Source: a virus. From it: a stretch of 55,917 nucleotides of DNA. Of this stretch, positions 1 to 55,917 are shown in pieces. Location of the stretch: positions 1 through 55,917 of the IMG/VR virus record IMGVR_UViG_3300044612_003253; one strand, 5' to 3'. The notes below the pieces were generated by a model, which was given only the letters and a program-made list of their open reading frames with translations, ran no database searches and was not told the origin of the DNA. Every line of letters starts with the position of its first letter. Within the stretch, counting starts at the first letter, position 1. The position numbers and the translations under genes are program-made.

Positions 1-5
1 GTTTG

Positions 6-716
6 TTATACGTGTTTTGAACAAATATATTTTTCATAATATTTTTTAGCTTTCGATAAGTCTTTGATCGTATTAATTTTTATAGCGGCTGTCTTATGTA
101 TTTCTTTGGTTTTCAAAGGATGAATATTTTCAGATAAAATGTTTAATCCTTCAAATAAAAATAATTTAGAAATATCCTTAATTTTTGAATACTCCAATAA
201 AGCTTGTATAGCATCATTATTTATAAAAACACATTCTACCCATTTATGAGGCAGATCATAAAACAGATAGTTTGTGTATAAATTTGAAATATTGCATCCA
301 ATACTAAAGTCTGTTTTTTTAGGAGAGTTTATAGTAAAAATTTCTGTATTAGTGTCTAAATGAATTTTTTCAGAAATTAATACTCCATTATTGATTATTA
401 ATGCATGATTGAGTTTATATCTATCCAAACACAAAAGTAAAGAATCCATTTGATTGTGTTTAATATAATTTTTATTATAGATATATTTTATATCTTTATA
501 CTTCTGTGTTTTTTTTACAATTTTATCATGATCAAATCCAGTACATATGTATATGTCTATTGGACTATAGAATCTCTTTAAAGACTGTATCTGATAATCT
601 ATTATTGTTATTGATCCAGATATCGGCAATAGAGCTTTTGATCCAATAGATTTCATTCCTTTTGTTATTTCTGATGCTAAAATTATAGCAGATAATGGTT
701 GCTTATTCTTGTTCAT
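6..716 (-). CDS. NTP-transferase-like protein (sugar nucleotidyltransferase fold)
   Basis: The N-terminus reads AIILASEITKGMKSIGSKAL followed by LPISGSITIIDYQIQSL. This matches the layout of sugar-1-phosphate nucleotidyltransferases (AIILAAG, a K-P-L-LPI segment, then IDYQI). Such enzymes activate a sugar phosphate with an NTP for later transfer. The usual GxGxR signature of the NTP loop is degenerate (SEITKGMKS), so activity is uncertain. At 236 residues it covers the Rossmann-like catalytic domain without a C-terminal beta-helix. It is the last gene of a five- to six-gene sugar-modification cassette transcribed from 5377, and its start overlaps the end of the preceding gene by 14 bases. A molybdenum-cofactor-type nucleotidyltransferase is a less likely alternative. 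Confidence 0.6.
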   Translation of the reverse strand: MNKNKQPLSAIILASEITKGMKSIGSKALLPISGSITIIDYQIQSLKRFYSPIDIYICTGFDHDKIVKKTQKYKDIKYIYNKNYIKHNQMDSLLLCLDRYKLNHALIINNGVLISEKIHLDTNTEIFTINSPKKTDFSIGCNISNLYTNYLFYDLPHKWVECVFINNDAIQALLEYSKIKDISKLFLFEGLNILSENIHPLKTKEIHKTAAIKINTIKDLSKAKKYYEKYICSKHV

Positions 717-1455
717 ATGTCTCTAATGAAAAATCGGTTATAGAAGATAAAGCTTTTAATATGTCTCTATCTACTAGAGTAATGATAGATTTATATAATG
801 ATATCGGTAAGCACATTCCATCAAATTCTGATGATCTGAATCCAAATATGTTATTTTGTTGAATATTTCTAACAAAAAATATATGATTAATTCTATTATT
901 TGTTATACTAAAATCAGAAACAGAACTATCCCAAAAATATAAAAGCGCTGATTCGCTGGTTTGTATATTTGTTTCTGCCGCAATATTTGCTGCTTCGTTA
1001 AAAGATACGTCATTTAAAAAAGCATGTAACTTCCATCTTATATCTTTTTTTATATTATTATGCAGTGTCTCAAAAATAGTTTTATTGTTGGTATTATTTA
1101 TATCAATAAGTATTGATACTAATTTTGGCTGAATATCCATTGAGTTGATTTGTTCAGCTATATATATAAAATCCTCTATTTTAGATAAATGCCTAGCATT
1201 AATGATTAGATAATATGCTATATGAGATCCCAATACAAGCTTTTCTTTTATATCATTTTTATTAATATTATTCTCTATTAATATCTGATTTGAAAAAGCA
1301 TATTTACACTTATAATTCTCTATATAGTAAGAATCATCTTTAATTAAGATATTTTTTATATCTTTTACATGATATGGAATATCAAATTCACAAGCTTCTT
1401 CTATCGCTATATTAGTCTTAGAGAATGCGCAACCCTTGCAATATGTATTAGCCAT
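703..1455 (-). CDS. Hypothetical protein of the glycosylation cassette, with N-terminal cysteine cluster
   Basis: I do not recognise this 250-residue protein. Cysteines at about residues 6, 9, 22 and 50 (CKGC near the start, then ACEF and YKCKY) could form a zinc site. The remainder alternates predicted strands and helices (KLVLGSHIAYYLIINA, QPKLVSILIDINN, INHIFFVRN). That looks like an alpha/beta domain, possibly a GT-A-like nucleotide-sugar fold. It lies between a nucleotidyltransferase-like gene and a methyltransferase-like gene, overlapping both by a few bases. It is therefore probably translated with them and acts in the same sugar pathway. That role rests on context only. Confidence 0.45.
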   Translation of the reverse strand: MANTYCKGCAFSKTNIAIEEACEFDIPYHVKDIKNILIKDDSYYIENYKCKYAFSNQILIENNINKNDIKEKLVLGSHIAYYLIINARHLSKIEDFIYIAEQINSMDIQPKLVSILIDINNTNNKTIFETLHNNIKKDIRWKLHAFLNDVSFNEAANIAAETNIQTSESALLYFWDSSVSDFSITNNRINHIFFVRNIQQNNIFGFRSSEFDGMCLPISLYKSIITLVDRDILKALSSITDFSLETYEQE

Positions 1456-1876
1456 TTGTTATTTGATTCTTGATAATTGTAATATTGGTTATTAATTGAT
1501 CTTTCTTGATATCTGCTATTACTATATCTTTTTTATTTGATGAAAATTCCATAAAATCAGATAGAGATATACAATTATTAATATTTTTCATTAGTCCTAG
1601 ATAATCTGAACTTTGAATTTGGTTATTTGTATATAGAGCAGCAATTCTTTGAGTGTCGTATATTGATATTGCTAGTTGTCCACCCGGTTTTAATTTATCT
1701 ATTAAAATTTCCATGATCATCCAAAATTTTGAATGTTCAAAAAAACTAGCAATAGAACAATTGATAATATCACAAGAAAAACTATATACCGAAGCTATTT
1801 GATCAATAACAACATTTTCAAAACCAACCAGATCGACGTTCATATTCTGTAGAACTATATTAATATTTTTACTCAT
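1448..1876 (-). CDS. Truncated class I methyltransferase-like protein
   Basis: This is a 142-residue protein with a recognisable post-motif region of class I SAM-dependent methyltransferases. A strand-acidic segment (SCDIINCSIASFFEH) is followed by a helix and then LKPGGQLAISIYD, the usual LKPGG turn before strand 5. The N-terminal glycine-rich SAM loop (motif I, E/DxGxGxG) is missing; the start resembles the strand after it (VDLVGFENVVID). It may be degenerate, or it may work only in complex with a neighbouring protein. It overlaps the gene on either side by 4 to 8 bases inside the glycosylation cassette. Confidence 0.5.
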   Translation of the reverse strand: MSKNINIVLQNMNVDLVGFENVVIDQIASVYSFSCDIINCSIASFFEHSKFWMIMEILIDKLKPGGQLAISIYDTQRIAALYTNNQIQSSDYLGLMKNINNCISLSDFMEFSSNKKDIVIADIKKDQLITNITIIKNQITNG

Positions 1877-2727
1877 AATAGTACGGCCTTTGCTGAATAA
1901 TTAGTTATTATATTGCTTATTTTTTGAATAAAAGACTCATAACAATACTTATCTTCTATATATTTTCTCATATCATTAATGTTAATAGGTGATGATAGAA
2001 TATCTTTAACAATACCTATTAATTGTTGATAATCTGATATCTGATAAATATAATCATCTTGATACGATTTCTTAGTTGTTATACCATAGCAACCAACAGA
2101 AACACCGCACAGGACATTATAGTATGATCCTAGATCTATACATATTTTATATTTAGATATTATCTTTATTATATCCTCATAAGACTGATTACTATTAATA
2201 GTTAACAGATCTGTATTTGGATAAGCCTGTTTGAGATTATCGTATATTAATTTTGTTTGTTTATGGTTTTTAGTAGATAATATAACTATATCTTTTTCTT
2301 TATTAATATCTATATCTATATTCTTGATACCATAATTTAGAGATTGGATGGACTGGTTCATCCATTGTTCATGATTTAAACTAAAACTAAAAGAAGGAAA
2401 TTTTTGTAATGATGTTTTTAATAAAAAAAGATCTTCCTTTTTTAAGGATGGTGGAGGTCCATCATGAAAAAATAATACTTTATTAGCAAATAAATTATTA
2501 TACGCTCCAATATTCTGTGCAAAATCAAGAGGATCATTTATTATGCATAGTCCATAGGATAATGGAATATTCAAAAATACCTGATTATTAATCATAATAG
2601 TATCTGGAATATCTTCCATAGCTTTATCGAATAAGCTTTCTGTATATGTATATAAAATATTCTTAGGATATTTTTGTTTAGTTAATATATTATGGAATAT
2701 ATTATGTATTTGATAATTTATGGACAT
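1873..2727 (-). CDS. Putative GT-B-type glycosyltransferase, divergent
   Basis: This 284-residue protein has the outline of a GT-B glycosyltransferase. An N-terminal half recognises an acceptor (KVLFFHDGPPPSL is typical of the loop around the inter-domain cleft). The C-terminal Rossmann half carries KDIVILSTKNHKQTKLIYDN and a late nucleotide-sugar region (YKICIDLGSYYNVLCGVSVGCYGIT). The classical E-x7-E motif is not clear, so the family cannot be named. It overlaps its neighbours by 4 and 10 bases and belongs to the cassette at positions 6-5377. It could equally be an acceptor-binding partner of the glycosyltransferase encoded two genes upstream. Confidence 0.5.
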   Translation of the reverse strand: MSINYQIHNIFHNILTKQKYPKNILYTYTESLFDKAMEDIPDTIMINNQVFLNIPLSYGLCIINDPLDFAQNIGAYNNLFANKVLFFHDGPPPSLKKEDLFLLKTSLQKFPSFSFSLNHEQWMNQSIQSLNYGIKNIDIDINKEKDIVILSTKNHKQTKLIYDNLKQAYPNTDLLTINSNQSYEDIIKIISKYKICIDLGSYYNVLCGVSVGCYGITTKKSYQDDYIYQISDYQQLIGIVKDILSSPININDMRKYIEDKYCYESFIQKISNIITNYSAKAVLL

Positions 2728-3716
2728 AAAATTTTATCTATGGTTTCTGTGGTATTGTTTTTTGTTGTTTTATTTACTATAGAACTTATCATTGATTGAG
2801 ATAGAGATGCATTATTAGTTGTCATCGTTAACTCTCCAAAAGAATATGTATCACCATAACCTTGATCAATATCATATATCATATTGGTATTAGATTCGTC
2901 TATAATAGTATTATTATATTTTTCTGCAATTGCTCTATGAATATTTGATTCTATTCCAGAGTCATGTAAAGAGATATAAATATCGCAACTGTTATGTACT
3001 GATAATGATTCCTCATCAGAAAGTGTTTTAACAATAATTTTATGATTGTAATTCGTAGTTAAGATATTTAATTCTTTTTTTAGATCATTTATTAGTTTCT
3101 GTAGCTCTTGTTTTACCGAATCAGAATTATCTGTGATAAATAATATAAGTGATACTTCTGAGGTTCCTCCAAATGCTAGATAGAAACTACTAATTATTAG
3201 TTTTATTATTTTTTTATTATTATAGAATGATCCAATAAAATAGAATTTTTTGTTTTGATTATGAATATCTAAATTTATCTTATTTAGATTATTGTTAGTT
3301 ATATTATAATTAAACAGTTTAATATTATCTATCCCATATGATTTTGTTAGAATAGACTCTATGACTCGATCATCTGTTAGAATATTATCAAATTTAGACA
3401 ATGCATTTTGATACTGTTTTTTGTTAATCGTTTTATTTATGATCGGTATTGCTATGTTTTTCTTTGCAATATCTAAATTGTTATATGTTGCCAATAGATA
3501 AGGAGTTGAATGCTGAATAATAGTATCATAATATGATTCTATATCCTTTTGTTCCAATACTAACAGATCATTACTGATCCTATAGTCGTTATTGTTTTGC
3601 ACATAGATATGTCTAATTGTCAGATCATTATCTTTTGCTAATGATGAAACGATATTCCTTGATGCTTGTCCTATAGACAATTCGTTTCTATATGGTCCTA
3701 TATATAATATTTTCAT
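2718..3716 (-). CDS. Putative GT-B-type glycosyltransferase
   Basis: The start MKILYIGPYRNELSIGQASR is typical of GT4-like glycosyltransferases (xxILYIGPxxxxxGxGxxSR). The middle holds FDNILTDDRVIESILTKSYGI and then IGSFYNNKKIIKLIISSFYLAF, matching the second Rossmann domain's lead strand and helix. The C-terminal part has DIYISLHDSGIESNIHRAIAE, at the place where GT4 enzymes carry the nucleotide-sugar E-x7-E motif; here it reads SGIESNIHRAIAE. A role in transferring a sugar in the cytoplasm is inferred. It overlaps the upstream glycosyltransferase by 4 bases and the downstream gene by 10 bases. Confidence 0.6.
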   Translation of the reverse strand: MKILYIGPYRNELSIGQASRNIVSSLAKDNDLTIRHIYVQNNNDYRISNDLLVLEQKDIESYYDTIIQHSTPYLLATYNNLDIAKKNIAIPIINKTINKKQYQNALSKFDNILTDDRVIESILTKSYGIDNIKLFNYNITNNNLNKINLDIHNQNKKFYFIGSFYNNKKIIKLIISSFYLAFGGTSEVSLILFITDNSDSVKQELQKLINDLKKELNILTTNYNHKIIVKTLSDEESLSVHNSCDIYISLHDSGIESNIHRAIAEKYNNTIIDESNTNMIYDIDQGYGDTYSFGELTMTTNNASLSQSMISSIVNKTTKNNTTETIDKILCP

Positions 3717-5377
3717 GTGCTACTTTTTATGTGTGAGTATTCAATAAAATCTTCATTAAATAACATGTGAGATGATCTAGCATGTTCTGCTTGATTATTA
3801 TTATCTATAATTATTTGTAAATGTTTATATGCTTGATTGATATCTGTACTATTAAAATTCATACCATTTTGAGTAAATCCATAGTCTCCATCTCTTAAAA
3901 TATCTAGACATAAAGATGTTCCAAAGAAAGAAGGATCTCCTAAATTATTAGCGCATACAGAATATATGGACATAAAATTATCTTTTGGTAATGTTTGCAT
4001 ATTTTCTTGAATTGGCTGTAAATACTTTGGAGGATCATCCCAATTTCTTTTAGCACTAAATAATGATTCTGAGTCTAGGAAGTTTTCCCATATTTTGCTA
4101 ATATTATCCCAATTATAATGCTTCTCTGTTAATTTTCTAGTTTCTTTTCTTTTTTCTTGTTGTCTATTTTTAGTTTGTCTCATAAACTTTAAGATAAACT
4201 TTACTAAATCATTATTGTCTGGATAAACTCTTATAGCTTTTGTCTCTAGTTCTTTAAAATAAGATTTAATTTTAATAGGATGAGCATTTAATTTATGAAT
4301 AACGTCTTCCATCGCACTATAGTTTACCGTTGCTATAGGAACACCACAAGCACCAGCCTCTACTTGAGGCATACCAAATCCTTCACAAATAGCATATTGA
4401 ACATAAATATCTAACATATTATATATATCAGATAAGGTTTCATTTGATACTCCATTTGTAACAGAAGTAAATCTGCTTGATGATTCAAGGCAGTTTTTAC
4501 AGATTTTAAGTGGATGAGTATATACTGAGGCATGGGTTGCTTGACATTTTGAGCAATGGTAAGTGAAATAAACCTTATTGAGTAATCTATTTTGTCTTAA
4601 TAGTTCTGGAATATCCCATCCAGCATCAGGATAGCTCGTATGAAGATATAGGTATGTTTTAGTTGCTAATGGACTGCCATCTGCTTCTAGTTCATCTAAT
4701 AATTGTCTAAAAGCTAATAATAATTCGGGGATAAGTTTTCTTTTTTGGTTTCTCATAACTGAACCAATAACAAAACTATCTTGTGGTAATCCGTATTTTG
4801 CTTTTATAGAATCTCTATCTGGTTTCATACAAAAGGTTTCTAGATCAACACCTGGGGATGCTGTGCCTACATAATTAATCTTATTATTGCTCTGTTGCTG
4901 TATAATTTTTGCTCCCCAATCAGAATAGGTAAATACTGCATCAGCATGTAAAAATGTATCTATCCATGATTCTTGTTGTGGTGCCGAATCAACAGTTGGC
5001 ATTAAAACCCAATTAAAAAATGGTCTTAATGGGGACTGAGACTGATAATTATTCATCCAATAGTCTCTAATATCAATCACGACATTTGGACGAAAATCAA
5101 GTAATACCTTATCAAATCTCCATCTTCCAAATTGATTATCTGATCTAGAAGCATATTCTTGCATTCTTGGATCATTTTCTCTTACTGCATTAGCATAATA
5201 TTTCCAATGTATATTTTTATCTCTTGGATCATTAACCATACCATAAGAAGCAAATTCTGCTATCTCATATTTATTAGTATTGTGTAATCTTGTTAATAAT
5301 TCTCTTGTATAATTACCAAAACCAGAATTAATAAAACTAGCTTCAGAACACATTAATACTTTTAATTTTTGTTTCAT
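3713..5377 (-). CDS. GT4-family glycosyltransferase with an inserted zinc ribbon
   Basis: This 554-residue protein is a clear GT4-type glycosyltransferase. Its first Rossmann domain starts KVLMCSEASFINSGFGNYTR. The linker has YVGTASPGVDLETFC, and the donor site reads EGFGMPQVEAGACGVPIATV, where the two glutamates of the E-x7-E motif bind the nucleotide sugar. An unusual insertion of about 35 residues between the lead strand of domain 2 and the donor site carries C-x2-C-x14-C-x2-C (CSKC ... CKNC), so a zinc ribbon is probable. It is the first gene of the downstream glycosylation cassette and follows the ssb terminator. Its start has no strong ribosome-binding site. Confidence 0.8.
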   Translation of the reverse strand: MKQKLKVLMCSEASFINSGFGNYTRELLTRLHNTNKYEIAEFASYGMVNDPRDKNIHWKYYANAVRENDPRMQEYASRSDNQFGRWRFDKVLLDFRPNVVIDIRDYWMNNYQSQSPLRPFFNWVLMPTVDSAPQQESWIDTFLHADAVFTYSDWGAKIIQQQSNNKINYVGTASPGVDLETFCMKPDRDSIKAKYGLPQDSFVIGSVMRNQKRKLIPELLLAFRQLLDELEADGSPLATKTYLYLHTSYPDAGWDIPELLRQNRLLNKVYFTYHCSKCQATHASVYTHPLKICKNCLESSSRFTSVTNGVSNETLSDIYNMLDIYVQYAICEGFGMPQVEAGACGVPIATVNYSAMEDVIHKLNAHPIKIKSYFKELETKAIRVYPDNNDLVKFILKFMRQTKNRQQEKRKETRKLTEKHYNWDNISKIWENFLDSESLFSAKRNWDDPPKYLQPIQENMQTLPKDNFMSIYSVCANNLGDPSFFGTSLCLDILRDGDYGFTQNGMNFNSTDINQAYKHLQIIIDNNNQAEHARSSHMLFNEDFIEYSHIKSST

Positions 5378-5394
5378 ATTTTATGATAAGAGGT

Positions 5395-5420
5395 AAAATA
5401 AAAGGGGTTTTGCAACCCCT
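5395..5420 (-). terminator. Rho-independent terminator after ssb
   Basis: On the minus strand a perfect 7-bp stem (AGGGGTT / AACCCCT) with a GCAA tetraloop is followed by TTTATTTT. It sits 46 bases after the ssb stop codon and before the glycosyltransferase cassette, so it would end the ssb transcript. On the plus strand the hairpin is not followed by a run of T. Confidence 0.8.
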
Positions 5421-5465
5421 AATATTTTAACCTTTAAAATCCTATTATATTATTTTATTAGATTA

Positions 5466-5840
5466 TTAGAACGCAACAACTTCCTCGGACTGATTAGACT
5501 GGTTATTCTTAGCAAGCTTAGTGATCTTGGAAAAATTATTCACTCTAACCTTTAGAGTACTATGCTTAATTCCATCCTTTTCCCATGAATCATTTCTCAA
5601 AGAACCTTCAATCAAAACCAGATCGCCCTTCTTAAATGAAGAAGCAATTACTTCAGCACCACTATCCCATGCTTCGCAATTGATAAAAGAAGTAATCTTA
5701 TCTTTTTCTCCATTAGCTTTAGTATATTCTCTGGAAGTAGCAACTGTAAAATTCACAACAGCAGTTTGCTTTCCTCCAGTAGAAACTGTTCTTAGATCTG
5801 GATCCCTAGCAAGATTACCTTTTAACAAAGTGATATTCAT
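5466..5840 (-). CDS. ssb: Single-stranded DNA-binding protein
   Basis: This is an OB-fold SSB that coats single-stranded DNA during replication and recombination. The start MNITLLKGNLARDPDLR, then VVNFTVATSREYT, TSFINCEAWDSGAEVIA and GDLVLIEGSLRNDSW follow the bacterial SSB fold strand by strand. At 124 residues it is shorter than bacterial SSBs, and the C-terminus (NQSEEVVAF) is acidic and ends in phenylalanine, like the protein-binding tip DDDIPF. I start at 5840 because GAGGAG lies 7 bases upstream; a TTG five codons further up has no such site. It is flanked by its own promoter and its own terminator, and so probably forms a single-gene early unit. Confidence 0.93.
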   Translation of the reverse strand: MNITLLKGNLARDPDLRTVSTGGKQTAVVNFTVATSREYTKANGEKDKITSFINCEAWDSGAEVIASSFKKGDLVLIEGSLRNDSWEKDGIKHSTLKVRVNNFSKITKLAKNNQSNQSEEVVAF

Positions 5841-5885
5841 ATCAAATCTCCTCAAAATTAAAGTACAAATTCAACCCACGCAGCT

Positions 5886-5914
5886 ATTATAGCCCGGTCG
5901 CGTTCAAATGTCAA
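5886..5914 (-). promoter_or_regulatory. Consensus sigma-70 promoter of ssb
   Basis: On the minus strand TTGACA (5914-5909) is separated by exactly 17 bases from TATAAT (5891-5886), both perfect matches to the host sigma-70 consensus. The ssb start codon is about 46 bases downstream of the -10 box. The -35 box overlaps the last codon of the polymerase C-half gene. The spacer is GC-rich, which stands out in this AT-rich genome. Confidence 0.9.
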
Positions 5915-7527
5915 GACTTGGGAACGAAACATTTATCTACAACCAGACCGTCTTTGGTTTTGCTTTTATTTCCAATAAAAATAAGAATATTATTTTCAAA
6001 TAAATAATGCTTATATTTAGCATATGTTTCTGGAAAAAATATAACAGAATCTAAGGCCCCTGTTTGATCCTCTATTGAAACAAAAGACATTTCTTGTCCT
6101 GGTAATTTTCCTTTTTTAGTTTTTACAACATTAATATTAGTAATTTCCCCAGCGATAATAATATTAGCAGCATTATTACTGGTTTTAAATGTTTTACAGT
6201 CTACATTAGTCATTTCTATATCATAACTATCTAACTTAGAACAGGATATAGCAGTTCCGAGCAAAGAAGCTTCAGTATCAGCAAGCCATTCTATCTTATC
6301 TATTAAAGAATAAGGTGGCTTATTAACACTCTGTAATAAACTTTGTATTATCTGTTTTCGTTTTACATTAACCTTATTATGGTTAAGTAAATAGGTTAAC
6401 ATGTCTTTAGTAGATGTTGTTGTTTGAGTAACCATACTAGCATATTCTATTTCTTTTTTAGTTAATGAACTAATAATTTCGAACTCAAATAACATTTCTG
6501 TTCTATTTTTTGATACATAATCTATAGCTCCACTAGAAATAAGAGCTTTTGCAGCTGTCGAATTAATATTAAGTAATAGCTTTAATAATAAATCCATCCA
6601 TCCAAGATTATAAAGATCAATATTTATACAGATATCAGTGATCTTACTGAAGACAGAATCTCCAACTCCTTTTATATCTGTTAAACCAAAATAAATCTTG
6701 TTATTAAAAATGCCAAAATTTGGATTTTTCAGTCTTAAATCTGGAAGGCAAACCAGGATATCCATTTCATTAGCATTCTTTATTAACTCTTTTATTTCTT
6801 GCTGTGGATCTATTTTATCTTTTGCAAATTTTAAATAAGATACAAAAAATGCTTCTGGAAAATGAGCTTTTGCATAAGCCGATAGGTATGCGTTCATAGC
6901 ATAGGATATTCCGTGAGATTTATTAAATGAATATCTTTGACTTTTTTCTATCCATCCAAAGATCTCTTCTGCTTCTTGTATATTTACAACGCCTAGTTTT
7001 TTTGCTCCGTCTAAAAATTTCTGTTTAACTTTAGCCATTTCTTCAGGTTTTTTCTTACCAATGGCTTTTCTTAAAGAATCAGCTTCTTGTAGATCAAATC
7101 CAGCCAAATCTTTTGCTATTGACATGGCTTGTTCTTGATATATCATCTCTCCGTATGTTGTACTGAGAGATCTCTCTAATGATTCATGAAAATAATTTAT
7201 AGACTCTAATCCATTCTTTTTGTCTATATAGTGATTGGTTACGCTTTTACCTTCTCTAATTGCTTCCAAGCACCCTGGTCTTAAAATACTAATCAGACCA
7301 GATAATTGTTCTATATTTTCAGGCTTAAGCTTTTTTGCCATCATTTGCCCAAGCCTAGATTCTAACTGAAAACAGCCTTTTGTGTTGCCAGAAGAAATTA
7401 GTTCCCATGTTTTTGAGCATGATAAGTTTATAGATTCTATCTTGGGAGAGAAGACAAGCTTATGTTTATCTCCAGATGATCCTATTATATCAAAACAACA
7501 TCCACAATCAAATGACCATTTAGGCAT
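5911..7527 (-). CDS. dnaE: DNA polymerase III alpha subunit, C-terminal half (split DnaE)
   Basis: This 538-residue protein is the second half of a split Pol III alpha subunit. It starts with a short cysteine-containing segment (FDCGCCFDI). It then continues at SKTWELISSGNTKGCFQLES, the fingers entry of DnaE, followed by LRPGCLEAIREGK, TYGEMIYQEQAM, EADSLRKAIGKKK and YSFNKSHGISYAMNAYLSAY. Near the end are a helix-hairpin-helix (GLTDIKGVGDSVF) and an OB fold (IIIAGEITNINVVKTKKGK). All three catalytic aspartates are in the other half, so both products must associate to make a polymerase. The YSFNKSHG site, where cyanobacterial DnaE carries a split intein, is intact here. It overlaps the exonuclease gene by 8 bases. 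Confidence 0.9.
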   Translation of the reverse strand: MPKWSFDCGCCFDIIGSSGDKHKLVFSPKIESINLSCSKTWELISSGNTKGCFQLESRLGQMMAKKLKPENIEQLSGLISILRPGCLEAIREGKSVTNHYIDKKNGLESINYFHESLERSLSTTYGEMIYQEQAMSIAKDLAGFDLQEADSLRKAIGKKKPEEMAKVKQKFLDGAKKLGVVNIQEAEEIFGWIEKSQRYSFNKSHGISYAMNAYLSAYAKAHFPEAFFVSYLKFAKDKIDPQQEIKELIKNANEMDILVCLPDLRLKNPNFGIFNNKIYFGLTDIKGVGDSVFSKITDICINIDLYNLGWMDLLLKLLLNINSTAAKALISSGAIDYVSKNRTEMLFEFEIISSLTKKEIEYASMVTQTTTSTKDMLTYLLNHNKVNVKRKQIIQSLLQSVNKPPYSLIDKIEWLADTEASLLGTAISCSKLDSYDIEMTNVDCKTFKTSNNAANIIIAGEITNINVVKTKKGKLPGQEMSFVSIEDQTGALDSVIFFPETYAKYKHYLFENNILIFIGNKSKTKDGLVVDKCFVPKS

Positions 7528-8221
7528 TTATAAAAGATCCTTTGAATTTAACCTTATTAGATAGGCTTCTATGTAGTTTTAAAAATCTAGTCATAATGTC
7601 TGCTGTATCTTTTACGTCCTTTAGTGCATCGTGAGCATTGTCTTTATTTATGCCAAGATAGTCTCTTAGATTATCTAATGTATAGTTTTTTAACTCATTA
7701 TTGTATTCGAACCAATAAAATAATAAGTTCATAACATCAATAACATCTCTTGGATAGAATAAAGAAGATCTTCCTTCTTTATTAAGATTATTATGTTTTT
7801 TACTTAATCTTTCTATAATACGCAAATCAAATCTATTAATATTAAATCCAGCAGCAATTGGTGCAGAAAAGCAGGATTTTTTATTTCCCTTTGATTTAAT
7901 GTGATACATTTCAAGATAAGAGACAAACATTTTCCAGCCAGCCTCTTGTGACTGGTATTTTTTCCATGAGTCAAGGATTGCTGCTTTAGAACATCCTCTA
8001 ACTTTGGAATGAAAATCCAAAACATCACTGTCCTCATAGGCATAACTTGTATTATTTTCTAAAAGTTCTGGCTTGAGATTTATATTAAATTCTGAATCTT
8101 TGACTATTTCTAATTTTATTGGATCAATAACAACAGCAGCGATTTGTACTGGACTGCAAACATCCGGGTTAATCCCGTCCGTTTCCATGTCGAAAACACA
8201 GATTTTTTGAAAATTAGGCAT
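7520..8221 (-). CDS. DnaQ-like 3'-5' exonuclease
   Basis: This is a DEDDh exonuclease, probably the proofreading subunit for the phage polymerase. Motif Exo I is ICVFDMETDG (D11, E13). Exo II is AAGFNINRFDLRII, and Exo III is NAHDALKDVKDT with the catalytic histidine four residues before the last acid. At 233 residues it is about the size of the E. coli epsilon subunit. Its position between the two halves of DnaE, overlapping one by 8 bases and a small gene by 8 bases, argues for a joint complex. RNase T or oligoribonuclease activity is a less likely alternative given this context. Confidence 0.88.
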   Translation of the reverse strand: MPNFQKICVFDMETDGINPDVCSPVQIAAVVIDPIKLEIVKDSEFNINLKPELLENNTSYAYEDSDVLDFHSKVRGCSKAAILDSWKKYQSQEAGWKMFVSYLEMYHIKSKGNKKSCFSAPIAAGFNINRFDLRIIERLSKKHNNLNKEGRSSLFYPRDVIDVMNLLFYWFEYNNELKNYTLDNLRDYLGINKDNAHDALKDVKDTADIMTRFLKLHRSLSNKVKFKGSFINA

Positions 8222-8393
8222 TAATAGTTACCGTTGTTGAAGCTTGGACAAATGTTTTGGTTGCTGGATTATTTGCATCCTGAGCATTTATAGATCTGCA
8301 ACAACTAACTCTGACTTCTTGTATCTTTATATAATCGACGCCATTTAAATTGAATCTTTCACCGACTGCTAATTCAGAAAATACTTTATTCAT
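8214..8393 (-). CDS. Small conserved phage protein (59 aa)
   Basis: This is a 59-residue reading frame with ATG at 8393 and a strong AAGGAG 7 bases upstream. Translation begins MNKVFSELAVGERFNLNGVD and later has SCCRSINAQDANN and ends TTVTINA. The pattern F-x2-L-x-VGE-x-F-x-LNG-x2-Y-x-K is one I associate with small phage proteins of unknown function that fold as a compact beta barrel. It sits between the polymerase N-half and the exonuclease and overlaps the exonuclease start by 8 bases. It may be a replication accessory factor; that is inference from position. Confidence 0.7.
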   Translation of the reverse strand: MNKVFSELAVGERFNLNGVDYIKIQEVRVSCCRSINAQDANNPATKTFVQASTTVTINA

Positions 8394-8394
8394 A

Positions 8395-10227
8395 TTAAAC
8401 TCCTTCTAATGATAATATTTGAGAAATATTCATGATTTTATCTAACATTGCTATTCCAAGAATATCAAATTTGATTACACCTAAAGATTCAAGATCTTGC
8501 ATTTCCATACCAGCTATTAATTGTTTATTTTTACTATCGTAAACCATTGGGCATATTTCTGATAATTTTTCTTGAGATATTACAACACCAGCAGCGTGTT
8601 TTGATTGGTTAGACTTAGTGCCCTCTAAACGAATAGCCTGCTCAAATCTTTTAGCGAGGGGTCCGGATAGAGTTCCATCATCTAATAAATAACACCATTC
8701 CTTGAGTTTGTCAACATTATTCTCTAAAGCCCAGCGTATAATAGAAGCCTCTCCTGTTTCTTCTTTCATTTCTTGCAATTCATCGGCTATCTTTGCTTCA
8801 TCGGGTATGTACTTTGTTATTTTATTCATTTCGTCGAAAGATATATTACCATATACTCTCAATACCTCTTTAAGTGCTCCTCTCCCTTTCATAGTATTGT
8901 ATGTTATCATCTGAGAGACTTTATCATGACCATACTTATCTTTAATATATTCGACAACAGCTTCTCTCTTATTAATAGGAACGTCAACATCTATATCTGG
9001 CATGGACACTCGATCCTGTGTATTTCTTCCTGCATTATAGAATCTTTCAAATATTAGATCATTTTTGATGGGATCTATACTAGTTATTCCTATCAAATAT
9101 GAGACCAGACAACCGGCCGCACTACCTCTTCCTGGTCCTGGTAACCACCCATTAGACGATACATAATTAACTATGTCCTGCACTATTAAAAAGTAGCTAG
9201 ACAGACCAGCCCCTTGTAAAACAGACAGTTCGTATTTGATTCTATTAACGTATTCTTCTTGTTTATCTTGATCTATAATATTTGCTATTTTATCTTTCCA
9301 GCCATTCCTACATAACTGTCTAAGATATTCGTCCGGATTATCATTATTTGGACATTGAAATAATGGCAACATTGGTTTGTTGGTTATATCATAGTCTTCA
9401 CACATAGAAGCTAATTCTAATGTTGCTTCTAATTCATTATGATTATGTATTTCGCTCATTTCTTCAAAAGAAGGAATATGATACTTATCAGATTTAAAAA
9501 AACAAGACATAGGAGTATCTTCATCAGATATAAGTTTTCTATTAATATCTGTTAATGTTGTCTTAAGATTATTACACAGTAGAATCCTCTGATCAACAGC
9601 GTCTTCAGATTCACAATAATGAGCATCTGGTGTGGCTATTACTCTAGTATTTGTTATTTGTGCTAATCTTCTAATTTCTTTTGTAAGATCAATTTGATCT
9701 TTATTTTGTTCTTGGTCTATTAATTGAGCTTCTAGAAAAAAATTATTTTCTCCAAATCCGTCTTTCAACTTTTGAATAAGATTAATAGTAGTATTAGAGT
9801 CATTGTTTTTTATGCTATTTGCAACTAATGATCCAAGATGACCAGCAAAACCTATAATATTACCATCTAAGTATGGCAATAAAGTATCTATATCTATTCT
9901 TGGTTTATGATAAAAAATATCAGGATTATTAGACCTGGAAATAATTTTGATTAAAGATTTCCATCCATTATAGTTTTTAGCCAGAACTATAAAATGGCTT
10001 AATTTAGCATTATCAGGAGTTTTGATTGTACAATCATTATCAGATAAATATAGCTCACAACCTAATATCGGTTTGATACCATATTTTTTCATAGACGAAT
10101 AGAACTGTACAGCGCCAGATATTGTTCCATGATCTGTTATAGCACAAATCTTAGATCCAATTTTTTGGCATCTTTTAGCTATTTGTTCTGGTTTACTGAG
10201 CCCATCCAAAAGTGAATAATGAGTCAC
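8395..10227 (-). CDS. dnaE: DNA polymerase III alpha subunit, N-terminal half (split DnaE), GTG start
   Basis: This half of DnaE holds the PHP domain (YSLLDGLSKP, AITDHGTISG, later VIATPDAHY) and the palm (WLPGPGRGSAAG). The catalytic aspartates are in MPDIDVDVP (D411, D413) and VIKFDILG (D588). It stops just after the palm, and the rest of the subunit is encoded at 5911-7527. Translation can begin only at GTG 10227, which directly follows a TAA at 10228-10230. The same frame upstream, back to ATG 10275, encodes APLHVHS, the missing first PHP motif of the expected H-x-H-S-x-YSLLDG. The protein starting at GTG therefore lacks its first metal ligands, unless the stop is bypassed. Confidence 0.88.
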   Translation of the reverse strand: MTHYSLLDGLSKPEQIAKRCQKIGSKICAITDHGTISGAVQFYSSMKKYGIKPILGCELYLSDNDCTIKTPDNAKLSHFIVLAKNYNGWKSLIKIISRSNNPDIFYHKPRIDIDTLLPYLDGNIIGFAGHLGSLVANSIKNNDSNTTINLIQKLKDGFGENNFFLEAQLIDQEQNKDQIDLTKEIRRLAQITNTRVIATPDAHYCESEDAVDQRILLCNNLKTTLTDINRKLISDEDTPMSCFFKSDKYHIPSFEEMSEIHNHNELEATLELASMCEDYDITNKPMLPLFQCPNNDNPDEYLRQLCRNGWKDKIANIIDQDKQEEYVNRIKYELSVLQGAGLSSYFLIVQDIVNYVSSNGWLPGPGRGSAAGCLVSYLIGITSIDPIKNDLIFERFYNAGRNTQDRVSMPDIDVDVPINKREAVVEYIKDKYGHDKVSQMITYNTMKGRGALKEVLRVYGNISFDEMNKITKYIPDEAKIADELQEMKEETGEASIIRWALENNVDKLKEWCYLLDDGTLSGPLAKRFEQAIRLEGTKSNQSKHAAGVVISQEKLSEICPMVYDSKNKQLIAGMEMQDLESLGVIKFDILGIAMLDKIMNISQILSLEGV

Positions 10228-10275
10228 TTAGGAATGGACGTGTAAAGGGGCATATTCCTTAATCACGTCCATCAT
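10228..10275 (-). CDS. In-frame 15-codon leader ending in TAA; hidden N-terminus of DnaE
   Basis: AGAGGAG lies 5 bases ahead of ATG 10275. The short frame reads MMDVIKEYAPLHVHS and ends with TAA at 10230-10228, in the same frame as the polymerase N-half that restarts at the very next codon (GTG). APLHVHS followed by HYSLLDG would be an ordinary DnaE start, so the leader is polymerase sequence separated from the rest by the nine bases TAAGTGACT. It overlaps the stop of the upstream nuclease gene (ATGA arrangement). It could be a translated leader allowing reinitiation, a recoding site, or a recent mutation. Confidence 0.7.
   Translation of the reverse strand: MMDVIKEYAPLHVHS
10234..10272 (-). 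promoter_or_regulatory. Perfect 9-bp inverted repeat over the dnaE start
   Basis: On the minus strand ATGGACGTG (10272-10264) is perfectly complementary to CACGTCCAT (10242-10234), with a 21-base loop that itself contains AAGG and CCTT. The second of two tandem ATG codons is in the 5' arm, and the 3' arm ends 3 bases before the in-frame TAA. Such an RNA hairpin could limit initiation or act together with the stop codon. Confidence 0.65.
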
Positions 10276-11279
10276 TTATTCTCCTCTATGCTTCCTGGAG
10301 CCTTATATTTACCAAACGAATGATTTGGGTGTTTGTATGATTGTACCACAGAATCCATGCCATGCAACTCTAAATCGTGTTTGATTTGTTCGCATTTTGT
10401 CATAAACTCGCCCTGCTTACATGTTTGACTATCTCTATATTCTAAAATTGGTAAAATATTAGAATCAGAAAAATTTGTTTTACCAAAATGACATAGTTTA
10501 TTACACATCCAACTTTTATGTAATTTTGGTTTTTTTGACGATTTTATAATTTCAAATTTTTGTCTTAACATATCTTCTGTTTTTTGAAGATCACTCTTGT
10601 CAAAACATATTGAAAATGGACCACCATCATTTATAAAATATATTGAAAATATAATATGATCTATATTTGGATATAGCTGACTAATAGCATAATGATATAT
10701 TCTTAACTGCGGATCATTTTCTAGTTTTTCTTGAGTTTTTTCTTGACCTGTGGCCCAATCTAGTCTTCTGCCTGTTTTCCAGTCAATTATTTCTATAGTA
10801 TTATCATTAACAAGAGTGATTAGGTCTATTGTACCTTTTAAGGCAAGATTACCAGATATTATACCATCATCAGTCTTGAACGAGTATTTTGACCACGACT
10901 TATTTATAGTAAAGTCAAAGTGCTGTTCTGGTTCAAGAATTTTTCTATTTCTTGGATCAAACATACCATCATTGAATTTAATAGCTTTATATACCCACTC
11001 ACTACAGTCCTTTTTATCTTTTGGACTCCATTTATGATGTTTTGCAGATAACGAGTAATGATTGTATATTAAATCAATAATATTGTCTAAATCATAATTA
11101 GTAATGTCTATAATGCCTGCTATATCATCATTTATAGTTAATTGATTATCTTGTTCTGCTTTTTTAATAACAGCTAAAATTTCTAATACTTTATGAACTA
11201 TCGTTCCTTTATCTGCTTTTTGTCCAGACGGACCTCTCCATCCAAGAACGTATTCTATAAAATACTGTTGCTCACACAT
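10272..11279 (-). CDS. RecB/Cas4-like PD-(D/E)XK nuclease
   Basis: The catalytic core is visible as KGTIDLI and then EIIDWKTGRRLD (the D...ExK pattern, here D and DWK). It is followed by QLRIYHYAISQLYP, the QxxxY helix of RecB-type nucleases. MCEQQYF at the start and three C-terminal cysteines (WMCNKLC ... SQTC) are placed like the iron-sulfur cluster of AddB and Cas4. The ATG at 11279 leaves out SSSFNAHS, the usual preceding helix; that sequence is open upstream but offers only ATT or ATA as starts, with AAAGGA about 10 bases before the ATT. A role in DNA end processing for replication or recombination is inferred from its place just ahead of the polymerase. Confidence 0.8.
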   Translation of the reverse strand: MCEQQYFIEYVLGWRGPSGQKADKGTIVHKVLEILAVIKKAEQDNQLTINDDIAGIIDITNYDLDNIIDLIYNHYSLSAKHHKWSPKDKKDCSEWVYKAIKFNDGMFDPRNRKILEPEQHFDFTINKSWSKYSFKTDDGIISGNLALKGTIDLITLVNDNTIEIIDWKTGRRLDWATGQEKTQEKLENDPQLRIYHYAISQLYPNIDHIIFSIYFINDGGPFSICFDKSDLQKTEDMLRQKFEIIKSSKKPKLHKSWMCNKLCHFGKTNFSDSNILPILEYRDSQTCKQGEFMTKCEQIKHDLELHGMDSVVQSYKHPNHSFGKYKAPGSIEENK

Positions 11280-11317
11280 TGAATGAGCATTAAAGCTTGA
11301 AGACCTAAAATATGTTA

Positions 11318-11908
11318 TTATAATGAGAGTATTCCTTTATCCATAAGATATTGATGTATAAGTTTATTTTGTTCTCCAATAGTCATATGAGTATTTTCAA
11401 TAATAAGATCAAAATTTTCAGTAGAATATCTTTCAGGATCTAATGCTGTTTCACTATCGTGATCAGAACCATATGGATTTCGTGTCAATTTTATTACTAA
11501 TCCTCCAGCATTTTGAATTGCTTCAACTTCATTAGGAAATCTACAATCGGCAATAATAGCTAATTTTGGTTGTTCTAATTTAATTTTATTAATTGTAGCC
11601 GATGCCCAAACATTATTTTTCATTTTACGAAACAGATCTGTACCAACAAATTGCATAACCTCTCGTGCGGTTAGTCTAGTATCTTGCCAATAACAATCTG
11701 TAAATGTATTTTTATTTTCATCACTACCATAGCATTGGTCATATGATAAGCCTAAAATATTCATACATATATCTTTTTTTAATGGATCTGCAAAGTTATA
11801 TATTTGTGGCGTTCCTAACAAAGAACCAGCATAACAATTAGCTACAAATTCGGAGCATGTTGTTTTTCCTGATTGTTTTCTTCCTGCGAATGCTATTATT
11901 TTTGTCAT
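11318..11908 (-). CDS. Deoxynucleoside monophosphate kinase
   Basis: This 196-residue P-loop kinase has Walker A as AFAGRKQSGKTTCSEF. ADPLKKDI and TAREVMQFVGTDLFR are typical of phage dNMP kinases (T4 gene 1 family). IIADCRFPNEVEAIQNAGG is the conserved lid and substrate region. The enzyme phosphorylates dNMPs to dNDPs for replication and complements the RNR, dUTPase and dCMP deaminase genes at 20359-23957. It overlaps the primase stop by 4 bases (ATGA). Confidence 0.85.
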   Translation of the reverse strand: MTKIIAFAGRKQSGKTTCSEFVANCYAGSLLGTPQIYNFADPLKKDICMNILGLSYDQCYGSDENKNTFTDCYWQDTRLTAREVMQFVGTDLFRKMKNNVWASATINKIKLEQPKLAIIADCRFPNEVEAIQNAGGLVIKLTRNPYGSDHDSETALDPERYSTENFDLIIENTHMTIGEQNKLIHQYLMDKGILSL

Positions 11909-13065
11909 AAGGATAATTTTTCTAATTCGGGTAATATTTCTTGTCTGATCTCATCAATACTCATCGAGGCTATGTCTTCTTTTTTTATCGTTATATTATG
12001 GATATTATATATTTTTTGACATTTTTTTATCATGGCATCTGTTGCTTTTTTACCAGCATCGTCATTATCCATAATAAGAATTAGTGTCAAAGCTCCAGAA
12101 ATATCTAATAACATTTTCTGTTTATCAGATAACGAGCAGCCAAAAATAGCGACAGAATTATGTATTCCTGATTCTTCTAGTCTCCAAACATTACCTGGAC
12201 TCTCTACAATAATAGCGCATCCAGTTTTTTTAATAAAATCTTTTGCGAACCAATAATTGTATAAATATTCTTGTGTTTTAAAATCTTTATTATGTCTCCA
12301 TTTTGACATTAGCCAAGAATATTCATCTTTTGGACAGGATACCGAACTGTCATGGAAGCATGAGCATTGTTCGCATTTTTCATGTACGCTTCTTCCAGTA
12401 CAACCAACCATATATTTATAGTCAATATCATATACTGGTACTACGGCTCGACTTGACATTTCCTTATTGCTTGTTGTGCAATCTCCAACATCATATTTAT
12501 TTAATATATTTTCAGAGAATCCCCTATCAATAAAATATTGTGATGGAATAGTTAGAGATTTTCTAATCTGTTGTTTTGTTACTCTTGATTGATTATTATT
12601 TTGTTTAATATTGATATAATTAATAGTATTGACAAAACTACTTTTTTCTATCGTTTTCTTGTCTATTTTTATATCTGATAAGTTTTGTTTTATAAAATTT
12701 TGTGCAAATTGCAGTGCCTCGTCAAAAGAGCATACTGTGTCTCCATTTTTAATCCAATTATGGTTATTGTGAGATATTATGCCTCTAATAAATCCAATAA
12801 TTGAAGATTTAAATACTTCTTCACAATTATGTGTTCTGCATTTCCAGTTACCTCTATATGTATCGCCTTCTGGATATAGATTTAATGCGGATGAATTGTC
12901 TCCACCATGTATAGGACAACTCATAGTTATCATCTTAGATAACCTCTTGTATTCTATACCAAAATAATCTAATAAAGATTCTATATTATCGCATAGCTTA
13001 TCTGATAATAGTTTTAATTTATGCTGATTATACGAAACTGATTTCTTCTTCATTGTTGTCTTCAT
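11905..13065 (-). CDS. DNA primase, CHC2 zinc finger and Toprim
   Basis: The N-terminal zinc finger reads CPIHGG ... WKCRTHNCEE (C50, H53, C76, C81). A Toprim domain follows: GCAIIVESPGNVWRLEESGI carries the first acid, and LILIMDNDDAGKKATDAM is the metal-binding DxD segment. It makes RNA primers for the lagging strand and would work with the helicase encoded just upstream, which its gene overlaps by 38 bases. At 386 residues it is shorter than bacterial DnaG and lacks an evident helicase-binding domain. The start could also be the fifth codon (13053); neither start has a strong ribosome-binding site. Confidence 0.85.
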   Translation of the reverse strand: MKTTMKKKSVSYNQHKLKLLSDKLCDNIESLLDYFGIEYKRLSKMITMSCPIHGGDNSSALNLYPEGDTYRGNWKCRTHNCEEVFKSSIIGFIRGIISHNNHNWIKNGDTVCSFDEALQFAQNFIKQNLSDIKIDKKTIEKSSFVNTINYINIKQNNNQSRVTKQQIRKSLTIPSQYFIDRGFSENILNKYDVGDCTTSNKEMSSRAVVPVYDIDYKYMVGCTGRSVHEKCEQCSCFHDSSVSCPKDEYSWLMSKWRHNKDFKTQEYLYNYWFAKDFIKKTGCAIIVESPGNVWRLEESGIHNSVAIFGCSLSDKQKMLLDISGALTLILIMDNDDAGKKATDAMIKKCQKIYNIHNITIKKEDIASMSIDEIRQEILPELEKLSL

Positions 13066-14485
13066 TTACGATAAATCCGTCTTTTTGATTTTTAATACCA
13101 TTAGATATTTCTAGTTTTGTTTGGCCCTCTGTGATTTTTGCACACCATCCTTTGAGGCCAAAATTAATATAATCATTATCGTCTAGACATCCACCGTGTC
13201 TGGATATTAAAGGAATAAGTTTTCTATTCCCACTTTTACCAGAGTCCTCAGCCATCTCTTCATCTGATTTTCTTTTGAATATAGAAAAATTACTACATAA
13301 CCAAATAATTCTATCTGATCCAGATGCCGTGTCTGTGCTTTCTTTACTAATACCATCTCTATTTAATTGTATAAAACTTAAGATAGGTACTTGATATTTA
13401 ACAGCAAAATTGTGTAATGCTGTCATCATAAAACCTAGAATCTGATATTCCTTTAAGTCTTGACTAATTCCAGCACTATCCATTAGTTTTAAATAATCAT
13501 ATACAATAACACAATCCTTTGCTGTTCCATCTGGATTCAGTCCGACATCTTTACACAACCATCTTCTCATTATACTTAGTTGTTCATCAAAAGGCTTACC
13601 GGCAATTGACTTATAATATAATTTTGTATTTTTCAGAGATTCTGTGGCATCGTTTATTTTTTTATTGGTTGCTGGAGTAGCAGCAAATTTGCCTGTTTCT
13701 ATACTATTAATTTCTGTCTCTGTCATCATAGCCAATATTCTATGAATATGGTCCTTAGTACTCATTTCTGTATCCATATTTAATACAGGAATACCTAATT
13801 TATTTGCTATAAAAAATCCTATATTATCTGCCAATAATGTTTTTCCTACCTTTGGTCTTGCTGCAATAACATTTACGGTTCCTTTTCTAAAACCTCCACC
13901 AATAGCATGGTCATATATGGGAAACCCTGTTGATATGCCAAGCTGATCAACCGGATTGCTTTTTAAGTATTCGATATAATTATCTATATCATCGCCAATG
14001 GATTTCGGCTCATTATCATTAGACAAGTGAGAGCCAAAGTCTAACAGAGTATCTTCTGCTATAGATAATATTGACGATATAGGTTCTGAACCAGTAACAT
14101 CTAATAATTTTTCTTGTGCTGCTTCTAGCTCTTTATGTAAGGATCTTGCTATATCTAGTTTTTTGATTTTGGTTGCAAATTGATTTATATTCGCTATATT
14201 TGCTGGAAAATCTAAAATAGCCTTTAAATGTTGAGCCTCTTCTTTTTTGCTAAAGATATGAGAGAAACCCAAATCTTGAGAGGCAGAATATATTGATGCT
14301 ATGTCAAGAGTACTAACCTGACCATTGGAAAATATATGTTTAATACAGCTATAAATAAGTTGATTACTATCTATAGTAAAACAGGATTCATTTATAATAT
14401 CGTTAATTTCATAATAAGCTTTTTCACCGTGTTGCATAATGCAACTCAGAACAGCTCTTTCTGCTGATGGATCACACAAAACCAT
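13028..14485 (-). CDS. dnaB: Replicative DNA helicase (DnaB family)
   Basis: This is a RecA-fold hexameric helicase that unwinds the replication fork. The N-terminal domain opens SAERAVLSCIMQHGEKAYYE. The motor has IAARPKVGKTLLADN (Walker A), MDTEM (motif 1a), CVIVYDYLKLMD (Walker B) and PILSFIQLNRD with SDRIIW (sensor region). I place the start at 14485 (MVLCDPSAERA) because AAAGGAG lies 8 bases upstream and the codon overlaps the preceding stop as TAATG; the frame is open seven codons further. The protein is about 485 residues, normal for the family. No intein is present. Confidence 0.9.
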   Translation of the reverse strand: MVLCDPSAERAVLSCIMQHGEKAYYEINDIINESCFTIDSNQLIYSCIKHIFSNGQVSTLDIASIYSASQDLGFSHIFSKKEEAQHLKAILDFPANIANINQFATKIKKLDIARSLHKELEAAQEKLLDVTGSEPISSILSIAEDTLLDFGSHLSNDNEPKSIGDDIDNYIEYLKSNPVDQLGISTGFPIYDHAIGGGFRKGTVNVIAARPKVGKTLLADNIGFFIANKLGIPVLNMDTEMSTKDHIHRILAMMTETEINSIETGKFAATPATNKKINDATESLKNTKLYYKSIAGKPFDEQLSIMRRWLCKDVGLNPDGTAKDCVIVYDYLKLMDSAGISQDLKEYQILGFMMTALHNFAVKYQVPILSFIQLNRDGISKESTDTASGSDRIIWLCSNFSIFKRKSDEEMAEDSGKSGNRKLIPLISRHGGCLDDNDYINFGLKGWCAKITEGQTKLEISNGIKNQKDGFIVNEDNNEEEISFV

Positions 14486-14892
14486 TATCCCGGCTCCTTT
14501 GAACATCTGTTACATTTATATCTATTTGGGGCGTCATTCATTAATGCTGGATTAATACTATCTTCTGTTCCACATACTCTACATTTTACTTCGACAGGAG
14601 TAAATTCCCTTGATCTTATTGTTGGTGGATATTTTGATAATAATTTATCTACTTCAAGATCTTCCTTATGAAGGTTTTTCTCCATCATTAAGTCAAATCT
14701 GTTTGAAGATTCTGATTTTTTATTACGAGTAGTCGATTTTAGTGGAGCAGTATTTATCTGTGGGATCTTTCCTCTTTTACGTCTAGGTTTCTCTACTGTC
14801 TCAGCAACAGATTCATTCTCCTCTGAGTCTGATGATAGACCCTTTTGTAAAATTGCTATGAGTTGTTTTATGTCGTCATTATCAAGAGGCAT
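14485..14892 (-). CDS. Hypothetical protein with C-terminal zinc ribbon
   Basis: This 135-residue protein has a low-complexity basic and acidic middle (PRRKRGKIPQ) and a C-terminal zinc ribbon, C-x2-C ... C-x2-C (KCRVCG and KCNRCSK). The placement between a helical protein and the DnaB helicase, with a TAATG overlap to the helicase, suggests a replication accessory protein that binds DNA or the helicase. No family can be named with confidence. Confidence 0.55.
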   Translation of the reverse strand: MPLDNDDIKQLIAILQKGLSSDSEENESVAETVEKPRRKRGKIPQINTAPLKSTTRNKKSESSNRFDLMMEKNLHKEDLEVDKLLSKYPPTIRSREFTPVEVKCRVCGTEDSINPALMNDAPNRYKCNRCSKEPG

Positions 14893-15373
14893 GTTTCACC
14901 TTGGTTCTTTGTATAGAAAGAAGTATATCTGATAAATTTTTAATATTATTAGCCAAATAACTTAATCTGTCCATTCTTTGTTGGGCATATTTTTTAATTT
15001 TATACAGATTTGATGCCCTATCATTATGCTTAATAGCCTGTAAAGATTTTTCTAAATAACCATATCCTTTATAACTATTTATTTCATCTGCTATTGTTTC
15101 TTTAATGCTCTCTTCTGCCCAGTTAAATCTGGCTATTTCTCTATTCAAACTACGCTGTAAATAAAAACCGAATTGAGATAGTCTATATGAAATTTGAGCA
15201 CAATCTTCTGGATTTAATTTCTCTATTTGATCCCTAGACATACTAAGATAGTTATTTATTTCTGCTTCAGGAACTGAGCAGCCTGAAGAGTATTCTGGAA
15301 GAGACAGTGTTTTTTCATAGTCATCTAATATTTTATCCCAATACTGTATTTCTTCTTGTGTTGTTTTATTCAT
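14882..15373 (-). CDS. Hypothetical alpha-helical protein, possible recombination mediator
   Basis: This is a 163-residue, almost wholly helical protein with few aromatic residues and no enzyme motif. It lies between the recombinase and nuclease genes and the helicase, where T4-like phages may carry mediators such as UvsY. Its size and helical content fit that idea, but I see no diagnostic sequence. It overlaps the genes on both sides by 8 to 11 bases. Confidence 0.45.
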   Translation of the reverse strand: MNKTTQEEIQYWDKILDDYEKTLSLPEYSSGCSVPEAEINNYLSMSRDQIEKLNPEDCAQISYRLSQFGFYLQRSLNREIARFNWAEESIKETIADEINSYKGYGYLEKSLQAIKHNDRASNLYKIKKYAQQRMDRLSYLANNIKNLSDILLSIQRTKVKHAS

Positions 15374-15773
15374 ATTTTAGTTTTTCTTTCCATTCTGATT
15401 CAGATTCATTGTGTGCTAACACTATTTGCCTAATATTATTTTTTTCACACCATTCTGTTTTCTCTTTATCTCTTTTTTGAGATTTCAAAAAGTTTAAAAT
15501 ATTGTTGTGATAAAATGGAACAAATTTAAAATGCTGTTCTCCATGTACTTCTATGCATAGTTTAGCAAGAGGTAAGTAAAAGTCAAGATACAGCGTTTCA
15601 GATTTTCTTAAAGGTATAGAAACTTCTTCCAAGATTTGTAAAGTTGGAAAAGTATCTATTATTAGTTTTCTCGCCATCAAATGGAAAGAAGACTTATTGG
15701 TTAGTTTACCCTTTGCTATATGACCTGTCAAGTGCCAATTATGGATGTTTCCATCCAAATCTATAATTTTCAT
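15366..15773 (-). CDS. Small PD-(D/E)XK endonuclease-like protein
   Basis: The core LYLDFYLPLAKLCIEVHGEQH places D and E-x-hydrophobic-x-G-x-QH in the arrangement of small restriction-type nucleases of the Vsr/DUF559 type. It is followed by FLKSQKRDKEKTEWCEKNNI, the typical basic helix after the core. The family cuts or processes DNA. It is encoded directly after recA/uvsX (4-base overlap), so a recombination or repair role is likely. A free-standing homing or self-protection nuclease is an alternative. Confidence 0.7.
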   Translation of the reverse strand: MKIIDLDGNIHNWHLTGHIAKGKLTNKSSFHLMARKLIIDTFPTLQILEEVSIPLRKSETLYLDFYLPLAKLCIEVHGEQHFKFVPFYHNNILNFLKSQKRDKEKTEWCEKNNIRQIVLAHNESESEWKEKLKYE

Positions 15774-16783
15774 TTGATTCCCAAAACACTCTTAACATCT
15801 TGTTCTATTTTTGTGTATGCTTCGCTATTATCTAAAAGAAAAGCTCTTACTTTTTCGGTTCCTTGAAATTTTGGTTTATCTTCTAAATTTGTTATGGTAT
15901 ACCATGCACCGCCCTTGTTAATAATACCAACATCACAAGCAAGATTAATAAGTTCTGTATATCTATCAATACCCTGACCATATCTAATATAACTAGTTGT
16001 AACAGCCCCAGGAGGACCAAGAGCAGAACAAACAACTTGCCATTCTATTTCTTGTCCTATTTGTGTATTATCGGTACCAACAACCCATGGCTTAAATGTT
16101 TTTGCTCGTAATTTTATATCTGTTTGATAAGCAATAGCTTGTCCACTCTTCTCCTTAAATTCTGCACCATATCCTGTTGGATTGCCCATAAGATGTGTGA
16201 TACCTATAACTATATTTTTATTTACTGGAATAACATTAGCTACTTTTCGACAAAATTTAGCTAATAGCTTTGCTCCATCTGCTCTTTGCATTTTATCCAT
16301 ATCGCTTGTAATTTCAGCTTCTGTACATAAAGCAGAGTAGGAGTCTATGATAAGGACACATCCTGGAGCCTCATTAATAATCCTTTCAGCAATTTGTAGA
16401 TATTCCTCACCATGTAATATCTTTCCTTGTTGACTTCCTATAATATGAAATCTTGATAGGTCTAGACCTGGAATGCCTTCTAAGTCTCTTTTCTTCAATC
16501 TACCTTCAATGTTAAGGTAATACACTTGTCTTCCTTCCTTAAAGGAACCATAAGCATATTCTTTCTTTTGTGCTGTAGCAGAGAAGTCCAGGGATGTTGT
16601 TGTTTTACCACATTTAGGCTGACCAGTTAATACAACAAAACTGCCCTCTGGAATCCCGCCATTCAAAGCAATATCTAGTGATGGACCTACTGGAATAGTA
16701 AGAACTTTTTTATCTACCAGAGCATTGCCTGTTAGGATAATTTCGTCACCAAAATTTTTAATCACGTCCTCTTTTAGTGTCAT
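15770..16783 (-). CDS. RecA/UvsX-type recombinase
   Basis: This strand-exchange ATPase has Walker A as LTGQPKCGKTTTSLDF (around residues 52-67). CVLIIDSYSALCTEAE is Walker B, and MQRADGAKLLAKF and NIVIGITHLMGNP follow the RecA core order. At 337 residues it is close to bacterial RecA in length but divergent, nearer in style to phage recombinases. It should form filaments on SSB-cleared single-stranded DNA for recombination-driven replication. It overlaps the neighbouring genes by 4 bases on each side. Confidence 0.88.
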   Translation of the reverse strand: MTLKEDVIKNFGDEIILTGNALVDKKVLTIPVGPSLDIALNGGIPEGSFVVLTGQPKCGKTTTSLDFSATAQKKEYAYGSFKEGRQVYYLNIEGRLKKRDLEGIPGLDLSRFHIIGSQQGKILHGEEYLQIAERIINEAPGCVLIIDSYSALCTEAEITSDMDKMQRADGAKLLAKFCRKVANVIPVNKNIVIGITHLMGNPTGYGAEFKEKSGQAIAYQTDIKLRAKTFKPWVVGTDNTQIGQEIEWQVVCSALGPPGAVTTSYIRYGQGIDRYTELINLACDVGIINKGGAWYTITNLEDKPKFQGTEKVRAFLLDNSEAYTKIEQDVKSVLGIK

Positions 16784-17220
16784 TCTAATTCCTCTAGTCT
16801 TGAAATAATGCTATTTGTCTTTTGGTTTGGTCTAAGAGTCAACTTGTCTTTTCTATCAAATTTTTGTGTTAATATAGTATTTTGAGCGTTGATCTCGTTT
16901 TGCATTTTTTCTATTATAGCCGGTAGATGAGGGGCTCGCAATGAATATATTCTTTCTGCATCCTTGTGTCTAAGTGCTGCTATAATTGCTTTTGCATCAT
17001 ATTTTTCAATTAGCTTATTGGCAGACGCTATCTGATTTCTATAGAATGCAGACCAAGATTTTGTTGTCCAAAATCTATAATGCAAATCTGTTTTATCTTT
17101 TCTTGCTTTATTTTCACATATTAGTTCTGTTATATATTGTACTGCTGATACTGATTTTCCATTTGAATACTTTGAAGTATATTTATCCATTGTTCTTTGG
17201 TCTAAAAATAGAGCTTTCAT
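16780..17220 (-). CDS. Hypothetical phage protein
   Basis: This is a 146-residue basic protein, predicted mostly helical, with an aromatic patch (YRFWTTKSWSAFYRNQ) and a C-terminal tail rich in lysine, arginine and asparagine. I do not recognise a family. It overlaps the downstream recombinase by 4 bases, so co-translation and a function in recombination are plausible but unproven. Confidence 0.45.
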   Translation of the reverse strand: MKALFLDQRTMDKYTSKYSNGKSVSAVQYITELICENKARKDKTDLHYRFWTTKSWSAFYRNQIASANKLIEKYDAKAIIAALRHKDAERIYSLRAPHLPAIIEKMQNEINAQNTILTQKFDRKDKLTLRPNQKTNSIISRLEELE

Positions 17221-17515
17221 TGTTCATAGGGTGTGTCTTATGTCTCATAGCATCATGTTGTTCAGAAGCTTCTTTTGTCATGATCGCTACATTCTTAGTC
17301 TTTTTGACAGAAGTTTCCGTTATCATATTCGATGTTTTGGCTGGACTTTGTTTTGCTTCTATATTATTGTTCTGATTGGACGTTCCATATTTCTCTAATG
17401 TTTTTATAACCTGTTCTATGTTAAGATCAAGCTCTGATGCTATACTTTCTTGTGTGGTTCCTTGATTGGCTAACCATCTTATAGCATATATTTGTGTTTT
17501 ATTTAGTTTTGACAT
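17183..17515 (-). CDS. Small helix-turn-helix protein
   Basis: The first 40 residues (NKTQIYAIRWLANQGTTQES followed by IASELDLNIEQVIKTLEKYG) match the helix-turn-helix of small DNA-binding regulators and sigma region 4-like domains. The remaining 70 residues are polar and probably disordered. It overlaps the next gene by 38 bases, unusually much for this window, but both frames are well supported. A transcription regulator or DNA-binding accessory role is inferred. Confidence 0.5.
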   Translation of the reverse strand: MSKLNKTQIYAIRWLANQGTTQESIASELDLNIEQVIKTLEKYGTSNQNNNIEAKQSPAKTSNMITETSVKKTKNVAIMTKEASEQHDAMRHKTHPMNNESSIFRPKNNG

Positions 17516-17904
17516 TATATATCCTCTCTTTCAGCGTTTAAAATCCACGAAGTATTAGTTGTTTTAAGGAACATCAAATAGAAATCGAATACTTTTTTAT
17601 TTACTTCCTTAAATATCATTGTCTCTTGACCGATAGAATGTAATAGTTTTATATTTTTTGTTTCTGGTAAATCTAATGTTGGATTAAATAATTTTTTAGT
17701 ATCATCTATCCTAATTAGATATTTAGGAATACCATTTGGTTTATATTTTATTTTTGCTAATACTTTATCATCTTCTGTTTTTAGTCTAGGATTATTTTGA
17801 TCGTCAATAAAATCTTTATCTTCTAATAAACAAAAAAATCTATCTTTATTGGCTTCTGATTTTTCAGAATGATTTTGTGTAAAAATAAATTGATTATCTT
17901 TCAT
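17515..17904 (-). CDS. Hypothetical protein, paralogue of the gene at 18587-19000
   Basis: No family is recognised. The 129-residue protein shares an order of motifs with the product of 18587-19000: FIDD followed two residues later by NPR, then EDDKVLAK, LFNPTLDLPE, an FKEV helix, and a final FLKT ... ILNAERE. That indicates a tandem duplication separated by two genes. The mixed strand and helix pattern suggests a small globular domain. Confidence 0.5.
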   Translation of the reverse strand: MKDNQFIFTQNHSEKSEANKDRFFCLLEDKDFIDDQNNPRLKTEDDKVLAKIKYKPNGIPKYLIRIDDTKKLFNPTLDLPETKNIKLLHSIGQETMIFKEVNKKVFDFYLMFLKTTNTSWILNAEREDI

Positions 17905-18233
17905 GGTTTTGAACTTTCTTGTATGCCGTTGATCAAACAGTTTTCTATATAGTCAAAGAATGTTTTCATAAATATTTCATAGTCTTTATCTATTGGCACA
18001 GGAATATGGAAATTCTTAGAACAAACTTCTCTGGTTCCTGTTAGTTCTCCCTTTTCATTTTCCATTAAGACCGAAGCATTTATAGCAAATACTATTTCAT
18101 GAGCACATGATATTAATTTTTTATTGTCTTCAAATTCATAGTCCTTATTAATTTCTAGAATATTTTTTAATTCTTCTATACTCAGATCCTGTATCTCTTT
18201 TAGTTTTTCGTTCATTTCGTCTTGGTTTAACAT
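17901..18233 (-). CDS. Hypothetical acidic phage protein
   Basis: This is a 110-residue acidic protein with a helical N-terminus (MNEKLKEIQDLSIEELKNIL) and a later HIPVPIDKDYEIFMKTFFDY segment. No family is recognised. It is coupled to the following gene by a 4-base overlap and lies among short phage genes between PhoH and RecA. Confidence 0.45.
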   Translation of the reverse strand: MLNQDEMNEKLKEIQDLSIEELKNILEINKDYEFEDNKKLISCAHEIVFAINASVLMENEKGELTGTREVCSKNFHIPVPIDKDYEIFMKTFFDYIENCLINGIQESSKP

Positions 18234-18237
18234 TATA

Positions 18238-18582
18238 TCATGTCCATTTTATTTTGTTTTGTTTCTTAAGTCTAGTCATTCCTTTAGGAAGTGGTTTTTC
18301 ACTAGGTTCTTCTTTATAAGAATTATGCTTTATATACAAAGCATTTTTTTCATCCTCAGTCATTCTGTCTCTATTCCTGTTAGCTAAATCTCCAATCGTT
18401 TTTAATTCAGTGTCAGATTTTTTGACAGAGGAGTTTAGCGTCAGCATGTCTATACTATAATTACGATCAGTTGTTTTTTTCTTGCATACTGGACAAGTAG
18501 GATGTTCTGTATAGTCCTTAATATAGAAGAATAATTCAAAATCAGCCTTACAGCTATTGCATAAGTATGAGTATGTCGGCAT
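18238..18582 (-). CDS. FmdB-type zinc-ribbon protein
   Basis: The start MPTYSYLCNSCKADFELFF and then HPTCPVCKKKTTDRNYS is the signature of the FmdB/CxxC_CxxC regulatory zinc-ribbon family: MPxYxYxCxxC, a ~20-residue spacer, CPxC. Four cysteines bind zinc. The rest is charged and likely disordered. The function of phage members is unknown; a small transcription or assembly co-factor is possible. Confidence 0.7.
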   Translation of the reverse strand: MPTYSYLCNSCKADFELFFYIKDYTEHPTCPVCKKKTTDRNYSIDMLTLNSSVKKSDTELKTIGDLANRNRDRMTEDEKNALYIKHNSYKEEPSEKPLPKGMTRLKKQNKIKWT

Positions 18583-18586
18583 AGAG

Positions 18587-19000
18587 TTATATTTCTCGTT
18601 GGGCAGAGATTAAGAATTTCTTGCTTTTTGTTTTCAAAAAAGAAATATATTGATTAAAAATGCTCTGACTAACTTCTGTAAAGATTTGTTCGTTTTTACA
18701 AACCTTATTTATATATGATTGATTTTTGGTCGTAATAGATAGTAGTGATGATTCTTCTATAGGATTATAAAGATTATTATTTGAATCTGTTAATATATAA
18801 TATCTATACTGTAAAGTTTTATTATGTAAATCTTTTGACGAATAGCTTTTTGTTGCTTTAGCATAAATCTTATCAGATTCTTTTGTTGTTCTAGGATCTC
18901 CATTATCATCAATAAAAGATTCTGAACCATTTATTGTATAAAATTTGTCTTCTGTTGTATCTCGTGTAGAAATTTTATAATCAGATGCATTTACTCTCAT
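18587..19000 (-). CDS. Hypothetical protein, paralogue of the gene at 17515-17904
   Basis: This 137-residue protein shares SFIDDNGDPRTTKESDKIYAK, LYNPIEESSL, the IFTEV helix and a terminal FLKTKSKKFLISAQREI with the product of 17515-17904. The matched motifs are collinear, so the two genes arose by duplication. No function can be assigned. It overlaps the HNH nuclease gene by 20 bases. Confidence 0.5.
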   Translation of the reverse strand: MRVNASDYKISTRDTTEDKFYTINGSESFIDDNGDPRTTKESDKIYAKATKSYSSKDLHNKTLQYRYYILTDSNNNLYNPIEESSLLSITTKNQSYINKVCKNEQIFTEVSQSIFNQYISFLKTKSKKFLISAQREI

Positions 19001-19583
19001 TATTGATATAACCTTCTATGAACGGTGTCCACTCTGGAAAACTACCACTTATAGTAAAAAAGTCACGATACCACGGCAAGTACACAGAACAATATTTGGG
19101 AATAATTGGCTGATTAAGAAGTATCATATTGGCTTCTTTGGGTGTTTTGTTTCCTTTTTTATTATTACATTCCCAGCAACAAGTTACAATATTAGTCCAG
19201 TTTGTACATTTATGTTTATTCTTTATATCAAATCTACTTTTTGGAATAACATGATCATATGTTAATTGTGCAATTGATAATTTCTTAGCGCAATATTGAC
19301 AGGTATAATTATCTCTTATAAATAAATTTCTACGAGAAAAATTAATATTCTTGCGATAAAGATTAAAAAATTGCCGAATTTTTGCTACAGCAGGAACTGG
19401 GTGCTTTTTACCACAACTACCTTGTATAAATTCATCATTGTAATAAGATATTATCTCAATAGCATATTTATGCTCTGATGTATATTTCATAGACCATATA
19501 ATAGCCTTCTTCCAAGATATTATATGTATAGGAGTATAGTCTGCATTTAATAGCAGGCATTTCTTATGTTCTATTTCTTTCAT
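18981..19583 (-). CDS. HNH endonuclease
   Basis: This is a 200-residue HNH nuclease of the form found in many phages and bacteria (an N-terminal LLLNADYTPIHIISWKKAI segment precedes the nuclease core). The core is RDNYTCQYC ... LTYDHVIPKSR ... NIVTCCWECNNKKGNKTP. The first and second CxxC pairs bind zinc and DH starts the HNH motif. It probably nicks or cuts double-stranded DNA. It stands alone between phage genes and is not inside an intron. It may be a homing-type nuclease or a genuine phage DNA-processing enzyme. Confidence 0.8.
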   Translation of the reverse strand: MKEIEHKKCLLLNADYTPIHIISWKKAIIWSMKYTSEHKYAIEIISYYNDEFIQGSCGKKHPVPAVAKIRQFFNLYRKNINFSRRNLFIRDNYTCQYCAKKLSIAQLTYDHVIPKSRFDIKNKHKCTNWTNIVTCCWECNNKKGNKTPKEANMILLNQPIIPKYCSVYLPWYRDFFTISGSFPEWTPFIEGYINNESKCI

Positions 19584-20292
19584 AAATATCTAATTTAGAT
19601 AGAATATCTGATATGATCGCATTTCTAATAATATCAGATGATTCTAGTTTACAATATCCTATTCCAACAACACCTTCAAGAGCTTCTATCATTGTGATAA
19701 AGCCGCCTTGTAAATGTCTGCTAAGATCTGACTGTCCTATATCACCGGTTAGCACCATTTTACTTTGTTGACCAGTTCTTGTCAATAACATCTTTAATTG
19801 CTCATATGATGCATTTTGGCACTCATCTGCCACAATAAAACAATTATGAAAATTTCTACCTCTCATCAATCCTAATGGTACGACTTCTATTTTATTATTA
19901 AGTTTGAATGATGCATATTGGGCTGGAGTAATGAAATGATGAATTTCATCAATGATTGGTAATAAATAAGGATGAAGTTTTTCTTCTGCTGATCCTGGAA
20001 GATATCCTAATTTTTCTCCGGCTTCTATAACTGGTCTTGTTATTATAATTTTATTAACTTTATTTTCTAGTAGTGATTCTATTGCCATACCAATAGCAAT
20101 ATGTGTTTTTCCACTACCAGCCAATCCTTGACAAAATGTAATTGTATTATCTATAATAGACTTAACATAGTTTTTTTGGTTTTCTGTTCTTGGTTTTAAT
20201 TTATTTCTATAAGATAGTGCGGTTGGTTGAATATTATTTGTAGCATCGATAACCCTTTGTTTGTTCTTACCAGCTTTATTATTTTTTTTCAA
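19564..20292 (-). CDS. phoH: PhoH-like P-loop ATPase
   Basis: This PhoH-family ATPase has Walker A as CQGLAGSGKTHIAIGMA (residues 54-70), then RPVIEAGEKLGYLPGSAEEK and ADECQNASYEQLKMLLTR (Walker B), and LTGDIGQSDL. These are the family's defining blocks. The start is TTG at 20292 with GAGAGG 5 bases upstream. The exact function in phages is unknown; a role in RNA metabolism has been suggested for the family. It follows a candidate promoter box at 20335-20345. Confidence 0.88.
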   Translation of the reverse strand: MKKNNKAGKNKQRVIDATNNIQPTALSYRNKLKPRTENQKNYVKSIIDNTITFCQGLAGSGKTHIAIGMAIESLLENKVNKIIITRPVIEAGEKLGYLPGSAEEKLHPYLLPIIDEIHHFITPAQYASFKLNNKIEVVPLGLMRGRNFHNCFIVADECQNASYEQLKMLLTRTGQQSKMVLTGDIGQSDLSRHLQGGFITMIEALEGVVGIGYCKLESSDIIRNAIISDILSKLDIYERNRT

Positions 20293-20334
20293 TTGAGCCT
20301 CTCTTTATAGAAAGATGTAAGCAATCATATATAA

Positions 20335-20345
20335 TATAATACACC
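20335..20345 (-). promoter_or_regulatory. GGTGTATTATA box upstream of phoH
   Basis: On the minus strand GGTGTATTATA lies 53 bases before the TTG start of phoH, in the only sizeable spacer between dut and phoH. It is one of at least six GGTGTAT boxes at gene boundaries in this window and is a candidate promoter for the phage's own sigma factor. Confidence 0.45.
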
Positions 20346-20358
20346 TTACCATAAAATA

Positions 20359-20784
20359 TTATTTAGTTCCAGATGACCCAAATCCTTTCTCAGATCTTTC
20401 AGAATCACTCAAATTGTCGCTCCAATCGAATGATTCTTTATGATATGTTTCTATAATTAGTTGAGCGATTTTATCACCAATATTGATTTCATAGGATTTT
20501 TCTTTGTCTGTATTATATACAATAACACCAACAGTACCTCTGTATCCTTCGTCTATAACACCAGCTAAAATATCTAGTCCATGTTTAAATGCTAGACCAG
20601 ATCTTGGTGCTATACGACCATATACATTTTCTGGCAATTCTATAGTTATACCGGTACTAATTAAAGCTCTCGTTAATGGTTCAACGACTTTATGCTCAAC
20701 AGAGTATAAATCTGCACCAGCATCATTATTGTTCGCTCTAGTAGGTAGTTTAGCTTCTGGATGTACGCTTTTAACTTTTATCAT
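20359..20784 (-). CDS. dut: dUTPase
   Basis: All five dUTPase motifs are present: DAGADLYS (1), APRSGLAFKHGL (2), GVIDEGYRGTVGVI (3), GDKIAQLI (4), and SEKGFGSSGT (5). The trimeric enzyme hydrolyses dUTP to dUMP and keeps uracil out of DNA. At 141 residues it is a normal length. It abuts the nrdA stop with no spacer, so RNR and dUTPase are likely co-transcribed. Confidence 0.93.
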   Translation of the reverse strand: MIKVKSVHPEAKLPTRANNNDAGADLYSVEHKVVEPLTRALISTGITIELPENVYGRIAPRSGLAFKHGLDILAGVIDEGYRGTVGVIVYNTDKEKSYEINIGDKIAQLIIETYHKESFDWSDNLSDSERSEKGFGSSGTK

Positions 20785-22434
20785 TTATGCCTCACATGAC
20801 GAACAGGTTAAAATACTTCGTACTAATTCTTGAGCAGGATTGGACGATCTTTGATAGTAAAATGTTTTCACTCCATTCTCCCATCCGTATATCAATAACT
20901 CACTAACTTCTTTAGCTTGAGAATTTGGTGGAATCATTAAGTTTAGAGAAATAGCTTGATCAATATATTTTTGTCTTTGAATGTTTTGAATAACAATTTC
21001 TTTCTGAGAAATTTCTCCAAAAGTTTTAAAGATATCTTTTTCTTCCTGTGATAAAAAGTCTAGATGTTGTACAGATCCTCCTCTTATCAGTATGTCTTTC
21101 CAGATATTTTCTTTATCTTGATCTTTATCCTTTAGTAGTTTTTTTAAATATGGATTTTTATATGTAAAATTACCCTTAGCTAATTTTTTAACAAAATAAT
21201 TTGAATTAAGAGGCTCAATAGATGGACTTACTTGACCAAGAATAAAAGAACTTGAGGTTGTTGGAGCAACAGCTAATGTTGTTACATTTCGTCTACCATA
21301 TCCTTTTATTAAAGGAGGTTCTCCTAAAAGTTTGGCTAATTCAGTTGTTGCATTATCCGCTTTAGTCCTAATTGTTTTCCAAATTTCTGTATTTAATAAT
21401 TTAGCCTGCATAGATTCAAAACTAATCATTTTAGACTGCAATAAAGAATGCCATCCAAGAACACCCATGCCCAAAGCTCTTTGGTTCATGGCAAAGTTTC
21501 TAGCAGATTCCATGAATCTTAAATTTTTTGTTTTACGAATAAATTCTTCATTAACAGAATCTAAGAAATATATTAATGTCTCTATAGCGTCTGTATCTTT
21601 TATTTCATCCCAATGAAGAAGATTGAGAGAAGACAGAACACAAACGAATGAATTTTGTTCATCAGTATATAAGGTTATTTCTGAGCATAGATTACTATTC
21701 TTGATCTTTAGTTTTTGATCTATATATGGTTGTGGAGCACTATTATTAACATTATCTATGAATACAAGATAAGGATATCCTGTTTCAAATCTTTTTTGAA
21801 TAATTTTAGCCCAAATTTTTCTCTTATCCTTATCACCGTCAACCATATCTTTCATCCAATCATCAGTTATTGTAACACCAATACTCATGTTTTGAATATT
21901 GTGTCCTTCTGATCTTATTTGCAAAAACTCATTAATGTCTGGATGTTCTATTGGTAAATAAGCAGCAAATGACCCTCTACGTGCTGACCCTTGAGATACA
22001 ACTTCGGCAACTTTATCAAAAAGCTCCATAAAATGTACAGGACCACTAGATTCTCCTCCAACACTAATTTTTGCTCCTCTTTCTCTTAAGTCTCCAAAGA
22101 ACCCTGATGTTCCTCCACCAAGTTTACTCATCATTCCAACTTCTGCTACTTTATCTAATATCCCATCCATAGTATCAGGAATATAAGAACTAAAACATGA
22201 AACAGGTAGTCCTCTATTATTCCCATAGTTTGTCCATACTGGGGTTGATAATGAATAAAAACCCCTACTCATATAGTCTTCAAACTTGTCTGCAAATCCA
22301 GGAATATGTAAAATACTCTCTGCATTTTCTGCAATCTGTCTAACTCTTTCTTCTGGAGTGACGCCTTCTTTTAGATAGCCTCTCTCAAGAAAAATTCTAC
22401 TATGAGAATTTAACCAGTAATATTTCTTATTCAT
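20785..22434 (-). CDS. nrdA: Ribonucleotide reductase alpha subunit, class I
   Basis: This 549-residue catalytic subunit has the redox cysteines C80 (PVSC) and C265 (FVCVL) and the radical-site block NLCSEI (N248, C250, E252). The radical-transfer tyrosines are Y526 and Y527 (TFYYQRS), and the C-terminal regenerating pair is CSSC (544, 547). It has no ATP-cone at the N-terminus, which removes the overall dATP activity switch, common in phage enzymes. It reduces ribonucleoside diphosphates together with the NrdB partner encoded 15 bases upstream. Confidence 0.93.
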   Translation of the reverse strand: MNKKYYWLNSHSRIFLERGYLKEGVTPEERVRQIAENAESILHIPGFADKFEDYMSRGFYSLSTPVWTNYGNNRGLPVSCFSSYIPDTMDGILDKVAEVGMMSKLGGGTSGFFGDLRERGAKISVGGESSGPVHFMELFDKVAEVVSQGSARRGSFAAYLPIEHPDINEFLQIRSEGHNIQNMSIGVTITDDWMKDMVDGDKDKRKIWAKIIQKRFETGYPYLVFIDNVNNSAPQPYIDQKLKIKNSNLCSEITLYTDEQNSFVCVLSSLNLLHWDEIKDTDAIETLIYFLDSVNEEFIRKTKNLRFMESARNFAMNQRALGMGVLGWHSLLQSKMISFESMQAKLLNTEIWKTIRTKADNATTELAKLLGEPPLIKGYGRRNVTTLAVAPTTSSSFILGQVSPSIEPLNSNYFVKKLAKGNFTYKNPYLKKLLKDKDQDKENIWKDILIRGGSVQHLDFLSQEEKDIFKTFGEISQKEIVIQNIQRQKYIDQAISLNLMIPPNSQAKEVSELLIYGWENGVKTFYYQRSSNPAQELVRSILTCSSCEA

Positions 22435-22448
22435 ATTCCTTATTTGTC

Positions 22449-23423
22449 CTAATTAAATAAATCTTCTTCTGTAAAACTTTGTGTGCTTTTTGCATATTCT
22501 ACTGGTCTGCTATGGAAAAAATCTGTCATATTATTTCCTAGTACCTGTTCATCAAACCATGATGTTTTTGCTATTACTTCTTCATCAACATCGAATACAG
22601 GATCAAACCCTATCTTAACTAATGATTCATTCATCCTGTTCTTAATAAATTCTTTTAAAAGTGGTGAATTTAATTTATCATGATCGTAGCCATTTACTAT
22701 CCACTCTATTATTTGGCACTCATATTTGATAGCTTCTGATGCTTCTGATATGATTTTATTTTTTAGTTCATCATCAAATAATTCTGGATATTCTTCTTTT
22801 ATAGCATTGATAATTTTTATACCTATCATAGCATGTAGATTTTCTTCTCTAGATGTATATTCTACTTGCTTGTTTGTATCCTTAAGCAGATTTCTATATC
22901 TACCAAACCAACTTATTGTATAAAATTGAGAAAACAAAGCAATATTTTCAACAAATAATGTAAATAGTATTAGTGAATAAACAAATTGTTTTTTATTATT
23001 TTCATGGAATTTATGTAAGTGTTTCCTGAGATAGTTTACTCGTCCTTTGATAATATCTAATTTTAGAATTTCATCAAAACTATCATCAATACCTAAGACT
23101 TCTAATAGTCTTTCGTATGCATCTCCATGAATAACTTCTACATTTGCCATTACGTATCCCATATCGTTAATAGATGGATGGGGTAAATTATCTCCTAATT
23201 TGGCCCAAAATTTCTTTACAGATATTTCTAATTGACCTATTGTGGATAATGCCCTGATAACAATCTGTTTTTCTTGATCTGTTAAATTAACAAGAAAATC
23301 TTGCACATCGCTTTGAAAACTAAATTCTCTGTGTGTCCAAAAACCATTGTGCATCGCCTCTATAAAGTCTTGTGTCCAAGGATAGTGATCTGGTTTTCTA
23401 GTAATTTGTTCATCAAATATCAT
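22449..23423 (-). CDS. nrdB: Ribonucleotide reductase beta subunit, class I
   Basis: This is a ferritin-like radical subunit with metal ligands at E66 (QLEIS), E96 and H99 (VEVIH), E159 (FVENI), and E194 with H197 (EENLH). Y103, four residues after H99, occupies the tyrosyl-radical position of E. coli Y122. The first ligand is glutamate rather than aspartate. It supplies the radical to NrdA. AAAGGA lies 8 bases ahead of the ATG at 23423. It starts the nrdB-nrdA-dut unit after a candidate promoter box near 23500. Confidence 0.92.
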   Translation of the reverse strand: MIFDEQITRKPDHYPWTQDFIEAMHNGFWTHREFSFQSDVQDFLVNLTDQEKQIVIRALSTIGQLEISVKKFWAKLGDNLPHPSINDMGYVMANVEVIHGDAYERLLEVLGIDDSFDEILKLDIIKGRVNYLRKHLHKFHENNKKQFVYSLILFTLFVENIALFSQFYTISWFGRYRNLLKDTNKQVEYTSREENLHAMIGIKIINAIKEEYPELFDDELKNKIISEASEAIKYECQIIEWIVNGYDHDKLNSPLLKEFIKNRMNESLVKIGFDPVFDVDEEVIAKTSWFDEQVLGNNMTDFFHSRPVEYAKSTQSFTEEDLFN

Positions 23424-23489
23424 TTACTTATTCCTTTATATTGTATTTTACGCAGAGTGGCGCGGATTGTTGTAAAATTTTAGGTGATA

Positions 23490-23957
23490 TCATAATACAC
23501 CGCAAAGATTCTTAATCCACGAAAGATCAGGTTTTACTATTAGTATTTCTATTCCGCTCATTCTTACAAAGTCATCAAATCTTTTTTTTGCTTCGTTATC
23601 GAATAATTTTGTTCCGTGATCATCTGTCATAAAAACTTTTGTAACACCCTCTTGCCACAAAGCCATGATGCAGTCATTGCAGCATTGACCGGTAACATAC
23701 GCAACGCCATTATCCGGCCTAACAACACAATTGGATAAAGCATTTCTTTCGGCATGAATCATCCATGGATATTTTTCTGGCCTAGTCTTTGGCAATTGTT
23801 GATCGTCTAGTCCTCTGGCAAAACCATTATATCCAGCACCCAAAATTCTATTATTTGAATCTGTAATGACACAACCGTGTTTTGTATGAACATCATGACT
23901 ACGTTGAGATACAACTTTAGCCATGCCTAGAAAATAGTCTGTCCACGATGGTCTCAT
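23490..23957 (-). CDS. dCMP deaminase-type zinc deaminase
   Basis: This cytidine/deoxycytidylate deaminase has the catalytic HAERNALSN (zinc histidine and proton-shuttle glutamate) and the zinc cysteines in TGQCCNDC, a variant of PCxxC. KHGCVITDSNNRILGAGYNG matches the family's N-terminal strands. It converts dCMP to dUMP, feeding dTMP synthesis. I prefer the ATG at 23957 (MRPSWTDYFLGMA); a TTG nine codons upstream keeps the frame open but lies within the candidate promoter. No clear ribosome-binding site precedes either start. Confidence 0.85.
   Translation of the reverse strand: MRPSWTDYFLGMAKVVSQRSHDVHTKHGCVITDSNNRILGAGYNGFARGLDDQQLPKTRPEKYPWMIHAERNALSNCVVRPDNGVAYVTGQCCNDCIMALWQEGVTKVFMTDDHGTKLFDNEAKKRFDDFVRMSGIEILIVKPDLSWIKNLCGVL
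23491..23501 (-). promoter_or_regulatory. GGTGTATTATG box upstream of nrdB
   Basis: GGTGTATTATG on the minus strand overlaps the last codons of the dCMP deaminase gene (GGT GTA TTA TGA) and lies 78 bases before the nrdB start. Because it is partly coding, this copy alone is weak evidence; it counts as a member of the repeated box. Confidence 0.35.
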
Positions 23958-23963
23958 GAAGAT

Positions 23964-23991
23964 ATGATACTCGACGCTGATCAAAAGTCAA
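23964..23991 (-). promoter_or_regulatory. Probable sigma-70 promoter of the deaminase gene
   Basis: On the minus strand TTGACT (23991-23986) and TATCAT (23969-23964) are separated by 16 bases. The -10 box ends only 6 bases before the ATG at 23957, so the transcript would have a very short leader or none. That is odd but possible for a leaderless message. Confidence 0.45.
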
Positions 23992-24000
23992 CAGTGTTTT

Positions 24001-25479
24001 TTATATCGTATCGAGTATGATTTTTGGTGTTGAGAATTCTTGAACTATATAATCAATATTTTTAGTCGTCTTATTTGGTAATTTATTGAGATTAAGATTT
24101 TTTATTTTTTTAGAAATAGTATTGATATCATTATTATGATCGTATAAAACAATGAAGTTCTCTAGTTTTTCTTTTGGATGCTCGTAATGTATGTTTTTGT
24201 CTAGTACTATGATTTTTTTATTCATATATAGATTTTCTAATACAACAAATGGACAAGGATCGGATATGCTAGTTAAGAAAAAATAGTCCAGAATATTAAA
24301 ATATTTATATGGATTCTTTGTTGCTGGAACAATAAATAGATTTTTGATACTCCTGTATTCGTCATCTATTTTTTTAGAATCTGCTCCAATCCATAAAAAC
24401 TGTAGATAAGAATGTTTAGAGCATAAATTAGCAAAAAGATCGAAATTTTTTCTTTTACATACGGTTCCACACATTCCTATAATAATCTTATTCATGTCTA
24501 GTGGATATTTTCCATTAATACTAACAATAGGATGATCTATATTTTCTTGTTTTAAAAGATCTATCTGAGATTGTTCTTCTGTTGGTAAGAATGGTGGAGA
24601 AATGTGGATATTGGTAAATCCTTTAGATATAAATTCATTTTTAATTTTTTCCGTTACCACATAAATTGGTTGATTTTTTAATAAATTATTGTATTTATCT
24701 TTAGTAAATATACTAAAACCATTATATGTTTCATGAAAATATAGCGTTGTATATTTTAATTCTTCTATAAATTTAGATATATATAGTAAATAAATATTTA
24801 ATGAATTAGAATATATTTTGGATGGATTACTTTTATTAATAATTTGTTTTAATAGATGCATATTGTTTAGATGATATGTTTGATTTTCAACATTTAAAGC
24901 ATTAGTTGGCAGAATGTCAACAAATAATACCTTTAAATTTTGTTTAATTAAATGATGATATATATTTACTAGAGCTTTCGGCGCTCCGGTTAAAGATGAT
25001 GAGTGATTAATCAATAATATATCTGTTTTTTGTATCTTATCTATACTTTTGCTGGATATTTCTAATATATCACCATACTCGTAATCTGTTAAATATTCTC
25101 TTTTCTCTTGTATTCCGTGTCGTAAAAAATGTAACGTAGCATCCTGATCAGAGAAATAAGATAAATCAACATTTAAAATTTTATATATTTTTGGATTAAA
25201 TTTATAATTATGTAAAATATTTTCATATTGTTTTAAAGTAAGCGTCTCATCATTGGATAATTTCTTTTTATAATTCCTATGTTCACTCTTACCATATAAC
25301 ATATAATGAATTTTTGCTTCTATTTCTGTAGTGAATTCATAAATATGCATCAGATCTGGACTATTATTAATATATGCGTTCCAATCAAAATCATCAGGAA
25401 TCAGACACGGATGATCTATTAAGAGTTTATGAAAAATTGGATTTTGTATCAGATCTTTAACTGATTGAATTTTTTGCAT
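24001..25479 (-). CDS. GT4-like glycosyltransferase with N-terminal tandem repeats
   Basis: Residues about 30-135 contain two copies of a roughly 45-residue repeat (FDWNAYINNSPDLMHIYEF to HYMLYGKSEHRNY, and KFNPKIYKILNVDLSYF to HFLRHGIQEKREY). This repeat is common at the start of cell-surface glycosyltransferases. The GT-B part starts LLINHSSSLTGAPKALVNI. Its second domain has IIIGMCGTVCKRKNFDLF, with the donor region DPCPFVVLENLYMNKKIIVL. It probably extends or decorates a surface or virion glycan. It overlaps the RgpF-like gene by 23 bases. Confidence 0.75.
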   Translation of the reverse strand: MQKIQSVKDLIQNPIFHKLLIDHPCLIPDDFDWNAYINNSPDLMHIYEFTTEIEAKIHYMLYGKSEHRNYKKKLSNDETLTLKQYENILHNYKFNPKIYKILNVDLSYFSDQDATLHFLRHGIQEKREYLTDYEYGDILEISSKSIDKIQKTDILLINHSSSLTGAPKALVNIYHHLIKQNLKVLFVDILPTNALNVENQTYHLNNMHLLKQIINKSNPSKIYSNSLNIYLLYISKFIEELKYTTLYFHETYNGFSIFTKDKYNNLLKNQPIYVVTEKIKNEFISKGFTNIHISPPFLPTEEQSQIDLLKQENIDHPIVSINGKYPLDMNKIIIGMCGTVCKRKNFDLFANLCSKHSYLQFLWIGADSKKIDDEYRSIKNLFIVPATKNPYKYFNILDYFFLTSISDPCPFVVLENLYMNKKIIVLDKNIHYEHPKEKLENFIVLYDHNNDINTISKKIKNLNLNKLPNKTTKNIDYIVQEFSTPKIILDTI

Positions 25480-26437
25480 TTCTTTCTCTTATTATGGTAT
25501 TTTTATCTATTATATTATATTTTTGATATATTTTTGTTGGCATATGAAACCACTCTATAGTCATGTCGTTATGTCTTTGATCAACAATATTTCCATATGC
25601 ATTAAGATCTTCTTCTAAATAGCAATGGTTATTATATGTTTTAATTAAAGAAAAATATTTACCATTAGGAGCTTGATCGTTTAATATCTTAATAATATCA
25701 TATTCAGGAAAATTAAATATTTTATTGTCTTGTTTTATAATATATCCGAATATTCTTTCTAAAGAATGAGAATATGTTCCATTTGATTTATCGTCTACTT
25801 TTCCTTGTTCTTTTTTTAGATAAAAGTTTAATTGATCACATACTTCTGGAGTGAAATATTTGTGATAAATTGATGTTTTTGAACAGAACATGTTTCCGGC
25901 AGGAAATGACGAGTTTGCAACATGATCATAGTTCATGTTTATCATATTGCTAATTTTTTGTATAATTTCAGTATTCTTGCCTTCTCTTTCTTTTAGTAAA
26001 AGATTTTCGTTACAGATCATTCCAACATTTGGGTCCGATAATCTTATAATATTATTATCAAATATCTTTTTAGATCCTATGAGACCATTCAATAAAACAG
26101 ATCTCCACTGAATGATGTTCTTGACGCCCCACAGTGACTTCTTAGAGTGTATTTTAATAAATACTGGTTCAGACACCATTTGGATCTGATTTAAAAATGG
26201 CGCAACGTCACAGCCATAGTTATTTTGATAATATATTCTATAATCAAATAAATCAATATCACGTTTTATATCTGGATAATCAGAAAGCGAACTATCACAT
26301 AGTCCTAAATATAAAACTATATTATCGGCTAATGGTTTTAATAGACCATAAAATTCTGGCCATAGATCAATATGATATAACCAAAGTATTATTGCTACTT
26401 TATCTTGTTGTTGAGTTGAGTTTATTGTATACGACAA
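25457..26437 (-). CDS. RgpF-like glycan synthesis protein
   Basis: This protein matches the rhamnan synthesis F family. AIILWLYHIDLWPEF opens the domain, then NNYGCDVAPFLNQI, FIKIHSKKSLW, LLNGLIGS and SSFPAGNMFCSKTSIYHKYF occur in family order. Members assemble rhamnose-type cell-wall polysaccharides, but the reaction is not firmly known. The start is TTG at 26437, with GGAGG 11 bases upstream. It is paired with the GT4-like gene that follows. Confidence 0.75.
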   Translation of the reverse strand: MSYTINSTQQQDKVAIILWLYHIDLWPEFYGLLKPLADNIVLYLGLCDSSLSDYPDIKRDIDLFDYRIYYQNNYGCDVAPFLNQIQMVSEPVFIKIHSKKSLWGVKNIIQWRSVLLNGLIGSKKIFDNNIIRLSDPNVGMICNENLLLKEREGKNTEIIQKISNMINMNYDHVANSSFPAGNMFCSKTSIYHKYFTPEVCDQLNFYLKKEQGKVDDKSNGTYSHSLERIFGYIIKQDNKIFNFPEYDIIKILNDQAPNGKYFSLIKTYNNHCYLEEDLNAYGNIVDQRHNDMTIEWFHMPTKIYQKYNIIDKNTIIRERNAKNSIS

Positions 26438-26654
26438 GGGTTAGAATTCCTCCAGCAACTCCCATGAATATGCCCGCAGGACTAACACTACTGTATTCGC
26501 CCAACATATATAATACTGCTCCACCCATGTATGAGCCAGCTACTCCTAACGCTATTGTTTTAATAAAACCAAAATTTTCTTCTCCCGGAACAACTGATTT
26601 TGCTATGCTACCAACGAATAAACCATATACACACCAGACTAATAAATTAAACAT
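26400..26654 (-). CDS. GlsB/YeaQ/YmgE-type small membrane protein
   Basis: An 84-residue protein with three hydrophobic segments and the family motifs SIAKSVVPGEENFGF, LGVAGSYMGGAVLY and GGILTLVVY. These match the transglycosylase-associated (GlsB/YeaQ) family. Despite the family name no enzymatic activity is established. The start has GGAGG 7 bases upstream. It probably sits in the inner membrane and could be part of the lysis or envelope functions clustered here. Confidence 0.7.
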   Translation of the reverse strand: MFNLLVWCVYGLFVGSIAKSVVPGEENFGFIKTIALGVAGSYMGGAVLYMLGEYSSVSPAGIFMGVAGGILTLVVYNKLNSTTR

Positions 26655-27048
26655 TTGATGCCTCCAGTAGTATTAATGCTTCATCGTCCGTGATAGTTTC
26701 TCCTTTATCTAACAAAATTTCAGTTAACTTGATAGCATATTTATGATAATCGTCTTTTGATAATTTTTGACGCATAATACGCTTGACTCTTAATCTTGTG
26801 AACCAACCCCTTTTTCTGCTATATGATCTAATTTCTTCACCATATAGACCACCAATTTCTTGTGTTGTCATGTTAGATGTTTTATTTTTATTACATTCCT
26901 GTAAAACTCTTATAACAGTTAATATTATACTAATCATCATAAGAATAGCGATAATACTTCCAAAATTTTGATCTTCTGGAATATTAGCTTTTTTTAGAAC
27001 ATCTTTTGCTATAGTTTCTAATTGTTTTTCATTTTTTGATTTCGCCAT
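26647..27048 (-). CDS. Single-span membrane protein
   Basis: This 133-residue protein has one strong transmembrane segment (IIAILMMISIILTVIRVL, around residues 31-48), flanked by a lysine-rich N-terminus and a basic loop (SRKRGWFTRLRVKRIMRQKL). The C-terminal part is acidic and helical. No family is recognised. It overlaps the GlsB-like gene by 8 bases in a run of small membrane proteins. Confidence 0.5.
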   Translation of the reverse strand: MAKSKNEKQLETIAKDVLKKANIPEDQNFGSIIAILMMISIILTVIRVLQECNKNKTSNMTTQEIGGLYGEEIRSYSRKRGWFTRLRVKRIMRQKLSKDDYHKYAIKLTEILLDKGETITDDEALILLEASNV

Positions 27049-27050
27049 AA

Positions 27051-27374
27051 TTACCTCTCATTAATTGGTTTGCATGATCCTTTTGAGCAATTTTGTTCTA
27101 GTACCACAGGAGGATGAACTATAACTTTTGTGGATCCTTTGTCTTCTGGTTCACAATATCCACAATCAACCTTTTTAATACCATCTCCGCTTATGTACCA
27201 TCCTTTACCTTTGCATACTGGACAGTCTTTTCTTTTATGTTTTTTAGTAGTATCAACATGTTCAGCTTTAATGATTCCACCTATTAAGGTTATTCCGGCT
27301 GTTGTTGATCCTTTATAGCTTGATGATCCAATAATAACAGAACCAATTAAAATTAAACCTAATAATTTATTCAT
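27051..27374 (-). CDS. Exported or membrane-anchored zinc-ribbon protein
   Basis: A hydrophobic N-terminus (LLGLILIGSVIIGSSS) looks like a signal or anchor. It is followed by CPVCKGKGWYISGDGIKKVD and then CGYC, which is the DnaJ-type zinc-binding pattern CxxCxGxGx...CxxC. The C-terminus has CSKGSC. At 107 residues it is too small for a chaperone. The function is unknown; it belongs to the small membrane protein cluster. Confidence 0.5.
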   Translation of the reverse strand: MNKLLGLILIGSVIIGSSSYKGSTTAGITLIGGIIKAEHVDTTKKHKRKDCPVCKGKGWYISGDGIKKVDCGYCEPEDKGSTKVIVHPPVVLEQNCSKGSCKPINER

Positions 27375-27528
27375 CTTTGGCTCTCCATGGTAATATTTTT
27401 TTTCTTTTAGGCTTTGGAATATCTATATTATCTACAGACTTAGGAGCAAATATTTTTAATAGACTTAATATAAAATTACTTATTATACTAATTAATCTAT
27501 TAAGAGCTATTTTATCTAGAATTTTCAT
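27367..27528 (-). CDS. Small amphipathic membrane-type protein (53 aa)
   Basis: This is a 53-residue frame with ATG at 27528 and AAAGG 6 bases upstream. It starts MKILDKIALNRLISIISNFI and ends KRKKILPWRAKDE, giving a hydrophobic or amphipathic helix followed by a basic tail. It fills the otherwise empty gap between the zinc-ribbon protein and the 777-residue protein and overlaps the next start by 8 bases. The size and pattern resemble small phage membrane peptides such as lysis accessories. The function is unknown. Confidence 0.5.
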   Translation of the reverse strand: MKILDKIALNRLISIISNFILSLLKIFAPKSVDNIDIPKPKRKKILPWRAKDE

Positions 27529-27549
27529 AAATTAACCTTTATAAAAAAT

Positions 27550-29883
27550 TTAACAATTAATAGAACCAGTACTACCGCCAGCCAACGGATCTTTTATAGA
27601 TACTGCTGCTCCGTCTCCTGGAAGATTTGCTCCACTCCATTGTCCAATAGGTTGAGATTTACACGTTACAGGAATCTCTACTGCTGCATAAGTATTATTT
27701 GCTAATGTAAAACTGCTATAGTCTGTGAATAAAAGATTCAAAAATTTTGGATTTCCACACGTTACATTGCTTAATTCGTAATATACAACGAATGTGCCAG
27801 TTTCAACTTTGCCCAATTGCCATTTATCAACAGAAAATCTCATTTGTATATTTGAGTCATTAAGACTAATATATCTATTATCATCAGAATCATAAGAATA
27901 TTGAGATATAAATTCTGTTGATCCTGCTTGAAAAACATATACTCCAACATTACTTCCTTCTCCACCTTCTGGAGTAACTCGTGCCCAAGCTGTTTTATTA
28001 GAATAACTTGTTGTTGGAGATGGTATGTTATCATCACCACTGCCCCAATTTCCTATTGGTGGACTTGGATAGCTTGCGGATCCTAGCTCATAGTTAGGAC
28101 TACCATTCTGAGATAGTGCCCATACATCTCCGCCTGCGACCATTATTCTAGGAAAACTGTTTCCACCAGTTTTTGAATAAAAGTTATAACTATTATTATC
28201 AAGAACATTTGCAAGATAGTAGGTTCCATTGAATCCAAAAGTATCAGGACTTAATCCTGAAACAACAATAGCATCACTCCTAATTTGCCAATATACATCA
28301 ACTCCGGGCCATTTGATAGTAATATTATTATTTATATCTAATGTTACAAAATTAAAATCTGAATTTATCCACGATCTAAAACCATCAGGAGTAATTGGTC
28401 CATCGTAATCAACAAAAATCATTTGTCCACTATTAGCTTTGTAAACATTACCAGTAGAATTTGTTGCTTTTACCATAGGATAAATGTGAGGAACCGAAGC
28501 TACCTGATATGGCATTCCAGAGTAAATAACTCTAAGATCAACTATACCTTCGGTTGTAAAATATTCTCCGCTAGGATGAGCAAAATTATCTCCACACATA
28601 AAGTCAGCATTAACATATGATCCAAAACAACTATTACTAATTGTTGAATATCCTGTTGATACAGGAGTTAAAGAATTAAATTCTGAACAAATTGTTCCTG
28701 ATGTTCTGCAAGAAAAATCAAATTCTACTGATGCTTCTAAATATTCTTTTGGACTAAATAATGACGTTTCATTAAGAGAATAGTTGCTACTATTATAAGT
28801 GAATGTATAATTATGAAAGTCTGATCTGATTCCGGTACAACGATTCAGCATAGAAACTCCGTATGCTGAACTATCAAAAGGAACTCCAACTCCAGAAGTT
28901 CTATAAGAGAATCCCATAGTTGAAAGATCTGTGCAAACCGGGGTTTTTGATGAGGAGCTTGATAAATCATATGGATTATCACTTATTCCACTAATATTAA
29001 TTGAATATGGTTGAGAAGCTATTCCTGTACAATAATTAGTATTATACCAAGGTTTTGATGGAGCAGTTCCTCCTGTTACTCCTACAGGATAATTTTCAGG
29101 TAATATATTATGACCAATAGTATCAGCAACTACCCAATCGCTATATGGATGTCTCCATCTTAAAGGAGGATTAAAACCTATAACAGCTCTGTGGCCTCTT
29201 CCTGTTGGTAATACTGGAGATAATCCATCATTTATTCCATTTACATTTGTGGGGGGCTGAACAATTGAAAATACAAATTGAGCAGGAAAAGCGTATACTC
29301 CGCTCAAATTTGATCCAGCAGCACCAGTTGTGGCATATTCAACATATCCTTTATATGACGGTTCATAAATAGTTTCTTCTAAGCTTATTAATTTTTGACC
29401 AACACCAGTGTATAGTGGATTAGTCGAATCTTGATAATTTGATACTGATGTATCGCTCTCTAAACTATTATATTGCCATTGTGGATTTTTGTTATATCTA
29501 TAATCAAATGTGTAAACACCACTAAATACTGGATCGTTAGCAATTTTAATAGTTATTCTTGAACTAATATTTGCTGTAGGAGGGGTTCCGCAAAAAAGAT
29601 TATATGCTGATGATGGAGCTGGTTTGGGTATGCTCGAAATGGTTCCATTAAATGGTTGTCCTTTAAAAATATAGTACGGGGATTTTAAATCAATTGAATG
29701 AACGAGCCTTTTATCTACACAAACAGCATTTGGGTCTTCCCACTGAGATAAATATTGAATAGGACAGCAAGATTGACATTCTGTAAGAGATGTTCCAGTA
29801 GATGGAGAGTATAACCAAACTCCACCATTTGAATATCTAATATAAAACTTATTTCCTACTTTTCTTATGAATCCATCTGACAT
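27550..29883 (-). CDS. Large structural-type protein of unknown family (777 aa)
   Basis: This 777-residue protein is rich in Ser, Thr, Tyr and Asn with many short beta-strand-like segments and scattered cysteines. It starts with a compact FIRKVGNKFYIRYSNGGVWLY motif. Such composition is typical of phage tail-spike, fibre or capsid-decoration proteins. No catalytic motif is visible. It follows the papain-like gene in transcription order after 12 bases. A role as a virion adhesin is inferred from composition and neighbours. Confidence 0.55.
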   Translation of the reverse strand: MSDGFIRKVGNKFYIRYSNGGVWLYSPSTGTSLTECQSCCPIQYLSQWEDPNAVCVDKRLVHSIDLKSPYYIFKGQPFNGTISSIPKPAPSSAYNLFCGTPPTANISSRITIKIANDPVFSGVYTFDYRYNKNPQWQYNSLESDTSVSNYQDSTNPLYTGVGQKLISLEETIYEPSYKGYVEYATTGAAGSNLSGVYAFPAQFVFSIVQPPTNVNGINDGLSPVLPTGRGHRAVIGFNPPLRWRHPYSDWVVADTIGHNILPENYPVGVTGGTAPSKPWYNTNYCTGIASQPYSINISGISDNPYDLSSSSSKTPVCTDLSTMGFSYRTSGVGVPFDSSAYGVSMLNRCTGIRSDFHNYTFTYNSSNYSLNETSLFSPKEYLEASVEFDFSCRTSGTICSEFNSLTPVSTGYSTISNSCFGSYVNADFMCGDNFAHPSGEYFTTEGIVDLRVIYSGMPYQVASVPHIYPMVKATNSTGNVYKANSGQMIFVDYDGPITPDGFRSWINSDFNFVTLDINNNITIKWPGVDVYWQIRSDAIVVSGLSPDTFGFNGTYYLANVLDNNSYNFYSKTGGNSFPRIMVAGGDVWALSQNGSPNYELGSASYPSPPIGNWGSGDDNIPSPTTSYSNKTAWARVTPEGGEGSNVGVYVFQAGSTEFISQYSYDSDDNRYISLNDSNIQMRFSVDKWQLGKVETGTFVVYYELSNVTCGNPKFLNLLFTDYSSFTLANNTYAAVEIPVTCKSQPIGQWSGANLPGDGAAVSIKDPLAGGSTGSINC

Positions 29884-29895
29884 AATAATATCTTT

Positions 29896-30819
29896 CTATA
29901 AATATGTAAATCCATAATCTGGAAGCTTTTGTACTGGAAAGCCGTCAAAATTACTAAAAGCATAACTACCATTACTTGCTAGCATACCAGCAGCAACTTC
30001 GGCACGAATAAGAAAAGAGCCATCAGGAATATTTCCCCATTCTGGATGACCACCATCATTCCATTTACCCCAACTATTTTGAACAAGAAATAATGGTTCA
30101 CTACCAGTATCATCACATGCTATCCAAGCCATACAATGAGCCCAGTTACCACTAGTATTTGCTATACCCTTTTTATCTCTTTTATTAGAAAATCCATAAT
30201 TAGAACATACTGCTAATCCATAACCATTAGCAAGAGCATCACGAGCTTCTTCAATTGTTCTAACAAGACTAACGGTTTTAATTTGATGGTCATTTGCAAG
30301 ATCAATTACAGGATCTGGCAATCCTCGTCCTCCCCATCCTGCTCCGAGATTACCATTATATTTTGTAAAGTCAGCTACACCCTTATAGTTTTGGCGTAAC
30401 AATATTCCTCCGTTTTTGCTAACAAACTCAGCTGCTCTTGAGCAACTCATTCCTTGTCCGCCGTGACCTCGTGCCCCATAAATTGCTTCTGTTGCTCCTC
30501 TTGCTATCCATGCTTCTCTTTCATTATTGACATCTATCTCAACCGCTCTACTAATATCACAAGCGTTTCGTGTTCCATGAGACACACAATCTCCAGTAGT
30601 TTGTCTTTCTTCATAAGCTTTTTTGTCAAATTTTAACACACTTTTATATGGTGTTGATAATTTACCTTTTCCACTACTTTTAATTTTTTTATTAGCATCA
30701 CCAAATAACGCATATTTACTATTTTCCATTAGATGATCAAATACGTGCTGCTCCCATAAACAGCCACTAAATCCTTTGCGATAATTATTATATAGTTCTT
30801 CTGATGAATATCTTGACAT
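29896..30819 (-). CDS. Papain-like (C1-type) cysteine peptidase
   Basis: The catalytic set of papain-family peptidases is visible: Q73 and C78 in QTTGDCVSHGTRNAC, H228 in GNWAHCMAWIAC, and N248 in LVQNSWGKWNDGG. At 307 residues the enzyme has an about 65-residue N-terminal extension that could be a propeptide or a virion anchor (there is no obvious signal peptide). In this gene block the protease could mature a structural protein or act at the cell surface. The active-site block is GDC rather than the canonical GSCW, but the NSWG block is exact. Confidence 0.8.
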   Translation of the reverse strand: MSRYSSEELYNNYRKGFSGCLWEQHVFDHLMENSKYALFGDANKKIKSSGKGKLSTPYKSVLKFDKKAYEERQTTGDCVSHGTRNACDISRAVEIDVNNEREAWIARGATEAIYGARGHGGQGMSCSRAAEFVSKNGGILLRQNYKGVADFTKYNGNLGAGWGGRGLPDPVIDLANDHQIKTVSLVRTIEEARDALANGYGLAVCSNYGFSNKRDKKGIANTSGNWAHCMAWIACDDTGSEPLFLVQNSWGKWNDGGHPEWGNIPDGSFLIRAEVAAGMLASNGSYAFSNFDGFPVQKLPDYGFTYL

Positions 30820-31316
30820 TATTTACTACCCTCATAATATGACCATGCTAAAGTTTTAAAAGCAATAACAGCTTTTTTTCTTAGATCTTTATTTAATGGA
30901 ACACTATCATCTCCAATAACAGATACTATCATGTTTTGTGAAGCAGTTTTTAGATCTGGATATTTTCCAGATATATTTAATTTTAACATTGGGCCAATAA
31001 GACTATTTGCTTGTCTAATTTCTTCTGTATTTTTTATAACTTCATTTTCATTGTCTAATTCAATCAGTGTGGCCATATCACCAGCCAAACTAGCTAATCT
31101 TTTTCCATCAAGTTTTCTATCCTTGTCTACAGATAAAGCATTTATTATAGCATCAGATTCATCTTTTAGATCTTCTGATGGTTTAACAAAATTGTTAGTT
31201 TCTACTGAAACAGTATCTGGTGATGAAGGAAAGAATTTATTAAAGTCTGGTTTAATTAAGCCAATAAGAACTAGAATACTAGCAATACTTAATAGTATAA
31301 TTTTATTATCTTTCAT
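30819..31316 (-). CDS. Membrane-anchored hypothetical protein
   Basis: An N-terminal transmembrane helix (IILLSIASILVLIGLI) is followed by a polar linker and a helical, charged domain. No family is recognised. It is coupled to the preceding gene by a 4-base overlap and to the papain-like gene by a one-base overlap, so the three are likely made together. An inner-membrane or virion-tail location is inferred. Confidence 0.5.
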   Translation of the reverse strand: MKDNKIILLSIASILVLIGLIKPDFNKFFPSSPDTVSVETNNFVKPSEDLKDESDAIINALSVDKDRKLDGKRLASLAGDMATLIELDNENEVIKNTEEIRQANSLIGPMLKLNISGKYPDLKTASQNMIVSVIGDDSVPLNKDLRKKAVIAFKTLAWSYYEGSK

Positions 31317-31675
31317 AGAACTTTTCCTTTATCTGATGAACAAGCATTAGGGGATAGATGCGGAAACATTTGATCTGCCACCTTGATAGCTTCTGAGCAT
31401 CCGCTTTTAACAGCCAAGTCTCGTGTTTGTTTCCAGCTTGCTACCAATTGGAAAAATACATCTTCTGATGGTTTTGAAACTACTATTGGGCTTTTTGTGT
31501 CTATACTTGGAATAGAGAATTGATCCTTATTAAATAATTTTAGTAAGGCTGTTTGTACTGGACTCAGTTTATCTTTGAATAGAATCCAAATTATCATACC
31601 AACACCAGCATAAAGAGCCAAATCCATGGCACCGATTCCTTTAGAAAATTCTTCAAAACTTTGTGTAACGTTCAT
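31313..31675 (-). CDS. Membrane-anchored hypothetical protein
   Basis: This 120-residue protein has a hydrophobic segment LALYAGVGMIIWILF near residues 19-33, a proline-rich linker (SIPSIDTKSPIVVSKPSED) and a helical domain with two cysteines. No family is known to me. Its spacing and overlap with its neighbours place it in the small membrane protein group upstream of the papain-like peptidase. Confidence 0.5.
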   Translation of the reverse strand: MNVTQSFEEFSKGIGAMDLALYAGVGMIIWILFKDKLSPVQTALLKLFNKDQFSIPSIDTKSPIVVSKPSEDVFFQLVASWKQTRDLAVKSGCSEAIKVADQMFPHLSPNACSSDKGKVL

Positions 31676-31692
31676 ATGTTTTTCCTTTATAT

Positions 31693-32115
31693 TTATGGCA
31701 CTTCATTTACTAGTACTGACGATACATAATCTTTTGATGAAAAAACACCAATTTCTCTAAATGTTGCAACCATTGCATCTATACTTGAGCTAACTAAAAT
31801 CATCAAAAAACTTTTTGTATACCTATGTATAATAGATTCTGCAACAGTAGGAACAAGAGGAATATCTATAGCTATAAAAACACTATCGTAAAACTGTGAT
31901 AATAATATCATTGCTATTTCTTTTTTATCTTTTCCTGCTAGAGTTTTACTTTTATTCTCAATATTTTGTATAATTTTGGCTATTGCTAATTGGAGAATTT
32001 TCCATGCTTGCGCAATAGCTACTGTTTTAACTTCTCCTAGTATTTTTTGATTTTCTTGAATTAGATTTTCTAGATCTGCTTTTAGATTTTCTACTTGGGA
32101 CTGGAATTGGATCAT
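31693..32115 (-). CDS. Helical hypothetical protein
   Basis: A 140-residue, largely helical protein with a predicted coiled-coil start (FQSQVENLKADLENLIQEN) and a hydrophobic C-terminal half (DSVFIAIDIPLVPTVAESI, SFLMILVSSSIDAM). It overlaps the holin-like gene upstream by 89 bases, the longest overlap in the window, and no ribosome-binding site supports the ATG at 32115. The overlap may therefore reflect a wrong start or real translational coupling. The function is unknown. Confidence 0.45.
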   Translation of the reverse strand: MIQFQSQVENLKADLENLIQENQKILGEVKTVAIAQAWKILQLAIAKIIQNIENKSKTLAGKDKKEIAMILLSQFYDSVFIAIDIPLVPTVAESIIHRYTKSFLMILVSSSIDAMVATFREIGVFSSKDYVSSVLVNEVP

Positions 32116-32383
32116 TTGGTTTAGTATTTTCTGTTACGTCACTAGGACTAGTAGAAGAATAAAATGTTTTTTTAATTTCTTTTCGACCATTAAGATATTT
32201 AAATAATATAGCTAATTGTCCACCGATTAGTATAATACTTTCTACACCATGACTAACATCCCTAATTAAATCTTCTTTCTGCTGATTATCTTCACCAAAC
32301 AAACCAATTAAATATAAGCCACTAAATATAAAACTGACAGCTGTAAACCAAAATTCGCTAGTTTTATAACCAGGTTTAATCAT
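32027..32383 (-). CDS. Holin-like membrane protein with SR-rich tail
   Basis: The N-terminus MIKPGYKTSEFWFTAVSFIF followed by a second hydrophobic segment (GVESIILIGGQLAILFKYL) resembles small two-helix phage holin-like proteins. The last 20 residues form an Arg-Ser-Lys-rich basic tail (SRKSKSRSRKSNSRKSK). Holins form pores in the inner membrane to time lysis. The identification rests on size, hydrophobic pattern and context only, and the tail is unusual. Confidence 0.5.
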   Translation of the reverse strand: MIKPGYKTSEFWFTAVSFIFSGLYLIGLFGEDNQQKEDLIRDVSHGVESIILIGGQLAILFKYLNGRKEIKKTFYSSTSPSDVTENTKPNDPIPVPSRKSKSRSRKSNSRKSKNTRRS

Positions 32384-32426
32384 TATAAGATTTCCTTAAT
32401 AATGTTTTGATATATTAACCATATTA

Positions 32427-32438
32427 GTATAATACACC
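32427..32438 (-). promoter_or_regulatory. GGTGTATTATAC box upstream of the holin-like gene
   Basis: GGTGTATTATAC on the minus strand lies 55 bases before the holin-like start at 32383, in an intergenic space. It has the same core as the boxes upstream of phoH and the fibre-linked genes. Confidence 0.5.
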
Positions 32439-32447
32439 AAAGATTGG

Positions 32448-33692
32448 TTATATTTCTAATAACCCTGGAAATCTAGGATTTTGATCTTTAATTGCTATCA
32501 AATCAGCAAAAACAACGGGAATATTATTTATTTTCCACCAATCTGAAGGATAGTCTGTTTCTAATCTGAAAGCTTGAAATTTAATAGTATTATTTCTAAT
32601 ATATCTGGCTTGTTGTTCTTTAGTATAATACCAAAAGCTATTTTGATTCCAGAACGAAACGTGTGTAGGATCTTGAAATGCTCCTCTACCGTCTGTTGAT
32701 GGTACTTGTATAAAAGCCCATCCCCCATGAGCTAAAACTCTGTGTATTTCTTTCATTGTTTTATATGGATCTCGTAAATGCTCTATTATATGACTAGCAT
32801 TAACAACATAGCAGGAATTATCTGGCATTGGTATTCCATCGTTTAAGTCACAAATAATATCTGATCCCTCTTGATCAATTGATATGTATCCTTTTCTACC
32901 ATCTATACCTCCTCCTATATCTATCATTTTTAGATTTTTTAATTGAGCATCTCTTTCTGCAAGATTTTGAATCCATTTATTCCTAAGCTGTACTGTTCCT
33001 GTCTGTATCTCTTTATTCCTTTCTAGCCATGTATTTTCTCCATGTATCCTATAAACGTATAATGGTTCTGGTATGTGATAAAATTTAGTAATTAAATATG
33101 TTCTTATTATTAATTCTTGATCATCTAGTACAGACAAGTTATTATTATGGCCACCAACAGTATGATAAATTTCTTTTCTCCATGATCTAACATGATCTGG
33201 TGCAAACCATATTAATGATATTGAATGACTTGTTGCTCCAAATGATTGAGGAACCCATAAGCTTTTTCCATTATAGGATATTTTTTGGTGTTTCCATCCG
33301 TATGCTGTGTTATACGGTTTAAAGTTCTCGTTAAGTTTAGCATTATCAGAATATACAAATCCAACATCAGGATGATTCTCATATGCTTCTTTTAGTTTCT
33401 CTAAACATTTTGGTAACAAGATATCATCATGATCAACTTCTACTAAAATATCTCCGGTACCTAAATTAAATGCTTTGTTTTTATGATATCCTACATTAGT
33501 ATTATTAGAATAGTCACAATATATTTTAACTCTATTATCTTGTGTTAAAAAATTAAAATGATCATGCGTTGCAGATCCATTGATATATATAATCCATTCC
33601 CAATTTTGATAGGTTTGTTTAGTAATAGATTGATATAATTCTTGTATATATGAAGTATTTTTATGTGTGGGAGTTATAAGAGAAAATTTCAT
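32448..33692 (-). CDS. GT2 glycosyltransferase fused to a class I methyltransferase
   Basis: Residues about 1-240 form a GT2 domain: FSLITPTHKNTSYIQELYQS, GTGDILVEVDHDDIL (the DxD-type metal motif is DHDD), and YHTVGGHNNNLSVLDDQELI. From about 255 a SAM methyltransferase follows, MIDIGGGIDGRKGYISIDQ (motif I region), DNSCYVVNASHIIEHLRDP, and EIHRVLAHGGWAFIQVPS. The protein may attach and then methylate a sugar, or act on two substrates. It lies inside the virion block, next to fibre genes. Confidence 0.82.
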   Translation of the reverse strand: MKFSLITPTHKNTSYIQELYQSITKQTYQNWEWIIYINGSATHDHFNFLTQDNRVKIYCDYSNNTNVGYHKNKAFNLGTGDILVEVDHDDILLPKCLEKLKEAYENHPDVGFVYSDNAKLNENFKPYNTAYGWKHQKISYNGKSLWVPQSFGATSHSISLIWFAPDHVRSWRKEIYHTVGGHNNNLSVLDDQELIIRTYLITKFYHIPEPLYVYRIHGENTWLERNKEIQTGTVQLRNKWIQNLAERDAQLKNLKMIDIGGGIDGRKGYISIDQEGSDIICDLNDGIPMPDNSCYVVNASHIIEHLRDPYKTMKEIHRVLAHGGWAFIQVPSTDGRGAFQDPTHVSFWNQNSFWYYTKEQQARYIRNNTIKFQAFRLETDYPSDWWKINNIPVVFADLIAIKDQNPRFPGLLEI

Positions 33693-33765
33693 AATATGTC
33701 CATGAGAATAACTATTGAATATCTAATATAATAGTTACAGATCCAGAATAGTCCAGATAATCTAT

Positions 33766-34386
33766 TTAAATTGTATTTTGATCAACAAAGCCAAAGCAAA
33801 GAGTACAATAATACTCTGGAACTGTATAATTAAAAGTTACTGTGCTTGCTGTACCGTCTATTCTAATAATATTAAATCCTTCTTGTCCAGTAAATTGATA
33901 GTATTGAGTACCATTTATTCCGCTCTGATATGTTGTATCCATACTCCAAATTGGAGTAAATGGTGTTGATACTATAACAGGAACAGGTAGTCCAGGTTGG
34001 CCAACACTAGCAAATGCGACTAAAGCATCTGTAACAGATTCGCTAAAAACTGCTGTGAATATTCCTGCTTGACTATTTAATATTTGAGTTCCACTAATTG
34101 GAATACCAAATTGTTCTGGAAAAGTAGATGCTCCATACATACCATCATGAGTATTCATACCTCCACCGTCTTGAGTAATTGACACCGTAATATCATTCTG
34201 GCCAATTCCAGATGCTGAAGTTGCTGTGACAGAATTAATTGTCATCCATTGAAAACCAGAACTACCAAAAGAGGTTGTTGAATATACTATATTATTTCCT
34301 AAAAATATTTTAGAAATATTATTACTTCCTAATTTAGCAGAGTTAATGTTGAGACTATTTAAGTATAGGTCGCTATCTATTGGCAT
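33766..34386 (-). CDS. Putative virion protein, fibre-associated
   Basis: This 206-residue protein starts MPIDSDLYLNSLNINSAKLG with IFLGNNIVYS, a short fibre-type module found at the start of many phage tail appendages. The rest is Ser, Gly and Thr-rich with beta-strand pattern and a C-terminal FTGQEGFNIIRIDG block. It follows the collagen-like fibre gene by 10 bases and is probably part of the same appendage. No catalytic motif. Confidence 0.5.
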   Translation of the reverse strand: MPIDSDLYLNSLNINSAKLGSNNISKIFLGNNIVYSTTSFGSSGFQWMTINSVTATSASGIGQNDITVSITQDGGGMNTHDGMYGASTFPEQFGIPISGTQILNSQAGIFTAVFSESVTDALVAFASVGQPGLPVPVIVSTPFTPIWSMDTTYQSGINGTQYYQFTGQEGFNIIRIDGTASTVTFNYTVPEYYCTLCFGFVDQNTI

Positions 34387-34395
34387 AAAGATTTC

Positions 34396-37380
34396 TTAAT
34401 CATTGATTATATATAATGTATTTGGATCGGGACTACTTATACTATCATAATTAGTTTGACTAAGTTGAACAATATTTGTAATATTACTGGCTCCTGTTAT
34501 TCCTGTTGTGTCGCTTACAATACACGAAGGGCATGAGCCTTGCGGGCCTTGGTCACCTTGGAAACCTTGATTACCATCATTTCCCTGATAACCTTGATCT
34601 CCTTGGTAACCTTGATCACCTTGGTAACCTTGATTGCCGTCATTACCTTGGTAACCTTGATCTCCTTGGTAACCCTGATCGCCTTGGTAACCCTGATCAC
34701 CTTGGTAACCTTGATTGCCGTCATTACCTTGGTAACCCTGATCGCCTTGGTAACCTTGTTCTCCTTGGTAACCTTGATTACCGTCATTACCTTGATAACC
34801 TTGTTCTCCTTGGAAACCTTGATTACCATCATTACCTTGATAACCTTGTTCTCCTTGGAAACCTTGATTACCATCATTACCTTGATAACCTTGTTCTCCT
34901 TGGTAACCTTGATTACCGTCATTACCTTGGTAACCTTGATCTCCTTGGTATCCTTGGTAACCTTGGTCTCCTTGGTAACCTTGGTCTCCTTGGTAACCTT
35001 GGTCTCCTTGAGATCCTCCATTTCCATCAGCGCCTTGAGCACCTTGATCACCTTGACTACCTTGATCTCCTTGGAAACCTTGATTTCCGTCCGGACCTTG
35101 AGAACCCTGGTTTCCGTCTGGTCCTTGATTGCCATCTGGACCCTGATTACCATCTGGACCTTGAAAGCCTTGGTTACCATCTAGACCTTGAAAACCTTGA
35201 TCTCCATCTGGGCCTTGGTTTCCAGAATCTCCTTGAGAACCTTGGAATCCAGTATCTCCTTGAAAACCCTGATCTCCTTGATATCCCTGATCTCCTTGTG
35301 GGCCACCACTTCCAGAAAAACCTTGTTCTCCTTGATATCCCTGATCTCCTTGGAAACCTTGATTACCATCATTACCTTGATAACCTTGTTCTCCTTGGAA
35401 ACCTTGATAACCTTGTTCTCCTTGGAAACCTTGATTACCGTCATTACCTTGATAACCTTGTTCTCCTTGGAAACCTTGATAACCTTGTTCTCCTTGGAAA
35501 CCTTGATTACCATCATTACCTTGATAACCTTGTTCTCCTTGGAAACCTTGATAACCTTGTTCTCCTTGATTACCTTGATCTCCTTGGAAACCTTGATTAC
35601 CTTGATCTCCCTTACTTAAAACTAATTGCCAATAACCAGGATATGACACAGGATCATAGCCTCCAGCACCAACAAAAGTGGTCATAACATACAATGAGCC
35701 ATCATATGTTATAGCTTGTCCTACTGAGTATGTTATTCCTCCATTATATGATCCTAAGTAATCAAAAGCTTGACTTCCTTGAGGACCAGCATCTCCTTGA
35801 TCTCCTTGAGAACCTTGGTTTCCTTGATTACCCTGACTACCTTGTTCTCCTTGGAAGCCTTGGTTTCCTTGTTCTCCTTGGAAGCCTTGGTTTCCTTGTT
35901 CTCCTTGAAAACCTTGGTTACCATCTGGACCTTGATTGCCATCTGGACCTTGATTACCAGAATCTCCTTGCGGACCTTGATTTCCAGCATTTCCTTGCGG
36001 ACCTTGATCTCCATCTGGACCTTGATTGCCATCTGGACCTTGATTACCGTCTGGACTACCTTGAAAACCTTGTGTTCCTTGTGCCCCTACTTCTCCTTGA
36101 AATCCTTGGTTTCCTTGATTACCTTGACTACCTTGCGGACCACCCAATACAGATACTCCATTACTATCTAAAATATCACCATCTATAGGTAATGTTAGAT
36201 CTCCGTCCGTATCAAAAATCCATTGATTATTATTATTATCTGTACCAACAACAACGTCTCCACCATTTTTTTCAATTTTGACATACTGATCATCATCACC
36301 TAAATAAATATCAACCGTTGCTGGATCTCCTGACACAAGATGAACATGACTATGTTCTGAATTAGATATGTCATTATTTGTTACGGTAATAAATTGACCA
36401 ATAGGCATAGCATTTTCTTCGAAGTCATAATATAAAGCAGGATCATTTTGTGTTTCTTCATTAGTTGATCTTGTTCCATCAACACTTGTTAGTGTTAGAG
36501 TAAATTCAGTAATATTACTATTAGCTGGTATTGTCCAAGTAATACTTTCTGCATCTGGACCGGTTGTACTTACGAAAGTTAGTTTACCAGTTAGTGCTCG
36601 ACCCAATGATTGTTCGGTAACTCCAGGACCAGAGATTGTATAGTTTACTGTTCCAAAATAAGCCCAGGTTTGTAAAGTAACTACAATAGTAATAGAATTA
36701 CCATATTCAATATAATTACTAGAACTAATTGCCCAAATAGCTGCGGTTGGACGAATTACTAAACTTTGTCCAGAGGCTGCTGTTGGAGGCATTAAAGATA
36801 CTGTATTATTTGTTTCACTAAGACTACCACCTAGTGGTAATGTTAAATTATGGTCTGTGGCGTCAAAAGTCCATCTATTAAAGGATGTAATTGAATTGCC
36901 GTCTAAAGTGTTCGTGATTTTATTCCCGATAAGAACGCCACTACTATTAACCTCAAGTTGATTTTGGCTAGTTAATACTGAGCTGCCGCCATCACCACTT
37001 ACGCTGTTAGTAACTCCGTTTGAAATAACGGTCTTAGCACCAACCACTTCGATTTGAGAGCCTGTTGATAGATATGTTCCTTCGCCAAGACTATTGACTA
37101 CCATATTACTAATAATACTATCACCAATAACTAACTCACCGTCTACACCAGATCCACCTATAGCTATTTGATTAAAAGTTACACTATTAAATGTATTTAA
37201 ATCTTGATCAAATGGGGTTATTCCACTTCCTCCACTAATAACGTTACTAATTTCACTCAAACTAATTTTTTTAGTAACTCCACTACCTGATGGTGATGGA
37301 TTGTCCATGAACACAAAAATATCATCATTTGATAGCGAACCACTACCTTCTGGTAGTTCGTTTATTCTAATAATAGGCAT
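34396..37380 (-). CDS. Collagen-like tail fibre protein (994 aa)
   Basis: A 994-residue fibre with a non-repetitive N-terminal part (start MPIIRINELPEGSGSLSNDD) and then long Gly-X-Y repeats, mostly GNQGFQGEQ and GYQGDQ variants. The repeats occupy about residues 413-530 and 593-950. A globular insert of about 60 residues between them (YNGGITYSVGQAITYDGSLY, then YPGYWQLV) resembles small chitin-type carbohydrate-binding modules. The C-terminus (SQTNYDSISSPDPNTLYIIN) matches the ends of many phage fibres. Collagen repeats in bacteria and phages form trimeric triple helices, so the product is probably a long trimeric receptor-binding fibre. Confidence 0.88.
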   Translation of the reverse strand: MPIIRINELPEGSGSLSNDDIFVFMDNPSPSGSGVTKKISLSEISNVISGGSGITPFDQDLNTFNSVTFNQIAIGGSGVDGELVIGDSIISNMVVNSLGEGTYLSTGSQIEVVGAKTVISNGVTNSVSGDGGSSVLTSQNQLEVNSSGVLIGNKITNTLDGNSITSFNRWTFDATDHNLTLPLGGSLSETNNTVSLMPPTAASGQSLVIRPTAAIWAISSSNYIEYGNSITIVVTLQTWAYFGTVNYTISGPGVTEQSLGRALTGKLTFVSTTGPDAESITWTIPANSNITEFTLTLTSVDGTRSTNEETQNDPALYYDFEENAMPIGQFITVTNNDISNSEHSHVHLVSGDPATVDIYLGDDDQYVKIEKNGGDVVVGTDNNNNQWIFDTDGDLTLPIDGDILDSNGVSVLGGPQGSQGNQGNQGFQGEVGAQGTQGFQGSPDGNQGPDGNQGPDGDQGPQGNAGNQGPQGDSGNQGPDGNQGPDGNQGFQGEQGNQGFQGEQGNQGFQGEQGSQGNQGNQGSQGDQGDAGPQGSQAFDYLGSYNGGITYSVGQAITYDGSLYVMTTFVGAGGYDPVSYPGYWQLVLSKGDQGNQGFQGDQGNQGEQGYQGFQGEQGYQGNDGNQGFQGEQGYQGFQGEQGYQGNDGNQGFQGEQGYQGFQGEQGYQGNDGNQGFQGDQGYQGEQGFSGSGGPQGDQGYQGDQGFQGDTGFQGSQGDSGNQGPDGDQGFQGLDGNQGFQGPDGNQGPDGNQGPDGNQGSQGPDGNQGFQGDQGSQGDQGAQGADGNGGSQGDQGYQGDQGYQGDQGYQGYQGDQGYQGNDGNQGYQGEQGYQGNDGNQGFQGEQGYQGNDGNQGFQGEQGYQGNDGNQGYQGEQGYQGDQGYQGNDGNQGYQGDQGYQGDQGYQGDQGYQGNDGNQGYQGDQGYQGDQGYQGNDGNQGFQGDQGPQGSCPSCIVSDTTGITGASNITNIVQLSQTNYDSISSPDPNTLYIIND
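34545..35610 (-). repeat. Tandem repeats encoding collagen-like Gly-X-Y units
   Basis: The DNA repeats a 45-base unit (15 residues, of the form GYQGNDGNQGFQGEQ) and shorter 18- to 27-base units, many nearly identical at base level. Recombination between copies is likely to change fibre length. A second, less regular block lies at about 35790-36150. Confidence 0.85.
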
Positions 37381-37385
37381 TTATA

Positions 37386-37622
37386 TTAAACTCCTAATAC
37401 GTTGCCGTTAATACTACCTTCGCCACCAGTGCCACCATAATAGTAACTAGGATCATCAAATCTTGTTTCATATTTTGTTTGTATACTTGCTATATCAGGA
37501 AGATTGTTCACATATGTATTTAAAAAATCTTTATCGGTTGATCCTGTAACTTTTGCACCAAGAACAATCGAACCATTTTTGATTGGTTTATTATCTTTGA
37601 TTTTAGCAATATCTATAGCCAT
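37386..37622 (-). CDS. Small hypothetical virion-region protein
   Basis: A 78-residue protein (MAIDIAKIKDNKPIKNGSIV start, then a Gly-rich GGTGGEGSINGN segment) located between the trypsin-like gene and the collagen-like fibre gene, 5 bases from the fibre start. It has a good AAGGAG ribosome-binding site. A virion or chaperone role for the fibre is inferred from position only. Confidence 0.5.
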   Translation of the reverse strand: MAIDIAKIKDNKPIKNGSIVLGAKVTGSTDKDFLNTYVNNLPDIASIQTKYETRFDDPSYYYGGTGGEGSINGNVLGV

Positions 37623-37651
37623 AATTAAACTCCTTATTATAGTATATAATT

Positions 37652-37663
37652 AATTTATACACC
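37652..37663 (-). promoter_or_regulatory. GGTGTATAAATT box, candidate late promoter
   Basis: In the 70-base gap after the trypsin-like gene, GGTGTATAAATT lies on the minus strand about 40 bases before the ATG at 37622. It is the clearest intergenic copy of the repeated box and resembles the TATAAATA late-promoter -10 of T4. Confidence 0.55.
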
Positions 37664-37692
37664 ATATGATATATTGTATATTAGCCAATTAA

Positions 37693-39072
37693 CTAAAGAC
37701 TATCAATATGAGGATAAGCATTACTGTTAGTACACCCAGCCTGATAATATGTGATTCCACTAATAGTTATAGTATCTTGTTCTGATCTAGGATCATCAAA
37801 ATCACAAACTGCTATTCTGGAAAGAACAGCATTAGTAGGAGGAGTTCCGGTTGTACTAATATATGGATTACCACATGGACTGCTAGCGTTAAATGTATAA
37901 CTATTATTCCATTCTCTAATATTCATTTGATTAGCAATTTCGTCTATTCTACAGAATAAAGCGAAATTTGTTCCAGCAGCAAATACTAATCCTACAATTT
38001 TTAACACACCTCCTATATCTGCTATTACAGCAGATCCAGAATCGCCACCAGCTACTGGATAATCTCCTCCATCTTCATATATAAAATATACAACATTATT
38101 AAATGTAATAACATGACTATCCATAGAAACAGAAGTAGATGCTCCAACTATATACGGAACAAGTCTACAAGATGGTGTTTCTGCCCACCCTTTTGGGCCA
38201 GTAGTTCTTCCAGTAGAGTATAATCTATTATTATTTACTAATAAATTGTCTATCTCTGATGTTGTAGCAAATGGTGGTCGCACTGTCATAGAAGGTAATC
38301 CGGATGGTTTGTGCATACCAAAAGACTGATTTGTTACTATATTATTATCTAAAAATAATACAGCACAATCAACAGTATTTGAACCTGTTTTTCTAAACGA
38401 AGAATACCTTTTGATTCTTGGACCAGAAAGGAACAGTCCGGTGGTATTAGTATCATTAGAGATAGAGCCTGGGGCCGCACTTATTGAGGGGTTTGGCGGC
38501 CAAGTTCTTTCTTCATATATATTATAAGGATCATTTATTTCTTGATTTTTTATTCTATCAGAAGCAACAAATGGATTATTACAAGCTATGTGAGCATTTG
38601 TTATTCCAACAATATTATTATCCACATTATCTATAGCTAAAAAACCCAGTGTCCCAACAGTAAACGACCATTGTGTTTCTCCTCCAACTATGGAAGAAGT
38701 GGCACCTGTTGGAAATTGGTATATTTCTTGTCCTCCTTTAACAGGATATAGAAACGCTGGATTCCCACGAAGTCTATTAATTTCACTATCTAATGGAGAT
38801 CTACTATAACATTCTATACCTGATGGTAAAGTTGATTGCTCGATAACATCTGTATTATAAGACTTATTTCCAATATTCACAGAAGATGGTAGTATCTCTT
38901 CAGGATTTAGTTCTGATAATGGTTTTTTCTTATAAACACTAAAGACTATACCTATTTCATTTGTTCTTTGATTGTTAACAAATTTATATCCTAATCCAAC
39001 AGAATGTACATTTTCTGGAGTATCATTATACAAATCTGGTATTTGAGATTTTAACGCTTCTGTTAAATTCAT
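37693..39072 (-). CDS. Trypsin-like (chymotrypsin-fold) serine peptidase
   Basis: A catalytic triad can be placed: H161 in VGITNAHIAC, D235 in TVDCAVLFLD, and S345 in VAGGDSGSAVIAD. VAGGDSGSA corresponds to the GDSGG active-site loop. At 459 residues it carries an N-terminal domain of about 120 residues and a C-terminal segment of about 90 residues beyond the peptidase. It is encoded between the Thr-Pro-linker protein gene and the collagen fibre. A role in cleaving adhesin or host-surface protein, or self-processing, is inferred. Confidence 0.75.
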   Translation of the reverse strand: MNLTEALKSQIPDLYNDTPENVHSVGLGYKFVNNQRTNEIGIVFSVYKKKPLSELNPEEILPSSVNIGNKSYNTDVIEQSTLPSGIECYSRSPLDSEINRLRGNPAFLYPVKGGQEIYQFPTGATSSIVGGETQWSFTVGTLGFLAIDNVDNNIVGITNAHIACNNPFVASDRIKNQEINDPYNIYEERTWPPNPSISAAPGSISNDTNTTGLFLSGPRIKRYSSFRKTGSNTVDCAVLFLDNNIVTNQSFGMHKPSGLPSMTVRPPFATTSEIDNLLVNNNRLYSTGRTTGPKGWAETPSCRLVPYIVGASTSVSMDSHVITFNNVVYFIYEDGGDYPVAGGDSGSAVIADIGGVLKIVGLVFAAGTNFALFCRIDEIANQMNIREWNNSYTFNASSPCGNPYISTTGTPPTNAVLSRIAVCDFDDPRSEQDTITISGITYYQAGCTNSNAYPHIDSL

Positions 39073-39081
39073 AATATTCTC

Positions 39082-40992
39082 CTAGTTATAATCTGTCCAT
39101 GCTACGAACATGGTTTTAAGTGCTATTGGTAGTGTTGGTGTTGGAGTCGGAGTTGGTGTTGGCGTTGGTGTTGCAGAAGCTCCTGGTGATTTTGTTGGTG
39201 TTGGTGTTAGTGTGGATGTTGGTGTGGACGTAGCCGTAGCTGTAGGCGTTAACGTGGCTGTTGGTGTTGGTGTTGCTGTGGCCGTTGGTGTTAACGTTGC
39301 TGTGGCCGTTGGTGTTGGCGTTACTGTGGCTGTTGGGGTTGGCGTTGGTGAAGACGGATTTGAGCTTAAGCATGTAAGATATATAGCATCGAGATTAGCA
39401 AATGCTGGATCATTATAAATGATATTTGTAATTGTATATTGTAAATCATCAAGAATTATTGTTATAGGATGATCATCTGATATAAATTGTATAGTTTCTC
39501 CAATTATAAAATTACCATTTGGTATAGTTAAAACAGTTTCTATAATTCTTGGAGGGTCGTTAAGGAGCTGTATAATTTGCCACGATGCTCCAGATGTTAA
39601 TCCGCTGATACTTCCTGGCATACCTATACTTCCTCCTGGCGGAACTACAGATATTGGCCATTTCCAATTTTCATCACATATATAATTATTAGAAGATGCT
39701 GTAGGTGTAGGAGTTGGTGTTTTGGTTGGAGTTGGAGTTACTGTTGATGTTGGAGTTGAGGTTGCTGTTGGTGTTGGAGTATTTGTTGCTATTGGACACG
39801 ATAAATGTAAAGTGTCACGTCCATCATTATTTATGTCGTTCAGAATAATATTATTAATTATATATTCGCCAATTAAAGGAATATTAAGAATATTAGGAGT
39901 TTTAACTGTTATAGATATCGTTTCTCCAACAGTAAAAGACAATGAATTGGTTGATGTTCCAACTCCACGGATAACTCTATATGGACTAATATTGGCATAA
40001 AGCCCAGTGTCGTTTCCTGCATCAGACCATATAGCTCCAGAGGTTAGTCCAGAAATTGATCCGTTAGTATTGATCTGTTGCCATCCGTTAAAACAAGATA
40101 TGTCCGGATTAAAATAAGTAGAAGTTGGGGTCGGAGTCGGTGTTGAAGAAGATCCGGGAGATTTTGTTGGAGTTGGTGTTAGCGTGGCTGTTTGTGTTGG
40201 CGTTATTGTGGATGTTGGTGTTGAGGTTACCGTTGGTGTAGGAGTTGAGGTTTGTATTGGCGGACAATTATTTGATGATACAAAACTAGAAATCAATTGA
40301 TCTTTAACATATCCTTGAACAACAACATCTGAACTAACTCTCCACTCTCCAAATATCTCGTTAGCATAAAATGAATCTATATAATTCATATTAATTTTCC
40401 ATAAATTATGTTCATTATCATAATAAATATAAGTATTACTATTTATATCAATCCAAGTTTTTGAACCATAATATTTAAAAGTAAGATTATCAATACAAAT
40501 TATACACCCATTAATATCTGTCCTTGGAAAAGAGCAACCATATAACGTATATGGATATGGAGCTGGACTATCGCATATCTGTGCATTATTCTGTTCAGAT
40601 TGATTTATTATATTTGTCTCTATATTTTTACTATAAAAATTTTTATTAAGAGCATATACTATAGATAATTTTTGATCGCATATATCATATTTAGCAGATT
40701 GGGGGCTTTCTCTAAAATCTCCTTTTGCTAGATTAAAGCCATTATTCCTAAAAGAGGTCGATGTCAAATCTATATATAGAGATTTAGATTCGTTTATTCC
40801 ATTAGTTTTAGGAATAGATGTTTTATTTTTATTTATGGTCGGATCGAATTCTATATTTTCATTACCATATGCTGAATATTTTTCATTATATGTTTTTTGG
40901 TATTGTTTTGATAATATTGGTTTATCATTAATGTTTGTCTCTGATATTATTCCTGAAATATCTGTAGGCTTAGGATTAAAAATATATGACAT
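39082..40992 (-). CDS. Modular virion-type protein with Thr-Pro-rich linkers
   Basis: This 636-residue protein alternates globular beta modules (one with SCFNGWQQINTNGSISGLTSG, another with a related GGSIGMPGSISGLTSG) with long Thr-Pro-Ser repeats such as TPTPTKSPG and TATPTPTATLTPTATAT. The two globular modules share FxIGETIxxxx and the ending IxNIIxNDxxxxxxDxxxLxC, so they are duplicates. The C-terminus (IALKTMFVAWTDYN) may be a further short module. Linkers of this kind are common mucin-like, O-glycosylated spacers. The gene stands between the FGE-like adhesin and the trypsin-like peptidase. Confidence 0.6.
   Translation of the reverse strand: MSYIFNPKPTDISGIISETNINDKPILSKQYQKTYNEKYSAYGNENIEFDPTINKNKTSIPKTNGINESKSLYIDLTSTSFRNNGFNLAKGDFRESPQSAKYDICDQKLSIVYALNKNFYSKNIETNIINQSEQNNAQICDSPAPYPYTLYGCSFPRTDINGCIICIDNLTFKYYGSKTWIDINSNTYIYYDNEHNLWKINMNYIDSFYANEIFGEWRVSSDVVVQGYVKDQLISSFVSSNNCPPIQTSTPTPTVTSTPTSTITPTQTATLTPTPTKSPGSSSTPTPTPTSTYFNPDISCFNGWQQINTNGSISGLTSGAIWSDAGNDTGLYANISPYRVIRGVGTSTNSLSFTVGETISITVKTPNILNIPLIGEYIINNIILNDINNDGRDTLHLSCPIATNTPTPTATSTPTSTVTPTPTKTPTPTPTASSNNYICDENWKWPISVVPPGGSIGMPGSISGLTSGASWQIIQLLNDPPRIIETVLTIPNGNFIIGETIQFISDDHPITIILDDLQYTITNIIYNDPAFANLDAIYLTCLSSNPSSPTPTPTATVTPTPTATATLTPTATATPTPTATLTPTATATSTPTSTLTPTPTKSPGASATPTPTPTPTPTPTLPIALKTMFVAWTDYN
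39116..39360 (-). repeat. Thr-Pro-coding low-complexity repeat
   Basis: A G- and T-rich run on the plus strand encodes TPTPTATATLTPTATATPTPT-type linkers on the minus strand. Similar runs lie at about 39706-39786, 40117-40257 and 44928-45320. Slippage and recombination could vary linker length. Confidence 0.75.
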
Positions 40993-41016
40993 TATATTAC
41001 CTTTTATTATATAAGA

Positions 41017-43953
41017 TTAAATATTTGGAATAATACCATGACCAGTACTTGTAGCAGTTACCCATCCGGGTAAAGCATTACTTTGAGTAGCATAAGTCCA
41101 ATAGTTAGATGATGTGTTATTTGAATTTGTTCCAGCATAATATGCTGCTTTATACCATTCGTTTTCATCAGGAATAAAATATAGAGCACAATCAGATCTT
41201 AAATATCCACTTATGCTAGTATTAAAAGAGGATGAATTATTATCAAATTGATATACTCCACTTTGCTGAAATTTCCAACCACTCTGTTTATTGTTATGAA
41301 GCCAATTAATATATCTACAAGCCATTTTTCTATTAATAAATCTTACCGGCTTATATAACATATTATTTTGTGTTGTAAAAACATAAGGACTAGCTAATGT
41401 TCCACTACCAGATCTATCTATTCCTCCATAACATCCGCTCATGTATGGATGATAAACAAACGGAATCACTTGACTGGATTGGTTAGCATTTCCGTTATAT
41501 CCTGTGGTTGCTGTGCTATTTAAAAATTGTGTATATTCTCCATTATTTACTGGATAAATACCTATTTGATATGAATAATTAACAGATCCATAACCAGTAT
41601 CAGAATCGCTATGATTTCCTGTTGGAGGAGAACCTATATCTGTTATTGGTATCATACCACTAAAATTATAAGGATTAGTATATGATCCTACTCTAAATCC
41701 AATAAAATCATTATAATTATTATTCGTATCAGTATCAAATAAAAATCTAGCATATTTACCAATAATTGTACTGTTAAATGAACCTCCCCTGTAGACATAT
41801 CCGCTTTCGCTTACTGAATTAGGAACATAACAAAGCTCTAAAATATTACCATCTTGATCATATGTCCCATAAGAGCTTGGTCCCCCATTTGTTCCAACTC
41901 TTGTAACACTAGCAAATCTTCTCAGTTCTGGAGCCTTTCCTGGACAATCTGACGCACAATATCCCCATATTGATCGATTATTATAGTTTGCATAATTTTG
42001 ATAAGCATTATCACAATTTTCTAAACATCTAACAGCTATATAGTTTGATATGCTATAAGGAATATCTACTCTAGATAGTTGTACTTTTGCTATAGCATTA
42101 GAATTATTGTTTAGAGCGAATAAAGAAGTGATTCTATTAGGATTACCACTACCGCCTCCAAATGATACTCTTCCACTATTAGGCATAAAGATGACGCCAG
42201 AAGTATTAGAAGATAAAACAAAAGAATATACTTTACCCGGCTGAGGATCTGTAACATTCATTATTAATGGGACATATTGATCACATAGACCACCACTAAT
42301 ATTAATTATATTTTGTGATAATGGAGATTGAAAAATTATACTAGTTTTATCTAATTGAGAAATAGTTGGTAATGAATTTTGATCTGCTGATATTCTTATA
42401 GAATCACTACAGTCTGGACAATAGTCTGTAGATATATTTAAATTTAAATTATTATAAATATTTATATCTTTATAAATTCTTAATTCATCTTGTTCTAAAT
42501 TATTATAATCTAAATTAGTATTAAAAATAACTGTTTCATGTATATCGTTTGGTTTTAATTTTAACACAGCATTAACATAAAAAGTATCAGAGGATGCAGT
42601 AAACGATCCAGAAAAAGGTTCTATTTTGCTTGGCCAGTTCGATCCTTGTGAAGAAAATCCATAAAAATATTTTTGTCCTATATTTAAATTTGAGATCTTA
42701 GCTTTAATTGGAAAAATATAATTACCAGATGATCCAGTAGACAGTTCTTCTAAAGAAACGGATGGACAATAGTTTTTAGCCAAAGAAGAATTATATTTAT
42801 TATACCAATTAGAATCTATAGAATTTTCTATAAAATACTTAATATCTCTTTTATTTATAAAACCATCAACAATATCATTTCCTGTCAATAATAATGGAAT
42901 AGTTTGTTCTGATGAAGACTGATATTCTGACGATATTACATCTCCATTGGAGTCACATATTACAGCAGATGGAGGTTCGTCACTTTTTGTTCCGTATGTC
43001 CAGTATTTATTTATCGATGAGTCATAGTATGCTGCTTTATACCATTCATTTTCGCTTGGTAAAAAATATTTTGCTGTATCTTGTCTATAACAACCTGATA
43101 TGCTTATAGGATTATTGTATAAAGACGCTGTATCATATGATCCTGATGTTATACTTAAAATATCGGAAGATTTATCATTCGTAAGCCAATTGCAATATTG
43201 TGCAGCCATTATCCATTTGATGAATGTAACCGGTTTATCTGCAAAATTATTTTTAATAGAATATTTATATCCTATATCATTACAGTTATCATATATGATA
43301 CCACCAACAGATGATGTGTCCATTCTTTCATCATAAATATGATATTTTTTAGATCCAGAAGGATCAATAGAGTTTAAGTAATCACAATATTCTGTATTTG
43401 TAACTAATTGATTTTGTATATTGTATGTATAATTAACTTGACCTAATTTAGAATCTAAACCATATTCGCAGTTATCTGGTTCATTTTCTATGTCTGATAT
43501 TGTGGTATATATACTACTAGGATCTAATGGGTTTGCTGTACTTGATGATTCATTGTTTGCAACTCTGAATCCTATACATCCATAATCAAGCATTGAAAAA
43601 ATATCAAAATGCTTATTTTGTGTTTTGCTTAGATTATTATGGTCATTATCTGCAAAAGATCCACCTCTTAGTATTTTAAGATTGTTATCCTTATTAGATA
43701 AACCAGATTTGAATAATGACGATGATGGTGATGGTAATTTTGAAAAGGGGCAGGAGTCGGTCCATTGATATACTTGGCCCGCCATATCGTATATATTATA
43801 TGCTGATGCACTACCATTTAATCCTGTTGTAGTAACATTACCATTGGCAGAATTATTCCAATTAGCTAATTTTTTATAATTAGCTGTATTATTTGTAGAA
43901 TTTTTTGGTTCTATATTAATTACTAATTCTATATTAGAGTATATACTATTCAT
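41017..43953 (-). CDS. Adhesin-like protein with circularly permuted FGE/SUMF1 modules (978 aa)
   Basis: Residues about 24-133 are the C-terminal half of a formylglycine-enzyme-like domain (NIYDMAGQVYQWTD, ILRGGSFADND, CIGFRVAN). Residues about 170-330 are the N-terminal half (VNYTYNIQNQLVTNTEYCDY, KPVTFIKWIMAAQYCNWL, YFLPSENEWYKAAYY), so the order is inverted. A second copy in the same inverted order occupies about residues 655-978 (YDQDGNILELCYVP, GFRVGS, ENEWYKAAYYAG). Beta modules with NWPSKIEPFSGSF lie between them. The fold probably binds a receptor like C-type lectins. I see no conserved catalytic cysteine pair. Confidence 0.7.
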   Translation of the reverse strand: MNSIYSNIELVINIEPKNSTNNTANYKKLANWNNSANGNVTTTGLNGSASAYNIYDMAGQVYQWTDSCPFSKLPSPSSSLFKSGLSNKDNNLKILRGGSFADNDHNNLSKTQNKHFDIFSMLDYGCIGFRVANNESSSTANPLDPSSIYTTISDIENEPDNCEYGLDSKLGQVNYTYNIQNQLVTNTEYCDYLNSIDPSGSKKYHIYDERMDTSSVGGIIYDNCNDIGYKYSIKNNFADKPVTFIKWIMAAQYCNWLTNDKSSDILSITSGSYDTASLYNNPISISGCYRQDTAKYFLPSENEWYKAAYYDSSINKYWTYGTKSDEPPSAVICDSNGDVISSEYQSSSEQTIPLLLTGNDIVDGFINKRDIKYFIENSIDSNWYNKYNSSLAKNYCPSVSLEELSTGSSGNYIFPIKAKISNLNIGQKYFYGFSSQGSNWPSKIEPFSGSFTASSDTFYVNAVLKLKPNDIHETVIFNTNLDYNNLEQDELRIYKDINIYNNLNLNISTDYCPDCSDSIRISADQNSLPTISQLDKTSIIFQSPLSQNIINISGGLCDQYVPLIMNVTDPQPGKVYSFVLSSNTSGVIFMPNSGRVSFGGGSGNPNRITSLFALNNNSNAIAKVQLSRVDIPYSISNYIAVRCLENCDNAYQNYANYNNRSIWGYCASDCPGKAPELRRFASVTRVGTNGGPSSYGTYDQDGNILELCYVPNSVSESGYVYRGGSFNSTIIGKYARFLFDTDTNNNYNDFIGFRVGSYTNPYNFSGMIPITDIGSPPTGNHSDSDTGYGSVNYSYQIGIYPVNNGEYTQFLNSTATTGYNGNANQSSQVIPFVYHPYMSGCYGGIDRSGSGTLASPYVFTTQNNMLYKPVRFINRKMACRYINWLHNNKQSGWKFQQSGVYQFDNNSSSFNTSISGYLRSDCALYFIPDENEWYKAAYYAGTNSNNTSSNYWTYATQSNALPGWVTATSTGHGIIPNI

Positions 43954-43955
43954 AG

Positions 43956-46211
43956 TTATGCCGGTGTTGATGATGGTGTGTTGGTTGGTGTCGGTGTAGG
44001 TGTTGCTTTTAACAAATTAGCATTCTGTCCTCTAACAGCATCTGCGCAAAATTCAAAAATATTAGATATAGTCGCTTCATGATCTATATTTGGTATAATT
44101 GTTCCTGATAATGGATATATGGAGCATGCTTGATTAGCATTTTTAAGTCTATAATGATATGTTATATTGTATTTATCTGGATCAGGTAGTCCTAGTAATG
44201 AAATGTCTATTTGTTGAATTAAGCTACCGCTACCAGAAACAGGTATGGTATAAGAATTTGTATTAATATCTATAGATAGCAATTCATTATAATTATTGAT
44301 AGAGTTATTTGAAATATAATAATCTAAACAATTATTTTTTATATGAATAGTTTTATCACAATGATTATCTTGTCTATTATATTCAGATATAATATTTTGT
44401 AATAAGGCTTCTAGTTCTTTCTGTTGGCCTAAATTAAATTTATGTGATTGTATATCTTTCTTGAGTACCTCTATGGCAGCAATATAAGATATTGGACTAT
44501 TAAGATTCAAAGTTTTAATTTGTGTTTCATTTATAGATAAAGATCTTATTTCATTTATTAAATTATTAGATAAATATTCAGATTTTAATGTATTTATAAT
44601 AGGCAATCTTAATGGGAATTTTGCATCATTTTTTGTTATAAAATAATAAGACTCTCCAGGATCTAAAGATGTCAATGTTGACTTATCGTTTGGAATAATC
44701 TGATTTCCACTAGCTGTTGTATTGAAGAATAATAAACTATTTGATGATTTATATATAGTTGATATATTGTTTATAAAATTATGCCAGTCTTTAACAATTT
44801 CATTATGATTACTTAATCCTGTTGGAGGAAACAATAAAGACATATTTGGCATAGCATTTGATGGATATTCTTTAATGCTATATACTTTATCTAAAATTTC
44901 AGGATTTGAACATGGTTCTTTAGATGGAGTTAAAGATATGGTTGGAGTGTTAGTTGGGGTTCTTGTTGGTGTCTTTGTTAACGTAGGAGTAACAGTAGGT
45001 GTTCTTGTTGGTGTTCTTGTTGGAGTTTTTGTCTGTGTTTTAGTTACCGTTATCGTTGGTGTTGTAGTAACGGTTGCCGTTGGTGTTCTTGTTGGAGTTT
45101 TTGTTGGAGTTACTGAATGTGTTGGGGTTACTGTTGCAGTATTTGAAACTGTTGGCGTTAATGTTTGTGTTACGCTAATTGTTGGTGTTAAACTAGTAGT
45201 AGGAGTTAAAGTTGACGTTGGTGTTGGAGTTTGACTAGCGCCAATACTTTGGGTTGGTGTTGGAGTTTGAGTCTTAGTAGGAGTCACTGATATTGTGGGT
45301 GTAGGAGTTTGTGTCGGATCCAGATTAGTAACTCCACCACTACCTATACTACTATCGAAAGGGACACAACCAATAGAACCAACCGGACAAGGAACACTAT
45401 CGCTTTGTGTCGCATAAGTCCAGTATGAACTATTATTAGAATTATAAAAAGCTGCTTTATACCATTCATTTATTGTTGGAATAGCATATATTGCATTTAT
45501 ATTTCTATTAAAAATAGTATTTTCTACTATAGTATATGCACCAGAATTTATATTTGTAGATGATGCATTATGTAGCCAATTGCACATTCTAGCAGCACTA
45601 ACAAAAGAAACATAGTTAACTGGTTTATTTGCGAAATTTGTTTTTGTTACATACTTCGATCCTGCTGGATTGGTTGTAACTAAATTTATTCCTCCTCTAG
45701 GATTATTTGCCCCATTAGATAATTTTGACATTAAACTAGAATAGAGTCCGTAAATATTTGATCCATTTGGATCGACAGCATTTAAAAAATTAATATATTG
45801 ACTATTGGTTACGGGCTTTATCATTATTCTGTAATTATAAGAAACAGAACCATACCCAGTTCTAGGATCGTTAATATTATTAGAATCAGATATGTCTATA
45901 CAAGATAGATTATCGACAGAGGTGAAACTTATAAGTCTCAAACCAATATTATTTGATATTGTTGAATATCCAATCGTATTTTTACCATAGCAGGATAATG
46001 AATTACTGTCAGTATTCCATGATCCACCAAAGATATCAGCATATATTAAACTATCAATTTCATTTAATGATTCTATCCATTCCCATACGTTTCCTGATTG
46101 ATCTAATGTCCCATATGAACTAGGCATACCATTATTACCAACGGATGTTACATTACCATTAGCTCCATTCCATACTGCTTCACTATTATAGTTAGCGCTA
46201 TTATAGGACAT
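43956..46211 (-). CDS. Adhesin-like protein with permuted FGE module and Thr-Pro linker (751 aa)
   Basis: Residues about 1-105 hold the C-terminal half of an FGE/SUMF1-like domain ([37 protein letters not shown]). Residues about 115-285 hold the N-terminal half ([60 protein letters not shown]). A Thr-Pro-Ser linker of about 130 residues follows, then a module with [17 protein letters not shown] and a last beta module ([15 protein letters not shown]), ending in a short Thr-Pro tail. No enzyme residue is obvious. It adjoins its relative at 41017-43953 by 2 bases. Confidence 0.7.
44928..45320 (-). repeat. Thr-Pro-coding repeat of the 751-residue adhesin
   Basis: About 390 bases of tandem short units encode [15 protein letters not shown]-like sequence. 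Copies share several 12- to 18-base blocks, so length variation by recombination is likely. Confidence 0.7.
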
Positions 46212-46223
46212 AAATTTTCCCTG

Positions 46224-47876
46224 TTATGTTGGTAATGTTGGTATTTTATTGGGGCATCGTAAAATTATATTATCTACAGCATAAGTGTTTGTTGTTGGAT
46301 CAGATATTACTAATCTAACTGTGGTGCCAGGTCTATTATTTAGGTTATATACAGCTCCAATCTTTCCAACACCGTTTCCAAACGAAATTGTTCCAGATAA
46401 AGGGGTAATTGACACGAGACTATTACTATTATATAATCTATAATTGTATTGTTTGCCACAGCAAGCACCGCTTATGGTTGCCATGAGTATTTGATCTTTA
46501 TTACAGCATAATGTATCAGATAAATTAATTTCGGATCCTGGTCTACTATTTTCTGTTAGCCCGCCAGACGGATAAGTATTATCTGTACCATCAAATTTAA
46601 CATATAGACTATCTATACAATCTTCATTTTGAGATTCTATATCTCCTTTTATAATTATTGAATCTCTATAAATATTGTTTGATGATTCATTAATAGATAA
46701 ACTTAAAATTGTATATATATTTTTATCTATAAATTTTTCATCATAAAATGGCTCTAAATTATATTGTAAATTAGGCCATGAATTAAATGGATTATATACT
46801 GGAGACATTGTAAAACTAGTTTCTATAACTCCTGTACCATAGACCATCTCAGATTCAGCATCTTCATACATAGATTCTGGTCTAATAGTTTGTGTCTTTG
46901 GTAAAATTCTGCATGGCCAATTACCACCAACAGAGAATAATCCATAGGTATAAGTTTTCGATGGATCTAATCCAGAGTAATTTATATATATTGGAATAGA
47001 TCCGCTGCATGAAGCTTGATTTATATCGTCAAAACTTCCAGCAATAGTAGATAGTTTAAATTTTGGATTTTTTCTATTTGTATTTGGTAAGCATTCATTA
47101 CATTTTATGTTTATTGTATCATTAAGAAGTAAGTCCATGTTTTCTGAATAAAGAGATATATCTAATATAGTAAAAATATTTTTATAATAAAAATTACTAT
47201 TAAGATCAATATTCAGATCATACGGAATACTATTAAGATAATTATCTCCGCTTGGATAATAACTAAATAAAGATTTAATAATGCCATTAGTAAATCCAGA
47301 TTGATTAATTGTATTTGATCCTTGTATATATCCTGAGAGCGAAGATAATTTTGCTGGCCAATTAGAATATACTGGTTTTATCTCATAAAAATATGTTTCA
47401 GTGGGTAGTATATTTTCTATTTGCAGATTAATATCATATATATAGTTTTCATTTAATTTTATATCTCTATATGATTTATCTACAATATTTGGTTGTCCGT
47501 AACAGGAAACAGATTTAGAACATTCTGAATTATTATTACAATATTGAGTGTTTAAAAATTCTTCTGAATCAATATTTTTTGGAATAATTAATGGTAAATT
47601 TTCTTCTGATAATAAAACAATATAATATGTTTGTCCTGGATCGAGACTACTTAACGTGCTATTTGTATCAGGCTCTCTTTGTGTTGTTGATGGAATTACT
47701 TTCGTAAAAAATATTGGTATGGTATTATCAAATTTGGTTTGACCATATATATATAATACATTATTAATAAATTTATAATAATCTGATCGATCTTTAGAAT
47801 TTACAGGACTATTGAATAAATCAAATGATGTTTCGCCATCATATTTAAATATTGCAGTTTTAGAATATATGATCAT
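46224..47876 (-). CDS. Multi-module beta-rich virion-type protein (550 aa)
   Basis: This 550-residue protein contains an N-terminal module ending STLSSLDPGQTYYIVLLSEE, also found in the 751-residue neighbour. At least three beta modules of the form LxPxxxYxYxxxxxxxNWPxxIxPxSGxI follow: LPTETYFYEIKPVYSNWPAK, then SKTYTYGLFSVGGNWPCRIL, then GKQYNYRLYNSNSLVSITPL. This pattern suggests tandem Ig- or fibronectin-like domains in a virion appendage. No enzymatic motif is seen. A candidate promoter box lies at 47917-47928. Confidence 0.6.
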   Translation of the reverse strand: MIIYSKTAIFKYDGETSFDLFNSPVNSKDRSDYYKFINNVLYIYGQTKFDNTIPIFFTKVIPSTTQREPDTNSTLSSLDPGQTYYIVLLSEENLPLIIPKNIDSEEFLNTQYCNNNSECSKSVSCYGQPNIVDKSYRDIKLNENYIYDINLQIENILPTETYFYEIKPVYSNWPAKLSSLSGYIQGSNTINQSGFTNGIIKSLFSYYPSGDNYLNSIPYDLNIDLNSNFYYKNIFTILDISLYSENMDLLLNDTINIKCNECLPNTNRKNPKFKLSTIAGSFDDINQASCSGSIPIYINYSGLDPSKTYTYGLFSVGGNWPCRILPKTQTIRPESMYEDAESEMVYGTGVIETSFTMSPVYNPFNSWPNLQYNLEPFYDEKFIDKNIYTILSLSINESSNNIYRDSIIIKGDIESQNEDCIDSLYVKFDGTDNTYPSGGLTENSRPGSEINLSDTLCCNKDQILMATISGACCGKQYNYRLYNSNSLVSITPLSGTISFGNGVGKIGAVYNLNNRPGTTVRLVISDPTTNTYAVDNIILRCPNKIPTLPT

Positions 47877-47916
47877 AATATGGCTAATATCCCACTAGAG
47901 AGTTATTCCTGATATT

Positions 47917-47928
47917 GATTTATACACC
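47917..47928 (-). promoter_or_regulatory. GGTGTATAAATC box upstream of the adhesin block
   Basis: GGTGTATAAATC on the minus strand overlaps the last codons of the gene at 47920 (GGT GTA TAA). It lies about 50 bases before the ATG at 47876, where the large adhesin block starts. Confidence 0.5.
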
Positions 47929-48288
47929 AGTGGCACTATCTATATAATTAGCACAGGCTATACCAGAATAATGCTCTCCAGGAATTAAATTATCAATATT
48001 TATATTAATAGAGTATTTATTACTATACTGAATACCAAAATCAATAATACAATTATTTGAACAAGAACATTTATCTTTAGCATATACAAAATATGTTTCA
48101 GATTTATCTGTTCTAGTATTTGTTAATTGTATTTCTACAACAGCAGCATCAGATCCTGATGGAATAATAACATCGAATAGAATATTCTGTTCTCCGGTTC
48201 CAAAACATCTTTCATCTTTTATTGGTCTTTGTCCTGGACAAAAAAATGAGAACTCATTTGGTTGTACTAATAGACAATTTTTAGTCAT
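47920..48288 (-). CDS. Beta-rich hypothetical protein of the virion block
   Basis: A 122-residue protein with eight cysteines (for example KDKCSCSNNCIIDFG) and a pattern of beta strands (VVEIQLTNTRTDKSETYFVY, YSININIDNLIPGEHYSGIA). The closing strand pair NIDNLIPGEHYSGIACANYI resembles the LxPGxxYxY element of the neighbouring modules. It is probably a single-module relative of the large virion proteins that follow. Confidence 0.5.
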   Translation of the reverse strand: MTKNCLLVQPNEFSFFCPGQRPIKDERCFGTGEQNILFDVIIPSGSDAAVVEIQLTNTRTDKSETYFVYAKDKCSCSNNCIIDFGIQYSNKYSININIDNLIPGEHYSGIACANYIDSATGV

Positions 48289-48289
48289 T

Positions 48290-48610
48290 TTATTTATTCT
48301 CTATTTTATCTTCTAATGCTTCTAATGTTTTTCCTAATGTCGCTAATTGAATTTTTAAATCATTCATAACATCACTATTTCTTTGTAAAGCATTAGCAAA
48401 AGCAGCTTGTGTTTCTTTATTAATAGCTAATCTTTCCATAATAAACTGCTTATCTTGTAAATAAGGAGACTCATTTTTAATCATTTCTGTAATTTCTTCT
48501 CTTGAAACAATCTTTCTTCCTATGCCGACCCAAAATCCAATAAGAGTTACTATAATACCTAAACTAACAGTTGCAACAGATTGCCAGAAATGTGTAATTG
48601 GTTCAGTCAT
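48290..48610 (-). CDS. Small membrane protein, one TM plus helical tail
   Basis: I start at ATG 48610 (MTEPITHFWQSVATVSLGII) because GGAG lies 10 bases upstream. The longer open frame to 48661 runs through a terminator hairpin and is not real. The 106-residue protein has one transmembrane segment (around residues 10-30) and a long charged helical tail with coiled-coil character (EALEDKIENK at the end). The layout resembles holin-associated or XhlA-type phage proteins. It precedes the virion proteins in transcription order. Confidence 0.6.
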   Translation of the reverse strand: MTEPITHFWQSVATVSLGIIVTLIGFWVGIGRKIVSREEITEMIKNESPYLQDKQFIMERLAINKETQAAFANALQRNSDVMNDLKIQLATLGKTLEALEDKIENK

Positions 48611-48624
48611 ATTATGGGCTCCAT

Positions 48625-48652
48625 AAAAAAATAAGCCAGATCTCTCTGGCTT
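48625..48652 (-). terminator. Rho-independent terminator
   Basis: The minus strand reads AAGCCAGA, GAGA, TCTGGCTT, then A and seven T: a perfect 8-bp stem with a tetraloop and a T run. It lies 32 bases after the stop of the 176-residue protein gene and ends that transcript. A second short inverted repeat (ACACTA/TAGTGT, 48658-48674) lies directly upstream. Confidence 0.85.
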
Positions 48653-48662
48653 ATTATACACT
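48651..48662 (-). promoter_or_regulatory. AGTGTATAATAA box at the terminator
   Basis: AGTGTATAATAA on the minus strand overlaps the first bases of the terminator hairpin and lies about 50 bases before the ATG at 48610. Its distance to the gene matches the GGTGTAT boxes elsewhere. It would place a new start at the end of the previous unit. Confidence 0.35.
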
Positions 48663-48683
48663 ATAAATTAGTGTTATATTTAA

Positions 48684-49214
48684 TTATCTCTTAGAATCAT
48701 ATGATCTCGATGATGGTTTTGCACCAACTAAATATACCATTTTTCCAGTATTAGATCTATTACTATTAGCAGCAGTATCTATATATTGACTAGAAGATAA
48801 AGCTTTGTGAAAAGTATCTGTTGCTGTTACAGGGTCTATAACAAATTGTCCAGTATACATGTTGTAGTCCCCATCTCTAAATGATGTTGACTGCCTACGA
48901 GTAATTATGCTTTCAAGTTTATGAATTCCTACTACTAGACCAGGAACTGCTGCGCCACTTAATAGTGTAGTATCAGATAATCCACCTATTTTTGTCGATA
49001 CTCTTTTTGCTACTGGGTCTCTGCTGCTATGTGCAAATTGTCCACCAACACGGGCAGGATCTGTATCTGTACCATCAATAACAATAGAGCCTAGTGCTAG
49101 TGCTTCTAAGCCTTGGCCTATTGAGCCTAGGACGGATGAATCACCTAGGTTAATACCAGTACCAGAATTATTATCAATATTAGAATTATCAACTTGGGAA
49201 TTGTGTATTGACAT
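48684..49214 (-). CDS. Hypothetical virion-region protein
   Basis: A 176-residue protein, Ser/Asp/Asn/Gly-rich at the N-terminus (QVDNSNIDNNSGTGINLGDS) with short hydrophobic strands later and no cysteine. The composition fits a virion structural or decoration protein. It has a good GGAG site and forms the last gene before a terminator. No family is recognised. Confidence 0.45.
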   Translation of the reverse strand: MSIHNSQVDNSNIDNNSGTGINLGDSSVLGSIGQGLEALALGSIVIDGTDTDPARVGGQFAHSSRDPVAKRVSTKIGGLSDTTLLSGAAVPGLVVGIHKLESIITRRQSTSFRDGDYNMYTGQFVIDPVTATDTFHKALSSSQYIDTAANSNRSNTGKMVYLVGAKPSSRSYDSKR

Positions 49215-49271
49215 TGGTTTTCTCCATTAGAAAAATTGCATCAATATTTATTACCCCAAAAACCATATTTT

Positions 49272-49952
49272 TTATTTTTTTAGCTTAATATGATCTATAA
49301 ACATATGTAAACTGTGTATATTGAATAATCTAATACCATATAATTCGGCCATTTTGATGATGCTATTTACCTGTTTGTCATTATATATATTTCCTGTAGC
49401 TATAGTATTAATTTTACTTTTATTCATCAAAAAATTACATGCAATTAAATTGTCATGAATATCATCAATCATAGTTCCAGAAGAAGGTAGAATAGTATTG
49501 ACACCATAATCCATTAATATTTGACAAACTTTCGCCAATACATCATGATTATATATACGATATTCTAATATATATCTTAATTGAATATTAAATTCATTAC
49601 ATATTTCTAAATTTGTTTTAATATCATCTCTAAATTTATCATATTTTCGATTAGTGATAATCTTTGTAGGTATAAACAAATCTATATTAGTTATTAAATT
49701 ATTATATGTTTTGCATAAGCTGGACACTGCAAAAGATCTTGTTTTAAGATCAGAAACGCCAAGAGGAAAGTCTATTGGGCATGATATGCTTATATTTTTA
49801 TCTTTAATATCGGATATAGACCTAAGCGTATTTAAAGTATACGGTAATACAGAAATATTGGTTATACCATATTTAATGGCATCTGTTATGTTTTTGGTTG
49901 TCTCGATTTCATTAATAGAATAATCTAGACAAGCATATTCTGTATAAATCAT
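49272..49952 (-). CDS. DeoC-like TIM-barrel protein lacking the catalytic lysine
   Basis: The strand order resembles deoxyribose-phosphate aldolases: ISCPIDFPLGVSDLKTRS (the GFPLG element), then NIDLFIP with the conserved aspartate (D91), then YILEYRIYN, then GVNTILPSSG, which sits where active DeoC enzymes have VKTSTG. The Schiff-base lysine is replaced by a hydrophobic residue, so aldolase activity is unlikely. At 226 residues it has the family length. It abuts the ClpP-like gene by a 4-base overlap. Confidence 0.55.
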   Translation of the reverse strand: MIYTEYACLDYSINEIETTKNITDAIKYGITNISVLPYTLNTLRSISDIKDKNISISCPIDFPLGVSDLKTRSFAVSSLCKTYNNLITNIDLFIPTKIITNRKYDKFRDDIKTNLEICNEFNIQLRYILEYRIYNHDVLAKVCQILMDYGVNTILPSSGTMIDDIHDNLIACNFLMNKSKINTIATGNIYNDKQVNSIIKMAELYGIRLFNIHSLHMFIDHIKLKK

Positions 49953-50626
49953 AATTTTTTAGCATAATGTTTTATATAGTCTATATTTGGAAACTGTCTT
50001 GAACCCAATATGCCGTCTGCAAAACCATAATCTACTGCTTCTGGTGCTGTAAGTATCCAATCACATTTATTAGCAATTTGAGATACTATATGTTTTTTAG
50101 CAATCATTTTTTTCCATTTTTTTTCTTTAGCTATCTTACTTGATATACACCTATTTGTGAATATATCAATCATCTTATCGCATTCTTGCTCGTTCCATTG
50201 AACAGAACTTGCTGCTGCTTTACTATGTTCTTCATTAATACTAAATGATCCATAATGTATCAATACATTGGTATTTGGCATTAAAATTCTTAGATCTGCT
50301 GATTGAAGAAGCACACTACTTGAAGATTCAGCTTTAGCATAAGCTAATATTATTATATTACATGTACATGATTCTATTGTATCATACATACCCAAGCAAT
50401 CTTGCCATTCTCCTCCAGGTAAATGCATATGTACCAATATAGGATCCATCGATAGCATATTCAGATATCTAATATTTTTTTCAAAAACTATAGCACTTCT
50501 ATAGTCAACGCCACCCTCAACATCTCCATCAGAAATATAAGAATGCAAATAGACTTCTCTATTTTGAATATCTATATTGTAATTATGGATATAGTCTATA
50601 TCTTGTATTTCTTTATTTATTTTCAT
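49949..50626 (-). CDS. ClpP-like peptidase
   Basis: This 225-residue ClpP/crotonase-fold protein has LVHMHLPGGEWQDCLGMYDT, then YAKAESSSSVLLQSADLR, where S101 aligns with the ClpP nucleophile, and PNTNVLIHYGSFS, which supplies H124. PEAVDYGFADGIL provides the acid. The catalytic-serine surrounding is a serine cluster rather than the usual ASMGA. Phage ClpP-like proteins serve as prohead or scaffold proteases or may act on host proteins. It is coupled to the DeoC-like gene and to the upstream acidic protein gene. Confidence 0.72.
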   Translation of the reverse strand: MKINKEIQDIDYIHNYNIDIQNREVYLHSYISDGDVEGGVDYRSAIVFEKNIRYLNMLSMDPILVHMHLPGGEWQDCLGMYDTIESCTCNIIILAYAKAESSSSVLLQSADLRILMPNTNVLIHYGSFSINEEHSKAAASSVQWNEQECDKMIDIFTNRCISSKIAKEKKWKKMIAKKHIVSQIANKCDWILTAPEAVDYGFADGILGSRQFPNIDYIKHYAKKL

Positions 50627-51059
50627 TATCTTGCACTATTTCGTAAATAGTATCCTGAATATTTTTTTTAACTTCAGAGTCATAAAATGCTTTGCCTATT
50701 GCAACTCTAAATCTATACCTTGTAAAAATATCTAAACATTCTACTCCATTTATTTGTTCTATCGTTTCTGAAATTTTTCTTGTGATATCAAAATTAGTAT
50801 GACCAATCCAAAAATTAAAAAGCTTTCCACTAGCTGTATTTTCATTAACTGGTATTATACCCATTGGAGTAGCAATAACTTTTATTTGTTTTTTGCCAAA
50901 ATTATTTAATATAGTGTCAAATTCTTCATTTGCTCCGTCTTCTTCTTCATCATCATAAAAATTACTATATGGTTCTTCATCAATATCATTATCGTCTTTT
51001 TCTCCAAATGGATCTCTCCATTTTTCCCACATAATGATTTTTCTTTCAGTTTTATTCAT
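50613..51059 (-). CDS. Conserved acidic phage protein
   Basis: A 148-residue protein with a highly acidic segment (EKDDNDIDEEPYSNFYDDEE) and a C-terminal block TPMGIIPVNENTASGKLFNF with GVECLDIFTRYRFRVAIGKAF. I recall this block in other phage proteins but cannot give it a function. The true start may be the tenth codon (MWEKWRDPFGEK); neither start has a clear ribosome-binding site. It overlaps the ClpP-like gene by 14 bases. Confidence 0.5.
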   Translation of the reverse strand: MNKTERKIIMWEKWRDPFGEKDDNDIDEEPYSNFYDDEEEDGANEEFDTILNNFGKKQIKVIATPMGIIPVNENTASGKLFNFWIGHTNFDITRKISETIEQINGVECLDIFTRYRFRVAIGKAFYDSEVKKNIQDTIYEIVQDNENK

Positions 51060-51086
51060 TTTATTATCACAGAGAGATCAAATCTA

Positions 51087-51482
51087 TTATATCTTAAATA
51101 CTCTAGATGGCTTGACTACAGGTTGGTTATATTCTATATGATTTTTTTTATTCTTTTTGTATTGCTCATATAATAATCCCCAAAATCCTATAATATTGTC
51201 TATAAATAAATATTGCTGAGAATTATTTTGGTCTATTTTAGACTGCAAAATAGTAACCATATTAGTTTTATGAAAACCTTGATTTATTGATAATAAAAAC
51301 TCAGCGTATCTTTCTGCTAATATAGCTATATTTTCTGGAGTTGCCTTGGACATATCAGGAAGATCAATATTAATATCAATAGAGTAGTTATCTAATAAAG
51401 AAAAATTAATAGAACCGATAACTCCATGTTTATGCTTTTTTTTATGCCATGTTAGTAATTTTTCTAAGTAATGGGTAATCAT
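51087..51482 (-). CDS. Hypothetical phage protein
   Basis: A 131-residue protein with a lysine-histidine start (WHKKKHKHG), strands such as YSIDINIDLPDM and a helical middle (ENIAILAERYAEFLLSINQG). No family is recognised. It overlaps the upstream Nudix-like gene by 41 bases. Confidence 0.45.
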   Translation of the reverse strand: MITHYLEKLLTWHKKKHKHGVIGSINFSLLDNYSIDINIDLPDMSKATPENIAILAERYAEFLLSINQGFHKTNMVTILQSKIDQNNSQQYLFIDNIIGFWGLLYEQYKKNKKNHIEYNQPVVKPSRVFKI

Positions 51483-51792
51483 ATATAAGATTTTCTGTAT
51501 AAAGTTTATAGCAATTTTTAAGTTCTATATTATATGGTATTAAGCAAAAATATGAAATAATAACATTTTTATTTTCTATTCTTGGTTCAAGATGGACAAA
51601 CTTAATATAATCAGCAGATAAAGAAATATAATTTTCTAGTAATTCTGATAATATTGTATTTAGATTAATATCATTTTCATTAATATCTTGAGACAAAACA
51701 ATAAATTTTTCTGAATGAGTAGATAATACTTGATATTTTTGTTTATCTCTATCTAATATCAAGCAATATATTTCAAGTATACATTTTGTCAT
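51442..51792 (-). CDS. Nudix-fold-like protein without catalytic box
   Basis: The order of elements recalls Nudix-type domains: a first strand (CILEIYCLILDRDKQKYQVL), a helix (TILSELLENYISLSADYIKF), and a late strand (VHLEPRIENKNVIISYFCLI). The Nudix box with its GxxxExxE acids is missing, so it is unlikely to hydrolyse nucleotides. Some such domains act as ligand sensors for regulators. It overlaps the sigma-factor gene by 20 bases and so is probably co-translated. Confidence 0.4.
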   Translation of the reverse strand: MTKCILEIYCLILDRDKQKYQVLSTHSEKFIVLSQDINENDINLNTILSELLENYISLSADYIKFVHLEPRIENKNVIISYFCLIPYNIELKNCYKLYTENLIYDYPLLRKITNMA

Positions 51793-52378
51793 AGGTTTTA
51801 ATGGTCTCGATAGCTCTTTTTATACTTTGTCTTACTGCCTCACGAGATACTCCAAAGTGCTTACCTATTTTTGATAGAGTTAGATTTTCAAAATAGTACA
51901 TAATAATTTGCTGTTTTTGTTTTTCTGAAATATTTGCATTATTTAATAATTCATTGATATTTTTTGAAACTTCTTGTTGTTCTTCTTTCTCTATAATTTT
52001 TTCCAAAGGATCTTTTTCTGATGATGAAGCTAATAAATCATAGGCATTAACATGCTCTTCTATAGAGCTCAAATTATTATCTAAGCTTAGAGATTTTTTA
52101 TTTTTATTTTTATATTTATGCGTAACATATGTTTTTATAGCCCATATTGCACACTGATTCCTATAAGAATAGAGAGTCTTTTTGAGTCCACTTTTACCAG
52201 ATCTTTCAGGATCAAATCTCCAATCAGCATACATTATAGCAGTAGCAACATCAGATACAGCTTCTTCGTTTGCTAACATTTCTTTCGCTAGTCCATTGTA
52301 AAATCTTGGTGCGAATTTAGATATAGTTTTTTTTGCTAAAGATACATATATAGACAGAGTATCAAATTCAGTATTCAT
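51773..52378 (-). CDS. Phage sigma factor, sigma-70 type
   Basis: This 201-residue protein has a region-2-like block (ATAIMYADWRFDPERSGKSG, then LKKTLYSYRNQCAIWAIKTY) and a region-4 helix-turn-helix (LTLSKIGKHFGVSREAVRQS). It could bind RNA polymerase and direct it to phage promoters, like T4 gp55. It lacks region 1 and a clear region 3. It is a plausible reader of the GGTGTAT boxes found in this window. Confidence 0.75.
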   Translation of the reverse strand: MNTEFDTLSIYVSLAKKTISKFAPRFYNGLAKEMLANEEAVSDVATAIMYADWRFDPERSGKSGLKKTLYSYRNQCAIWAIKTYVTHKYKNKNKKSLSLDNNLSSIEEHVNAYDLLASSSEKDPLEKIIEKEEQQEVSKNINELLNNANISEKQKQQIIMYYFENLTLSKIGKHFGVSREAVRQSIKRAIETIKTYDKMYT

Positions 52379-52420
52379 TAGTTTCCTTTTTGTGTCCTTA
52401 AATTAAATCTTAAATATTTA

Positions 52421-52885
52421 TTATTTTGTCAACTTTTTCCATTGTTCAGGATCAGGCCTATCTTTATCTCCTCTTTTTGCAGGCTTATATTTTTTACCTT
52501 CTCTTTCTTTTTTCTTACGAATATTATCCCAAAGTCCAGGTTTGTCGCCAGCAGATATATTATCGGCAGCCTCAGAGACATACATGATAAAATCATGAAT
52601 CGTTCTCATATAGTCTTCGGTAATGGCGATTTTACCCTGTAGCCAGCTTTCTGTCAAGTTTTCTTTTACCATTGGATTCTCAAGCGCGTTGAGAATATTT
52701 TGTGAGTGTTGTGCTATTGCTTTGAGCGAGCCTACGCTCATTTCATAGAAATCTTTTTTATATTCCATCATTTCCATTTCTGGAGTTTCTATTTCCATTT
52801 CATCTATTTTGGTGAAATCAGTATCTTCTGATTTACTTTTTAAAGTTTCATTAACAGAATTTAAAATATCATGAATACGTTCCAT
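52421..52885 (-). CDS. Conserved helical phage protein
   Basis: I start at ATG 52885 (MERIHDILNSVNETL) because GAGG lies 8 bases upstream; the frame is open 16 codons further. The 154-residue protein has EMSVGSLKAIAQHSQNILNA, then LTESWLQGKIAITEDYMRTI, a helical pattern shared by many phage proteins of unknown function. The C-terminus is highly charged (KKKEREGKKYKPAKRGDKD). Confidence 0.55.
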   Translation of the reverse strand: MERIHDILNSVNETLKSKSEDTDFTKIDEMEIETPEMEMMEYKKDFYEMSVGSLKAIAQHSQNILNALENPMVKENLTESWLQGKIAITEDYMRTIHDFIMYVSEAADNISAGDKPGLWDNIRKKKEREGKKYKPAKRGDKDRPDPEQWKKLTK

Positions 52886-52887
52886 TT

Positions 52888-53370
52888 TTATACCTCGTCG
52901 GTTAGTGGGCCGCCAGTAATCCACGCATCGCATGTTCTATCACCGGCGCATTTAAAATCAAACAATTCGCAATAGCCTAAATTAGCAAGTTCAACAATTT
53001 TGCTTGCTTCATTCATGTCTTCTTGGCAAATACTCTTTTGAATGCATTTGAGCATTTTGTCTTTTTTAATAAACGCAGCACAATTTGAACACTTCATTGT
53101 TCGGGCTTGTTCTATAGACGTTTTAAACAAATCCGCTTTGTATTGCCAAAAATCAATATTTTCTAGTTGTGGATTTGCTGGCCCATAATTGGCTTTTTCT
53201 ACACAAATTTTTCTATTATTCAAATTTATACTAATATCTTGTGTTGCTGGTGGACATTCTGTGTCCATTTTTTCTGGTTTTTCTGAGTATACGTCTGCTT
53301 GTTGGGCAACAGTTTTTATTTCTATCTCTTGTTGTTTTAATAAGTCTTCTATATTTTTCATGTTTACCAT
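52888..53370 (-). CDS. Cysteine-rich conserved phage protein
   Basis: The C-terminal 80 residues have the cysteine pattern MKCSNCAAFI, MLKCIQKSICQED, LGYCELFDFKCAGDRTCDAW. A metal or iron-sulfur site resembling a small HiPIP-type or zinc-binding domain is likely. The N-terminal part is polar and probably flexible. The start could be codon 4 (53361). Function unknown; the domain occurs in other phage proteins beside capsid genes. Confidence 0.5.
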   Translation of the reverse strand: MVNMKNIEDLLKQQEIEIKTVAQQADVYSEKPEKMDTECPPATQDISINLNNRKICVEKANYGPANPQLENIDFWQYKADLFKTSIEQARTMKCSNCAAFIKKDKMLKCIQKSICQEDMNEASKIVELANLGYCELFDFKCAGDRTCDAWITGGPLTDEV

Positions 53371-54032
53371 GCCCTACAAGACCAATATCTTGCTTTCCAT
53401 TTAGGTCCTGGATTATCACAATTGTGTCTTGCTCTAAAACTTTTTCTTCTTTCTGGTATACTTTTCTTTATCTTCATATTAGGATCACCAAAATTAACTT
53501 TTACAACATTTCCTTTATCGTTTTTAACATATACGCTAGATTTTTTAGGACCATCAGGAGTTCTAAATGGTTTGTTTAGCTGAACCTTTCTCCCTTGGTA
53601 CTCTGATCCTTTTCCTATATAGATCAATTGTTTTCCATCCTTAGTATGGATACCTTTTCTATCATAATAGTATAATTCATTGGTTACTGGATCTCTATAT
53701 TCGAATTTAGAAAAAATAAGATCAAATTCTTCTACATCCTCTATTGGATATCCTATATCTTCGTAATCTTCTTCTTTTGGATTGTAAAAATTTTCTGCTG
53801 TTACTTCTTCTGTAAATCCTAGTTCTAGTTCTTCTAATATTTTTATATATTCAATAGCATCACAAACATCTTCCAAAATAGATGCAGCGTCAGATTTTTT
53901 AGATGTTTGACTTAGACAGATTGCTATTCTTTGCTTATTATCTGGATAGTCCTTGACCATAACTCCGTTACCCATACATCTTGCAACAAATTTCTTTTTA
54001 TCTTCATTTTTTTCTGGTTGTGGTATTGGCAT
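53364..54032 (-). CDS. Conserved phage protein, capsid- or scaffold-region type
   Basis: The start MPIPQPEKNEDKKKFVARCM with DNKQRIAICLS and the end VVKVNFGDPNMKIKKSIPER, RARHNCDNPGPKWKARYWSC are blocks I associate with phage proteins encoded near portal or protease genes. The basic C-terminus and the acidic middle (EDYEDIGYPIEDVEEFDLIF) suggest DNA or scaffold contact. No catalytic motif is seen. A candidate promoter box lies at 54056-54067. Confidence 0.55.
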   Translation of the reverse strand: MPIPQPEKNEDKKKFVARCMGNGVMVKDYPDNKQRIAICLSQTSKKSDAASILEDVCDAIEYIKILEELELGFTEEVTAENFYNPKEEDYEDIGYPIEDVEEFDLIFSKFEYRDPVTNELYYYDRKGIHTKDGKQLIYIGKGSEYQGRKVQLNKPFRTPDGPKKSSVYVKNDKGNVVKVNFGDPNMKIKKSIPERRKSFRARHNCDNPGPKWKARYWSCRAW

Positions 54033-54053
54033 AATAATTCCTTTATTGAGATA

Positions 54054-55115
54054 TTAAAATATACACCTCAAAATAGAGTCAGCAGTATTTGACCAAGTAT
54101 ATTTATTGGCCGTTATAACTCCATTGGTATTTGTTGTGATTCTATTAGCATATGAATATCTCATATAATGGATTATTTGGTCTATTTGTTTTGGTCCTAT
54201 TTTTGCCCAATTACCCTGACCATTAAATGCTTTATTATCAAATGCTTTCTCTGTTGAATCAATATCCACAAGCATACAATTGCTATTATCACAAAATTCA
54301 GTATGAGCAGAGTAATTAGTTGCTATTGTAGGTTTATTCATTGCCATTGTTTCTAATAATTCTAAATTCCACCCTTCTGCTCTAGATGGGTACAGTCCAC
54401 AATCAGAGTTTGCTATTAATTGAGCAATTTCGTACTGATTATCTACGCCATTAAAAAGTTTGATTCTGGAATCAGTTGAATATATTTCTTTCCATGTTTT
54501 TAATTCATTCTCGTTAGAATAGTTATTTGTTTTTTCAGATGCTAGGATCCATAATTCGACATCATCTTCTGTTGGAAAAGCATCCTTAAAAACCTTATAG
54601 ATAAAATCATGACCTTTTCTAATTTCCCATTTTCCAATATTTAAAAAGACATATTTATTATCTCTTCTTGTCTTTTGAATTTTTTGATAATCAAAAATTT
54701 TGCAATCAACACCAAGTGGAACTATTTCGGTTAGTGTTGAAACATTATCTTGTATAATATTTTTAGCCCATTGACTAGTTGCAAAGATTACATCAGGCAC
54801 ACTCAAACTCATTTGTTCTTGACTATTGAATGTGTCTAGTTCAAAAAAAGGAAATGCATAATATTGACCTCTTCCAATATGTTCTAGTAAATCAAACTGA
54901 TGCCATATTTTAATATGTGGTGAATTAACATCAAATTTTAATCTTCTATTATACATCTGAACAAGCATCTTTTGATCTTGTTCCGAATTTATTGATGGAT
55001 TTCCTATTGGAAAATAGATTATGTCTTGTTCTTTTGCATATAAAGATTTTAATATATTTATGGATGCTAGTCCATAACCAGTATTATTTACAGGACAAGA
55101 TATTGCTATGCTCAT
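54054..55115 (-). CDS. GT4-family glycosyltransferase
   Basis: This 353-residue GT-B glycosyltransferase has NNTGYGLASINILKSL at the start, DVIFATSQWAKNIIQDN, VPLGVDCKIF, YVFLNIGKWEIRKGHDF, and the donor site YPSRAEGWNLELLETMAMNK (E-x7-E). It should transfer a sugar from a nucleotide donor in the cytoplasm. It overlaps the GMP-reductase-type gene by 4 bases, which is an odd partner. Confidence 0.82.
   Translation of the reverse strand: MSIAISCPVNNTGYGLASINILKSLYAKEQDIIYFPIGNPSINSEQDQKMLVQMYNRRLKFDVNSPHIKIWHQFDLLEHIGRGQYYAFPFFELDTFNSQEQMSLSVPDVIFATSQWAKNIIQDNVSTLTEIVPLGVDCKIFDYQKIQKTRRDNKYVFLNIGKWEIRKGHDFIYKVFKDAFPTEDDVELWILASEKTNNYSNENELKTWKEIYSTDSRIKLFNGVDNQYEIAQLIANSDCGLYPSRAEGWNLELLETMAMNKPTIATNYSAHTEFCDNSNCMLVDIDSTEKAFDNKAFNGQGNWAKIGPKQIDQIIHYMRYSYANRITTNTNGVITANKYTWSNTADSILRCIF
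54056..54067 (-). promoter_or_regulatory. GGTGTATATTTT box upstream of the 222-residue protein
   Basis: GGTGTATATTTT on the minus strand overlaps the last codons of the GT4 gene and lies about 35 bases before the ATG at 54032. It is one of the repeated GGTGTAT boxes. Confidence 0.4.
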
Positions 55116-55917
55116 TTTTCGTATACTTTATTATGTGTATTATTTACTTGTATAAATGTTGTTTTTTTACCAAAGTCTTTTATTTTATTTGCTCCAATAT
55201 ATGTGCAAGCGCTTCGTATTCCACCATAAATATCTGAAATAATTTCTTCAGCAGTTCCTTTATACAATACGGTTACGCACTTACCCTCTGCTGTTCTATA
55301 CTTTGCTACTCCATTGTGATGTTTATCCATAGCATCTTTGCTGCTCATGCCATAATATTTTAAAGAGATTTTTCTTTTTGCAGAATTTGAACCTGGATCC
55401 AAGGACTGCCAGAATCCTGGGGCAGATGATCCTGCTTCAACATAATAATCATATTTCCATTCTCCTTCACATTCGTCACAACCAGCGAACATACTACCAA
55501 GCATAACAAAATCACTATTTGCTCCAAATGCTTTACAAATATCTCCTACTACTTTGCATCCACCATCTGAACAGATATGTCCGCCAAGACCATGAGCAGC
55601 GTCCGTACATTCCATCACAGCACTCAACTGAGGGTATCCTACGCCCGTTTTTAAACGTGTGGTACAAACACTACCTGAACCTATACCAACCTTTACTATA
55701 TCAATTTTACCATGAATTAACAATTCTTCTGTCATTTCTGGGGTTACAACATTCCCAGCCATAATAATTACTTCTTCATATAATTTTCGAATATTAGAGA
55801 CTGTTTTGACAAATTTTTCAGAGTATCCATTAGCAACATCTACACAAATATTTGGTAATGGAAAGTTGAATTTTTTAATTTGGCTAAAAACTTCATTAAG
55901 CTTTTCTATATCTTTAT
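55112..55917 (-). CDS. guaC: GMP reductase/IMP dehydrogenase-type protein (5' end outside window)
   Basis: The open frame runs to the right edge with no start, so the gene continues beyond 55917. It reads ICVDVANGYSEKFVKTV near the edge, then MAGNVVTPEM, KVGIGSGSVCTTRLKTGVGY (catalytic cysteine loop), GGHICSDGGCKVVGDICKAF and MLGSMFAGCDECEGEW. VDVANGYS and the TRLKTGVGYPQ block favour GMP reductase over IMP dehydrogenase, and no CBS insert is seen in the visible part. It would convert GMP to IMP and adjust the purine pool. The ATG at 55762 is internal. Confidence 0.82.
   Translation of the reverse strand, partial: KDIEKLNEVFSQIKKFNFPLPNICVDVANGYSEKFVKTVSNIRKLYEEVIIMAGNVVTPEMTEELLIHGKIDIVKVGIGSGSVCTTRLKTGVGYPQLSAVMECTDAAHGLGGHICSDGGCKVVGDICKAFGANSDFVMLGSMFAGCDECEGEWKYDYYVEAGSSAPGFWQSLDPGSNSAKRKISLKYYGMSSKDAMDKHHNGVAKYRTAEGKCVTVLYKGTAEEIISDIYGGIRSACTYIGANKIKDFGKKTTFIQVNNTHNKVYEK

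Follow-up and report, generated by a model that had tools for sequence, protein, structure and literature searches.

Two adjacent genes with a rotated domain order

Two adjacent genes on the minus strand, at 41017-46211 of the window (the whole stretch of viral DNA analysed here, 55 917 nucleotides), encode putative adhesins of 751 and 978 a.a., and both proteins are assigned to the FGE-sulfatase family (PFAM ID: PF03781), the higher of the two scores being 94.8 bits and the lower 51.8 bits against a cut-off of 23.3. The matches to the Pfam profile come in rotated order in the 751-a.a. protein and in the first module of the 978-a.a. protein (Table 1). We built separate profiles for the N-terminal (N) and C-terminal (C) halves of the domain, the N half being subdivided into segments a and b; these half-profiles also detected the C half of the third module (C3), which scores under the Pfam threshold. 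Segments C, a and b are all retained, in the order C-a-b and with nothing lost, and the C half precedes the N half in all three modules of the window. A preliminary description of this DNA had claimed that both genes begin with the C half and that the pattern occurs three times, once in the 751-a.a. protein and twice in the 978-a.a. protein; the Pfam profile and the half-profiles bear out the order and the count, the FGE-sulfatase search having given the rotated order rather than the ordinary one. Its details hold too, although some of the motifs are present in degenerate form (FGGSW, GLRLI and GQVYQW).

Table 1. Genes and domain halves in the tail-fibre region of the window
Feature	Position	Strand	Evidence
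Collagen-like tail fibre with Phage_tail_C tip domain	34396..37380	-	Pfam, PHROGs
Neighbouring 636-a.a. protein with TP-rich linkers	39082..40992	-	ORF, PHROGs
978-a.a. protein: permuted modules C2-N2 and C3-N3, ~300 a.a. apart	41017..43953	-	ORF; Pfam PF03781, E 8.9e-27
N3, N-terminal half, residues 768-977, end of 978-a.a. protein	41023..41652	-	Half-profile; Pfam 34-129
C3, C-terminal half, residues 646-757 of 978-a.a. protein	41683..42018	-	Half-profile
Inter-module region, residues 343-645 of 978-a.a. protein, without Pfam match	42019..42927	-	Pfam, half-profiles; low-confidence model
N2, N-terminal half, residues 150-342 of 978-a.a. protein	42928..43506	-	Half-profile; Pfam 36-140
C2, C-terminal half, residues 15-132 of 978-a.a. 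protein	43558..43911	-	Half-profile; Pfam 143-254
751-a.a. protein: C1-N1 as its one permuted FGE-like module, then TP-rich linker and C-terminal region	43956..46211	-	ORF; Pfam PF03781, E 1.2e-13
Thr/Pro-rich low-complexity linker, ~residues 300-432 of 751-a.a. protein	44916..45314	-	Sequence
N1, N-terminal half of FGE-like domain, residues 106-296 of 751-a.a. protein	45324..45896	-	Half-profile; Pfam 36-137
C1, C-terminal half of FGE-like domain, residues 2-95, start of 751-a.a. protein	45927..46208	-	Half-profile; Pfam 149-254
550-a.a. protein directly upstream, family unassigned	46224..47876	-	ORF, Pfam, PHROGs

Elsewhere in uncultured phages, a permuted-domain gene (in contig L007) adjoins genes of tail-fibre proteins, and RCC1, laminin-G and propeller domains are found in neighbouring or longer family members. 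A protein encoded at 37693-39072, after the tail fibre of the window and before its adhesin-like genes, has a weak match to a protease PHROG. In a phage related to the window (L030, 2637-7424), the counterparts of the 751-a.a. gene and of the first module of the 978-a.a. protein are fused into one ORF of 1595 a.a.

Permuted modules in phages and normal-order relatives in bacteria

A scan of viral contigs with a window protein returned one relative that is 83% identical, an independent phage whose 543-a.a. protein has just one permuted module, and one bacterial-type protein of normal order. An alignment-based scan gave 111 relatives, the majority colinear with the permuted query, and a half-profile survey of loci found 70 C-N proteins and 13 C-N-C-N proteins (counts that include overlapping loci), plus longer arrays. 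After three further scans the collection from uncultured phage contigs contained 120 distinct C-a-b modules, 116 of them at <90% identity; recurrence in about 116 distinct modules confirms that the C-N order is not a product of chance. Pfam alone gave FGE matches in 19 out of 19 related phage records tried, several of which are longer than 150 kb and have just one C and one N match.

The preliminary description had proposed a search for homologues with the normal order, and such homologues were found in bacteria: the best 80 of the bacterial genome loci listed hold 76 N-C proteins and nine N-C-N-C proteins, and a scan with the half-profiles found no C-N protein among these 80, beyond which permuted copies may exist in bacteria. 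Secreted PF03781 proteins of Planctomycetota and Verrucomicrobiota share conserved segments with the phage modules (∼30-48% identity), but the order is N-C, or N-C-N-C in tandem, in the copies of bacteria and C-N in those of phages. Neither the window proteins nor two other modules had a tblastn match in the INPHARED phage records, so we can name no phage relative from that collection. Annotation with colinear profiles gives two partial matches and misses the domain as a unit, and the permuted family is therefore hidden from such tools. A review reports that C-type-lectin FGS domains were not found in jumbo phages (PMC7824862), and in the open-access literature, which leaves out most subscription papers, we found no account of phage FGE or C-type-lectin domains with a permuted order.

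The C-N module as the likely unit

Two readings of the rotated order had been left side by side in the preliminary description: the permuted domain could itself be the unit, or halves of neighbouring modules could fold together. The C-to-N joint within modules is short (9-50 a.a., median 12, in 105 modules), as against an N-to-next-C spacer between modules of 49-1251 a.a. (median 421, 20 cases). The distances of the two halves also co-vary more tightly within a module (r of 0.62 and 0.60) than across modules, either in the normal-order register (0.41) or for a C half against the next N half (0.48; 17 pairs throughout). An AlphaFold2 run that used 73 permuted modules modelled the module of the window as a compact single domain (pLDDT 93.7, pTM 0.92), so that the permuted chain is predicted to fold as one compact domain. 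Short joints against long spacers, together with the compact model, favour one C-N module as the unit.

If the halves paired between modules instead, domains of ordinary order would be split across spacers or genes (N1 with C2, N2 with C3) and the rotation would be an effect of register. The stretch from N2 through the spacer to C3 in the 978-a.a. protein does read in normal order, and in three phage proteins of C-N-C layout the N half could pair with either C half; but eight proteins of <345 a.a. consist of one permuted module and little else (some of them start at a contig end), complete stand-alone permuted proteins of 311-325 a.a. exist in viral contigs, and neither these nor long contigs with a single C and a single N only (e.g. 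G011, G017 and G025) offer another half to pair with. Added to the compact single-module model, the contrast of joint and spacer lengths and the tighter within-module correlation, this makes the split-domain arrangement very improbable. Pairing of the halves is not visible in the full-length model of the 978-a.a. protein, which is weak (pTM 0.42). We consider it similarly improbable that C-N modules fold only through strand or domain swapping between the subunits of a homo-oligomer (e.g. a trimeric fibre): the tail-fibre context would suit such swapping and the model in hand is of a monomer, yet that monomer is already compact and confidently predicted.

Comparison of the modelled C-N module with PDB chains (VIA-align) gave matches to separate halves. 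Model residues 97-300 correspond to the front part of the FGE-like chains 5aoh, 2y3c, PorK, PvdO and FGE, and residues 1-97 to the back part in EgtB-IV, Mtd and TaqVP; the best structural match is 5aoh with a Z of 6.8, the Z values being modest and the matches half-wise. A profile search of PDB likewise found the inverted order in 5aoh. In the predicted model the halves thus match separately and in reversed order, as those of a circular permutant should when the aligner is sequential. No significant structural match was found in BFVD. Mtd is a phage receptor-binding protein. Its residues 266-374 align to the C half of the model (Z 3.8, 2.5 Å, 81 residues), as does TaqVP; both are variable proteins of diversity-generating retroelements with the C-type-lectin fold, but have the normal topology, unlike the permuted module. 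The halves also align, separately, to FGE enzymes and to EgtB-IV/OvoA sulfoxide synthases, in which the order of the halves differs.

Some permuted domains carry large inserts in their loops (L015, 11200-15333; L059, 3399-12587; L054, 1-3540), either a beta-propeller or a complete FGE domain of normal order; insertion of domains is thus tolerated by the fold.

Further cut points and mixed orders

The C-a-b order is not the only rotated one. Two contigs from different metagenomes (L070 and L286) encode b-C-a modules, which start with YW(L/I)PS.DEWYK and end with GAYPL.GA.SGI.LK; in L286 the same polypeptide later includes an ordinary permuted module as well. A third cut lies inside segment b in three contigs (L225, L227 and L228), where YATQSD or YATRSN opens the module and the chain closes with EWYKAAYYLPTV and a stop. 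Mixed orders are found too: L034 encodes a permuted domain next to one of normal order, and L059 has a normal-order domain placed within a loop of a permuted domain. It is probable that at least four cyclic orders of one fold exist (a-b-C as the normal order, C-a-b as the dominant one, b-C-a and the cut inside b), three of them in related phages, that orders are mixed within one polypeptide (L034, L059 and L286), and that the C-N-C proteins resemble frozen intermediates. If so, the phages would offer a natural series for how permutation happens and what a phage gains from it, a possible gain being that the attachment point of a receptor-binding domain is moved.

All these contigs are metagenomic and L070 sits at a contig end, as could be expected if the rotated order were an artefact of assembly or binning; the chance of this is negligible, as the order is repeated in many independent contigs (including the relative that is 83% identical to the window protein), the second cut point occurs in two contigs and the third in three.

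Origin of the permutation

When the halves are concatenated in canonical order, all C-N modules fall on one side of a single branch, with SH-aLRT support of 75 (73 when re-rooted and 77 in a smaller set) in quick tree searches. The nearest normal-order domains in the tree are those of Planctomycetota and Verrucomicrobiota. A single origin of the C-N modules is likely as judged from this tree, in which branch support is moderate (73-77). The phage-borne normal-order domains of L034 and L059 group with the bacterial normal-order ones, so they look separately acquired and not like reversions.

We infer that the main permutation began with a bacterial normal-order domain, which was probably duplicated in tandem (N-C-N-C) and then lost its ends. 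The old N and C termini would thereby have been linked by a short linker, and the loop that leads from the YWTYATQSD segment to the NYNS..AVW segment would be where the new termini lie. Every C-N module would form one compact domain, mounted like a bead in long proteins with Thr/Pro-rich linkers whose genes probably belong to the tail-fibre region of large uncultured phages. The N-C-N-C proteins of bacteria and the C-N-C layout of three phage proteins (L296, L298 and L299) would fit permutation by duplication and trimming, and the surviving cut points and apparent intermediates would allow a direct test of this model.

Natural circular permutations are known already, concanavalin A and saposin/swaposin being the classical cases. 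There, as here, the old termini are joined and the new termini lie in a loop; unlike there, the permuted order is the prevailing one in a large family of phage domains, for which at least two more cut points exist. On the sequences collected, the permuted form of this family dominates in phages and the parent form in bacteria. We regard it as very likely that the modules are genuine circular permutants of the FGE-sulfatase domain (SUMF1/EgtB-like and related to C-type lectins), with the origin proposed here and the binding role discussed below. Phages would thus provide a natural experiment in which a protein fold is cut and rejoined.

A putative binding role

In FGE enzymes the C half holds a pair of copper-binding cysteines (CxxxxC), and metal sites are present both in these enzymes and in EgtB-IV/OvoA. 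A motif search found CxxxxC in one out of 78 permuted C halves and in none of 88 normal-order bacterial relatives; since the bacterial set is also without the motif, the loss does not go together with the permutation. The missing copper cysteine pair favours an adhesive or receptor-binding role in the tail fibre over catalysis, and we infer that the modules most likely bind ligands or receptors at the virion surface and are non-enzymatic. By profile they do belong to the FGE-sulfatase family, which could mean that they are working enzymes, akin to formylglycine or sulfoxide synthases, with proteins of the phage or the host as targets of modification, but the near-absence of the motif in both sets and the presence of multiple copies within long linker-rich proteins make that highly improbable. 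If the C-N modules bind receptors, permutation may let phages re-mount the binding domain on the fibre.

Variability among related phages at exposed residues had also been proposed for inspection. The RGG-GFR segment is highly variable, but no more so than in normal-order bacterial domains, so special diversification is unsupported and hypervariability was rejected as a phage-specific trait. Diversification by a diversity-generating retroelement found no support either: no reverse transcriptase (RVT_1) was found in 47 related phage records, which may be fragments.

Other genes of the window

The DNA polymerase of the window is split in two genes (5911-7527 and 8395-10227, matching positions 51-609 and 611-1054 of PHROG 405), with an RNase_T-type exonuclease gene between the halves (7520-8221). 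A class I ribonucleotide reductase is encoded at 20785-23423; among named phages its large subunit is closest to those of Agrobacterium phage Atu_ph07 and Sinorhizobium phage Phosso (58-59% identity), a similarity to jumbo phages of Agrobacterium and Sinorhizobium that is too weak to name a host. The T4-type capsid protein Gp23 was discarded as a lineage marker, being found in only one out of 30 records. Genes at 24001-26437, 32448-33692, 3713-5377 and 54054-55115 specify several glycosyltransferases, including one fusion with a methyltransferase, and also an RgpF-like protein. The gene order of a block at 49272-52378, which includes a ClpP-like protease (49949-50626), looks shared with L020 (599-3355), so the window seems to be part of a wider lineage of large uncultured phages.
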